A stretch of 41,156 nucleotides of DNA from Clostridia bacterium (GTDB lineage Bacteria; Bacillota; Clostridia; Oscillospirales; UBA644). How positions within the stretch are numbered: position 1 is the stretch's first letter; each line of letters starts with the position of its first letter. The stretch is from NCBI GenBank assembly GCA_017623895.1, contig JAGAOB010000074.1, forward strand, positions 1 through 41,156. The letters run 5' to 3'. The translations under genes and the position numbers were made by a program. The notes under the pieces were generated by a model. That model had not been told where the DNA came from, ran no database searches, and saw nothing but the letters and a program-made list of their open reading frames with translations. Of the stretch, positions 1 through 41,156 are shown in pieces.

Positions 1-42
1 AAGTACTTCGCTGAAATCTGAGTTTTCACGAATTGAATGCAA

Positions 43-77
43 CGATACCCATCGAAATTTCGGTGGGTATCGTTTTT
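43..77 (+). terminator. Intrinsic terminator of an upstream gene
   Basis: A stem of about 15 base pairs (left arm from 43, right arm ending at 72, one G-T pair) is followed by five T on the plus strand. It would end a plus-strand transcript that starts left of the window. Bases 1-42 show no recognisable gene. Confidence 0.75.
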
Positions 78-81
78 CTGT

Positions 82-123
82 AAAAAACAAGGCACCTGTC
101 CGAAAGGACAGGTGCCTTGTTTT
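82..123 (-). terminator. Terminator after tRNA-Ala, possibly bidirectional
   Basis: A perfect 15-bp stem (87-101 with 106-120) closed by a GAAA tetraloop. On the minus strand it is followed by six T (82-87), immediately downstream of the tRNA-Ala 3' end. Four T on the plus side (120-123) would also let it work in the other direction. Confidence 0.85.
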
Positions 124-198
124 GGTGGAGCGTAGGGGAGTCGAACCCCTGACCCCAACACTGCCAGTGTTGTGCGCTACCAACTGCGCTAACGCCCC
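123..198 (-). tRNA. tRNA-Ala (anticodon GGC)
   Basis: A 76-nt cloverleaf on the minus strand. The 7-bp acceptor stem (192-198 with 127-133) contains the G3-U70 wobble pair that identifies alanine tRNAs. The anticodon loop reads CTGGCAG, so the anticodon is GGC, reading GCC/GCU. The T-loop has the usual GGTTCGA form and the 3' CCA is encoded (123-125). It lies downstream of tRNA-Ser on the same strand and probably shares its promoter by read-through. Confidence 0.95.
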
Positions 199-219
199 GT
201 ATTCGATTTTATAAGCAAT

Positions 220-260
220 CAAAGCAAAAGACTGACTTTTAACGGCAGTCTTTTGCTTTG
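220..260 (-). terminator. Hairpin between the two tRNA genes
   Basis: A perfect 15-bp inverted repeat (220-234 and 246-260) with an 11-nt loop. It starts within the encoded CCA end of tRNA-Ser. The minus-strand sequence after it is T-rich but lacks a clean T run, so it may be a weak terminator or an RNA-processing/3'-end signal, with some read-through to tRNA-Ala. Confidence 0.55.
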
Positions 261-349
261 GCGGAGATGGAGAGATTTGAACTCTCGCGCCGCTTTCGCG
301 ACCTACACCCTTAGCAGGGGCGCCTCTTCACCAACTTGAGTACATCTCC
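259..349 (-). tRNA. tRNA-Ser (anticodon GCT)
   Basis: A 91-nt class II tRNA with a long variable arm, typical of serine. The acceptor stem pairs 343-349 with 263-269, the discriminator is G, and CCA is encoded (259-261). The anticodon loop reads CTGCTAA, giving anticodon GCT for AGC/AGU codons. A consensus promoter lies directly upstream. Confidence 0.95.
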
Positions 350-375
350 GTACTCGCGACTGCTGATACCCGTAT

Positions 376-404
376 ATTATACCCGATTTTGGATTTTTTG
401 TCAA
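376..404 (-). promoter_or_regulatory. Consensus sigma-A promoter for the tRNA genes
   Basis: On the minus strand TTGACA (399-404) and TATAAT (376-381) are separated by exactly 17 bp, a perfect match to the housekeeping consensus, about 27 bp upstream of tRNA-Ser. Confidence 0.9.
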
Positions 405-450
405 GGGGTTATCTTGATTAAAATGTGACGTTTTTGCAAAACATACGAAG

Positions 451-486
451 AATTCAAAAAGGGCGGAGATTCGTCTCCGCCTTTTG
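451..486 (-). terminator. Terminator of the isomerase/epimerase gene
   Basis: A GC-rich stem (GGCGGAGA with TCTCCGCC, loop TTCG) extended by A-T pairs, followed on the minus strand by five T. It lies 10 bp after the stop codon of the 496-1374 gene. Confidence 0.85.
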
Positions 487-495
487 AAAATCGTT

Positions 496-1374
496 TTATC
501 CCTTTTTCTTTTCGTTGATCATATTACGCAAGGTTCGGGCTATGGAACACATATAGGTTGCCGCAGCTATATAGGCGTCCTTTTCCGTTGTGGGGAGTGA
601 CCCGTAGAAAGCATCGGCTTCCAGGGTCACATCTCCCTTGTAGTCAATGTCGGCCAGGGATTGCGTTACCTCCTGCCAATCGATCTTCCCTTGGAAAGGA
701 AGGGTATGAAGATCATGCTCTGTGTCCGTATCGTGAATGTGAAGTGCTTGCAGGCGAGGCCCAAGCTTGTGGATCATTTCCGTCAAATCTTCCCCCACAA
801 TAGAAACGTGACCCACGTCGAGGCAAGCAACAATCCAAGGGGAATCCAGCATATCCACATACTCACAGAATTCTTCAGGGCGAGCGCACACGCTTCCCAC
901 AAGATTGTTTCCTTGCTGGTCATTGTAGTAACGATACATATTTTCTATTGCGATTTTGATATTGAATTTTTCACAATAGGGGAGCAAGCTGCGGTAAAAC
1001 TGCAGGTTAATCTCCTTTAATTCTTGCACGTTTTTATGATAATACAGGTGCTGGTAGGGATGAACGACGATAATTTTTGCTCCGAGAATCGAGGCGATTT
1101 CCATATGCCGAATCAAGGCCGCACGGGTCTTGGAATCATATTCCCGCCGAAAAACAGCGTGTGACTGATTGCAAATTATTCCCAGAGAATCCGCATACTC
1201 CCGAAGATCCTGTGCGAACTCACGATAATCTTCGATATCGAGGGGATCTTCTTCCCCATTGCAATAGTACAAAGACATATCATAGGCTTCAAACCCTGCT
1301 TGCGCCAAAATCCGTACAGACTCCTTTGGGCCGAATCTCTTCATTAGTTGGTCATTTTGAGTAGATACAAGCAT
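496..1374 (-). CDS. Sugar phosphate isomerase/epimerase family protein (xylose isomerase-like TIM barrel)
   Basis: A 292-residue protein of the AP-endonuclease-2/xylose-isomerase-like TIM-barrel superfamily. These are metal-dependent enzymes that usually isomerise or epimerise sugars or inositols in the cytoplasm. Metal-site motifs typical of the fold are visible: a Glu in IAIENMY, Asp and His in CLDVGH, a HIHD motif and a late Glu in TLEAD. The ATG at 1374 was chosen because GGGAGGT ends seven bases upstream; a longer in-frame GTG start would overlap that site. It is monocistronic with its own promoter and terminator. The substrate cannot be told from sequence, and no sugar-pathway gene is adjacent. 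Confidence 0.8.
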   Translation of the reverse strand: MLVSTQNDQLMKRFGPKESVRILAQAGFEAYDMSLYYCNGEEDPLDIEDYREFAQDLREYADSLGIICNQSHAVFRREYDSKTRAALIRHMEIASILGAKIIVVHPYQHLYYHKNVQELKEINLQFYRSLLPYCEKFNIKIAIENMYRYYNDQQGNNLVGSVCARPEEFCEYVDMLDSPWIVACLDVGHVSIVGEDLTEMIHKLGPRLQALHIHDTDTEHDLHTLPFQGKIDWQEVTQSLADIDYKGDVTLEADAFYGSLPTTEKDAYIAAATYMCSIARTLRNMINEKKKG

Positions 1375-1403
1375 TGCGTTACCTCCCACGCTATTTTTCC
1401 TAT

Positions 1404-1432
1404 ATTATAACACGACACAAAGGGAATTTCAA
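1404..1432 (-). promoter_or_regulatory. Sigma-A promoter of the isomerase/epimerase gene
   Basis: TTGAAA (1427-1432) and TATAAT (1404-1409) on the minus strand with a 17-bp spacer, about 30 bp before the start codon. Confidence 0.85.
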
Positions 1433-1463
1433 TACCTTTTCTGAATGCGCTTGGTCGAGTTTT

Positions 1464-1503
1464 GAAAAAACAGGCGATTTGTAATCGGTTTTTACAAATC
1501 GCC
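1464..1503 (-). terminator. Terminator of the CPBP-like gene
   Basis: A 12-bp inverted repeat (1473-1484 with 1492-1503) followed on the minus strand by six T (1465-1470). It lies 38 bp beyond the stop codon of the 1542-2558 gene. Confidence 0.85.
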
Positions 1504-1541
1504 CCATCTTTTATTGCGTTCTGCTTCGGAATGATCTGAAG

Positions 1542-2558
1542 TTATTCGTCTTGATCGAATTGCAGCGGAGGAGTTTTATCCTCTTCCTCCATAGGCTGTA
1601 GCAACGGATCGTGGGGGTCGGGATCGGTTGAAAAGGTAAAGATCAGCATATTAAATGCCACCATTGCAACCATAAGGTAAATGCCGAAAGAGGAAAAAAC
1701 CTCTTTCAATGCAATGGAATTGGGGGTGGTTTGAGGATCGGGATCGCGACGGGGATAGAACAGAAAAAAGGCGGCGGCCACACCGAGGACAAGTCCCGAA
1801 AGAATGAGGAAGTTGATATATGCGGTAAATTCTCTGTTTTGTAAAAACACCCACCAAAGGGAGACGATCACTTGACTTGCCGCCTGAAGAACCATACAGC
1901 ACCAAACGGAACGGATACGAAGATAAAACCATCCGAGAAGGAATCCGATGGACAGACGGACGACGATGCCGTAGGGGTCTCCGTCGCTCAATGCGTAGGC
2001 AATGCCCGAAACGAAAACGGCGCCAAGACGGTTTTCTTGTCCCATCGCCCGTATGGCGATTCCGCGGAAGGCAATTTCATAAGAAAAAGAATAAAGAACG
2101 GAAGACAAAATGATATAGAACACCGTTTCCATTCCCGTATTGCCCAACGAGGGAGGTACTACGTTGGTATGAACACCGTTCCCCTCCAAAAAAGACAAAA
2201 GCCAAGCCATTAATCCCATCGATGCCAGCGTTAAGCCCGCCGTTGCCAGGCATCCGAAAATGCAACGCACCACGGGATGCTCAGAGCGGGGCGTTTCTGT
2301 AAAAACGGGGGATAACGGATCGCGACACAGTTTACGGAACACGAGAAAGGGCAAGGCTGTGGCAATCGACTTTGCCAATACCGTGAACGTTGTGGCGATA
2401 TAATAATTGAGATGCGGGGAGACAAGGGATGCCAATCCACCCAAAGCAAAATTCAGAACCCATACGAAGACGGTAACGATAAAAATACCGTTATATACAT
2501 CACGAAGACGCTCGCGGTGAGCGGATTCCTCGATGGTCAATTCCCTTTTCTTTTTCAT
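1542..2558 (-). CDS. CPBP-type membrane protein with degenerate protease motifs
   Basis: A 338-residue polytopic membrane protein resembling the CPBP (CAAX protease/bacteriocin-processing) family. Several hydrophobic segments surround YEIAFRG (160-166), which aligns with the family motif EExxxRG, and a second block resembles the segment with the catalytic histidines. The first Glu is Tyr, and the two usual His positions appear to be Ser191 and Gln225, so proteolysis is doubtful. The C-terminus is acidic and proline-rich. The ATG at 2558 is chosen because an AAAGGTG site and a plausible promoter lie upstream and the longer frame crosses that promoter. It is transcribed away from the phage cassette. 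The fold assignment rests on motif spacing only. Confidence 0.65.
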   Translation of the reverse strand: MKKKRELTIEESAHRERLRDVYNGIFIVTVFVWVLNFALGGLASLVSPHLNYYIATTFTVLAKSIATALPFLVFRKLCRDPLSPVFTETPRSEHPVVRCIFGCLATAGLTLASMGLMAWLLSFLEGNGVHTNVVPPSLGNTGMETVFYIILSSVLYSFSYEIAFRGIAIRAMGQENRLGAVFVSGIAYALSDGDPYGIVVRLSIGFLLGWFYLRIRSVWCCMVLQAASQVIVSLWWVFLQNREFTAYINFLILSGLVLGVAAAFFLFYPRRDPDPQTTPNSIALKEVFSSFGIYLMVAMVAFNMLIFTFSTDPDPHDPLLQPMEEEDKTPPLQFDQDE

Positions 2559-2589
2559 AAATAAACAGCACCTTTCACGATCTGTTATC

Positions 2590-2618
2590 AGTATATCACA
2601 CTTTCCTCCCTTTTGCAA
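2590..2618 (-). promoter_or_regulatory. Probable promoter of the CPBP-like gene
   Basis: TTGCAA (2613-2618) and TATACT (2590-2595) on the minus strand, 17-bp spacer, 31 bp upstream of the start codon. The -35 is weaker than consensus. Confidence 0.6.
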
Positions 2619-2650
2619 GAGGAAAGAAAAAATTCCTACAATTAAGGGGA

Positions 2651-2671
2651 TTTTCCACAGGATTATCCACC
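2651..2671 (+). promoter_or_regulatory. Two DnaA-box-like direct repeats
   Basis: TTTTCCACA (2651-2659) fits the DnaA box TTWTNCACA fully, and TTATCCACC (2663-2671) fits except for the last base. They are 12 bp apart start to start, and GATTTTC follows as a third partial repeat. They lie between the two divergent promoters. This could be a DnaA-responsive regulatory site or chance. Confidence 0.35.
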
Positions 2672-2677
2672 GATTTT

Positions 2678-2691
2678 CGAACGATTGTTCA
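2678..2691 (+). promoter_or_regulatory. LexA-type (SOS) operator candidate
   Basis: CGAACGATTGTTCA matches the Firmicutes LexA/DinR box core GAAC-N4-GTTC, with the flanking C on the left. It lies 34 bp before the -10 of the phage cassette promoter, a fitting place for a repressor. It is also similar to the ArsR-type repeats near 17440, so another repressor is possible. Confidence 0.5.
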
Positions 2692-2722
2692 AAAGTAGAA
2701 ACACGAAATGCAGGAAAAATAT

Positions 2723-2730
2723 GGTACAAT
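2723..2730 (+). promoter_or_regulatory. Extended -10 promoter of the phage cassette
   Basis: TGGTACAAT (from 2722/2723) is an extended -10 element (TGN plus TACAAT, hexamer 2725-2730). No good -35 is visible 17 bp upstream. It is about 100 bp upstream of the first cassette gene and is the only plausible plus-strand promoter before it. Confidence 0.45.
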
Positions 2731-2828
2731 AGAACCACGGTAAGGAACGGAAGCGGCACGGGAGAGAATCAAACGAAGCCCGTCACCCCACTTCCCTACC
2801 GACCGAAATAAGAAAGGAGGGGACGGTT

Positions 2829-3161
2829 CTGAAGGAGTACGGGACGCTGCGAGGGGAAATTGCCAGACTGGCATTGGAATACTTGAAGGACATTCTGAAC
2901 GATAACACTGCGGACTACGGCGACTACCGCGTAGAAGACGGGGAGTTTCGCTTTTGTCCCAGGGACGGGATGCACATTCCCGCCGACCGCGTCAGCGAAT
3001 GGAGTCTGACCAAAAGCGGCGGAGGGAAAATTCGGTTCTTCGATAAAGCGGCTGCCATTGCATTGGCACGCTCCATCGGTGTGTTTGATGCACCTGCGTC
3101 GGAAGAAACGGAGGATCTGAGCGACGAGGCCCTGTTCGGCGGACCTGACGACGAGGTATGA
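2829..3161 (+). CDS. Phage terminase small subunit (probable)
   Basis: A 110-residue protein directly upstream of, and overlapping by four bases (ATGA), the terminase large subunit, the usual position of the DNA-recognising small subunit. The frame has no ATG or GTG. A CTG at 2829 lies eight bases after a strong AAAGGAGG site (2813-2820) and is taken as the start; the next candidate is a TTG at 2874 with no ribosome binding site. The N-terminal part is helical-looking, and the C-terminal quarter is acidic (Glu/Asp-rich). The call rests mainly on position and size. The CTG start is unusual and should be considered tentative. Confidence 0.6.
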   Translation: MKEYGTLRGEIARLALEYLKDILNDNTADYGDYRVEDGEFRFCPRDGMHIPADRVSEWSLTKSGGGKIRFFDKAAAIALARSIGVFDAPASEETEDLSDEALFGGPDDEV

Positions 3162-4483
3162 AAAAACGAAAAACCATTCCTTGGAACTTTTCCGACAAGC
3201 AAAAGCAGTATTTAGAACGATGTGGCACTGCGACCTACAACTTTGCGGAGGGGGCGGTCCGTTCGGGGAAAACCGTTTGCAACATTCTGGCCTTTGCGCG
3301 GGCATTGGAGGACTCTCCCGACAAGCTGCATCTGGCAACGGGGGTAACCATCGCGGCAGCAAAGTTGAATCTTGGAGATTGCAACGGATTCGGATTAGAG
3401 CATCTGTTTCGCGGAAGATGTCGTTGGGGGCGCTATCACGACAATCCCGCCCTATACGTAGAGACCCATCGGGGATTGAAGACGGTGATCTTTGCGGGAG
3501 GAGGAAAATCCGACAGCTACAAGCGCATCCGCGGAAATTCCTACGGTCTTTGGATTGCAACGGAAGTAAATAAGCATCACCTGGCGGACGACGACACCTG
3601 CTTTTTACAGGAAGCCTTTAACCGACAACTGGCGGCAAAGAAACGGCAGATTTTTTGGGATTTCAATCCCGACTATCCCAAGCATCCCGTATATACGAAA
3701 TACGTGGACAAATTTCGCAACGACGGGTTGGATGTAAACTATATGCACTTTACGATTTTTAACAATCCGTCGGTGGGAAGGGATCTGCTGGAAAGCATTT
3801 TACGGCAATACCCCAAAGGGAGCGTGTGGTATCGGCGTTGGATTTTAGGAGAGCGGTGTGCGGCAGAGGGATTAATTTTTCCCGAATTTACCGAGCATCC
3901 CGAGCGATGGATGATCGATACGCCGCCCAAGGACATAGCTTTTGTCACCGTCGGATGTGATTACGGCGGAACGCTGTCCCGAACGGTCTTTACCGCCGTG
4001 GGAATCCGCGAGGAATTTCGAGGGGTATGCGTGCTTGCCTGCAAGAGGCTCACAAAGGGAAAGGGAAAAATTACGCCCAACGATCTGGAACGGGAATTCG
4101 TACAATTCGTATTTGACATCGAACGGAGATTTCGGCTCCGTCCCCGATACGCGTTTATGGATTCGGAGGGGCAATACCTAACGAATGGAATCCGTACGGC
4201 CTGTGCAAGGGCGGGACTGTCCGTGTCGGTGTGCGATTGCAAGAAGGTAACCATAACCGACCGTATTGCCTGCAAAATGCGAATGATGAGCGAGGGCAGA
4301 TGGAGCGTTCTTTCCGATTGCAAGGACGTGATCGCCTCCACGGCGGAATTGGTTTGGGATCCCAACGCCCCCGACCGACGGTTGGACAACGGATCCACCG
4401 ACGTGGACACTGCAGACGCAGAGGAATACGCCTGGTCTTGTTGGCTCAAGCAATTATCTACCCCTCCGAAAGAAAAGAGGTAA
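3158..4483 (+). CDS. Phage terminase large subunit (PBSX-type)
   Basis: A 441-residue packaging motor that translocates DNA into the procapsid and cuts it. The N-terminal ATPase has a Walker A at 31-39 (EGAVRSGKT), a Walker-B-like segment ending in WIATEV near 132-137, and a coupling-motif region WDFNPDYPKHPVY at 166-178. The C-terminal RNase-H-like nuclease shows candidate metal ligands Asp267 (GCDYGG), Asp334 (MDSEGQ) and Asp414/Asp416. The length is normal for the family and no lesion is seen. It starts inside the stop of the small subunit gene and is followed three bases later by the portal gene. Confidence 0.93.
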   Translation: MKKRKTIPWNFSDKQKQYLERCGTATYNFAEGAVRSGKTVCNILAFARALEDSPDKLHLATGVTIAAAKLNLGDCNGFGLEHLFRGRCRWGRYHDNPALYVETHRGLKTVIFAGGGKSDSYKRIRGNSYGLWIATEVNKHHLADDDTCFLQEAFNRQLAAKKRQIFWDFNPDYPKHPVYTKYVDKFRNDGLDVNYMHFTIFNNPSVGRDLLESILRQYPKGSVWYRRWILGERCAAEGLIFPEFTEHPERWMIDTPPKDIAFVTVGCDYGGTLSRTVFTAVGIREEFRGVCVLACKRLTKGKGKITPNDLEREFVQFVFDIERRFRLRPRYAFMDSEGQYLTNGIRTACARAGLSVSVCDCKKVTITDRIACKMRMMSEGRWSVLSDCKDVIASTAELVWDPNAPDRRLDNGSTDVDTADAEEYAWSCWLKQLSTPPKEKR

Positions 4484-4486
4484 CGA

Positions 4487-5893
4487 ATGGAAACCATACT
4501 TTCCTATCTGAAAAATCGCTTCGGATACGACAATATCGATCGAAATTTCTATCGGAAGATCGACGAATGGGATCGCTGGTACTCGGGAAACGGTACGGAT
4601 TTTCACCGTACGAGGGTAAACAACGGACTTTCGGTCATCGAACACGATTTAAGTCAGATGAACATGGCAAAGAAGATTGCCGAGGATTGGGCAAATCTTC
4701 TGATGAACGAAAAAACCCGCATCGATACCGATGACGATGGGGCATCGGAATTTTTACGGGGAAAGAACGGCAAGGGCGGCGTTTTGGGAGAAAACGATTT
4801 CTGGACGGGAATCAATCAGCTGGTAGAACGCTCCTTTGCTCTCGGAACGGGAGCGGTAGTGCTCCGTCTGGAAAACGCACGGGTGGACGGGAACGACACG
4901 CTCCTCCCCTCCCTGGACGGAAAAATTCGTCTGGAATACGTCACCGCCCAAAATATCATTCCCCTGTCCTGGCAAGGGCAGACCGTCACAGAGGCCGCCT
5001 TTGCGGGCAGTATGACGGTGGCGGGACAGTCCCTGACCTATTTGCAGATCCACCGAAAGGAGGGGGACGGCTACGTCATCGACAGCGTTTGCTTTTCCGA
5101 TAAAACGGGAAAGAAGGTCCCTCTTCCCGAAGGAATCTGCGCGACATTACGAACCAAAAGCAAAACCCCCTGGTTCGTTCTTATTAAGCCCAACATCGTC
5201 AATAATCTGACCAATCTGCCGATGGGAATTTCCGTTTACGCAAATTCCATTGACATTCTTAAGGGGTTGGATCTTTGTTACGACAGCTTCCATATGGAAT
5301 TCTATCTGGGCAAGAAAATGGTCTTTTTGCGCAAGGATCTGATGATGCAGGATCAAGAGGGACGGATCTACGCTCCCCAGGACTGCAACCGTCAGCTGTT
5401 TATGTACATTGGGGATAAAAACGTAGACGGAGACCTGCTTCCCCAAGAATTCAACCCCGCATTACGGGTCGAAGACCACACGCAGGCAATTCAGCAGCAT
5501 CTGAATTATCTTTCCTGCAAATGTGGATTCGGAGACCGATACTACCGCTTCAACGGAGATTTCACTCCTTCCACGGCGACGGAAGTAATTTCGGCGGACG
5601 CTGCCCTTTATCGCTCGGTGCGCAAGCACGAAATTCTTTTGGAACAGCCCCTGGTACGGTTGATGGAAACGATCCTCAAAATCGGAAAAGAAATCTTGGG
5701 AATTTCCATCAGAGATTCCGCTTCGGTTTCGGTCCGGTTTGACGACAGCATTATCGAGGACCGCACCGCAGAGCAAAAGCGGGATATGGAGCTGGTCTCT
5801 ATGGGATTGATGCTGGATTGGGAATTTCGTATGAAGTATTACGGCGAGGGAGAAGAAACCGCCCGTAATCGGTGCAAGGAGGGATCGCGTTGA
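4487..5893 (+). CDS. Phage portal protein
   Basis: A 468-residue protein of portal length, placed directly after the terminase large subunit. Portals form the dodecameric DNA channel at the capsid vertex, bind the terminase and nucleate capsid assembly. The sequence has the mixed charged/aromatic N-terminus and a C-terminal helical, acidic stretch common in SPP1-like portals. The gene is intact and codon use resembles its neighbours. No separate minor head protein gene (SPP1 gp7 type) follows, which is a departure from many phages of this layout. The assignment is based on size, order and general resemblance. Confidence 0.85.
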   Translation: METILSYLKNRFGYDNIDRNFYRKIDEWDRWYSGNGTDFHRTRVNNGLSVIEHDLSQMNMAKKIAEDWANLLMNEKTRIDTDDDGASEFLRGKNGKGGVLGENDFWTGINQLVERSFALGTGAVVLRLENARVDGNDTLLPSLDGKIRLEYVTAQNIIPLSWQGQTVTEAAFAGSMTVAGQSLTYLQIHRKEGDGYVIDSVCFSDKTGKKVPLPEGICATLRTKSKTPWFVLIKPNIVNNLTNLPMGISVYANSIDILKGLDLCYDSFHMEFYLGKKMVFLRKDLMMQDQEGRIYAPQDCNRQLFMYIGDKNVDGDLLPQEFNPALRVEDHTQAIQQHLNYLSCKCGFGDRYYRFNGDFTPSTATEVISADAALYRSVRKHEILLEQPLVRLMETILKIGKEILGISIRDSASVSVRFDDSIIEDRTAEQKRDMELVSMGLMLDWEFRMKYYGEGEETARNRCKEGSR

Positions 5894-5937
5894 GCGGAGA
5901 ATCAAACAAATTTGAACCGACGTCGGGAGGGATCTCG

Positions 5938-6342
5938 ATGAACGATGAAGCGAAAAAAACCGCGCCAATGTCTCTAGAGGAATTGTCGGCGTTATTGCCC
6001 GAGGGATACGCTTTGGTGGAAAAGGACGGCTGGATCCCTCGGGAGCAGGCAGAAGAACAGCTGCGTGCCTTGTCCTTTGACCGTCAGATCGATCTGGAGT
6101 TGACCCGTTGCGGAGCAAAAAGCCTGACGGCGGCACGGGCGTTGTTGGATCTGAACCAATTAAAAGAAAACCCCGACGGGGTTGCCTCGGCCGTGGGAAA
6201 GATCCGCAAAGAAAACGATTGGCTCTTTCAAAGAGAATCTACCTTTTCCAGCGGTGCCGTGCTGACACCGCGAAGAACGGTGGACACCGAAACTATGTCC
6301 GATGCGGAGTATTATGCGTATCGGAAACAAATGAAAGGATAA
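5938..6342 (+). CDS. Capsid scaffolding protein (probable)
   Basis: A 134-residue, charged, largely helical protein between portal and coat genes, the usual place for the scaffold that templates procapsid assembly. The ATG at 5938 has GGGAGG seven bases upstream. A second possible start is a TTG at 5890 that overlaps the portal stop and has its own AAGGAGGG site; the two initiation regions look like near copies of each other. The longer form would be 150 residues. No protease gene is present, so the scaffold would leave the capsid uncleaved, as in P22-type assembly. Confidence 0.65.
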   Translation: MNDEAKKTAPMSLEELSALLPEGYALVEKDGWIPREQAEEQLRALSFDRQIDLELTRCGAKSLTAARALLDLNQLKENPDGVASAVGKIRKENDWLFQRESTFSSGAVLTPRRTVDTETMSDAEYYAYRKQMKG

Positions 6343-6351
6343 AAAGGAATT

Positions 6352-7434
6352 ATGAATAATTTTTTGACGACCAAAACCATTGCAAGAGAGGCCCTGCCCA
6401 TTCTGGAATCCAATCTGGTCTTTCCTGCGTTGATTCACAAGGATTTTTCCGATGACTTTTCCAAGCAGGGAGACACCATTCAAGTGCGCAAGCCTCCCGT
6501 TTACAACGCAACGGAATTCGACGGAGAAATCGACATTCAGGACATCAAAGAAGGAGAAGTGCTGGTAAAGCTGGACAAGATTGCCGACGTTTCCGTCGAG
6601 CTGACCGCCAAGGAAATGGCGTTAAACGCCGAGGATTTCACCAAGCAGGTCATCGAGCCCGCGATGGTTGCTATCGCGGAAAAGATCAATGCGGACGGAC
6701 TTTCTCTTTATAAGGACGTTCCTTATTTCTACGGGGAACCCGGCGTCGAGCCCTCCTCCCTTACCGACCTTGCGGGTGGGGCTAAGATCCTGAACGACCA
6801 CAAGGCTCCCCTGGTCGGGAGAAGCGGCGTTTGGAGCACCGACGCCATCGCAAATTTCCAAGTTCTTCCCGCCCTTGTCAATGCGGAAAAATGCGGCTCT
6901 ACCGAGGCGCTGCGGGAGGGTTCCATCGGCCGTGTCTTTGGGGTGGATCACTACTTCTCCCAGCAAACTCCCGTTCATTCCAACCAAAACGAGCCGAAGG
7001 GCGAAATGATGATCTACGGTCGCGACGCTCAAGGCAGGGGATTTATCAGCGGGGAGGAAGGAACCTTCTGCAAGGGTGATATGCTGAAGATCGGGGACAA
7101 GCTTTTCACCGTGATGGAGGACGTAGAATTCTACGATAACGACTGCCAGGTAAAGCTTTTCCCTGCTCTCGTACAAGAAGATATGGACAAGAAAGTGACT
7201 TACCTGGGGACGCACACGGCAAACCTTATGTTCCACAAGAGCGCCTTCGGGTTTGTAACCCGTCCTCTGGAGCCCGCCCGCGGAGCAGACAGCTACGTCA
7301 CCTCGTACAACGGTCTTTCCGTGCGGGTCACGATGGACTATAACATTGCAACTAAGAAGCAAACCCTCTCCATCGACACCCTTTACGGATTCAAGACGCT
7401 GTACCCCGAATTGGCCGTACGTGTTCTCGGCTAA
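6352..7434 (+). CDS. Major capsid protein, P22 coat-like
   Basis: A 360-residue protein resembling the P22 gene-5-type coat family (HK97 fold with an extra domain). The N-terminus (FLTTKTIAREALPILESNL) and the following stretch on a sharply alternating beta-rich pattern match that family as found in Firmicutes phages. It would form the icosahedral shell. It is intact and full-length and sits ten bases after the scaffold gene. A short hairpin follows it. High-level expression would be expected from its role, but no separate promoter is visible. Confidence 0.85.
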   Translation: MNNFLTTKTIAREALPILESNLVFPALIHKDFSDDFSKQGDTIQVRKPPVYNATEFDGEIDIQDIKEGEVLVKLDKIADVSVELTAKEMALNAEDFTKQVIEPAMVAIAEKINADGLSLYKDVPYFYGEPGVEPSSLTDLAGGAKILNDHKAPLVGRSGVWSTDAIANFQVLPALVNAEKCGSTEALREGSIGRVFGVDHYFSQQTPVHSNQNEPKGEMMIYGRDAQGRGFISGEEGTFCKGDMLKIGDKLFTVMEDVEFYDNDCQVKLFPALVQEDMDKKVTYLGTHTANLMFHKSAFGFVTRPLEPARGADSYVTSYNGLSVRVTMDYNIATKKQTLSIDTLYGFKTLYPELAVRVLG

Positions 7435-7455
7435 ACAGAGCTACAAAACCGTATT

Positions 7456-7483
7456 CCGTGCCTCTCCTGCGAGGGAGGCACGG
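7456..7483 (+). other. Stem-loop after the coat protein gene
   Basis: CCGTGCCTC (7456-7464) pairs with GAGGCACGG (7475-7483). There is no T run, so it is not a classic terminator. It may stabilise or process the coat protein mRNA, or lower downstream expression. The next gene's ribosome binding site follows at about 7490. Confidence 0.5.
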
Positions 7484-7500
7484 AGGGATAGGAGGGGAAT

Positions 7501-7857
7501 ATGGAAGCTATTACAAAAGCAGATTTTGACTTGAACTATTCGACGGACCCGATCGACGACAAAGAGTTTGCAATTCTTGCCCAGCTTGCCCTGGACCTAA
7601 CCGACCTTCTTTGCTTTGGCAGGACGGATCGGAACGAAGCCTCCGCACGCCGTGCGATGGAAGAAATGATCCGATATTGGATCGAGCACGGAGGGGTATC
7701 TGCCGTCGGCGGTCAGCAAAACCCGAACAGCGAGCGGGTGGGGAATTATTCCATCACCCATCGGGATGAACCGCAAATTACCCTGCGGGGTGTGACGGTC
7801 TCCCCCGCGGCGCTGGTTATTTTGGACCGTGCGGGGCTTCGCAACTGCAACCTGTAA
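7501..7857 (+). CDS. Head-tail connector protein (probable)
   Basis: A 118-residue, mainly helical protein directly after the coat gene, where phages encode the gp6/gp15-like adaptor that docks under the portal. Helical N-terminal two thirds and a short C-terminal tail fit that family. AGGAGGGG lies a few bases before the ATG. Intact; no lesions. The assignment is by position, size and composition. Confidence 0.6.
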   Translation: MEAITKADFDLNYSTDPIDDKEFAILAQLALDLTDLLCFGRTDRNEASARRAMEEMIRYWIEHGGVSAVGGQQNPNSERVGNYSITHRDEPQITLRGVTVSPAALVILDRAGLRNCNL

Positions 7858-7869
7858 GGGAGGGGCGAT

Positions 7870-8235
7870 ATGACAGTTACACTTTTCAACCGTATGGGAG
7901 AAGACACCCAAGGGACGGGACTCTACAAGCCCTACGTGTTCCGCAACGTATATATTGAAACGAAAAATGCGGCCAATCCCGTCTATTCAGGGGAGCGGAA
8001 CAACGACAATTTTCGGCTTTATCTGTTTACGAACCAAGGGTATCTTCCCAAAGAAGAATTTTTGGTATCCCCCACAAACCACTGGACCCTGGAGCCGGGA
8101 GATCTTTTAGCGTTGGGGATTCATCAAGAGATTCCTCCATCTCCCTTTCGTATCAATACCATTAACGTATTTTACGCAAGAGATCAATTTCATCATTGGG
8201 AGGTGAGCGGTCGTGGAATCCTGTTGGAATCGTGA
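7870..8235 (+). CDS. Phage head-completion or minor capsid protein (hypothetical)
   Basis: A 121-residue beta-rich protein with many aromatic residues. I do not recognise the family with certainty. It follows the connector gene and precedes the tail-terminator-like gene, the slot used by head-closure (stopper) proteins. GGGAGGGG precedes the ATG. Its 3' end overlaps the next gene by 23 bases. Confidence 0.5.
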   Translation: MTVTLFNRMGEDTQGTGLYKPYVFRNVYIETKNAANPVYSGERNNDNFRLYLFTNQGYLPKEEFLVSPTNHWTLEPGDLLALGIHQEIPPSPFRINTINVFYARDQFHHWEVSGRGILLES

Positions 8236-8662
8236 TTATCGGGACATTATTATTCGCTTTTTATCTCCCGTAACGGGAGACATTGCAACGGAATACCTCT
8301 CCAATACCGACAGGAGCGTTGCCATCGAAGAGCTGCGGGGGGAACCGAATCTGATCAGCTTTATCGACGGAAGCAGAATTTCCCGCTATGATTTCAATCT
8401 TTACGTCCGTACCAACGGACGGGATACCGCAGCCCGAAAAAAAGCGATGGACACCCTTATGGCGGCGGCAAATCGGTGCGCAGCACAGCGTCCCTTTGCG
8501 GGCGCCTATGTGGAGATAACCGAATTTCCTTATTTATTCAACCGAAATATGTCGGGGAATGAAGAATATAAGGCGGGATTTTCGATGTTCTTTCGCAGCG
8601 AAGCGTCCGGCAATCCCCTGACACCCCCCATTATGTCAACGTCGGAGGAGGAAGGTCTATGA
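8213..8662 (+). CDS. Tail terminator-like phage protein (probable)
   Basis: A 149-residue protein. The GTG start at 8213 follows a GGGAGGTG site, so it begins inside the preceding gene. The pattern of a helical start, a central beta region and a C-terminal alternating segment resembles the small tail-terminator/minor capsid proteins encoded just before the tail tube gene. It would cap the tail and join it to the head. Its stop overlaps the next ATG (ATGA), indicating translational coupling. Confidence 0.5.
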   Translation: MESCWNRDYRDIIIRFLSPVTGDIATEYLSNTDRSVAIEELRGEPNLISFIDGSRISRYDFNLYVRTNGRDTAARKKAMDTLMAAANRCAAQRPFAGAYVEITEFPYLFNRNMSGNEEYKAGFSMFFRSEASGNPLTPPIMSTSEEEGL

Positions 8663-9114
8663 TTAAAAAAAGTGACGATCGGGTTTGGGTCTACAGCAGC
8701 GTGGCAAAAAAGTATTACCTGTTAGGGGCAGGGATCACCCACTTAGAGGAGGTTTATAAAACCGCTCTTTTGGAGACCCCCAACATCTACTCTCCCCTTT
8801 GCAAACGAGAAATTTTGTATCATACGGGACAGCTGGAATTTGAAGGGATTCAAACCGATGATCCTGCGTTGGTCCTGCTACGGTCCTTTCGGATGAAGCG
8901 AGGAAACGACGCTCTGATCACAATCATCGTGGCAAACCGAAACGACGTTCTCAACGGAACCTTTCTTAAGGCACGCCGAATCAACGGATACGTTTGTCTG
9001 GAAAACGTGGGAACGGGAGAAGGTATTTTCGGATCCAAAATCAAAGGAAAAATTGTTTACGCTGACGCTCCCGAGGAAGGAATTTTCGATGAAGACAGTC
9101 AAGCATTCGGTTGA
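8659..9114 (+). CDS. Major tail (tube) protein (probable)
   Basis: A 151-residue beta-rich protein in the tail-tube slot, after the terminator-like protein and before the Gp15-type protein. Tail tube proteins of long-tailed phages have this size and composition. It is translationally coupled at the start (ATGA overlap) and overlaps the next gene by 26 bases. Its presence suggests that the particle has, or once had, a tubular tail, although no tape-measure gene follows. Confidence 0.55.
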   Translation: MIKKSDDRVWVYSSVAKKYYLLGAGITHLEEVYKTALLETPNIYSPLCKREILYHTGQLEFEGIQTDDPALVLLRSFRMKRGNDALITIIVANRNDVLNGTFLKARRINGYVCLENVGTGEGIFGSKIKGKIVYADAPEEGIFDEDSQAFG

Positions 9115-9505
9115 CGCTTTGCTTCTGCCGAAAACCGTTTCCGTGGACGGAAGAAGCTACCCCATCCGTTGGGATTTTTCTGCGGCACTGCAATTTATGG
9201 AGTACGTGGACATGTCGGAGGATGAGGACGAGGTTTTTCTGCACAAGGTTTTGGAGATCTGGTATCCTCAGATCCCCGACAACTCCGACGAGGCGTTGAC
9301 CCAAGCCGTTCGTTTTTATTGCGGAGGGAATCTACCGCAGGAGGGATACTATGCACCGATCTTTCCTGTACAAGAAGATCGAACGGGAATATATCAATTT
9401 TTTCTAAACCATTACGGTATAAATTTGAAACAAGATTGCGTGCATTGGTGGGTATTTCGCCAATTGCTGGAGCAGTATCAAAACGGGAGGAATCAATGGA
9501 ATTAA
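9089..9505 (+). CDS. Bacteriophage Gp15-type protein, C-terminally shortened
   Basis: A 138-residue protein resembling the Gp15 family of Firmicutes phages, which sits between tail tube and tape measure and probably acts as a tape-measure chaperone. The typical LP-x-VxVDGRxYPI opening and the late motif HWWxFRxLL are visible. The usual C-terminal extension after that motif (roughly 50 residues in family members I know) is missing; the protein ends about 15 residues after it. The ATG at 9089 has GAGGAAGG eight bases upstream; a longer frame lacks a site. It overlaps the next small gene by ten bases. Confidence 0.65.
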   Translation: MKTVKHSVDALLLPKTVSVDGRSYPIRWDFSAALQFMEYVDMSEDEDEVFLHKVLEIWYPQIPDNSDEALTQAVRFYCGGNLPQEGYYAPIFPVQEDRTGIYQFFLNHYGINLKQDCVHWWVFRQLLEQYQNGRNQWN

Positions 9506-9648
9506 ATCAATCAAATCCCTTGGAAACAGAAGGATTAGAGGAGCAGATTCTGGTTTTTCGTCGTCCGGATCCCAAGGATGAAACCGACCGCATCGGAAAA
9601 GAAATTGTCCGCAGAATGATTGAAGCAGGGGTGGTGGAGCCAAAATGA
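9496..9648 (+). CDS. Small protein of the phage cassette, unknown function
   Basis: A 50-residue charged protein. GGGAGG lies five bases before the ATG at 9496, and its stop overlaps the next start (ATGA), so it is very likely translated. It sits exactly where a tape-measure gene of well over 1.5 kb would normally be. The sequence shows alternating acidic and basic residues and a C-terminal helix; it could be a residual chaperone piece or a new minor tail component. Not recognised. Confidence 0.6.
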   Translation: MELNQSNPLETEGLEEQILVFRRPDPKDETDRIGKEIVRRMIEAGVVEPK

Positions 9649-10694
9649 CATTGACCATCGGAGGATTTACCCATACCGAAGCGTTGCAGGAGGGATCGTT
9701 GGTCATTCGATCCTACGGAGCGTTGCGCTCGTCCTTTCGGGCAACGCTGAGTTTTTCCACCGTTCCCCGTTTTCTTCCAAAGGTAGGCCAAGAGATTCTT
9801 CTTTCCGAAGACGACACCCTTATTTGGGGAGGGATCCTTGTGGAGGTGGAGCAGGTCTGCCATAGCACGAAAAGCTTTACAATGACCCTGCGCGGGCAGG
9901 GGTACGAGCAGATTTTACAACGCTTTTGCCTCCCCGCAATCTACCTCCCCGGATTTACGCCGTCGCGAGCCGTCGAAACCATTTTTCGGACCTATCTCAA
10001 CCCCGAGGATGGATTGACGCTCGGTATCGTGGAGGAAGGATTGACCAAATCGTGCTCCTACGTTTTTTATCCTGCAAAGGCCTCGTCGGTATTCGATCGA
10101 CTTGCAAACGAGAATGGGTTCGTTTGGTGGGTGGACAAAGAGAAGCTCTTCCATATGCGAGCTCTGCTCCCGCGAATTGAAGCGGACCTGTGCATTGATC
10201 TGACCGAAAAAAAGGACAATCGACTCAAGGATATTCAGACGTTTGTCTATCGGTCCTCCACCGCGGATTACAGAAACGTACAGTACGTCTACAACCGCGG
10301 GCTCGACGTAATCGGAAATTATATCCACGTGGACCGTCTGATGGAGATGTCCGAACGGTACGGAAGCGGCGCCTACGGAGCCTCCTCGGAAAGCACTGCG
10401 GTGACCCATCAAACCGAAGCGCAGTCCGTAGGAGAGCAGATTTTGGCGGGGAGCTGCGGAGAGGGAGAAATTGAATTCACCACCGACAGCGACAAATTCT
10501 CCCTTGGACAAATGGTGGGAGTTACCGCCCCCGTTTGCGGGATCGAAACCGAAACGCAATTCTGCGTCACGGAGATCCGCGCCGTGTATTTTCTTAACCG
10601 CTTCCGCTATACCGTCACTGCAAAGCAAACCGATACGGGGCCCTTGTCCATAGCGTCGTGGGAACGGGTTTTAGCCGGAGGCACAACAAATTAA
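9645..10694 (+). CDS. Tail hub / baseplate-like protein
   Basis: A 349-residue protein resembling central tail hub proteins (T4 gp27 / late-control D-like fold). An N-terminal beta domain with the sequence style of phage hub proteins, including a segment of the type RSSFRATLSFSTV, is followed by a mid region and a second barrel-like domain near the C-terminus. It would close the tail tip. No tail-fibre or receptor-binding gene follows; the next gene is a cell-wall-active protein. Intact and translationally coupled to the gene before it. Confidence 0.6.
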   Translation: MTLTIGGFTHTEALQEGSLVIRSYGALRSSFRATLSFSTVPRFLPKVGQEILLSEDDTLIWGGILVEVEQVCHSTKSFTMTLRGQGYEQILQRFCLPAIYLPGFTPSRAVETIFRTYLNPEDGLTLGIVEEGLTKSCSYVFYPAKASSVFDRLANENGFVWWVDKEKLFHMRALLPRIEADLCIDLTEKKDNRLKDIQTFVYRSSTADYRNVQYVYNRGLDVIGNYIHVDRLMEMSERYGSGAYGASSESTAVTHQTEAQSVGEQILAGSCGEGEIEFTTDSDKFSLGQMVGVTAPVCGIETETQFCVTEIRAVYFLNRFRYTVTAKQTDTGPLSIASWERVLAGGTTN

Positions 10695-10713
10695 ATCGAG
10701 GAAACCAACAACT

Positions 10714-11289
10714 ATGATTATAAAGCAATATCTTCCCTTTCGGGTTTCCCGTGAGGGGTATATTCCGGATCGACTGCATCTGAAATTCTTTGAAGGAAAC
10801 GCAGAAGAATGTCTTGAGCAGCTTTCTCGGAGACAAAAATCCGCCCATTACCACGTGGCAGTCGACGGTACGGTGACGGCCCTGTCTCCCCTTTCGGCGG
10901 CGGCAACCGTTTTGTCTTCCTTATGGGAGGGCGAAGCGGAGGACGAGGTCTCTGCGGCACGGCGGGGGATTTTGATTTTGATTGAAAGCAACGGCCGTGC
11001 CCTTTCCGAAGCACAAGCCGAGCCCTTGTTTCGCCTCTTGAAATCGATTCAAAAGCAGATCATACGCATTTACGGAGAGCCCTTTTCCTTTTGCCGCGAA
11101 GCGCTTTTCTGTGAGGAAGGGATGTCTGCCGTGGACCTGCTGGAGCAGGGGTATCTTCCTTGGGATGACCGTAGAGTTTTTCGGGTACAAACGGGGACCT
11201 ATCGCAGCCGTCGGGAGGCAGAGGACCACGTTCAGCGTCTGCAACGGGCAGGAATCGCCGCGTACGTTACGGAGGTGAAGATCGTATGA
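10714..11289 (+). CDS. Amidase-like protein with C-terminal SPOR domain
   Basis: A 191-residue protein. The N-terminal part resembles an Amidase_2 fold (RLHLKFFEG near 21-29, SAHYHVAVDGTV at 43-54), but the usual late His/Cys zinc ligands are not clearly conserved, so activity is uncertain. Residues about 155-190 form a SPOR domain (FRVQTGTY, ending in a second beta strand), which binds denuded peptidoglycan glycan strands. There is no signal peptide. Together with the holins and endolysin it forms a lysis group. The ribosome binding site is weak (GAGG). It could be a wall-binding helper instead of a lysin. Confidence 0.65.
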   Translation: MIIKQYLPFRVSREGYIPDRLHLKFFEGNAEECLEQLSRRQKSAHYHVAVDGTVTALSPLSAAATVLSSLWEGEAEDEVSAARRGILILIESNGRALSEAQAEPLFRLLKSIQKQIIRIYGEPFSFCREALFCEEGMSAVDLLEQGYLPWDDRRVFRVQTGTYRSRREAEDHVQRLQRAGIAAYVTEVKIV

Positions 11290-11561
11290 TGCAAGCAACG
11301 CTTTGGGAAACCATCATCACCGCAGCGGCGGTGGTCAGCGGACTTACCATTCTGGGGACCGCGGCGGTAAAAATCGTGCGCTTCTGGTTGGATCAAAAGA
11401 ATCAGGATCGGGAGATCGACCACGTCAAAACCGAGATGGGGGTTATCTGCTACGGAGTGCTTGCCTGTTTGGACGGATTGAAGCAGATGGGCTGTGATGG
11501 AAACGTAACGCAGGCAAAAAACGATTTGGAAAAATATCTGAACAAAACGGCACATCAATAG
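11286..11561 (+). CDS. Holin-like membrane protein
   Basis: A 91-residue protein with one clear hydrophobic segment (about 8-30) followed by a charged helical tail ending in a stretch typical of small phage proteins next to lysins in Clostridia (KxDLEKYLNKxAHQ). It overlaps the preceding gene by four bases. Together with the next gene it may form a two-component holin, or act as an antiholin. The role is inferred from topology and position. Confidence 0.65.
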   Translation: MMQATLWETIITAAAVVSGLTILGTAAVKIVRFWLDQKNQDREIDHVKTEMGVICYGVLACLDGLKQMGCDGNVTQAKNDLEKYLNKTAHQ

Positions 11562-11576
11562 AAAGGAGAACAAGTT

Positions 11577-11792
11577 ATGACAGAATGGCTTTATCGGGCA
11601 TTACGAACCTTTGGCCAGGCAATGCTGGGATACTTGGCGGCAAATCTTTTGGCCGTCATCACCCAAACCGACGTAAGCGATCCCACAGGTTTTGCCAATA
11701 CCCTGTTGGGACTGTTCGCCGCCGCAGTTGCGGCAGGACTCGCCGCAGTAATGAACCGCGGAAAAAAGGAGGAGCCTACCGATGACGAATAA
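11577..11792 (+). CDS. Holin (probable)
   Basis: A 71-residue protein with two predicted membrane segments (about 12-30 and 37-58) joined by a short loop and ending in a charged tail, as in r1t-type holins. AAAGGAG lies a few bases before the ATG. It overlaps the endolysin gene by 11 bases, the common holin-lysin arrangement. It would let the lysin reach the cell wall. Confidence 0.7.
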   Translation: MTEWLYRALRTFGQAMLGYLAANLLAVITQTDVSDPTGFANTLLGLFAAAVAAGLAAVMNRGKKEEPTDDE

Positions 11793-12543
11793 AGAATTTG
11801 CGGCAAAGCTTTTAGACGTGGCACTCAATCACGCAACGGTCTATATGATGGGAACCTTTGGCGCTCCCGTCAGCGAATCGCTCATCGTTCAAAAGGCAAA
11901 GCAATATCCCAAATATTATTCCGCAGGACGGCAACGCCTTTTGCGGGGAAAGATTCCCGACGCACCCTGGGCCTTCGACTGCGTGGGGCTGATCAAAGGA
12001 ATCCTTTGGGGATGGTCGGCAGACCGTTCCAAATCCTTCGGAGGAGGAAAATACCGATCCAATCAAGTTCCCGATATCAGTGCAAACACGATGGCAAGCC
12101 GTTGCTTGGAACGGACGGAATCGATGGATAAAATTCTGGTCGGTGAAGCAGTCTATATGAACGGACACATCGGAATCTACGTCGGAGACGGCAAGGTGGT
12201 GGAATCCACGTTGATCGGAAAATACGACGGCGTAGTCGTAACCGACCTCACCTTCCGCAACTGGCTGGGACACGGGAAACTGCCCTGGATCACCTACGAA
12301 ACGGATACAGCGCCCGAATCGGAACAAATCGCACCCGCCGTGCCCAAGGTGGGAGACGTAGTCTTATTTTCGGGAGGAAAGCACTACGTATCGTCCAACG
12401 GAAGCTTGGGGTACAAGGCAAAGGCGGGGCCTGCAAAGGTAACTCACTATTTGCCGAACCGAAAGCATCCTTATCATTTGATCCACACGGACAAGACCTC
12501 CAACGTCTACGGTTGGGTCGATGCTGACACCGTTTCAAAATAA
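11782..12543 (+). CDS. Endolysin, NlpC/P60 (CHAP-like) peptidase with wall-binding C-terminus
   Basis: A 253-residue lysin. The N-terminal cysteine peptidase has the nucleophile Cys67 in FDCVG and a probable catalytic His129 in NGHIGIYVGDG. The last 70 residues form a C-terminal domain seen in other clostridial phage lysins (GDVVLF, HYxSSN, PYHLIH, VYGWVD), probably wall binding. AGGAGG precedes the ATG. No signal peptide, so export depends on the holin. It is the last gene of the cassette and is followed directly by a terminator. Confidence 0.85.
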   Translation: MTNKEFAAKLLDVALNHATVYMMGTFGAPVSESLIVQKAKQYPKYYSAGRQRLLRGKIPDAPWAFDCVGLIKGILWGWSADRSKSFGGGKYRSNQVPDISANTMASRCLERTESMDKILVGEAVYMNGHIGIYVGDGKVVESTLIGKYDGVVVTDLTFRNWLGHGKLPWITYETDTAPESEQIAPAVPKVGDVVLFSGGKHYVSSNGSLGYKAKAGPAKVTHYLPNRKHPYHLIHTDKTSNVYGWVDADTVSK

Positions 12544-12548
12544 AACAA

Positions 12549-12583
12549 CCGCAGAGGCTCTACGTGAGCTTCTGCGGCTTTTC
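12549..12583 (+). terminator. Terminator of the phage cassette
   Basis: A 12-bp stem (12549-12560 with 12566-12577, one G-T pair) followed by CTTTTCTT, six bases after the endolysin stop. It marks the right boundary of the cassette. Confidence 0.85.
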
Positions 12584-12612
12584 TTGACAAAGAGAGAAAA
12601 AAGGGGTATAAT
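12584..12612 (+). promoter_or_regulatory. Consensus sigma-A promoter of the metallopeptidase gene
   Basis: TTGACA (12584-12589) and TATAAT (12607-12612) with a 17-bp spacer. The -35 directly abuts the T run of the preceding terminator. Confidence 0.9.
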
Positions 12613-12634
12613 AAAGAAAAGAGGGGGCGATGGT

Positions 12635-13144
12635 ATGGAATACGTTCTGATTCGGTCCAAGCGCAGGACGGTATCGTTGGAGGTCAAGCCCGACCTTCGG
12701 GTAATCCTTCGTGCGCCCGTCGGGATGCCCAAAGGGGAAATTGAAAAATTTCTTGCCCAGCATCAGCAATGGCTTTCGGAGGCGTTGGAACGGACGGAAC
12801 AGCGAAAAATCCGAGACGACGCCCTGCAGCTTCGGGAAGAGGAGCTTCGCACGCAAGCGCAACGATATCTTCCCCAACGGACGGCACATTGGGCGGGAAT
12901 TATGGGGGTCTGCCCTGCAGGGGTTCGTATTACGTCGGCAAAAACCCGCTTCGGATCCTGTAGCGGAAGCAATCGCATCTGCTATTCTTGGAGATTGATG
13001 GCGTATCCAAACGAAGCCATTGACTACGTCATCGTTCACGAGCTGGCCCATATTTTGCAAAAAAACCACTCGCCAAGGTTTTACGCCGTCGTACAGCGGT
13101 TTCTTCCCGATTGGAAGGCCCGCCGCGCCTTATTAAAAAAATAA
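12635..13144 (+). CDS. YgjP-type M48 family metallopeptidase (SprT-like)
   Basis: A 169-residue zinc metallopeptidase of the YgjP/DUF45 family. The signature HELAH is within VIVHELAHILQKNHSPRF near the C-terminus (about 132-150), with a third ligand His expected in NHSPRF. The N-terminal part contains the family pattern of a strand pair (RRTVSLEV, RVILRAPVG). Its substrate is unknown. GAGGGGG ends shortly before the ATG at 12635. It has its own promoter and terminator and is not part of the phage cassette, despite lying directly beside it. Confidence 0.85.
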   Translation: MEYVLIRSKRRTVSLEVKPDLRVILRAPVGMPKGEIEKFLAQHQQWLSEALERTEQRKIRDDALQLREEELRTQAQRYLPQRTAHWAGIMGVCPAGVRITSAKTRFGSCSGSNRICYSWRLMAYPNEAIDYVIVHELAHILQKNHSPRFYAVVQRFLPDWKARRALLKK

Positions 13145-13145
13145 G

Positions 13146-13182
13146 ACAGCCGCAGATCTGATTCAGACCGCGGCTGTTTTTT
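13146..13182. terminator. Bidirectional terminator
   Basis: ACAGCCGC (13146-13153) pairs with GCGGCTGT (13170-13177), with a partly paired interior, followed by six T on the plus strand and by TTATT-rich sequence on the minus strand. It separates the converging metallopeptidase and DUF6472 genes. Confidence 0.8.
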
Positions 13183-13372
13183 AATTTTGCTTTTGAACGC
13201 TCTTATATTCGTCATACCAACGAAAATAGGGACAGACGGAATTCGGACGGGAATAGTGCAACGCTTCGTCCTCATCCAAATTGATACTGCACGCCATACA
13301 ACCGAAGCTTTCGTCAAACTCGTAATACAAGCAGCAATCGCATCGGCTCTGTTTTTTCTTCTTCTCTGCCAT
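13181..13372 (-). CDS. Small cysteine-rich DUF6472-type protein
   Basis: A 63-residue protein with a lysine-rich start and six cysteines, in CDCC, CMAC and a late VCPYF motif, followed by YDEY. This pattern matches a small clostridial family I know as DUF6472 (no known function); it could bind a metal. An AGGTG site precedes the ATG. It lies 15 bp downstream of galT in the same direction and is likely co-transcribed from the galT promoter. Confidence 0.75.
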   Translation of the reverse strand: MAEKKKKQSRCDCCLYYEFDESFGCMACSINLDEDEALHYSRPNSVCPYFRWYDEYKSVQKQN

Positions 13373-13387
13373 AAAAGCACCTGCCGT

Positions 13388-14887
13388 TCAAACGTTTTCT
13401 CTGACAAACGCCTCAAAGGCGGCAGCCCCTACGGGAGTCTCGGGGAATACTGCAGTATTGCGAAGAATTTCAAAACAAACCTCGTTGACCCGTTGACGGA
13501 CCGCTTCCCGTGCGTCGGCCTCGGAAAGACGGTTTCCGTAGCGGGACAAAAGAAGGGAAATCATATCGGTATGCACCTGCATATCCTCCGCCAATGCTTC
13601 GGGGCGATATTCCTTGCCGCAAAGATAAGGAACGATTTCGGAAAACAACTGACGGTTAAGACGGGCGGGAAGGATAAACAAGCCCATAGCCTCGATCAGT
13701 CCGATGCTTTCCTTTTTGATATTGTGATATTCGGGGTGGGCGTGGAAGATCCCGTCGGGGTATTGTTCCGAAACGCGATTGTTTCGGAGGATCAGATCAA
13801 TCACGTAGCCGTCCTTGGTCTTACGAACTACGGGAGAGCAGGAATTATGATGCTCGCCTTCGCTTTCAGACCAAATTTCCAAAACCGTATTGGTATAATT
13901 TCGCCACGCTTCAATCAGCTTGCACGCGACGGAAACGATGGCGTTTCGATCGGAAGATTCCAATCGAACGGTAGAGTTGAACCACTCCAAAATGCTGACT
14001 TTAACGGGAAAATCGGCATCGGAGAGCACGGTGCGAGCCTTGGCGTCGTGCATCGGCATTCGTTCCGATCCGCCCTGATAATGATCGTGAACCAAAAGAG
14101 ATCCTCCGATCCGAGGCAAGGCGGCGTTGGAGCCGATAAAATAATGAGGATATTGGTCGACGAAATCCACCAACCGACGAAGAGCTTGGGCGTTGACCAC
14201 CATAGGAGTATGCTCGGTGTTGATGATAATGGCGTGCTGCTTAAAATAAGCGTAAGGAGAATACTGCCAGAAGCAGGGCTGACCGTCCAGCGTTACGTCG
14301 ATGGTGCGCAGGGTATCCCGAACGGTCCCGTGACCCGAAAATCCCTCGTTCTGACGGCAGATGGCACAAGAGGGATAGGAGGAGGACTTCTGCTTTAACG
14401 CGGCGGCAGATTTTTTATTATCGATCTCAGGCTTGGAAAGATTGACAGTGATAATCAAGCTTGCCTTTTCTCCCACCGCATCCCAACGGAGGTTGCGTGC
14501 AATGGCAGAGCGCTTTACGTAATCGTTTTTTTCGCAATAATCGTGAAACCAATCGGTGGCGGCCTTGGAGGATTCGGCTTTCTTTTCGTCAAAAATCCGC
14601 TGAATCTCCGACGGACGCAGAGAAACGGTATCCATCAGCCGAGCGGAAAAGGCTTCGATCTGCTCCTCACGAATGATCCCCTGCTCCAACGCGTATTGCA
14701 AAATCGGAGACAGAACCTCGTCGGGACCCGTCATTCCTTCCACGGACGGAATGGGCGCGTCGGGGCCGCAATCGTCTAATCCAAGTAAAAACAGAAGGCG
14801 ATTGAAGCAGTAATCCCGATCACGAGGCGGAAGCATCAAATACTCTTCCCCATACCGAATCAGTTGCTTTAGGTAAGTTTGAATCAT
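13388..14887 (-). CDS. galT: UDP-glucose--hexose-1-phosphate uridylyltransferase (GalT2 type)
   Basis: A 499-residue enzyme of the Firmicutes GalT class, which swaps UMP between UDP-glucose and galactose-1-phosphate in the Leloir pathway. The length is typical for the class. Visible motifs are the CAICRQNEGFSGHG segment (two Cys) and the active site VHDHYQGG, where His acts as the UMP-carrying nucleophile (HxHxQ). It has a consensus promoter. galK and galE are not in the window. Many Clostridia use this enzyme in lacto-N-biose or galactose use, but no transporter is nearby. Confidence 0.93.
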   Translation of the reverse strand: MIQTYLKQLIRYGEEYLMLPPRDRDYCFNRLLFLLGLDDCGPDAPIPSVEGMTGPDEVLSPILQYALEQGIIREEQIEAFSARLMDTVSLRPSEIQRIFDEKKAESSKAATDWFHDYCEKNDYVKRSAIARNLRWDAVGEKASLIITVNLSKPEIDNKKSAAALKQKSSSYPSCAICRQNEGFSGHGTVRDTLRTIDVTLDGQPCFWQYSPYAYFKQHAIIINTEHTPMVVNAQALRRLVDFVDQYPHYFIGSNAALPRIGGSLLVHDHYQGGSERMPMHDAKARTVLSDADFPVKVSILEWFNSTVRLESSDRNAIVSVACKLIEAWRNYTNTVLEIWSESEGEHHNSCSPVVRKTKDGYVIDLILRNNRVSEQYPDGIFHAHPEYHNIKKESIGLIEAMGLFILPARLNRQLFSEIVPYLCGKEYRPEALAEDMQVHTDMISLLLSRYGNRLSEADAREAVRQRVNEVCFEILRNTAVFPETPVGAAAFEAFVRENV

Positions 14888-14919
14888 CGTTCCGTTCTTC
14901 CTTTCATTCTTCCCTTACT

Positions 14920-14948
14920 ATTATACTGCATTTTCCGCGATTTGTCAA
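14920..14948 (-). promoter_or_regulatory. Consensus sigma-A promoter of galT
   Basis: TTGACA (14943-14948) and TATAAT (14920-14925) on the minus strand, 17-bp spacer, 32 bp upstream of the start codon. Confidence 0.9.
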
Positions 14949-14954
14949 CAAATG

Positions 14955-14972
14955 TTTTCCATTTTTGGAAAA
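14955..14972 (-). terminator. Weak hairpin after the metal ATPase gene
   Basis: TTTTCCA (14955-14961) pairs with TGGAAAA (14966-14972) seven bases after the ATPase stop. The stem is short and the T run poor, so termination is doubtful. It may end the metal operon or let some transcripts run into galT. Confidence 0.3.
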
Positions 14973-14979
14973 AGGCGGA

Positions 14980-16809
14980 TTATTTCCTGGAAAGGGTACG
15001 CAGAGCGTTGAGGATCGCCAAAACCGAAACGCCCACGTCGGCAAAGACAGCGTGCCACATATTGGCCACACCAAGGGCGCAAAGAAACATCACTAAGATC
15101 TTGATAGCAATGGAAAAAAACATATTTTCCATCACGATTCGGTGGGTCTTTCGTGCCAACAGGATTCCTTGGGGCAGAGCAGATAAATCGTCGTGCATCA
15201 ACACTACGTCCGCCGCCTCAATGGCGGCATCGGAGCCAAGGCCTCCCATCGCGATCCCAATGTCGGCGGCAGTTAAAACGGGGGCGTCGTTCATTCCGTC
15301 TCCCACGAAAGCAACCGTTCCCTTGGTGTCGGCGGAAATTTCCCGCAGGGCGGAAACCTTATCCTGGGGCAACAGATTTGCCCGAGCCTCGCCGATGCCG
15401 ACTTGGGATGCGATAGATTGTGCTGAGGCAACGCCATCCCCCGTCAGCATAACAGTGCGGCGAATCCCGAGGCGACGCAACGCGGAAAGAGCCGCGGAAG
15501 CGTTGTCCTTCAGTCGATCGGAAATGGTAATAACACCAAAGCATTCGGTATCGCTTGCTACGAATATGCGGGTTCCGATGGTTTGAGCGAAGGTTGGCGA
15601 ATGTCTCTTTTGGCGCATCAACGATTCGTTTCCCACATAGTATTGCACGCCGTCCACCTTGGCGCAAACACCGAAGCCCGCGATTTCTTCTACGTGAGAA
15701 ACGCGATCCTCCGACACCCTTCCGCCCCATTTTTCCCGTAAGGATCGTGCTATAGGGTGGGTGGAAAATTGCTCGCAAAGCGCCGCTATTTCAAGAATCT
15801 TTTCGGGAGATTCTCCCTCCACGGAAACGACCTCGAAAATCCCGTGGGTCAGCGTCCCCGTCTTGTCAAACACCATCACGTCTGTTTTTGCCAAGGCCTC
15901 CAAGCGGTCGGAGCCCTTGACCAGAATTCCTTTACGGGAGGCTCCGCCGATCCCGCCAAAATAGGTCAGCGGCACGGAAATGACCAGGGCGCAGGGACAG
16001 GAAACCACCAAGAACTCCAAGGCACGATAGATCCAGACAGACCATTCTCCGCCAAAAAGAGGAGGTAAAATTCCCACCAAAACCGCCACGCCGATCACCG
16101 TAGGCGTATACCAACGGGCAAAGGACGTGACGAAGGACTCGGACTTAGAGCGATGTGCGGCGGCGTCCTCCACAAGGGAAAGGATTTTGGATGCGGTGCT
16201 TTCGCCAAAGGATTTTTCCACGCGTAGCACCAATACCCCCGAAAGATTGACACAACCACTGAAAACCGAATCTCCCTCCGTCACGTCGCGGGGAACCGAT
16301 TCTCCCGTCAGAGAACGGGTGTCAAGGGATGACGCCCCCTCGATCACGGTGCCGTCCAGGGGGATTTTTTCTCCGGGCAAGACCCGAACCGATTGACCGA
16401 TCTCCACGTCGTCGGGAGAAAGAGTGACCCATTTTCCTTCCCGAAAAACCGTTGCTTCATCGGGGCAAAGGGTCATCAGCTCCGCTACGGACTTGCGGCT
16501 TTTTCCAACGGCGCAGGATTCAAACAATTCTCCCACCCGATAAAATAAAACCACCGCAACTCCCTCGGGGTATTCGCCAAGGATAAAAGCCCCCACCGAG
16601 GCGATCGCCATCAGAAAGTTTTCGTCCAGCAACTGTCCCCGAAACACCGACATTACGGCGTTTTTCAGCACGGGAAGCCCCACGATAAGAGACGGGAAAG
16701 CAAAGACAGCTGCTTTCCAAGGCCCCCGAACGGGCACGAGCCAGGCAACGACGAAAAGAACGGCGGAAATGAGGATGGCCGCAAGCATCCTTTTTTGCTT
16801 CTTGGTCAT
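14980..16809 (-). CDS. Zn/Cd-type heavy metal P-type ATPase
   Basis: A 609-residue P1B ATPase that pumps soft divalent metal ions out across the membrane. Motifs in order: TGES at 168-171 (actuator), SCPCAL at 270-275 (metal-site helix), DKTGTLT at 315-321 with the phosphorylated Asp315, a TGD motif, and GDGMNDAP, followed by a terminal DVGVS segment characteristic of the Zn2+/Cd2+/Pb2+ group. There is no N-terminal HMA domain; the gene before it encodes one separately, overlapping by four bases. It belongs to the ArsR-HMA-ATPase operon. The specificity (Zn, Cd or Pb) is inferred from SCPCAL and the end segment. Confidence 0.92.
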   Translation of the reverse strand: MTKKQKRMLAAILISAVLFVVAWLVPVRGPWKAAVFAFPSLIVGLPVLKNAVMSVFRGQLLDENFLMAIASVGAFILGEYPEGVAVVLFYRVGELFESCAVGKSRKSVAELMTLCPDEATVFREGKWVTLSPDDVEIGQSVRVLPGEKIPLDGTVIEGASSLDTRSLTGESVPRDVTEGDSVFSGCVNLSGVLVLRVEKSFGESTASKILSLVEDAAAHRSKSESFVTSFARWYTPTVIGVAVLVGILPPLFGGEWSVWIYRALEFLVVSCPCALVISVPLTYFGGIGGASRKGILVKGSDRLEALAKTDVMVFDKTGTLTHGIFEVVSVEGESPEKILEIAALCEQFSTHPIARSLREKWGGRVSEDRVSHVEEIAGFGVCAKVDGVQYYVGNESLMRQKRHSPTFAQTIGTRIFVASDTECFGVITISDRLKDNASAALSALRRLGIRRTVMLTGDGVASAQSIASQVGIGEARANLLPQDKVSALREISADTKGTVAFVGDGMNDAPVLTAADIGIAMGGLGSDAAIEAADVVLMHDDLSALPQGILLARKTHRIVMENMFFSIAIKILVMFLCALGVANMWHAVFADVGVSVLAILNALRTLSRK

Positions 16810-17027
16810 TCGACAATCTCACAGTCGGGCTCGATTTTTTTTGCAATTTTCCGTGCCTCGGCAAGTACGGATTCCAGACAGCCCTCCTCGGTCTGCAAAT
16901 GCAATTTCATTGTCATAAACACGATTTTTGCGTCGATGACTCCCGAAATTTTTCGGATGCCGTCTTCGATTTTGCGGGCGCAGTTGGCACAGCAAAGATT
17001 TTCGATGTGATAGATTTTTTTCATCAT
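16806..17027 (-). CDS. Stand-alone HMA (heavy-metal-associated) domain protein
   Basis: A 73-residue ferredoxin-like metal-binding protein with the motif LCCANCARK (CxxC, positions about 11-19) and the beta-alpha-beta pattern of HMA domains. It probably hands metal to the ATPase or acts as its detached N-terminal domain: its gene overlaps the ATPase by four bases, and the ATPase lacks this domain. GGAGA lies a few bases before the ATG. A second ATG follows directly and could be the start. Confidence 0.85.
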   Translation of the reverse strand: MMKKIYHIENLCCANCARKIEDGIRKISGVIDAKIVFMTMKLHLQTEEGCLESVLAEARKIAKKIEPDCEIVE

Positions 17028-17051
17028 ACGTTCTCCGATTTCTTTCTAAAT

Positions 17052-17420
17052 TTATTCTTCAATGTGATTTAACCCTTGACCGATAATGGTGCGGACGTGG
17101 TCGTCAGCCAGGGAATAGAAGACCGTCTTCCCTTCCTTACGGGATTTAACCAAGCGGGATTGCTTTAACACACGCAGCTGATGGGAAATAGCAGAAACGG
17201 TCATATTGAGGCACTGGGCGATGTCACACACGCAGACTTCCGCCTCAAACAATACGTACAAAATCTTGATGCGGGTGGAATCCCCAAAAACCTTATATAA
17301 TTCCGCCAAATCGTACAGCGTCTCCTCGGGGGGCATCCCTTCCCGCACCTTTTCGATCACGTCGGGATGGACGTGAAGATATTCGCAGGCCTCCGCCGAA
17401 ATATGGGCACATTCCTTCAT
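17052..17420 (-). CDS. ArsR/SmtB family metal-sensing repressor (CadC-like)
   Basis: A 122-residue winged helix regulator. The DNA-reading helix (residues about 70-90, SAISHQLRVLKQSRLV) follows the metal box EVCVCD with Cys63 and Cys65. An additional N-terminal Cys (Cys4, Cys12) resembles the alpha3N site of CadC, and C-terminal DDHVRTIIGQGLNH has the Asp/His pattern of the alpha5 site. Metal binding releases it from DNA, opening the efflux operon. AGGAGG precedes the ATG. Two inverted repeats in its promoter are probable operators, so it is likely autoregulated. Confidence 0.9.
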   Translation of the reverse strand: MKECAHISAEACEYLHVHPDVIEKVREGMPPEETLYDLAELYKVFGDSTRIKILYVLFEAEVCVCDIAQCLNMTVSAISHQLRVLKQSRLVKSRKEGKTVFYSLADDHVRTIIGQGLNHIEE

Positions 17421-17433
17421 AATAACCTCCTAC

Positions 17434-17506
17434 AATTGAATGATTGTTCAAATATATTATATCACATCGAGAAAAAATATCAAGATATTTGAGCAACTGT
17501 TCAAAT
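17434..17506 (-). promoter_or_regulatory. Promoter and two ArsR-type operators of the metal efflux operon
   Basis: TTGATA (17478-17483) and TATAAT (17456-17461) on the minus strand, 16-bp spacer. An inverted repeat TTGAA-N6-TTCAA (17436-17451) follows the -10, and a second one with ATTTGA/TCAAAT ends (17487-17506) overlaps the upstream side of the -35. Both resemble the 12-2-12 operators of SmtB/ArsR repressors. Confidence 0.75.
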
Positions 17507-17734
17507 GATTGTCACAAAAAAAGTCCCCTACTCCGGCGAGAGTTACATTTTCTTCTATCTTGCAATACAATGTAGAATTTCTCCTCGGTGGAACTTTTAC
17601 AACCTGTTTGAGATGTTCGGACTTACCCTCTTTTCTCCATTCAGAAAGGCGCACGATGGATTTTCTAAGGCCGAAACGTCACACTCTGTGCTTTTATATG
17701 CATAAATGCGTTGAGCATATTTTGGACAAAAAAT
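17507..17734. other. Intergenic stretch without a recognisable gene
   Basis: About 230 bases between the metal operon promoter and the purine operon terminator. Short open frames occur on both strands but none has a convincing ribosome binding site or recognisable sequence. The stretch has only weak hairpins and an A7 run at 17514-17520. I see no RNA gene. Confidence 0.5.
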
Positions 17735-17764
17735 AAGATCCCCTGTGAGGGGATCTTGTTTTTG
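17735..17764. terminator. Terminator at the end of the purine operon
   Basis: AAGATCCCCT (17735-17744) pairs perfectly with AGGGGATCTT (17748-17757), loop GTG. On the minus strand the T-rich run ATTTTTTG follows, and on the plus strand TGTTTTTG. It ends the operon after rdgB. Confidence 0.85.
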
Positions 17765-17768
17765 TTGT

Positions 17769-18362
17769 TCAGTTATCCTTTTCGCCGTTGTCAAGCTTTG
17801 CGACTAAGGCGTTTAAGGCTTTGGCCCGGTGGCTGATGCGGTTTTTTTCCGCGGGGGAAATTTGGGCTGCGGTCATACCGTATTGGGGCAGGAAGAAGAT
17901 GGGGTCGTAGCCGAAGCCGTTTTCGCCTTTGGGGGTGTCGATAATTTCGCCGTGCATCTCCCCTTCTGCCGAGACGGTTTTTCCGTCGGGGTAGGCCAAG
18001 ACGATAGCGCAAGCGTAATGAGCAGATTTGTCGGCTTTGTCTTGGAGATTTTTGATGAGGAGTCGGTTGTTTGCTTCGTCGTCGCCGTGGTGTCCCGCAT
18101 AGCGGGCGGAATACACCCCGGGCTCGTTATTGAGGGCGTGGGCACAGATTCCGCTGTCGTCAGCCAAGGCGCAGCAGCCCGAAATCTCTGCGATTTCTGT
18201 GGCTTTTTTGCGGGCGTTTTCCAAGAACGTCACGCCGTCCTCCACGGTTTCGTGGTCGATCTGTGCCTCCTTGAGAGAAAAAATCTGCTCAAAGCGATCG
18301 CCGAGGATCTGCTTGATTTCCCGAATTTTATGGGAATTGTTGGATGCAATAATCAGCTTCAT
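17769..18362 (-). CDS. rdgB: XTP/dITP pyrophosphatase (RdgB/HAM1)
   Basis: A 197-residue nucleotide-pool cleaner that hydrolyses XTP, ITP and dITP to monophosphates. Family signatures are the N-terminal IIASNNSHKIREI, the metal-binding stretch ALADDSG near 66-71, GVYSARYAG, and the late GFGYDPIF followed by SHRAKAL. The start lies three bases after the fhs stop and has only a weak ribosome binding site, so it is probably translated by coupling. As last gene of the purine operon it would remove deaminated by-products of high purine flux. Confidence 0.93.
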   Translation of the reverse strand: MKLIIASNNSHKIREIKQILGDRFEQIFSLKEAQIDHETVEDGVTFLENARKKATEIAEISGCCALADDSGICAHALNNEPGVYSARYAGHHGDDEANNRLLIKNLQDKADKSAHYACAIVLAYPDGKTVSAEGEMHGEIIDTPKGENGFGYDPIFFLPQYGMTAAQISPAEKNRISHRAKALNALVAKLDNGEKDN

Positions 18363-18365
18363 AGA

Positions 18366-20042
18366 TTAAAACAACCCCGTAATCAAGCCGTTTTCGTCCA
18401 CGTCGATGCGTTCTGCGGCAGGAACCTTGGGAAGGCCAGGCATCGTCATAATATCGCCCGTCAGGACAGCGATAAAGCCTGCGCCTGCGGAAACCTTAAC
18501 GTTGCGCACGGTAACGGTAAAGCCCTCGGGCGCCCCCAATTTGGTGGGGTCGTCGGAGAAGGAGTACTGGGTTTTGGCAACGCAGATGGGGAGATTTCCG
18601 AAGCCTAATTCGGTCAATTTTGCAATTTGCGCCTTTGCGGCGGGGGTTACGGTAACGCCGTCGCCGCCGTAGATTTTGCGAACCACCGCATCAATGCGAT
18701 CCTCAATGGTACCGTTCAGATCGTAAGCAAAGGTGAAGTTGCCCCGCTCCTCGTCGCAGAGACGAACCACCTCTTTTGCCAATTCCACGCCGCCGTCGCC
18801 GCCGTTTGCCCAAACGGTGGAAAGGACGGTGTTAACGCCCAATTCACGGCATTTTGCAACGATGAAGTCGATTTCCGCGTCGGTGTCGGTGGGGAAGCGG
18901 TTAACGGCAACGACACAAGGAAGTTGGTAAACGTTTTTGATATTGGATACGTGGCGCAGCAGGTTGGGGATTCCCTTTTCCAGGGCCTGAAGGTCTTCGT
19001 TGTTCAACTCGTTTTTAGCTCTTCCGCCGTGCATTTTCAAGGCGCGGACGGTAGCGACCACCACGACGGCGTCGGGGGTCAATCCTGCGGTGCGGCACTT
19101 GATAACCAAGAATTTTTCCGCGCCCAAGTCTCCGCCGAAGCCTGCTTCGGTGACGGCGTAATCGCCCAATTTCATCGCCAATTTCGTGGCGGTAACCGAG
19201 TTGCAGCCGTGGGCAATGTTGGCAAAGGGACCGCCGTGAACCAATGCGGGGGTACCCTCCAGGGTCTGAACCAGGTTGGGCTTCAGCGCATCCTTCAAAA
19301 GCGCCGCCATCGCGCCCTGAGCCTTCAGATCGGCGCAGGTAACAGGCTGATCGTCATAGGTGTAGCCGACGATAATTTTGGCGAGGCGTTCCTTCAGCTC
19401 GGAAATCGAACCCGAAAGGCAGAGAACTGCCATAATTTCCGAGGCGACGGTGATGTCAAATCCGTCCTCTCTGGGAACACCGTTGACCTTGCCGCCCATT
19501 CCGTCTACCACGAATCGCAGTTGACGGTCATTCATATCCACGCAACGCTTCCACGTGATGCGGCGGGGGTCGATATTCAGGGAATTTCCTTGATGGATAT
19601 GGTTATCCAGCATTGCGGCCAACAGGTTGTTTGCCGCTCCGATGGCGTGAAAATCCCCCGTGAAATGGAGATTGATATCTTCCATAGGAACGACCTGAGC
19701 GTATCCACCCCCTGCGGCACCGCCCTTGACACCGAATACGGGGCCGAGGGAAGGCTCTCGCAGAGCAACCATAACGTTCTTGCCGATCTTGCGAAGTCCG
19801 TCGGCAAGTCCGATGGTGGTCGTGGTCTTTCCCTCCCCTGCAGGGGTGGGCGTCATAGCGGTGACCAAGATCAGTTTGCCGGTCTTGCGGTCGCTTTCTT
19901 TCATAATGGAAAGGTCGATTTTTGCCTTATATTTGCCGTACTGCTCCAGATATTTGTCATCCACTCCTGCAGTTTCGGCAATTTCGGTAATGGGGCGAAG
20001 CTTGCATTGCTGTGCAATTTCAATATCGGAAAGGTAAGCCAT
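18366..20042 (-). CDS. fhs: Formate--tetrahydrofolate ligase
   Basis: A 558-residue enzyme making 10-formyl-tetrahydrofolate from formate, THF and ATP. The P-loop [15 protein letters not shown] lies near 65-79, and motifs such as GPFANIAHG and [15 protein letters not shown] are strongly conserved. The length is normal. AAGGAG precedes the ATG by eight bases. In the purine operon it supplies the formyl donor for PurN and the AICAR transformylase. Control by the upstream ZTP riboswitch, which senses a shortage of this very cofactor, makes functional sense. Confidence 0.97.
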
Positions 20043-20054
20043 AACAAAATCTCC

Positions 20055-23000
20055 TTATTTCTTGAAATAATTCACGGCAGATTGGAATAGGTGCATATCG
20101 TATTCGCCTGCGACGTTACGATACAAGCCGTTCCCGATACGCTCCGAGTGTCCCATCTTCCCCAAGACCCGTCCGTCGGGAGAGGTAATTCCTTCCACGG
20201 AAAGGATGGAACCGTTGGGATTGAAGGACGTATCCAGCGTGGGATTGCCGTTCAGATCTACGTACTGAGTGGCGATCTGGCCGTTTTGTGCCAGCTTAAG
20301 GATCAGATCCTCCGAAGCAAGGAAGCGGCCTTCACCGTGGGAAATGGGAACGGTATAGATCTGGCCAACCTCGGTGCCTGCAAGCCAGGGAGATTTGTTG
20401 GTGCACACCCGCGTGCGAACCAGCTTGGATTGATGGCGTCCGATGGTGTTGTAGGTCAGGGTGGGGCAAGATTCATCAGTATCAATGATTTTACCGTAGG
20501 GAACCAAGCCCAATTTGATAAGTGCCTGAAATCCGTTACAAATTCCCAGCATCAACCCGTCGCGATCGTCCAACAATTTTCCGACCTGCTCCTTGACGGC
20601 AGGATTGCGGAAGAACGCGGTGATAAACTTGGCGGAGCCATCGGGCTCGTCACCGCCGGAGAATCCGCCGGGAAGGAAGACCATTTGGCTTTCCGCGAGC
20701 TTTTGGGAAACCGCTTCTACGCTGCGGGCCACGTCGTCTGCCGTGAGATTGCGGATCACCACGATCTCGGCATCGGCGCCCGCCGCCTGCATAGCGCGGG
20801 CAGAATCGTATTCACAGTTGGTTCCGGGGAATACGGGGATCAACACCTTGGGACGGGCGCATTTTACAGCGGGAGAAGCAACGCAGCCGTCGGTGTAGGA
20901 AAAGACGGCAAGACTGCTTTCTGCAGGCGCCTTGGTGGGATAAACGCTTTCCAGAACCCCTTCGTTGAGGGCAAGCAATTCAGAAATGGAAGCCTGTTCG
21001 CTTCCCAGATCGACCACGGGGCTTTCGGTGGTCTGACCGATGAGAAGGGCATATTCATTCTCGATCGCTTCGTCCAATTCCGCAATGATAAAGTCGTACA
21101 TCATTCCGCCGTACCATTCGGTCACGGCACCGTTGGACACAAAGCCGATCTCGTTGCCGAAGGACATCTTCATAATGCCCTCTGCAATTCCGTTTTCCAC
21201 CGCCCAAGCCGCCTTGACCTTTCCTGCCTTGCAGAAGGAATGGAAGGAATCCCAAGCTTGCTTTGTGGATTCTGCCGTTTGATCCTTCGGAGCAAAGAGG
21301 TATACGGGATGTCCCGCTTCTTTGAATTCGGGCGAAATGACGTCACCCGCATTTACGGGAGCGATGGCAAAGGAGATCAGCGTGGGCGGAACGTCCAGAT
21401 CCAGGAAGGTGCCGGACATCGAGTCCTTTCCGCCGATCGCCGCAACATTCAGCTCCAGCTGGGCATCCATTGCACCCAACAGTGCGGCAAAGGGTTTCCC
21501 CCAACGGGTGGGCTCATTGCGAAGCTTTTCAAAAAATTCCTGAAGCGTAAGATACGCATCCTTGTAATCCGCCCCTGCGGCAACGATCTTTGCCATAGAA
21601 TTATACACGGAGGCACGGGCGCCGGTATAAGGATCAACGCACATCGTGTCAGGATCCAAGCCCCACGCCATAACACTGGCAGAATCGGTGGTCTGATCGG
21701 GCAGAACGGGCAACAGCGCCGCCATCGCCTGAGCAGGGGTTCTTTGGGTCTTTCCTCCGAAGGGCATCAATACGGAGCCTGCACCGATGGAGCCGTCAAA
21801 GCGCTCCACCAAGCCACGGCGGGAGGCGGTCTTCAGATCCGATGCCATTTGGCGAAGATCGGAATACAGCGCCTTGGAAAAGATGGAAAGATCCTTTTCG
21901 GTGACTTCAACCACGGTGTGCTTGTCCGCACCGTTGGTGTTCAAAAATTCACGGGAAAGGTTTGCGATGGTCTGTCCTTTCCAATTCATAACCATACGTG
22001 CCTCTTCGGTCACCACCGCAACACGGTAGGCTTCCAGATTCTCGGCTTGGGCATAGGCGATAAAGGTGTCGGCATCGTTGGCGTCGACGACCACGGCCAT
22101 ACGCTCTTGGGATTCGGAGATGGCAAGCTCGGTTCCGTCCAAGCCGTCGTACTTCTTGCGCACGGCGTCCAGATCGATCTGAAGACCATCTGCAAGCTCG
22201 CCGATGGCAACCGATACGCCGCCTGCACCGAAGTCGTTACAGCGCTTGATCAGACGGGTCACGCGGGCATCGCGGAACAGGCGTTGAATTTTGCGCTCCT
22301 CGGGGGCGTTCCCCTTTTGGACCTCGGAGGCCATCGTGGTGAGGGATTTCATATTGTGGCTCTTGGAAGAACCCGTAGCACCGCCGATTCCGTCACGACC
22401 GGTGCGGCCTCCCAAAAGAATGATCACGTCTCCTGCTTCAGGGCGCTCCCGACGTACGTTATAAGCGGGAGCCGCGGCAACCACGGCACCACATTCCAGA
22501 CGCTTTGCCACGTAGCCGTCGTGATAGACCTCTGCCACGTGTCCCGTTGCCAGGCCGATCTGATTGCCGTAAGAAGAATACCCTGCGGCAGCGGTTTGGC
22601 AGATCTTACGCTGGGGAAGCTTTCCTGCAACGGTGTCCGCCAAGGAGGTTCTGGGATCGCCAGCTCCCGTCACCCGCATTGCTTGATGGACGTACGCCCG
22701 TCCCGACAAGGGATCGCGGATACAGCCGCCGATACAGGTGGCCGCACCGCCGAAGGGCTCGATCTCCGTGGGGTGGTTGTGGGTTTCGTTCTTGAACATC
22801 AACAGCCAATCCTGGTCTTCCCCGTTGACCTTGGCGGTCACGTGGATCGAGCAGGCGTTGATCTCTTCGCTTTCGTCCAATTCGGGGAGTGCGCCCCGCT
22901 TTTTCAAGGTCTTGACGGCGATGGTAGCAATATCCATCAGAGTTTGAGGACGCTTTGCCACCTTTTCTTCTCCGTACACCTCTACGCGGGCGGCAAGATA

Positions 23001-23744
23001 GCGTTTGTACGCAGCGGCGACGGCGGAATCGTGGATGATAACGTCGTCAATATGGGTGGAAAAGGTGGTGTGACGGCAGTGGTCGGACCAATAGGTGTCG
23101 ACCACGCGGATCTCGGTGATGGTGGGATCCCGCTTTTCCTCAGTCTTAAAGTAGTTTTGCAAGAATTTCAGATCGTCCAGATCCATCGCAAGCCCGAGGC
23201 TGTCCAAAAGATCGGAAAGTCCCTTCTCGTCCAGATCAATGAACCCTTCTACGGTGGCTACGGTAGAGGGGATTGCGTATTGAACTGCCAAGGTTTCGGG
23301 CTTTTCCAAGGAGGCCTCGCGGCTTTCCACGGCGTTGATCACGTATTTTTTGATGGCCGTAACGTCATTCTCGCTTAAGGCTCCGTTCAACACGTAGACC
23401 TTTGCGGAACGAACCGTGGGACGCTCCGATTGGCTTTGAAGCTGAATACATTGGGCGGCGGAATCGGCGCGCTGATCAAACTGACCGGGCAGAGGCTCTA
23501 CGGCAAAAACGATTCCGTCCTTGGCATCCACCTCGTCGGACACCAGATCCAGCTGGGGCTCCGAAAAAACGGTGCGAACGGCTTTTTCAAAAAGGACTTG
23601 GTCGATGTTTTCCACATCGTAGCGGTTTATGATCCGCACGCCTTCCAAGGCCTTGATGCCGACCAGATTCTTCAGCTCGGAACAAAGACTGTTGGCTTCG
23701 TGCGCCAGCTCGGCGCGTTTTTCTACATAAACTCGGAAAACCAT
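20055..23744 (-). CDS. purL: Phosphoribosylformylglycinamidine synthase, single-chain (FGAM synthase)
   Basis: A 1229-residue fused enzyme (synthetase plus glutaminase), converting FGAR, ATP and glutamine to FGAM. The N-terminal part carries the FGAM-synthase fold with FKNETHNHPTEIEPFGGAATCIGG and GxGGxxxAIGELADG stretches. The last 260 residues are a class I glutamine amidotransferase domain with GGFSGGDEP, the nucleophile Cys in GICNGFQ and SHGEGRF. A single chain differs from the PurS/PurQ/PurL set of Bacillus but is common in Clostridia. AGGAG overlaps the purD stop. No lesion. Confidence 0.96.
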   Translation of the reverse strand: MVFRVYVEKRAELAHEANSLCSELKNLVGIKALEGVRIINRYDVENIDQVLFEKAVRTVFSEPQLDLVSDEVDAKDGIVFAVEPLPGQFDQRADSAAQCIQLQSQSERPTVRSAKVYVLNGALSENDVTAIKKYVINAVESREASLEKPETLAVQYAIPSTVATVEGFIDLDEKGLSDLLDSLGLAMDLDDLKFLQNYFKTEEKRDPTITEIRVVDTYWSDHCRHTTFSTHIDDVIIHDSAVAAAYKRYLAARVEVYGEEKVAKRPQTLMDIATIAVKTLKKRGALPELDESEEINACSIHVTAKVNGEDQDWLLMFKNETHNHPTEIEPFGGAATCIGGCIRDPLSGRAYVHQAMRVTGAGDPRTSLADTVAGKLPQRKICQTAAAGYSSYGNQIGLATGHVAEVYHDGYVAKRLECGAVVAAAPAYNVRRERPEAGDVIILLGGRTGRDGIGGATGSSKSHNMKSLTTMASEVQKGNAPEERKIQRLFRDARVTRLIKRCNDFGAGGVSVAIGELADGLQIDLDAVRKKYDGLDGTELAISESQERMAVVVDANDADTFIAYAQAENLEAYRVAVVTEEARMVMNWKGQTIANLSREFLNTNGADKHTVVEVTEKDLSIFSKALYSDLRQMASDLKTASRRGLVERFDGSIGAGSVLMPFGGKTQRTPAQAMAALLPVLPDQTTDSASVMAWGLDPDTMCVDPYTGARASVYNSMAKIVAAGADYKDAYLTLQEFFEKLRNEPTRWGKPFAALLGAMDAQLELNVAAIGGKDSMSGTFLDLDVPPTLISFAIAPVNAGDVISPEFKEAGHPVYLFAPKDQTAESTKQAWDSFHSFCKAGKVKAAWAVENGIAEGIMKMSFGNEIGFVSNGAVTEWYGGMMYDFIIAELDEAIENEYALLIGQTTESPVVDLGSEQASISELLALNEGVLESVYPTKAPAESSLAVFSYTDGCVASPAVKCARPKVLIPVFPGTNCEYDSARAMQAAGADAEIVVIRNLTADDVARSVEAVSQKLAESQMVFLPGGFSGGDEPDGSAKFITAFFRNPAVKEQVGKLLDDRDGLMLGICNGFQALIKLGLVPYGKIIDTDESCPTLTYNTIGRHQSKLVRTRVCTNKSPWLAGTEVGQIYTVPISHGEGRFLASEDLILKLAQNGQIATQYVDLNGNPTLDTSFNPNGSILSVEGITSPDGRVLGKMGHSERIGNGLYRNVAGEYDMHLFQSAVNYFKK

Positions 23745-23754
23745 ACTTCTTCTC

Positions 23755-25020
23755 CTATTTCAAGGCTTTCAGCGCACGGGCACCGATGTCCCGACGGTAA
23801 AAAGCGTTTTCAAAGGTAATTTGATTGACGTTTTGATAGGCGGCATCGAGGGCTTGCTGCAGGTCATCGCCCGTTCCCGTAACTCCCAAAACACGGCCGC
23901 CCGCGGTGAGAAGCTTTCCGTCGGTAAGCTTTGCACCCGCCACGTAAACGCGGTCTGCAACGGACAGAGGAAGGGAGATTTCATACCCCGTTTCATATTT
24001 TTGAGGATATCCCGCAGAAGCCATAACCACGCAGGCGCAGGCGCCGTCGCGGAATCGAACCATATCGGGGGTCAGAGTGCCATCGGTGGTGGCCTTCATC
24101 ACGGTCAAAAGATCGCTTTCCAAAAGCGGCAAAACCACCTGCGTTTCCGGGTCTCCGAAGCGGCAGTTGTATTCAATCACCTTCGGACCCTTGGGGGTAA
24201 GCATCAAACCGAAATAGAGACATCCTTGGAAGGTGCGTCCCTCGGCGTTCATCGCGTCGATGGTTGGCTTAAAAATGGTTTCCATACAAAGATCGGCAAT
24301 CTCGTCGGTATAGTAAGGGTTGGGGGCCACGGTCCCCATTCCGCCGGTATTCAGACCTTGGTCGTTATCCAACGCCCGCTTGTGGTCCATCGAAGAAACC
24401 ATAGGAACCACAGTCTTTCCGTCGGTAAAGGACAGAACCGAGACCTCGGGGCCGGTCAGAAATTCTTCGATTACTACACGGCTTCCGCTTTCCCCGAAGA
24501 TCTTATCCTCCATCATAGAGCGAACGGCGTCCTTTGCCTCCTCGCGGGTCATCGCGATGACCACACCCTTGCCCAACGCCAGCCCGTCGGCCTTGATGAC
24601 GGTGGGAATGGGGGCTGCCTGCAAATATTGGAGAGCCTTTTCCATATCAGTAAAAACTTCGTATTCCGCCGTGGGGATCCCGTACTTCTTCATCAGATCC
24701 TTGGAAAAGACCTTACTTCCCTCAATAATGGCGGCGTTTGCCTTGGGACCGAAGCAGGGGATTCCCGCTTGGGTCAAGGCGTCCACACACCCAAGGACCA
24801 AGGGATCGTCGGGTGCCACGACGGCGTAATCGATTTTATGCTCCACGGCGAAAGAAACGATGCCGTCAATATCCTTTGCACCGATAGCGACGCAGGTCGC
24901 ATCGGCGGCAATGCCGCCGTTTCCGGGGAGAGCGTAAATTTCCGTCACGTCGGGATTTTCGCGGAGCTTTTTGATAATTGCGTGCTCCCGTCCGCCGCTG
25001 CCGACAACAAGTAGTTTCAT
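23755..25020 (-). CDS. purD: Phosphoribosylamine--glycine ligase (GAR synthetase)
   Basis: A 421-residue ATP-grasp enzyme joining phosphoribosylamine and glycine. Motifs are the N-terminal VVGSGGREHAI, the substrate stretch AIIEGSKVFSKDLMKKYGIPT, KADGLALGKGV, GPEVSVLSFTDG and RFGDPETQ. The ATG at 25020 follows AGGAG by seven bases; a TTG two codons earlier is less likely. It lies between the AICAR transformylase and purL genes in the operon. Intact and of normal length. Confidence 0.97.
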   Translation of the reverse strand: MKLLVVGSGGREHAIIKKLRENPDVTEIYALPGNGGIAADATCVAIGAKDIDGIVSFAVEHKIDYAVVAPDDPLVLGCVDALTQAGIPCFGPKANAAIIEGSKVFSKDLMKKYGIPTAEYEVFTDMEKALQYLQAAPIPTVIKADGLALGKGVVIAMTREEAKDAVRSMMEDKIFGESGSRVVIEEFLTGPEVSVLSFTDGKTVVPMVSSMDHKRALDNDQGLNTGGMGTVAPNPYYTDEIADLCMETIFKPTIDAMNAEGRTFQGCLYFGLMLTPKGPKVIEYNCRFGDPETQVVLPLLESDLLTVMKATTDGTLTPDMVRFRDGACACVVMASAGYPQKYETGYEISLPLSVADRVYVAGAKLTDGKLLTAGGRVLGVTGTGDDLQQALDAAYQNVNQITFENAFYRRDIGARALKALK

Positions 25021-25034
25021 ATACAATCTCCTTT

Positions 25035-26219
25035 TTAGTGGTGGAACAGACGAAGTCCCGTAAACGCCATAGCAATGCCCAACTCGTTACAACGGGCAAT
25101 CACGGCGTCGTCACGGATGGATCCGCCGGGCTCTGCGATGTAATCGGCACCGCTGGCGTAGGCACGCTGAATGTTATCGTCAAAGGGGAAGAACGCGTCG
25201 GAGCCGAGAGCAACACCGCGAACGGTGGCAAGATACGCTTTCATCTCCTCGGCGGTAAAGGGCTCGGGACGGACGGTGAAATACTTCTGCCAGATTCCTT
25301 CTGCGCAAACGTCCTCTTCGTTTTTGTTGATGTAACCGTCGATGACGTTGTCACGCTCGGGACGGGACAGCTCTTCCTTGAAGGGAAGGTTAAGAACCTT
25401 GTCCGCCTGACGCAGGTGCCACGTGTCGGCCTTGCCGCCCGCAAGACGGGTGCAGTGGATTCGGGATTGCTGACCCGCACCCACGCCGATGGCCTGACCG
25501 TCTACCGCATAGCAGACCGAATTGGATTGGGTATATTTGAGGGTGATGAGGGCTACCACCAGATCCCGCTTGGCAGAATCGGGAAGATTCTTGTTTTCGG
25601 TCACCACGTTGTTGAGAATTTCGGCGTCGATGCGCACGTCGTTTCTTCCCTGCTCAAAGGTGATTCCGTAAACCTGCTTGTGCTCGATGGCGTCGGGAAC
25701 GTAATCGGGATCAATCTTGACCACGTTGTAATTCCCCTTGCGCTTGGTCTTCAGAAGCTCCAGAGCCTCGTCGGTATAGCCGGGAGCGATAACGCCGTCG
25801 GAAATTTCACGGAAAATCAGTTTGGCAGTCATCAGATCGCAGACGTCGGACAGGGCAACCCAATCCCCGTAGGAGCACATACGGTCGGTGCCGCGGGCAC
25901 GGGCGTAGGCGCAAGCCAAGGGGTTTTCGTCCAATCCTTCAATATCGTCCACAAAGCAAGCCTTTTTCAACTTCTCGGGAAGGGGAGTTCCCACGGCGGC
26001 GGAGGTGGGAGAAACGTGCTTAAAGGAAGCCGCGGCGGGCAAGCCCAGGGCCTCCTTCAGCTCCTTGACCAGCTGCCAGGAGTTAAAGGCGTCCAGAAAA
26101 TTGATGTATCCGGGACGGCCCGAAAGAATTTCAATGGGAAGCTCCGATCCGTCGTGCATAAAAATCTTGGCGGGCTTTTGATTGGGGTTGCAGCCGTATT
26201 TCAATTCAAAATCTTTCAT
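25035..26219 (-). CDS. purH: Stand-alone AICAR transformylase (PurH C-terminal domain homologue)
   Basis: A 394-residue enzyme with only the formyltransferase half of the usual bifunctional PurH. It transfers the formyl group from 10-formyl-THF to AICAR. Typical features include the Lys-His-containing SFKHVSPTSAA motif (nucleotide and folate site), YGDWVALSDVCD, TQSNSVCYA and GAGQQSRIHCTRLAG, and late SDAFFPFDDNIQRA. The IMP cyclohydrolase half (MGS-like domain) is absent; the next gene upstream, PurO-type, supplies it. GGGAG precedes the ATG. Confidence 0.93.
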   Translation of the reverse strand: MKDFELKYGCNPNQKPAKIFMHDGSELPIEILSGRPGYINFLDAFNSWQLVKELKEALGLPAAASFKHVSPTSAAVGTPLPEKLKKACFVDDIEGLDENPLACAYARARGTDRMCSYGDWVALSDVCDLMTAKLIFREISDGVIAPGYTDEALELLKTKRKGNYNVVKIDPDYVPDAIEHKQVYGITFEQGRNDVRIDAEILNNVVTENKNLPDSAKRDLVVALITLKYTQSNSVCYAVDGQAIGVGAGQQSRIHCTRLAGGKADTWHLRQADKVLNLPFKEELSRPERDNVIDGYINKNEEDVCAEGIWQKYFTVRPEPFTAEEMKAYLATVRGVALGSDAFFPFDDNIQRAYASGADYIAEPGGSIRDDAVIARCNELGIAMAFTGLRLFHH

Positions 26220-26234
26220 TTTGCGTCTTCTCCC

Positions 26235-26951
26235 TTATTTGTTTTTGTTGACGATTCTCGTCTCGGCATCGCCCGTTTTCAGGTCGATATAGCGAACGAA
26301 CAGAGAAACCTTGTTATCCTGATTGAGATTGCTCCAGATCAAATCGGTCAGAGCGTCGATCTCTACGTCGGGCAATTCCAGAGTCTTGGGCTCACCCTCG
26401 TAGGAGGGAAGGGGATTGCCGTCGCCGTTGTAGGTATGGATGAATTTGGCTCTGCCGTTGAGGGGATTGTTATAGGCGTAGGTAAAGCGCTCACAGGAAG
26501 CGTCGTTTCCCTCGGCGGATTTCAGAATCGACATTGCGAAATTCATTTCGCCCTTTTCGTGGTGGATGATACCGGAAATGCGAGGAGTAAAGTTAGGGGC
26601 GTCGTCCTCAAACTCGCGGGTGCGCAACGCCTGCTCAAAGGTCATTTGCTTGTCCATCAATTCGTAGACGGTGTCGGTCTGGTCCCCGTTGGTCACGATC
26701 GTCTTGTTGCCAAGGACCCGAACGGGGTAGTAAATAATCAAATGGGGATCGGTCATCTTCGATTCGTCGAAGGCCTTGGTGCGCATCGCGTCTCCCTCGG
26801 CAACGAAAACGCGGTTGCGGCTGTTTTCGCTTCGACCCATAATAAAGTAGGCGGTAATCGCCTTTTGGCCGTCGGCGGATTTGCCGATGATAATGCCTCT
26901 GCCGTGATACGCCAAAGAATTCAATTCGTTTGCAATGGTGGAAACTTTCAT
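26235..26951 (-). CDS. purO: IMP cyclohydrolase, PurO type
   Basis: A 238-residue protein resembling the PurO IMP cyclohydrolases first known from Archaea. These close the final purine ring from FAICAR to IMP. The sequence begins with YHGRGIIIGKSADGQKAI, typical of the family, and is a compact alpha-beta fold; no metal site is obvious. It is encoded directly upstream of a single-domain AICAR transformylase, so together they replace bifunctional PurH. AAGGAG lies eight bases before the ATG. The closest alternative would be an NTN-hydrolase of unknown role, but context and N-terminus support PurO. Confidence 0.88.
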   Translation of the reverse strand: MKVSTIANELNSLAYHGRGIIIGKSADGQKAITAYFIMGRSENSRNRVFVAEGDAMRTKAFDESKMTDPHLIIYYPVRVLGNKTIVTNGDQTDTVYELMDKQMTFEQALRTREFEDDAPNFTPRISGIIHHEKGEMNFAMSILKSAEGNDASCERFTYAYNNPLNGRAKFIHTYNGDGNPLPSYEGEPKTLELPDVEIDALTDLIWSNLNQDNKVSLFVRYIDLKTGDAETRIVNKNK

Positions 26952-26972
26952 ATTTCAATCTCCTTTCGGGCT

Positions 26973-27605
26973 TCAGTCAATCATAACTTTGTTGTCAACT
27001 ACGCGGATCTTCCCTTGGCAGAACAGCTTGACCGCTTCGGGCAGGATCTTCCATTCCGCTTCTTCCATAATGCGCTTTTGCAGCGTTTCGGGGGTGTCGT
27101 CGGAGAGGACCTCCACCGCCTTTTGCAGGATGATGGGGCCTGCGTCACATTCGGGGGTGACGATATGAACCGTAGCGCCCGAAATCTTGACGCCCTTTTC
27201 CAACGCCGCCTCGTGAACCCGAAGGCCGTAATAACCCTTTCCGCAGAACGACGGGATCAGGGCGGGATGGACGTTAATGATGCGGTTGGGGAACGCCTGA
27301 TAGACCTGCTCGTCGATGATGGTCAGAAACCCTGCCAAAACCACGAGGTCGATTTTTTCTTCCTTCAGCGTGTCCGCCAGGGCCTTGGAATAATCGGCGA
27401 TGCTTTCAAAGGCCTTTCGGGGCAGGACCTTGGAGGGAATCCCGTTGTCCGATGCCCGCTGCAGGGCGTAGACACCGGGTTTGGATGCCAAAACGAGGGA
27501 AATCTCTCCTCCGCCAAGCGCCCCTGCCTTTTCTGCATCGATCAACGCTTGCAGGTTGGTGCCGCCGCCCGAAACGAGCACGGCGATACGTGTGGGGCTC
27601 AGCAT
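26973..27605 (-). CDS. purN: Phosphoribosylglycinamide formyltransferase (GART)
   Basis: A 210-residue folate-dependent enzyme that formylates GAR with 10-formyl-THF. Motifs are [15 protein letters not shown] at the N-terminus, LAGFLTIID, the catalytic [10 protein letters not shown] (Asn, His) and the Asp of [10 protein letters not shown]. The ATG at 27605 follows AAGGTG, and it overlaps the purM end by seven bases, giving translational coupling. Glutamine and folate flux through this step links it to fhs in the same operon. Confidence 0.96.
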
Positions 27606-28648
27606 ATGGTCACCTTATCGTCGGAAGCGACGATCTCTCCGATCACGTAAGCGTCTTCCCCGTTCTCCTTGAGGATCGCAAGGGCTGTGTCCACTTGCTC
27701 GGCAGGGACCACGATACTCATACCCACACCCATATTGTAGGTGTTGTACATATCCCGTTCGGGGATGTTGCCCGTTTTTGCGATCAGGTCGAAAATAGGC
27801 AGGACCTTAACGGCACTTTTATCGATTTTCGCACCCAATCCGTCGGGAATGGAGCGGGGAATGTTTTCGTAAAATCCGCCGCCTGTGATATGGGAGATTC
27901 CCTTGACATCCACCTTTTCCAGCAACGCAAGGACGGATTTCACGTAGATCTTGGTGGGAACGAGCAGAGCCTCGGCAATGGTCTTTCCTCCCAATTCCTC
28001 CTTGGGAACGTACAGGTCGGGATTGTTATTGTCAATATCAAACACCTTACGGCAAAGGCTGAATCCGTTGGAATGGATTCCCGTGGAAGCCAAGGCAATA
28101 ACCACGTCTCCCGCCGCCATACGGGTGTTGTCCAAAATTTTCTTTTTATCCACGATTCCCACGGCAAAGCCTGCAAGGTCATAATCCTCCACGGGCATCA
28201 TTCCGGGATGCTCTGCGGTCTCTCCGCCGATCAGAGCCGCGCCGGACTGCACGCAACCCTCCGCAACGCCGCTGACGATGGATGCAATCTTTTCGGGGAT
28301 ATTCTTTCCGCAGGCAATGTAATCCAAGAAAAATAGGGGCTTCGCACCCACGCAGATAATATCGTTAACACACATAGCAACGGCGTCGATGCCGATGGTG
28401 TCGTGCTTGTCCATAAGAATCGCAAGCTTAACCTTGGTACCGCAGCTGTCGGTTCCCGAAACCAATACGGGCTCTTCCATCCCTGCCACGGGAAGGCCGA
28501 AGCAGCCCCCAAAGCCGCCCACGTCGTCGAGGCATCCCTCGTTCTTGGTGCGGGCAACGTGTTTTTTCATCAATTCCACCGCTTTGTAGCCGGCGGTAAT
28601 ATCAACGCCTGCCGCGGCGTAGCTTTCGGATTTGGATTGAGGATGCAT
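27599..28648 (-). CDS. purM: Phosphoribosylformylglycinamidine cyclo-ligase (AIR synthetase)
   Basis: A 349-residue enzyme converting FGAM to AIR with ATP, homologous to the PurL synthetase domain. Signatures: [66 protein letters not shown] and [17 protein letters not shown] lies before the ATG by about eight bases. Intact, usual size, within the operon between purF and purN. Confidence 0.97.
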
Positions 28649-28680
28649 AAGAAAATCTCCTTCCGTTTCGTATCAATAAT

Positions 28681-30105
28681 TTATTCTTTTCCGTTCCAGC
28701 AGTAGGTGCAAAGATCCTCGGCGGGAAGGCCGATGGATTCAATCAGTCCCTCAAGAGTTTGAAATTCCAGAGAAGCGAAGTGGAACTTGTCGCAAATAAC
28801 GCGGCGGAGCTTTTTGCCCCGTTCGGTCGTTCCGTCCCGATATTCGTCAATATACTTTTCTCCCTCTTCTCCCTCAAGCTCGTAAATGGTGCGTCGGGCG
28901 ATCAAGTCCATATCACCGTTCGATCGGGAAAAGTTGAGATACTTGCAGGGATACATAATGGGCGGGCAGGCGGAACGCATATGCACAGCCTTTGCGCCGT
29001 GAGCGTACAAAAAGTCCACCGTTCCCTTCAGCTGGGTGCCGCGGACAATGGAATCATCCACAAACAAAAGGGACTTGTCTCGAATCAAGCCGTGGACGGG
29101 GATTTGCTTCATCGCAGCGATCTTCAATCGGTCGCTCTGCTTTGCGGGAGTAAAGGAACGAGACCACGTGGGGGTATATTTAATGAGTGCGCGGGCAAAG
29201 GGAATTCGGCTCTGATTGGCGTAGCCAATAGCGTGGGGCGTTCCGGAATCGGGGACGCCGCCGACGTAATCCACGTCTTTTGCGTTGCCCTGCAAGGCGT
29301 CGTTGCGCGCCATAATCTCCCCGTTGCGATACCGCATCATTTCCACGTTCACGCCCTCGTAGGTGGAAGCGGAAAAGGCGTAGTAGCTCCACAGGAAGGA
29401 ACAAACCTTTTTCTTTTTTCCGGGAGCGGAAAGCTGGGTCACTCCGTCCCTTGTCAGGGAAACGATCTCCCCCGGGCCCAACTCCCGATAAAGCTCGTAG
29501 CCCAATTTTTCACAGACGTAGGATTCAAAGGAAACGCAGTATCCGTCTTCGCTTTTTCCGATATGAACGGGAAGTCTTCCCATCCCGTCCCGTGCCGCGA
29601 GAATAGAGCCATCGTTAAGCAGGATCAAAAGATTCACCGTTCCGCAGATCACCTGCTGGGCAAAGCGGATCCCGTCGACAAAATTATCCTTTTGGTTGAT
29701 CAGCGCCGCCACAAGCTCCGTGCTGTTGACGTTTCCTCCCGTCATCGCGTTGAAATGGCCGCCTTCGGTGTTCAAATAGCGGTCAATCAGCTCGTCGGCG
29801 TTATTGATAATACCGATAAAGCATACCGCACCGATACCGAGGCGAGAACGGATGAGGAGGGGTTGAGGATCGTAATCGCTGATGCAGCCAATGGCGGAGC
29901 AACCCTTCATTTCCTCAAAGACGTCCTCAAACTTAGTACGGAAAGGGGAATTTTCAATGTTGTGAATTTCGCGCTGCAGCCCAATTTCAGGATCGTAAGC
30001 CGCCATTCCCGCACGTCGCGTGCCCAAATGAGAATGGTAATCGGTGCCAAAAAAAACGTCGGTGACGGCATCGTGCTTGCAGGCCGCTCCAAAATATCCG
30101 CCCAT
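28681..30105 (-). CDS. purF: Amidophosphoribosyltransferase homologue lacking the N-terminal catalytic cysteine
   Basis: A 474-residue PurF-type protein, the committed step that makes phosphoribosylamine from PRPP. The phosphoribosyltransferase motif LLFVDDSIVRGT and the C-terminal cysteines SACPP, PCKY and CTYC (466, 469; probable Fe-S ligands as in Bacillus PurF) are present. The glutaminase domain starts MGGYFGA where PurF normally starts (M)CGIFG, so the Ntn nucleophile Cys is Gly. The start is well supported (GGAGGA upstream). Other Clostridia and Bacteroidetes have similar Cys-less PurF, so this is probably a real clade. Ammonia may be used directly or come from elsewhere. Confidence 0.9.
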   Translation of the reverse strand: MGGYFGAACKHDAVTDVFFGTDYHSHLGTRRAGMAAYDPEIGLQREIHNIENSPFRTKFEDVFEEMKGCSAIGCISDYDPQPLLIRSRLGIGAVCFIGIINNADELIDRYLNTEGGHFNAMTGGNVNSTELVAALINQKDNFVDGIRFAQQVICGTVNLLILLNDGSILAARDGMGRLPVHIGKSEDGYCVSFESYVCEKLGYELYRELGPGEIVSLTRDGVTQLSAPGKKKKVCSFLWSYYAFSASTYEGVNVEMMRYRNGEIMARNDALQGNAKDVDYVGGVPDSGTPHAIGYANQSRIPFARALIKYTPTWSRSFTPAKQSDRLKIAAMKQIPVHGLIRDKSLLFVDDSIVRGTQLKGTVDFLYAHGAKAVHMRSACPPIMYPCKYLNFSRSNGDMDLIARRTIYELEGEEGEKYIDEYRDGTTERGKKLRRVICDKFHFASLEFQTLEGLIESIGLPAEDLCTYCWNGKE

Positions 30106-30161
30106 ATTAAATCAGGTCCTCCGTAGGAAAATTAAGATAAAAGACGCGTTAAAGCAAGGGT

Positions 30162-30192
30162 CGGACCGCACGTACAGGGTAGGTGCGGTCCG
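30162..30192 (-). other. Hairpin between purC and purF
   Basis: CGGACCGCAC and GTGCGGTCCG form a perfect 10-bp stem with an 11-nt loop in the 100-bp gap between purC and purF. There is no T run on either side, so it is not a classic terminator. It could be an mRNA processing or stabilising structure that sets the relative level of purC and purF. Confidence 0.5.
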
Positions 30193-30207
30193 CAAGTCGT
30201 GTTAAAA

Positions 30208-30897
30208 TCAAGCAAAGAACAGCTTGTTCAGGGTAAGAGGATCGACGTATTCGCCGTCCTTATAGACCCGCATATTGCCCGAGGCGATCTCGTCGATGAG
30301 CATAACCTCGCCCTGATCGTCGTAACCGAACTCGAACTTAATGTCGTACAGATCCAGGCCCTTTTCCTTCAGATCGTCGGCAACGATCTTGGTGATGGCT
30401 TGGGTCATAGCCTTCAGGGAATCGTATTGCTCTGCGGTCATAACGCCCAGATCCACCAATCCGTCCTTGGTCACCAGAGGATCACCCTTGGCATCGTTCT
30501 TAAAGGTGGTCTCCACGTAAGCGGGCAGGTCCGCACCTTCCTCGATATAATCGGAATAGCGGCGATAGAAGGAGCCGACGGCCTTGTAACGGCAAATAAC
30601 CTCCAACCCTTTCCCGAACGCCTTGGCGGGAAGGACCTCCATCGTGGTATCATCCAGATTGGCGCTGACGTAGTGCGTCTTAATTCCCGCAGCGTTGATC
30701 TTCTCAAAGAAATAGATGGACATCCGCAAATTCACGTCACCCACGCCGTCGATGGTAAGACCGACAGTGTTTTCACCGGGATCGAAGACGCCGTCTTTGC
30801 CGGTGCAGTCGTCTTTGAATTTCAGCAAATAGTTGCCGTTATCAAGGGCGTAAACGTTTTTAGTCTTGCCAGTGTAGACGAGTTTAAGATTTTCCAT
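30208..30897 (-). CDS. purC: Phosphoribosylaminoimidazole-succinocarboxamide synthase (SAICAR synthetase)
   Basis: A 229-residue enzyme joining CAIR and aspartate with ATP. Motifs are [11 protein letters not shown] at the N-terminus, [25 protein letters not shown]-type substrate stretch, EYRAVGSF-like [14 protein letters not shown], and [21 protein letters not shown] at the end (DE metal/ATP residues). The ATG at 30897 follows AGAGGT; a longer frame adds six residues but has no better site. Second gene of the operon after purE. Confidence 0.96.
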
Positions 30898-30945
30898 TGT
30901 TTTTACCTCTTTCATAGAAGAATTGTATTGGATTTAAGTGAAATC

Positions 30946-31440
30946 TTATTGATTGAATTCCGCCTCCACGGCAGCGTTCTTGCTTAAGACGGACAAGGCA
31001 TCGGAAGCTCGCTTTGCATCAAGCTTTGCCGCCAAGGCTTCGTCTGACACCGCCAAAATCTGCAGCGCCAGCAGTGCCGCGTTTCCGCCTCCGTTAACTG
31101 CCACCGTTGCCACGGGGATTCCCGTAGGCATCTGAACGGTGGAGAGCAGAGCATCCATCCCGCTTAAGGGGCCCGACTCCGCGGGGATCCCGATCACGGG
31201 GAGGGTCGTATTTGCCGCCAGGGCGCCTGCCAGGTGCGCTGCCATTCCCGCCACGGCGATGATGGCACCAAATCCGTTCTTCCGCGCATTCAGGGCGAAA
31301 TCTCGGGCCTCCACGGGAGTACGGTGGGCAGAATACACGTGAACCTCGTAGGGGACTTCAAAGGAATTGAGGATTGCCGTTGCTTTCCGGATCACGGGAA
31401 GGTCGCTGTCGCTTCCCATAACGATGCCGATTTTTTTCAT
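30946..31440 (-). CDS. purE: N5-carboxyaminoimidazole ribonucleotide mutase (class I PurE)
   Basis: A 164-residue enzyme moving the carboxyl of N5-CAIR to C4 (CAIR). Signatures are VMGSDSDLPV, YSAHRTP and AGMAAHLAG, as in class I PurE. Class I normally needs PurK; purK is not in the window. GGAGG lies six bases before the ATG at 31440, and the ORF upstream of it crosses the leader, so it is not part of the gene. It is the first gene of the operon, behind a ZTP riboswitch. Confidence 0.96.
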   Translation of the reverse strand: MKKIGIVMGSDSDLPVIRKATAILNSFEVPYEVHVYSAHRTPVEARDFALNARKNGFGAIIAVAGMAAHLAGALAANTTLPVIGIPAESGPLSGMDALLSTVQMPTGIPVATVAVNGGGNAALLALQILAVSDEALAAKLDAKRASDALSVLSKNAAVEAEFNQ

Positions 31441-31492
31441 ATCGTTTCCTCCATATCGAAATTCAAAGCAGGGATATCCCCGTCTTTTAAGC

Positions 31493-31618
31493 AAAAAAGG
31501 GCACGCTCCCCCAAGGGAGTGTGCCCAGACGGTCGGCTGATACGGGTTCTTTGTTTCACGTGGTAACCCCACTTCCGTCAGTCGCAAAGAACCGAAGCGA
31601 ACGACCCGACGGGCCATC
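31493..31618 (-). promoter_or_regulatory. ZTP (pfl) riboswitch with intrinsic terminator
   Basis: The leader of purE carries the hallmarks of a ZTP riboswitch. A 9-bp stem pairs 31545-31553 with 31585-31593 and encloses a GUGG/CCAC-type helix with conserved GACUGACG and GAAAC parts. The distal motif CCGTCTGGGC (minus strand, 31523-31532) is close to the canonical CCGCCUGGGC. The GGGC is also the start of a terminator stem (31499-31510 with 31515-31526) followed by six T, so ligand binding should block termination. ZMP/ZTP accumulates when 10-formyl-THF is low, so the operon is switched on then. Confidence 0.88.
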
Positions 31619-31625
31619 CGTATAT

Positions 31626-31654
31626 ATTATAACATAATACAGTTAAAATGTCAA
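31626..31654 (-). promoter_or_regulatory. Consensus sigma-A promoter of the purine operon
   Basis: TTGACA (31649-31654) and TATAAT (31626-31631) on the minus strand, 17-bp spacer. Transcription would start near 31618, so the riboswitch is at the very 5' end. Confidence 0.92.
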
Positions 31655-31713
31655 TCGTGTAAAATGCAAAATAATTGGGAAAAATTCGACGGCGTTTTCG
31701 GTATCTTTCGCCA

Positions 31714-32187
31714 TTATTCTTTTTCGGTGACGGAATATCCCCGATTGCTCAGGATATTTTTCAACTCCTCCATAAACGATTCCGTGTCCTTGAACTGACG
31801 ATAAACGGAGGCGTAGCGCACGTAGGCAACGTCGTCGATCTGCCGCAGCTTTTCCATCACCAATTCCCCAATACGTGAAGAGGAGACCTCCTTGTCCAGA
31901 TCGCTGACCAACGTGTTTTCAATATCCGCAGATGCCTGCTCCAGAACGCTGTAGGAGATCGGACGCTTTCCGCAAGCCTTCAGCATACTGGACAGGATCT
32001 TTTCCCGATCGAAGATCTCCCGGGATTTGTCCTTCTTCACCACCACCAAGGGAGAATGCTCCACCGCTTCAAAGGTCGTGAAACGACGGGCACAGGCCTC
32101 ACACTCCCGACGGCGCTTGATCCGATCGTCGGAGTGGCGGGAATCCAAAACTTTACTGTCCATACATCCGCAGTAAGGGCATTTCAT
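31714..32187 (-). CDS. nrdR: Transcriptional repressor NrdR
   Basis: A 157-residue repressor of ribonucleotide reductase genes. It has an N-terminal zinc ribbon with Cys3, Cys6, Cys29, Cys32 and an ATP-cone domain (about 49-139) that senses dATP/ATP. Motifs are MKCPYCG, ERRECEACARRFTTFE-type and PLVVVKKDKSREIF. AAGGAG precedes the ATG at 32187. No nrd gene is in the window. A palindrome in its own promoter may be an operator. It is transcribed divergently from xpaC/telA. Confidence 0.95.
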   Translation of the reverse strand: MKCPYCGCMDSKVLDSRHSDDRIKRRRECEACARRFTTFEAVEHSPLVVVKKDKSREIFDREKILSSMLKACGKRPISYSVLEQASADIENTLVSDLDKEVSSSRIGELVMEKLRQIDDVAYVRYASVYRQFKDTESFMEELKNILSNRGYSVTEKE

Positions 32188-32230
32188 AGTTCTTCTCCTT
32201 CTTCCCCGTGGCATAAACCGACAGGGAAAC

Positions 32231-32242
32231 ACATTATAATGT
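32231..32242 (-). promoter_or_regulatory. Palindrome ACATTATAATGT, possible NrdR box
   Basis: A perfect 12-bp palindrome just downstream of the nrdR -10 element, resembling the A/T-rich ACACTATATATTGT-like NrdR boxes. Only one copy is seen, while NrdR usually binds two. It also forms a TATAAT on the plus strand. Confidence 0.35.
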
Positions 32243-32248
32243 ATCAAT

Positions 32249-32277
32249 ATTATACACCAATGCCGTTGATTTGTCAA
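32249..32277 (-). promoter_or_regulatory. Consensus sigma-A promoter of nrdR
   Basis: TTGACA (32272-32277) and TATAAT (32249-32254) on the minus strand, 17-bp spacer. No plus-strand promoter for the telA operon could be placed with confidence in this region. Confidence 0.88.
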
Positions 32278-32297
32278 GTGTGAGAGGGGGAATTACC

Positions 32298-32855
32298 GTG
32301 AAACGGCTGCGCGTTCTTGGGGCAGCTCCCGTCTTCCCTGCAGTGTTGATTCTCGGAGGAATGATGCTGGGTCTTGCCTGGAAAAAAATTCTGTTGTTGG
32401 GCCTGCTGGCGCTGGGGCTTACGGTTCTGTGCGCCGTACTGCTTTATCCCCGACAGGACCCTGCCGTTCCCACGGGGTGGCATCGGGATCTTCGGTTGCT
32501 GAAAAAAAGGGTGGAACGAATCAAAAACCGCTCGATCTATCGGGGAGGGCACGACATACTCACCGAGCTGAAGCAGTGCGAAAGCAGTCTGCCCTTTTTG
32601 TCCCAGGGAGCGCGGCGGGAGATCACGGAATACTATCTGCCCACGTTTTTGAAATATTTTACCGCTTATGCAACATTTGAAGAATGTAACGAGGGAAATC
32701 CGTCGGTCTTGGCCACGATGTCCCAAATGGAGCAAGCAATGGAAGAGATTGCAGCAAACTTCCGAAAGGCCTGCGACAAAAACGACCGAACCGCAAGCCT
32801 GAATATCAACGCGGAAACGGCGTTGCTGTACAAAAAATTAAACCATAAGGAGTGA
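32298..32855 (+). CDS. XpaC-like membrane protein (5-bromo-4-chloroindolyl phosphate hydrolysis family)
   Basis: A 185-residue protein with two hydrophobic segments near the N-terminus (about 8-25 and 29-49) and a charged cytoplasmic helical region, as in the XpaC family. It is the usual partner of TelA-type proteins, and the two genes are four bases apart. The GTG at 32298 was chosen because GAGGGGG lies seven bases upstream; a longer frame lacks one. The exact role is unknown; it is linked to envelope stress or toxic anion tolerance. Confidence 0.8.
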   Translation: MKRLRVLGAAPVFPAVLILGGMMLGLAWKKILLLGLLALGLTVLCAVLLYPRQDPAVPTGWHRDLRLLKKRVERIKNRSIYRGGHDILTELKQCESSLPFLSQGARREITEYYLPTFLKYFTAYATFEECNEGNPSVLATMSQMEQAMEEIAANFRKACDKNDRTASLNINAETALLYKKLNHKE

Positions 32856-32859
32856 CCCG

Positions 32860-33867
32860 ATGAATAAAACCGAAGCCCCGAGCGTCCCCGCTTTAAGCGA
32901 CGTGAACGCCGTACTGAATTACGGAGCCGACGCCCAAGCGCGGGTAGCGGAGTTTTCCGAGATCGCGCTGGAAAATCTCAAGGCAAAGGATCTGGGAGAG
33001 GTCAGCGGAAAAATCGCGGAGCTGATCGTAAAATTAAAGGATACGGAATCGGAAGAAAAAAGCGGAATGATGCGTCTTTTCAAAAAGCCTGCCGCCACGG
33101 CCGAGGGGCTGAAGAGCCGTTACCGAAAGGCCTGTGAGGCGGTGGATAGAATTGCCCTTTCTCTGCAGGGACACCGAGACCTTTTGATGAAGGATATCGA
33201 GATGCTGGAAATGTTGTACGCGATGAATCGAGAGCAATACGAAAGCCTGACCGCCTATCTGGAGAACGGCCGCAAGGCCCTGAAACAATTTCGGGAAGAG
33301 ACGGCAGCTCCCCTGCAAAAGCAGGCAGAGGAAAGCGGAGACGGCGCCGACGCGCAAAGCGCACGGGACGCTCTGGAGCAGTGCGACCGATTTGAAAAAA
33401 AGCTTCACGATCTGGAGCTGACCCGTGCCGTATCTCTGCAGATGGCGCCCCAGATCCGAATGCTTCAAAACAACAATACGGTAATGGCAGAAAAGATTCA
33501 ATCCTCCGTGGTGAATACCATTCCACTTTGGAAAAGTCAAATGGTGTTGACGCTGGGAATGGAAAATTCCCGATCCGCCATCGAAATGCAGACGAAGGTC
33601 ACCGAAATCACCGACGCATTGCTTCGGCGAAACGCCCAATCTCTGAAGGAAACCACCGTCGCCGTCACACGGGAGTCGGAACGGGGATGCGTGAGCATCC
33701 ACACCCTGAAGGAAACAAACGCCATCCTGATCGACACCCTGGACGAAATGCTCAAGCTTCGGGAGGAAGGACAAAGGGCCCGACAGGAGGCAGAACGGGA
33801 ACTGCGGGAATTGGACAAAGAAATTCGCCTGCGGCTGATTGGCAAAACTGAGCCTCGGCTCCACTAA
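32860..33867 (+). CDS. telA: TelA/YceH family toxic anion resistance protein
   Basis: A 335-residue, almost entirely helical protein of the TelA family (tellurite and other toxic anion resistance; also lantibiotic tolerance in Bacillus). The conserved LSLQGHRDLLMKDIEML and IPLWKSQMVL stretches are present, and the C-terminus is a long charged coiled-coil. It is a little shorter than the usual 360-400 residues. GGAG precedes the ATG. It forms an operon with the XpaC-like gene. Confidence 0.92.
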   Translation: MNKTEAPSVPALSDVNAVLNYGADAQARVAEFSEIALENLKAKDLGEVSGKIAELIVKLKDTESEEKSGMMRLFKKPAATAEGLKSRYRKACEAVDRIALSLQGHRDLLMKDIEMLEMLYAMNREQYESLTAYLENGRKALKQFREETAAPLQKQAEESGDGADAQSARDALEQCDRFEKKLHDLELTRAVSLQMAPQIRMLQNNNTVMAEKIQSSVVNTIPLWKSQMVLTLGMENSRSAIEMQTKVTEITDALLRRNAQSLKETTVAVTRESERGCVSIHTLKETNAILIDTLDEMLKLREEGQRARQEAERELRELDKEIRLRLIGKTEPRLH

Positions 33868-33907
33868 AAAAAGCATCGGGAGGGTCCGTCTTCCCGATGC
33901 TTTTTTA
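33866..33907. terminator. Bidirectional terminator between telA and ispD
   Basis: GCATCGGGA (33873-33881) pairs with TCCCGATGC (33892-33900), flanked by A and T runs that extend the stem and give six T on the plus strand and a run of T on the minus strand. Confidence 0.85.
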
Positions 33908-33913
33908 TATTTT

Positions 33914-34067
33914 AACAGCACTGCAATCCCGAGAGTATCTTGGGGATATTTTATATTCTCGTGCTTCGATTCAACAGCACCTGCTGTGCCCGAAGGGCGT
34001 CTTATGCGTTTGTATCTTTATGCTTCGCTTCGATTCAACAGCACCTGCTGTGCCCGAAGGGCATCTT
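33914..34067 (-). repeat. Three decaying copies of the ispD 3' end
   Basis: The 41 bp at 34027-34067, which encode the IspD C-terminus (DALRAQQVLLNRS), reappear at 33963-34003 with one difference, 64 bp away, outside the gene. A third, more degraded copy starts at about 33914. It looks like a stepwise tandem duplication of the gene end. The copies lie after the ispD stop. Confidence 0.8.
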
Positions 34068-34692
34068 CTCGTGTGGTGATCTTAAAATTCTCACCTTGGA
34101 AAAGGACCGCTTTTACTTTCCCGCCTGCGGCACGAACCATTCCCGCATCGTCCGTATAGTCGGACTCTGCCTGAAGACAAGCCTTTCGGTACAGATCGTA
34201 GGCAAAGACTTGGGGCGTTGCAGCAGCCATCAGGGACGCCCGATCGGGGGTTTGCAGAATATACCCCTCCCCGTCAATCTGTTGAATGGTATCCACTACG
34301 GGAGTTGCTGCACAGACGGAGCCGTACTTGATCGCGCTACGATGGATGAGGTCGATCTGTTCGGGAAGGATCAAGGGGCGGGCGGCGTCGTGAATCGAAA
34401 TGAAATCCACCTGGGGTAACGCCAAAAGTCCCCGTTGAACCGATTGCTGACGGGAGCTTCCCCCCTCCACTACGGCGACGACCTTGGAAAATTCCGCCGA
34501 CAGCTCCTTAACGAAGCAAATGCTTTCCTTTCGCGTGGGAACGACGATTGCGGTGACGGATTTTGCCTGCTCAAAGGCCTGTAACGTGTGCCAAAGCACG
34601 GGCTTTCCGCAAAGATCGAACATCAGCTTATCTTCGCCGAACCGAGTCCCGGAGCCTGCGGCAGGAATGATGACGCCAAAGGTTTTTGCCAT
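34018..34692 (-). CDS. ispD: 2-C-methyl-D-erythritol 4-phosphate cytidylyltransferase
   Basis: A 224-residue enzyme of the MEP isoprenoid pathway, joining CTP and MEP. N-terminal IIPAAGSGTRFGEDK is the nucleotide-binding loop (Lys at the end), and DAARPL plus GSSRQQSV and VDTIQ are also typical. The ATG at 34692 follows AAGGAG by about eight bases. It has its own consensus promoter. Its last 14 codons lie in a repeated block that has been duplicated downstream, but the protein is intact. Confidence 0.95.
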   Translation of the reverse strand: MAKTFGVIIPAAGSGTRFGEDKLMFDLCGKPVLWHTLQAFEQAKSVTAIVVPTRKESICFVKELSAEFSKVVAVVEGGSSRQQSVQRGLLALPQVDFISIHDAARPLILPEQIDLIHRSAIKYGSVCAATPVVDTIQQIDGEGYILQTPDRASLMAAATPQVFAYDLYRKACLQAESDYTDDAGMVRAAGGKVKAVLFQGENFKITTREDALRAQQVLLNRSEA

Positions 34693-34734
34693 AGCTTTCT
34701 CCTTTTCGATGAGAGGTGGTTAGGGTTCTTTTTT

Positions 34735-34763
34735 ATTATACCATCGCCGCGTAAAAATGTCAA
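34735..34763 (-). promoter_or_regulatory. Consensus sigma-A promoter of ispD
   Basis: TTGACA (34758-34763) and TATAAT (34735-34740) on the minus strand, 17-bp spacer. Confidence 0.9.
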
Positions 34764-34861
34764 GTCGCTGCGGACTTTTCAGAAATGTCACGATTTCGTG
34801 GCGAAATCTTAATAATATCATAGTATTATTATGCTATACGCATAAGAAAGGATTTTATATT

Positions 34862-35503
34862 ATGGTCAGGATCTCCCCTTCTCTTTTGGCATCGGACTTT
34901 GCAAATCTTCAAAGCGAAATTGAAAGCATTTCAACGGCGGATCTGATTCACGTGGACGTGATGGACGGAATTTTCGTTCCCAACATTTCCATCGGAGTTC
35001 CCGTTACCCAAGCCATTCGCAAATGCACAAAGACCCCCTTGGACGTGCATTTAATGATCCTGCACCCTCAAGATTATATCGAAGCCTTTGCGGCTGCAGG
35101 GGCGGATATTATCGCGTTTCACGCGGAAAGCGATTGCGATATTGACGAATGCATTGCCAAGATCAAGGCCTGCGGAAAGCGGGCGGGATTAGTCATCAAC
35201 CCTGCAACTCCCATTGATCCCGTGCTGTCTCGGTTGAAGGATCTTTATATGGTTCTGGTGATGACCGTAGAGCCCGGCTTCGGAGGACAAAAGTGCAAGG
35301 AAGAATGCTTTGACAAGGTTCGGGCACTTCGGGAACGAATCAACCAAGAGGGGCTTTCCACCCACATCGAGGTGGACGGAGGAATCACCGCGGAAAACGC
35401 GCCGAAGGCCATTGAAGCAGGGGCGGACATTCTCGTGGCAGGATCTTCCGTATTCCGCGCCGAAGACCGAAACGCCGCCATTGCCGAATTGAAAGGAATC
35501 TGA
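34862..35503 (+). CDS. rpe: Ribulose-phosphate 3-epimerase
   Basis: A 213-residue TIM-barrel enzyme interconverting ribulose-5-phosphate and xylulose-5-phosphate in the pentose phosphate pathway. Visible motifs: ISPSLLASDFANL, HVDVMDGIFVPN (catalytic Asp, metal His), LDVHLMI, and MTVEPGFGGQ. The ATG at 34862 is placed after an AAAGGA site; the upstream in-frame sequence is not conserved. It starts an operon running to radA. No clear promoter was placed. Confidence 0.96.
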   Translation: MVRISPSLLASDFANLQSEIESISTADLIHVDVMDGIFVPNISIGVPVTQAIRKCTKTPLDVHLMILHPQDYIEAFAAAGADIIAFHAESDCDIDECIAKIKACGKRAGLVINPATPIDPVLSRLKDLYMVLVMTVEPGFGGQKCKEECFDKVRALRERINQEGLSTHIEVDGGITAENAPKAIEAGADILVAGSSVFRAEDRNAAIAELKGI

Positions 35504-35506
35504 ATT

Positions 35507-36130
35507 ATGCTTTTTACGCCGCCCTATGAAAAGGTCATCCGAGAGGTTACGGTAAACCTCCGCAATTATATCACCAATCCCGACACCACCGTGGTGGTTA
35601 ACGTAGATACCATCAACGGATTTTTCAAAAAGGGGAAGCTTGCCTCCAACCGCCTCAAGGCGATCATTCCTCAGATCAAACAGGTCAACGAATATTATCT
35701 GGACAGCCCGAAGCTGTTTTTCGTCGACTCCCACACCTCCGAATCGGAGGAGCTGAACAGCTATCCCGAGCATTGCGTGGACAAGTACGAATCGGAAGTA
35801 ATCTCGGAGCTGGAGGCCTTTGCCGAGGTGGGAGAAATCATCCCGAAGAATTGTACCAACGGATTTTTTTGCAAGCAGTTTTTGGCGTGGCTTGCAAAGC
35901 ACAAGGAAATTGAAAATATCGTCATCGTCGGCGGATGCACCGACATTTGCGTAATGCAGTTTGCCCTTGCAATGCGCGCTTATTGGAACGAGAGCAACAA
36001 CAATAACCGCATCATCGTCATCGAAAACGCGGTGCAGACCTACCACGACGATATTCACAACGGAGATATGATGCACAATTTTGCCCTGTTCAATATGTAT
36101 ATGAACGGCATCAAGCTTGCCCGCCTGTAA
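35507..36130 (+). CDS. Isochorismatase-family cysteine hydrolase (nicotinamidase-like)
   Basis: A 207-residue hydrolase. The triad candidates are Asp34 in NVDTINGFF, Lys in IPKNCTNGFF and the nucleophile Cys in GGCTDICV, and the fold matches nicotinamidases. Typical substrates are nicotinamide or other amides; the exact one is not decidable. The protein is longer at the N-terminus than small family members. AAAGGA at the end of rpe serves as its ribosome binding site, four bases after the rpe stop. Confidence 0.85.
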   Translation: MLFTPPYEKVIREVTVNLRNYITNPDTTVVVNVDTINGFFKKGKLASNRLKAIIPQIKQVNEYYLDSPKLFFVDSHTSESEELNSYPEHCVDKYESEVISELEAFAEVGEIIPKNCTNGFFCKQFLAWLAKHKEIENIVIVGGCTDICVMQFALAMRAYWNESNNNNRIIVIENAVQTYHDDIHNGDMMHNFALFNMYMNGIKLARL

Positions 36131-36131
36131 T

Positions 36132-36485
36132 ATGAAAAAGACGCCGATACAGCTGTTATACGACAAGATCCCGTCCTTTCGGTGCAAGGAAGGATGCGTA
36201 CGCTGTTGCGATAATTGGATCCAATTCGCTCCCGAGGAGGAGCTGCGCTGCGGCGGTTTTGATTTTACGGGAGAGATCTGCCCGAAATTAGGGAACGCGG
36301 GCTGTACCGTTTACGAAAACCGGCCCCTGATCTGTCGGTTGTTTGCCTCCAGCGAACTGATGCCCTGTCCTTACGGATACGGGCCGAAGACCCCGCTGAG
36401 CGAGGAAGAAACCAAGTCGATTCTGAAGGAATATCTCAAGCTGCGAAAGGAGCAGGAGGAGCAGTATGGCAAAGTCGGCAAATAA
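36132..36485 (+). CDS. YkgJ-type cysteine cluster protein
   Basis: A 117-residue protein with the CxxGCxRCC cluster (FRCKEGCVRCCDNW) near residues 16-30 and later cysteines in ICPKLG, GCTVYENRP and LICRLF, the pattern of the YkgJ family, possibly binding zinc or iron-sulfur. Function unknown. The start is the ATG at 36132, one base after the preceding stop; a TTG at 36117 is an alternative. Its last 20 bases overlap radA in another frame. Confidence 0.85.
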   Translation: MKKTPIQLLYDKIPSFRCKEGCVRCCDNWIQFAPEEELRCGGFDFTGEICPKLGNAGCTVYENRPLICRLFASSELMPCPYGYGPKTPLSEEETKSILKEYLKLRKEQEEQYGKVGK

Positions 36486-37830
36486 AACCAAAACGGTATA
36501 CGTTTGCAACGAATGCGGAAATGAAAATCCGAAATGGGCAGGGCAGTGTCCTGCCTGCGGGGCTTGGAATTCCTTCTTTGAGCAGATCGTAGAGACGGAA
36601 AAGACGGCGCCCCTTGCAACGACGGCAGACCCCGCAAAGAGGACAAGTCCCAGGCGATTACGGGAGATCTCCGCAGAAAGCGAGTTGCGCAGATCCACGG
36701 GAATTTCCGAATTGGACCGCGTCTTGGGCGGCGGCATCGTAAAGGGTTCGCTGATTCTGGTCAGTGGGGAGCCCGGGATCGGAAAGTCCACCATTCTTTT
36801 ACAGATGTGTATGAAAATGCAGGATCTTCGCATTTTGTACGTGTCGGGCGAAGAATCCCCCCGACAGATCAAGCTGCGGGCAGATCGGGTGGGATCCTAC
36901 CCCGAAAATTTGTTTATCCTATCGGAGACCGACATTTCCGCCGTCATCGCCCGAACGGAAGAAACGGCGCCCGACCTTTTAGTGGTCGACTCGATTCAAA
37001 CGATGTATCGGCAGGATATGGCGTCGGCACCCGGTTCGGTGCCCCAAGTGCGGGAATGCACGTCGGAATTGATGCGAATTGCAAAATCGATGGAAATTCC
37101 CACCTTCGTGGTCAGCCACGTCAACAAGGAAGGCGCCATTGCAGGTCCAAAGGTGATGGAGCATATGGTAGACGCCGTCTTGTATTTTGAGGGAGAACGT
37201 TCCAGCGATCACCGTATTTTGCGGGCAATCAAAAACCGCTTTGGATCCACCAATGAGATCGGCGTTTTTGAAATGACCGAGGAGGGGTTAAAGGAGATTC
37301 TCAACCCGTCGGAGCTGTTCTTGTTGGACAAGCCCGAAAACGTGTCGGGCATTGCCACGCTGTGCGTAATGGAGGGCACCCGCCCCATTATTGCAGAGGT
37401 GCAGACGTTGGTCTCAAAAACCCCCTTCCCCTCTCCCCGAAGAACGGCGGTGGGCTTTGACTATCAGCGGCTGAACCTGATTTTGGCGGTTCTGGAACGG
37501 AGATGCGGCCTGTTCTTCGGAGCAAGCGACGCATACGTCAACGTCGTCGGAGGTCTGCGGTTAGACGAGCCTGCGGCGGATCTCGGAGTTGCAATGGCGA
37601 TCATTTCGGCTGCAAAGGATTTCGTTTTACCCGAAAAAACGCTGTTTATCGGAGAAATCGGACTTGCAGGAGAGCTGCGTGCCGTATCGGGCATCGAAAA
37701 GCGCCTGAACGAAGCGGCGTCGTTGGGCTTCACCCGCGTCATCATCCCCGCAAGAAACAAACCAAAGGGTAGCTTCCATTTGGAAATCGTTCCTGCTTAC
37801 TCCATAAAGGACGTACTGAACAAGCTATAA
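36466..37830 (+). CDS. radA: DNA repair protein RadA (Sms)
   Basis: A 454-residue RecA-like protein that helps process branched recombination intermediates. Zinc ribbon Cys14, Cys17, Cys28, Cys31; Walker A GEPGIGKST at 101-109; the RadA motif KNRFGSTNEIG; and a C-terminal Lon-protease-like domain without its catalytic residues. Length normal. AGGAGG lies seven bases before the ATG, inside the YkgJ-type gene. Last gene of the rpe operon, before a strong terminator. Confidence 0.97.
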   Translation: MAKSANKTKTVYVCNECGNENPKWAGQCPACGAWNSFFEQIVETEKTAPLATTADPAKRTSPRRLREISAESELRRSTGISELDRVLGGGIVKGSLILVSGEPGIGKSTILLQMCMKMQDLRILYVSGEESPRQIKLRADRVGSYPENLFILSETDISAVIARTEETAPDLLVVDSIQTMYRQDMASAPGSVPQVRECTSELMRIAKSMEIPTFVVSHVNKEGAIAGPKVMEHMVDAVLYFEGERSSDHRILRAIKNRFGSTNEIGVFEMTEEGLKEILNPSELFLLDKPENVSGIATLCVMEGTRPIIAEVQTLVSKTPFPSPRRTAVGFDYQRLNLILAVLERRCGLFFGASDAYVNVVGGLRLDEPAADLGVAMAIISAAKDFVLPEKTLFIGEIGLAGELRAVSGIEKRLNEAASLGFTRVIIPARNKPKGSFHLEIVPAYSIKDVLNKL

Positions 37831-37836
37831 AAATAC

Positions 37837-37869
37837 AAAAAAATCCTCCGCGATGCGGAGGATTTTTCT
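37837..37869. terminator. Bidirectional terminator after radA
   Basis: AAAAATCCTCCGC (37839-37851) pairs with GCGGAGGATTTTT (37855-37867), loop GAT. It abuts the end of the converging MFS gene on the other strand and serves both. Confidence 0.9.
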
Positions 37870-39097
37870 ATTTTTTACGGACCTGATAGAGTCGGACGTA
37901 AACAAAGATCGAAATCAAAGGGAACAGTAATCCCATCAGCAATCCGACCTTCATTCCCAATCCCTCGGGGGGAAGAGACCATCCCTCGGCATATTTCATC
38001 GCCGTGGGATTCGCAGAAACGAAATCGGCAATGATACCGACCAACTGGGGAGCAACCGAAGCCCCCAAGTCGCCTCCCGCCGCCATCATCGCATAGATAA
38101 ACACTCCACCGTCGGGGAATCGATCGGAGGCCACGATAATATTTCCGGGCCAGAGCATCGACGTGGCAAGTCCCGTCAAGGCGCAGGCAAGCAACCCCAA
38201 CCAAGGGAACGGAGAAAGGGCGGCCACAAAGTAGCAGACAGAGGCACCGATGCCGCAAAAGAGAAGGGTTTTTTCAACGTTTCTTCCAAATTTTGCGTAA
38301 AGCATTCGTCCCAGCCCAAGGAACAATGCAAAGGCCGCAACCCCCAAAATATCGCCCCAAGCCTTATCAATTCCCAAGGCCTGCTCCAAGTATCCCGAGG
38401 CCCATTGGGCCATCGTACATTCCGAGGCTCCTCCCAAAAAGATGGCGAATACCGAAAGCCAAACCCCTTTATTTTTCAACAAATGCAATGCTCCCGAGGT
38501 TTTTTCGGGAGTTTCCATCTCGGGAATCTGTGTTCCGAAGAACAGAATAGCACAAACCAAGGGGATCACAGCAAAGGCCAAGGGAAGCCAATACCAATTC
38601 TCTCCCCCGAAGAAGACGAGATAGAGGGTGCTTACAAGGATCATTCCAACGACGCCCCACGCGTAAATCGAATGAAGCTTACTCATTTCTCGGTCGGGAT
38701 CCTTGGAGGGAAGAGCGGAAATAGTGGGACTGATCAGAACCTCTCCCAAGCCTGATGCGGCAGAAAAGATCACCGTCCCCAACACCAGACCGAAATACGC
38801 GTTTTGAGGAAACAAAAAGGGAAAAAGACCGTAAATGACGAATCCCACCACCGCGATCAGCGGAATGGTCTTGACGGTCTTTGGAATATTGAATTTATGG
38901 GAAAAGAAAGAAAAAACCAAATCAATTCCCAGCTGTGTACAAAAATTGAGCAATACAAGGAACCCTAAAAGAGAATAAGAAATCCCGTACAGTGACCGAA
39001 AGGTCAAAAACAGAAGCGGGGGAAGATTGCTGACAACGGACATCGTAACGTTGACAGCGTAGCAGGCATATTTGATACGTTGATGCATTGGTTCCAT
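37868..39097 (-). CDS. MFS transporter
   Basis: A 409-residue protein with about 12 hydrophobic segments, a long cytoplasmic loop between the two halves (after MEK-rich QIPEMETPEKTSG), and a style similar to sugar-type MFS proteins. The substrate is unknown. The best start is ATG 39097; the nearest ribosome site (GAGG) is far and inside a hairpin, so the start is tentative (an upstream TTG at 39112 and an ATG at 39088 are alternatives). It is the last gene of a minus-strand run behind tadA. Confidence 0.8.
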   Translation of the reverse strand: MEPMHQRIKYACYAVNVTMSVVSNLPPLLFLTFRSLYGISYSLLGFLVLLNFCTQLGIDLVFSFFSHKFNIPKTVKTIPLIAVVGFVIYGLFPFLFPQNAYFGLVLGTVIFSAASGLGEVLISPTISALPSKDPDREMSKLHSIYAWGVVGMILVSTLYLVFFGGENWYWLPLAFAVIPLVCAILFFGTQIPEMETPEKTSGALHLLKNKGVWLSVFAIFLGGASECTMAQWASGYLEQALGIDKAWGDILGVAAFALFLGLGRMLYAKFGRNVEKTLLFCGIGASVCYFVAALSPFPWLGLLACALTGLATSMLWPGNIIVASDRFPDGGVFIYAMMAAGGDLGASVAPQLVGIIADFVSANPTAMKYAEGWSLPPEGLGMKVGLLMGLLFPLISIFVYVRLYQVRKK

Positions 39098-39103
39098 AAA
39101 TCG

Positions 39104-39127
39104 AAAGAGCAACCTCGGTTGCTCTTT
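39104..39127 (-). terminator. Hairpin at the tadA-MFS junction
   Basis: AAAGAGCAACC (39104-39114) pairs with GGTTGCTCTTT (39117-39127). It overlaps the tadA stop codon and sits just before the MFS start. The T run is weak (TCTTTCGATTT), so it may attenuate rather than end transcription. Confidence 0.45.
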
Positions 39128-40038
39128 TACTCCTTGAATGAATACTTAAAATCGAACCGTGGCGTTCCCTTTTCCGATAGACGCTCTCCGCAGAGGACAA
39201 AGCCAACGGAATCACATAGGCGGCGGGCGGCAACACCCGACGTTCGCACGCAGGCGGTTACGGAGGAATATCCCCGTTCCTTGGCCAAGGCAAGAATCCT
39301 GCGAACGGCTTGTCCTCCGTAGGTTCTTCCCCGCAGATGGGAAAAGATCAAGACCTCCCCTTGGACGGAATCCCGCGACGTCTCGGTAAGCCGAGCGTAT
39401 CCTGCAAGGGTATCTTCCGCAACAACGGCAAACGTTTCCGAATACCGTCCCTCCAAAAGGCGGGTATTCCATTGGTCTACAATGGCGCGGATGCTTTTTT
39501 CCGAGCGCTTGGCATACAGGTATTGCTTCAAGGCTGGGACGTCGTCTTGGGTGAATGGACGCAGAGAAATTGCCTTGATTTCAGGCTTTTTTTCATTCCG
39601 CAGATCCCGAAAAAAATCGGAAAGGATCCCCGAGCATTCCTGCTCCAGGATGCCACAATCCACCACGGGCTGATGATTAAAGGGTTGCTTCGTCAGATCG
39701 CAGACGCTTCCCATACAGCCTGCCTTGGGATCCATTGCACCGATATAGACGTGGGCGATTCGTGCGTTGATGATCGCGCCCGTGCACATCGGGCAAGGTT
39801 CCAGGGTAACGTAAAGGTCACAATCGGAAAGCCGCCAGCTCCCCACCCGCTTGCAGGCGCGGTGGAGGGCGATCATCTCTGCGTGAAGCAGTGCGCTCTT
39901 TCCCCGTTCCCGACGGTTGTAGCCTGAGGCAATGACCTTGCCGTCCCGCACGATCACAGCGCCAACGGGAATCTCACCCAACGCCTTGGCTTTTTCGGCA
40001 CAGGCAAGGGCACGGCGCATAAAATTTTCCCGACTCAT
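39127..40038 (-). CDS. tadA: tRNA-specific adenosine deaminase fused to a GNAT acetyltransferase domain
   Basis: A 303-residue two-domain protein. Residues 1-150 are TadA, which makes inosine at position 34 of tRNA-Arg: HAE at 52-54 and PCPMC with Cys82 and Cys85 bind the catalytic zinc. Residues about 156-303 are a GNAT acetyltransferase (RPFTQDDVPAL start, acetyl-CoA loop RGRTYGGQAV, late ARRLCDSVGF). TadA is normally about 150-170 residues and separate. Frame and spacing show no stop between the halves, so it is one protein. The acetylation substrate is unknown. Confidence 0.92.
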   Translation of the reverse strand: MSRENFMRRALACAEKAKALGEIPVGAVIVRDGKVIASGYNRRERGKSALLHAEMIALHRACKRVGSWRLSDCDLYVTLEPCPMCTGAIINARIAHVYIGAMDPKAGCMGSVCDLTKQPFNHQPVVDCGILEQECSGILSDFFRDLRNEKKPEIKAISLRPFTQDDVPALKQYLYAKRSEKSIRAIVDQWNTRLLEGRYSETFAVVAEDTLAGYARLTETSRDSVQGEVLIFSHLRGRTYGGQAVRRILALAKERGYSSVTACVRTSGVAARRLCDSVGFVLCGERLSEKGTPRFDFKYSFKE

Positions 40039-40448
40039 TCGGAAACCACTCTGGCTTCCAGATGAATGTCCGTTTCACTGGAAAGCATATGATGAAAGGA
40101 CATCGTATACTTCAGATCCAGCTCTCCCCCGTTTTCATCCATCGTGGAGGTAACCTCCCGCGTGGTAACGTGGATGTTCATCATACGGTTATCCGAGAGA
40201 CATTCCACAGTGGGGCCTTTTCGGAAATCAAACAATACCGAATCCTGTCCATTATCCGCCTGAAGACGAACGTGATCTTTATTTTTAATGTAAAACTTTA
40301 CGTGGTCCCCGATTTCGGAGAGAATTCTTTCTCCGTCAAATTCCACGACGTAGCCGCCCTTTTCCCGACGGATGGTACCGTAGGTGAAAAGATCAGAAAA
40401 GGGCTTGCCGTCCCGTGTGGTGTCCATACGGATAATCGCTGTTTTCAT
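40035..40448 (-). CDS. DUF1934 family protein (YwiB-like)
   Basis: A 137-residue protein of the DUF1934 family, a calycin-like beta barrel of unknown function. The N-terminal half contains the recurrent pattern RRExGGYVVEFDG and later ILSEIGDHVKFYIKN and NIHVTTREVTSTMDENGGELDLKY, which match the family. It overlaps tadA by four bases (ATGA) and follows murI by nine bases. Confidence 0.85.
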   Translation of the reverse strand: MKTAIIRMDTTRDGKPFSDLFTYGTIRREKGGYVVEFDGERILSEIGDHVKFYIKNKDHVRLQADNGQDSVLFDFRKGPTVECLSDNRMMNIHVTTREVTSTMDENGGELDLKYTMSFHHMLSSETDIHLEARVVSE

Positions 40449-40457
40449 AGATTCCTT

Positions 40458-41141
40458 TCAATCGTCGGTACGGATGGCGACCTTTTCCACCTGTCCGTCA
40501 ATGCTTCGGTCAAGAAACATCCCTGCGATATGCGAAAAATTACTGACCTCGTCGCTGACATAGTAGCGGCGTTTTCCCTCCCCCGAGGAGGAAAGCTTTC
40601 CCGTTTTGCGTAACACGTCCGCCAGCTCCAACGCAGCCTCCCGACCTGAGTCGATCAGCGTAACGTCGGGTCCAAACAGCCTGCTTAATACGGGCTTAAG
40701 TAAGGGGTAATGCGTACAGCCGAGAATGACCGTATCCACCCCTGCAGCCTGCAAGGGCTTGATATATTCCATCGCCGCAAGCTCGGTAATCTGCCCCGAA
40801 AGATATCCGTTTTCCACCAAGGGAACGAACAAGGGACACGCCGTTGCGGTCACGGAAACGTGGGGATCAATGGACGCCACGGCGGATTGATAAGACCCGC
40901 TTTTCACGGTGGCAGAGGTTCCGAGTATCCCGATTTTTTTGTTTTTTGTAGTTCTGCAGGCGGCCATTGCCGTGGGATGAACTACGCCGATGACGGGAAT
41001 TTCGGTCATCGCCTGCAATTCGGGCAGAGCAACGGAGGAAACGGTACCGCAAGCCACCAAAACCGCTTTCAGATCCTGCTCCAACAAAAAGCGAAGATCC
41101 TGAACGGCGAATTTTTGAATGGTTTCGCGGGAACGGGTCCC
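40458..41141 (-). CDS. murI: Glutamate racemase, N-terminus missing
   Basis: 227 codons of a racemase that makes D-glutamate for peptidoglycan. Visible are the first catalytic Cys in VACGT (usual CNT is CGT here), IGVVHP, and the second Cys in ILGCTHYPLL. The family is about 265 residues; the first 35-40 residues are beyond the contig end. The apparent beginning MLFRS is encoded by the adapter sequence, and real sequence starts with GTRSRE. First gene in view of the murI-DUF1934-tadA-MFS run. Confidence 0.9.
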   Translation of the reverse strand, partial: GTRSRETIQKFAVQDLRFLLEQDLKAVLVACGTVSSVALPELQAMTEIPVIGVVHPTAMAACRTTKNKKIGILGTSATVKSGSYQSAVASIDPHVSVTATACPLFVPLVENGYLSGQITELAAMEYIKPLQAAGVDTVILGCTHYPLLKPVLSRLFGPDVTLIDSGREAALELADVLRKTGKLSSSGEGKRRYYVSDEVSNFSHIAGMFLDRSIDGQVEKVAIRTDD

Positions 41142-41156
41142 AGATCGGAAGAGCAC
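41142..41156. other. Illumina adapter remnant
   Basis: AGATCGGAAGAGCAC, the last 15 bases, is identical to the start of the common Illumina TruSeq adapter. It is not genomic; the contig ends here. Confidence 0.95.

Follow-up and report, generated by a model that had tools for sequence, protein, structure and literature searches.

Gene transfer agents are particles that carry random pieces of a cell's own DNA. A 16-gene operon in the chromosome of a Clostridia bacterium is, judged from its sequence, a strong candidate to encode one: the gene set is intact and under selection, yet it has no tail-length gene any more, and its packaging enzyme has lost the part that recognizes DNA. Domestication of this cassette is well supported. 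The best explanation, and one that we think somewhat likely to be correct, is a siphophage module kept by a bacterial family, whose particles would package host DNA at random, carry a stub tail, be released, and transfer that DNA.

Organization of the locus

An open reading frame survey, profile searches and predicted folds place the operon at positions 2829–12543 on the plus strand of the window, by which we mean the whole 41,156-nucleotide stretch analysed (Table 1). Profile matches and folds identify it as a phage-derived head-tail structural cluster within the chromosome. Its genes encode, in order, the small and large terminases (TerS and TerL), portal, scaffold, P22-type coat, three connector proteins, tail tube, and Gp15 chaperone, followed by a 50-aa protein, baseplate hub, degenerate amidase-SPOR protein, two holin-like proteins, and an NlpC lysin. 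All 16 frames are open and closely spaced, and a conserved promoter upstream and a terminator downstream enclose them. An earlier note on this DNA had described 16 tightly packed plus-strand genes with their own promoter region and terminator, and this description stands (promoter block 2651–2730, terminator 12549–12585); the extent that it gave, 2560–12583, is here corrected to the operon proper. The start of gene 1 at TTG 2874 was replaced by a conserved CTG at 2829 (CTG in five of six genomes, TTG in one), and that of the Gp15 gene was corrected to ATG 9089.

The survey found no integrase, repressor, replication gene, or tape measure in the window. Together with a repeat search at the locus, it also revealed no integration or replication genes in or around the cassette and no convincing attachment repeats flanking it, as the earlier note had held. 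The closest tRNAs lie >2 kb away.

Table 1. Features of the cassette and its flanks, in window coordinates
Feature	Position	Strand	Basis
Left flank: CAAX protease-like host gene	1542..2558	-	PF02517; left edge in 5/5 genomes and L160
Tandem repeat TTTTCCACAGGATTATCCAC, two DnaA-box-like sites	2651..2670	+	Same position in 6 genus members
Palindrome CGAACGATTGTTC, putative operator	2678..2690	+	CGAAC-N4-GTTY in 5/6 genomes, relaxed in L160
Extended -10 promoter TATGGTACAAT	2720..2730	+	GGAAAAATATGGTAMAATA conserved in 6 genomes
Gene 1: small terminase of gene-transfer-agent type, CTG start	2829..3161	+	Alignment to orthologues of genera g2, g3, g7
Gene 2: large terminase	3158..4483	+	phrog_2 E 4e-29; weak TIGR01547 PBSX-family match
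Gene 3: portal, SPP1/A118 type	4487..5893	+	PF05133 E 8e-14; phrog_533 E 8e-92; TIGR01542
Gene 4: scaffold	5938..6342	+	Phage_scaffold PF06810 E 2e-7
Gene 5: P22-type coat	6352..7434	+	P22_CoatProtein PF11651 E 1e-42; phrog_283 E 1e-78
Gene 6: head-tail adaptor	7501..7857	+	phrog_541 E 1e-13
Gene 7: connector protein	7870..8235	+	phrog_3366 (unknown function) E 9e-12; role from position
Gene 8: tail completion protein	8213..8662	+	phrog_3266 E 1e-5
Gene 9: tail tube	8659..9114	+	AlphaFold2 pLDDT 85; Foldseek best matches are tail tubes of monocin, 80alpha, NF5
Gene 10: Gp15 tail chaperone	9089..9505	+	PF06854 E 1e-16
Gene 11: 50-aa conserved protein	9496..9648	+	Open in 5 genomes, omega 0.19
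Gene 12: baseplate hub	9645..10694	+	Foldseek E 1e-15 to MuSo2 43-kDa tail protein; also Mu gp44, T4 gp27, Listeria gp18
Gene 13: degenerate Amidase_2 domain and SPOR	10714..11289	+	PF05036 (SPOR E 2e-4), PF01510
Gene 14: holin-like membrane protein	11289..11561	+	One hydrophobic segment; 80-94% identity in genus
Gene 15: holin-like membrane protein	11577..11792	+	phrog_4316 (unknown function) E 8e-5; hydrophobic segments
Gene 16: NlpC/P60 endolysin, C-terminal phrog_20388 domain	11782..12543	+	PF00877 E 9e-6; phrog_20388 E 1e-19
Intrinsic terminator	12549..12585	+	12-bp hairpin and U tract; MFE z-score -7.2
Right flank: YgjP-like metallopeptidase host gene	12635..13144	+	PF01863; right edge in G000-G003

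Packaging and tail genes

The small terminase is central to our reading. In the relatives with a recognizable one (family genera g2, g3, and g7), the orthologues match PF03592 (Terminase_2) only at profile positions 54–137 of 141 (compare PMC6854486); the N-terminal DNA-binding region is missing and the C-terminal part is kept. The window protein alone gave no significant profile match, and its assignment, like the absence of a sequence-specific DNA-binding domain in it, rests on alignment to these orthologues. A search of PDB sequences with the TerS profile returned no useful match. According to a 2024 review, the small terminases of known gene transfer agents likewise lack the N-terminal DNA-binding region. 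The proposal of a gene-transfer-agent-like particle, first made in the earlier note, gains support because this terminase family has lost that region.

The same proposal had taken the missing tape measure as a sign of a gene transfer agent. The absence is real and family-wide: in no relative do the tube and hub genes flank a tape measure. In 15 genomes the hub follows the tube directly, or follows Gp15 and the 50-aa gene, with a tube-to-hub gap of −4 to 563 nt. A tape measure encoded elsewhere, for which a search of other contigs had been suggested, was rejected after genome-wide searches with two tape-measure families: PF20155 occurs in none of 16 genomes, and PF10145 only in a separate prophage of one (G011). 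As a diagnostic sign, however, the absence departs from known tailed gene transfer agents, and the cassette has no full tail with a tape measure gene of the kind found in the structural cluster of RcGTA, the agent of Rhodobacter capsulatus.

Two related observations count against the gene-transfer-agent explanation: known gene transfer agents have tails, and a Gp15 protein is odd without a tape measure. Gp15 was seen only in the genus of the window. Gene 11 is unlikely to be a tape-measure remnant, because its likely homologue in genus g2 adjoins the adaptor, which it follows.

Toward the end of the operon the gene content varies. The earlier claim that no fibre is encoded holds for the window and for G003, but three of the five genus genomes (G001, G002, and G004) carry BppU_N and DUF6273 receptor-binding-like genes inside the operon, between genes 13 and 14. 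No BppU was found elsewhere in G000 or G003. The missing fibre is thus a lineage-specific state and not a design feature. In gene 13, the window's genus has lost two of the positions that are putative zinc ligands in relatives; in gene 16, DC-GL and GH motifs are present. Lysis genes are absent beside the cassette in most genus g2 genomes. A search of viral contigs with the hub returned no matches.

Promoter elements

The tandem repeat TTTTCCACAGGATTATCCAC did not recur in the 1.1 Mb of loci scanned, and DnaA may bind it. The adjacent palindrome CGAACGATTGTTC fits the Gram-positive LexA consensus; it is absent from recA and lexA of these genomes and shows no genome-wide enrichment. Given its LexA-box-like appearance, it could place the operon under LexA/SOS control.

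Distribution and selection

The earlier note supposed that the cell keeps the cassette and suggested looking for it at the same site in related genomes, with dN/dS for each gene. Both the search and the supposition are borne out. Each of the five genus genomes examined has the full set of 16 genes, intact and collinear, at one shared site, with no frameshift or stop, and an IMG/VR fragment (L160) carries genes 1 to 12. Every gene is under purifying selection (omega 0.04–0.19, with synonymous sites partly saturated and dS >1 in most genes). Beyond the genus, reduced single-copy relatives occur in three further genera, so that 16 genomes from four genera of the family have one copy each. TerL identity is 80–89% within the genus, 57–60% within the family, and at most 46% outside it. 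The phage TerL proteins among these outside matches reach 46%, and the one on a long contig belongs to an ordinary siphophage with a tape measure. The sole close IMG/VR match is a chromosomal fragment carrying the CAAX flank.

Cassette trees largely follow the host. Splits shared with the rpoB tree number 10 of 11 for portal, 8 of 11 for coat, and 8 of 10 for TerL (13 taxa), against at most 4 in 2000 permutations. We used rpoB as the host marker and dropped purL because G001 and G004 have a different purL (62% against 86–88%). These trees, identities, and omega values indicate long vertical inheritance under purifying selection, with two qualifications. The chromosomal site differs between genera, which implies movement of the element or rearrangement of the chromosome, at least at an early stage. 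Moreover, losses or later capture have to be assumed because three family genera (g4, g5, and g6) lack the cassette; YgjP, the right-flank gene, had no match in g4.

Discussion

The history that we propose would begin in an uncultured family of gut Clostridia, with an ancestor of several genera capturing a siphophage head-tail-lysis module of A118/A500 gene order that the cells would have retained ever since. Genes for integration, replication, and control would have been lost, and so would those for the minor head protein, distal tail protein, and tape measure, together with the part of TerS that recognizes DNA. The conserved promoter would fire in a few cells. Portal, scaffold, and coat would build a procapsid, and the TerS/TerL motor, having no sequence-specific start signal, would load any host DNA that it met until the head was full. 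Connectors, one or a few tube rings, and the hub would then close the vertex into a tail, which is proposed to be a stub because there is no tape measure to set its length. Holins and the NlpC lysin would free the particles, which might bind the walls of kin through BppU/receptor-binding proteins where present, or through the SPOR module. More tentatively, we suggest a Clostridia gene transfer agent, possibly the first described in Bacillota, with a DNA-filled P22-type head, a tube-and-hub stub, a TerS without a recognition domain, and a promoter whose paired DnaA-box-like sites and SOS-like palindrome could tie release to stalled replication or DNA damage.

Comparison with known systems helps to place the cassette. 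Like RcGTA and its relatives, it is a vertically inherited, phage-derived head-tail cluster under purifying selection, with no integrase or replication genes and with a small terminase in which no N-terminal DNA-binding domain is detectable. It differs in having no tape measure or distal tail genes, a P22-type coat, lysis genes in the same operon, a Clostridia host, and a different promoter block; this comparison is one of features, not of protein sequence homology. The Bartonella BaGTA, Desulfovibrio Dd1, Brachyspira VSH-1, and Methanococcus VTA belong to other lineages and involve other genes. With the Listeria phages A118/A500 and gut siphophages such as MT835524, the cassette shares the order TerS-TerL-portal-scaffold-coat-connectors-tube-Gp15-(tape measure)-hub-lysis, the A118-type portal, Gp15, and the hub fold of Listeria gp18. 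By contrast, it lacks their TerS DNA-binding region and minor head protein, the tape measure and Dit that A500 and MT835524 carry between Gp15 and hub, and, in its surroundings, any integrase, lysogeny, or replication module of A118/A500 type. The Bacillus subtilis defective prophage PBSX is also domesticated and single-copy, and TerL of the cassette is weakly similar to its family (TIGR01547). PBSX has kept both a complete contractile tail and its tape measure, whereas the cassette's tail would be a stub. Capsid-forming PICIs share head and packaging genes and the want of a complete tail; the cassette differs from them in its fixed site, its own lysis genes and hub, and the absence from the window of PICI-type integrase, regulators, and replication genes beside the head genes.

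These comparisons suggest other functions. A domesticated particle could kill or antagonize relatives as PBSX does, holding random DNA or none and benefiting the host through lysis and a wall-binding stub tail rather than gene transfer. The lysis genes, SPOR module, and BppU/receptor-binding genes of the window's genus fit this reading, as does the TerL match to the PBSX terminase family, and vertical inheritance and selection would look alike. However, such a device would keep its tail and could drop packaging; the cassette instead has a reduced tail, and its packaging genes rank among the best conserved. Two of the five genomes have no receptor-binding genes, and the cassette has no tape measure, Dit, or sheath gene for a complete PBSX-type tail able to adsorb and kill. 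We therefore consider a killing particle unlikely. It is quite improbable that the cassette is a satellite borrowing helper-phage tails like capsid-forming PICIs, even though its complete head and packaging genes, reduced tail, and small size would suit one: integrase, repressor, replication gene, and attachment repeats are all absent, the site is fixed in the genus, trees are largely host-like, tube, hub, holins, and lysin are its own, and its small terminase lacks the recognition domain that a satellite would need.

If an undescribed phage lineage that naturally has no tape measure had integrated repeatedly and recently, the variation in site between genera would be accommodated, but this history conflicts with trees that largely track the host, the lack of integration and replication genes, and the distance and tape measure of the free-phage TerL matches noted above; the only close IMG/VR match being chromosomal, it appears very improbable. 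Comparison with A500 and MT835524 shows that several ancestral genes are gone, as in a slowly decaying prophage remnant; the uninterrupted frames, the low omega values, and the conserved promoter refute such decay as the evidence now stands, provided that the conservation is not artefactual. An empty chromosomal capsid or nanocompartment, kept as a store or decoy and transferring no DNA, would explain a reduced tail with conserved coat and scaffold. We find it very unlikely, since terminase, portal, and connectors, needless for an empty shell, are under strong selection.

The known gene transfer agents that the 2024 review lists were found in Alphaproteobacteria, in a spirochaete, in a sulfate reducer, and in an archaeon. 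That review raises two questions: their frequency in other groups, and the sequence traits by which they can be told from prophages. Our literature search found no published case in Clostridia, and the cassette offers a concrete candidate from the ruminant gut, together with an independent occurrence of one trait, a small terminase that has lost its DNA-binding region. It also raises a new mechanical question, how DNA would be delivered by a particle with a tube and hub and no tape measure. If the gene-transfer-agent reading is correct, members of a dense gut community would have a way of exchanging genes that is itself inherited vertically. Annotation pipelines would class such a cassette as a prophage, and one IMG/VR record already does.

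Gene content and distribution

The phage-derived cassette is a 9.7-kb operon of 16 plus-strand genes, numbered here from g1 (small terminase, TerS) to g16 (NlpC lysin), with a CAAX-protease-like gene at its left and a YgjP-like gene at its right. Profile searches matched the terminase, portal, scaffold, P22-type coat, adaptor, tail completion, Gp15, SPOR and NlpC/P60 genes. Gene g9 drew no profile match; its predicted structure (mean pLDDT 85) identifies it as the tail tube, and the tube proteins of monocin, 80alpha and phage NF5 rank highest in Foldseek. Similarly, the model of g12 (pLDDT 73, with residues 206–272 modelled poorly) identifies it as the baseplate hub, with Foldseek matches to a MuSo2 tail protein, Mu gp44, T4 gp27 and Listeria gp18.

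The window contig (C107) belongs to an assembly of 1.5 Mb that is 81% complete. Relatives with named records are Clostridia metagenome-assembled genomes, and the labelled ones come from cattle and water-deer gut. Seventeen of 59 genomes, counting that of the window, have the coat gene, each in a single copy: all five of the window's genus, 9 of 10 in genus g2, one each in genera g3 and g7, and G051, a genome of another family. The G051 coat is a 34% outlier, and its gene sits on a contig that looks like an ordinary prophage and includes a gene of tape-measure size. The distribution of the large terminase across 295 genomes of the order agrees with that of the coat; its identity is 80–89% within the genus, 57–60% between genera of the family and ≤46% elsewhere. 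The nearest large terminase outside the family (G195) comes from an ordinary siphophage-like prophage in which one gene, at 904 aa, is of tape-measure size. The cassette is absent from the family genera g4, g5 and g6.

Chromosomal site and descent

The earlier note had described 16 plus-strand genes with every frame open and had raised the question of whether relatives carry them at the same place. Within the genus both points are borne out: all 16 genes are open and collinear in five of five genomes, with the CAAX gene adjoining the cassette in all five and YgjP bordering its opposite end in four. A sixth case is the IMG/VR contig L160, which carries g1 to g12 in the order of the genus together with the CAAX flank and is therefore a chromosomal fragment of that genus filed as a virus. 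The insertion site is constant inside a genus or its subgroup and different between genera; in most genus g2 genomes the related cassette has a GH18-like gene on one side and acetate kinase on the other. Genera g3 and g7 have no scaffold gene between portal and coat; a scaffold-like ORF follows the hub, so this gene has apparently moved. At the contig end beside the genus g3 cassette lies a serine-recombinase-like ORF, which may be an unrelated mobile element.

The rpoB and cassette trees are in good agreement. The portal tree has 10 of 11 splits in common with rpoB, the coat tree 8 of 11 and the TerL tree 8 of 10, and 2000 label permutations of 14-taxon trees gave no more than four. Conflicts fall mostly inside the window's genus, where rpoB support is modest. 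The proposed gene-by-gene dN/dS comparison, computed for the window against G003, its nearest relative, places every cassette gene in the purifying range (omega 0.04–0.19, values that are approximate because synonymous sites are partly saturated). Independently of saturation, third codon positions change far more than first and second ones, and no frame is broken. Elsewhere in the window, purL is 86–88% identical among the window, G002 and G003, and the copy in G001 and G004 is only 62% identical, which suggests that purL was replaced within the genus.

DNA packaging and the missing tape measure

To us the missing N-terminus of TerS is the most telling single finding. The g1 orthologues match Pfam Terminase_2 only from residues 54–58 to 135–137 of 141 (E values 1.5e-10 in genus g2, 8e-9 in genus g7 and 6e-5, below the curated cut-off, in genus g3), and also match phrog_2606 and phrog_51. 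The N-terminal part of Terminase_2, which carries the helix-turn-helix in phage small terminases (PMC6854486), is missing from all three. Sherlock et al. report such a loss for the known gene transfer agents. In the window's genus g1 is too divergent for a Pfam match and aligns over its full length with these orthologues; the short stretch upstream of g1 in the window encodes no substitute N-terminal part.

The tail is also reduced. The siphophage A500 and the gut phage MT835524 have a tape measure (1788 and 755 aa, respectively) between Gp15 and Dit; tube and chaperone precede Gp15, and the hub follows Dit. By contrast, in ten genomes of other genera the tube-to-hub gap of the cassette measures −4 to +137 nt. 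In the window's genus it is 530–563 nt and holds Gp15 and a 50-aa gene. The cassette has likewise lost the minor head protein, which would lie between portal and scaffold. The suggestion that a tape measure might lie elsewhere was followed up in 16 genomes with two tape-measure families: PF20155 occurs in none, and PF10145 only in an unlinked prophage of G011. An ordinary contractile-tail prophage in G011 (L065) has a 1358-aa tape measure, so family members do host normal phages. The known mechanism of fixing tail length needs a tape measure; we therefore infer a stub tail, which would consist of one or a few tube rings capped by the hub. In G006 the tail-tube-like protein has a low-complexity C-terminal extension of ~190 residues.

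A host-kept phage module that retains genes for building and filling heads and has lost its own-DNA recognition domain, integration genes and replication genes has, at the genome level, the look of a gene transfer agent. On this reading the particle would package random DNA and pass it on. Literature searches on gene transfer agents in Clostridia, Firmicutes or the rumen, or in connection with tape measures, found no account of such an element in the largely open-access literature covered.

Cell binding, lysis and control

The earlier statement that there is no receptor-binding protein holds for the window and G003, which have neither a BppU_N nor a DUF6273 protein between g13 and g14 and no BppU elsewhere in their available sequence. 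It does not extend to the whole genus: the other three genomes carry there a BppU_N protein and a 360–380-aa DUF6273 protein, which we read as putative receptor-binding parts. One or two membrane-anchored DUF6273 proteins follow the cassette in genus g2, and in the window's genus the putative receptor-binding protein ends in the same domain. Gene g13 encodes a protein that is related to Amidase_2 and has a SPOR domain. Its putative zinc-ligand residues are kept in other-genus relatives and two are lost in the window's genus, where g13 therefore probably binds the wall instead of cutting it. The catalytic motifs of g16 are retained.

A block of ~90 bp upstream of the operon is conserved in six genomes. 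It contains two TTWTCCAC repeats, a palindrome CGAAC-N4-GTTY, which is relaxed in L160, and an extended −10; the start codon of g1 (CTG in five of the six, TTG in one) comes next. The repeats resemble DnaA sites and the palindrome LexA sites. The palindrome does not occur at recA or lexA of these genomes and shows no genome-wide enrichment. A scan of 1.1 Mb showed the paired repeat at no other place than this promoter. The terminator after g16 is strong.

Coordinates of the features discussed
Feature	Sequence	Positions	Strand
Paired DnaA-box-like repeats beside LexA-like palindrome	window	2651–2690	
Cassette, g1 to g16	window	2829–12543	plus
purL	window	20058–23744	
CAAX flank and g1 to g12	L160 (IMG/VR)	1–8457	
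Tail-tube-like protein, G006	L023	7835–8833	reverse complement
Scaffold-like ORF after hub (genera g3, g7)	L023	10089–10421	reverse complement
Scaffold-like ORF after hub (genera g3, g7)	L025	7743–7988	
Serine-recombinase-like ORF, genus g3	L023	11737–12636	reverse complement
Membrane-anchored DUF6273 protein(s), genus g2	L027	13096–14836	
Membrane-anchored DUF6273 protein(s), genus g2	L031	13095–13952	reverse complement
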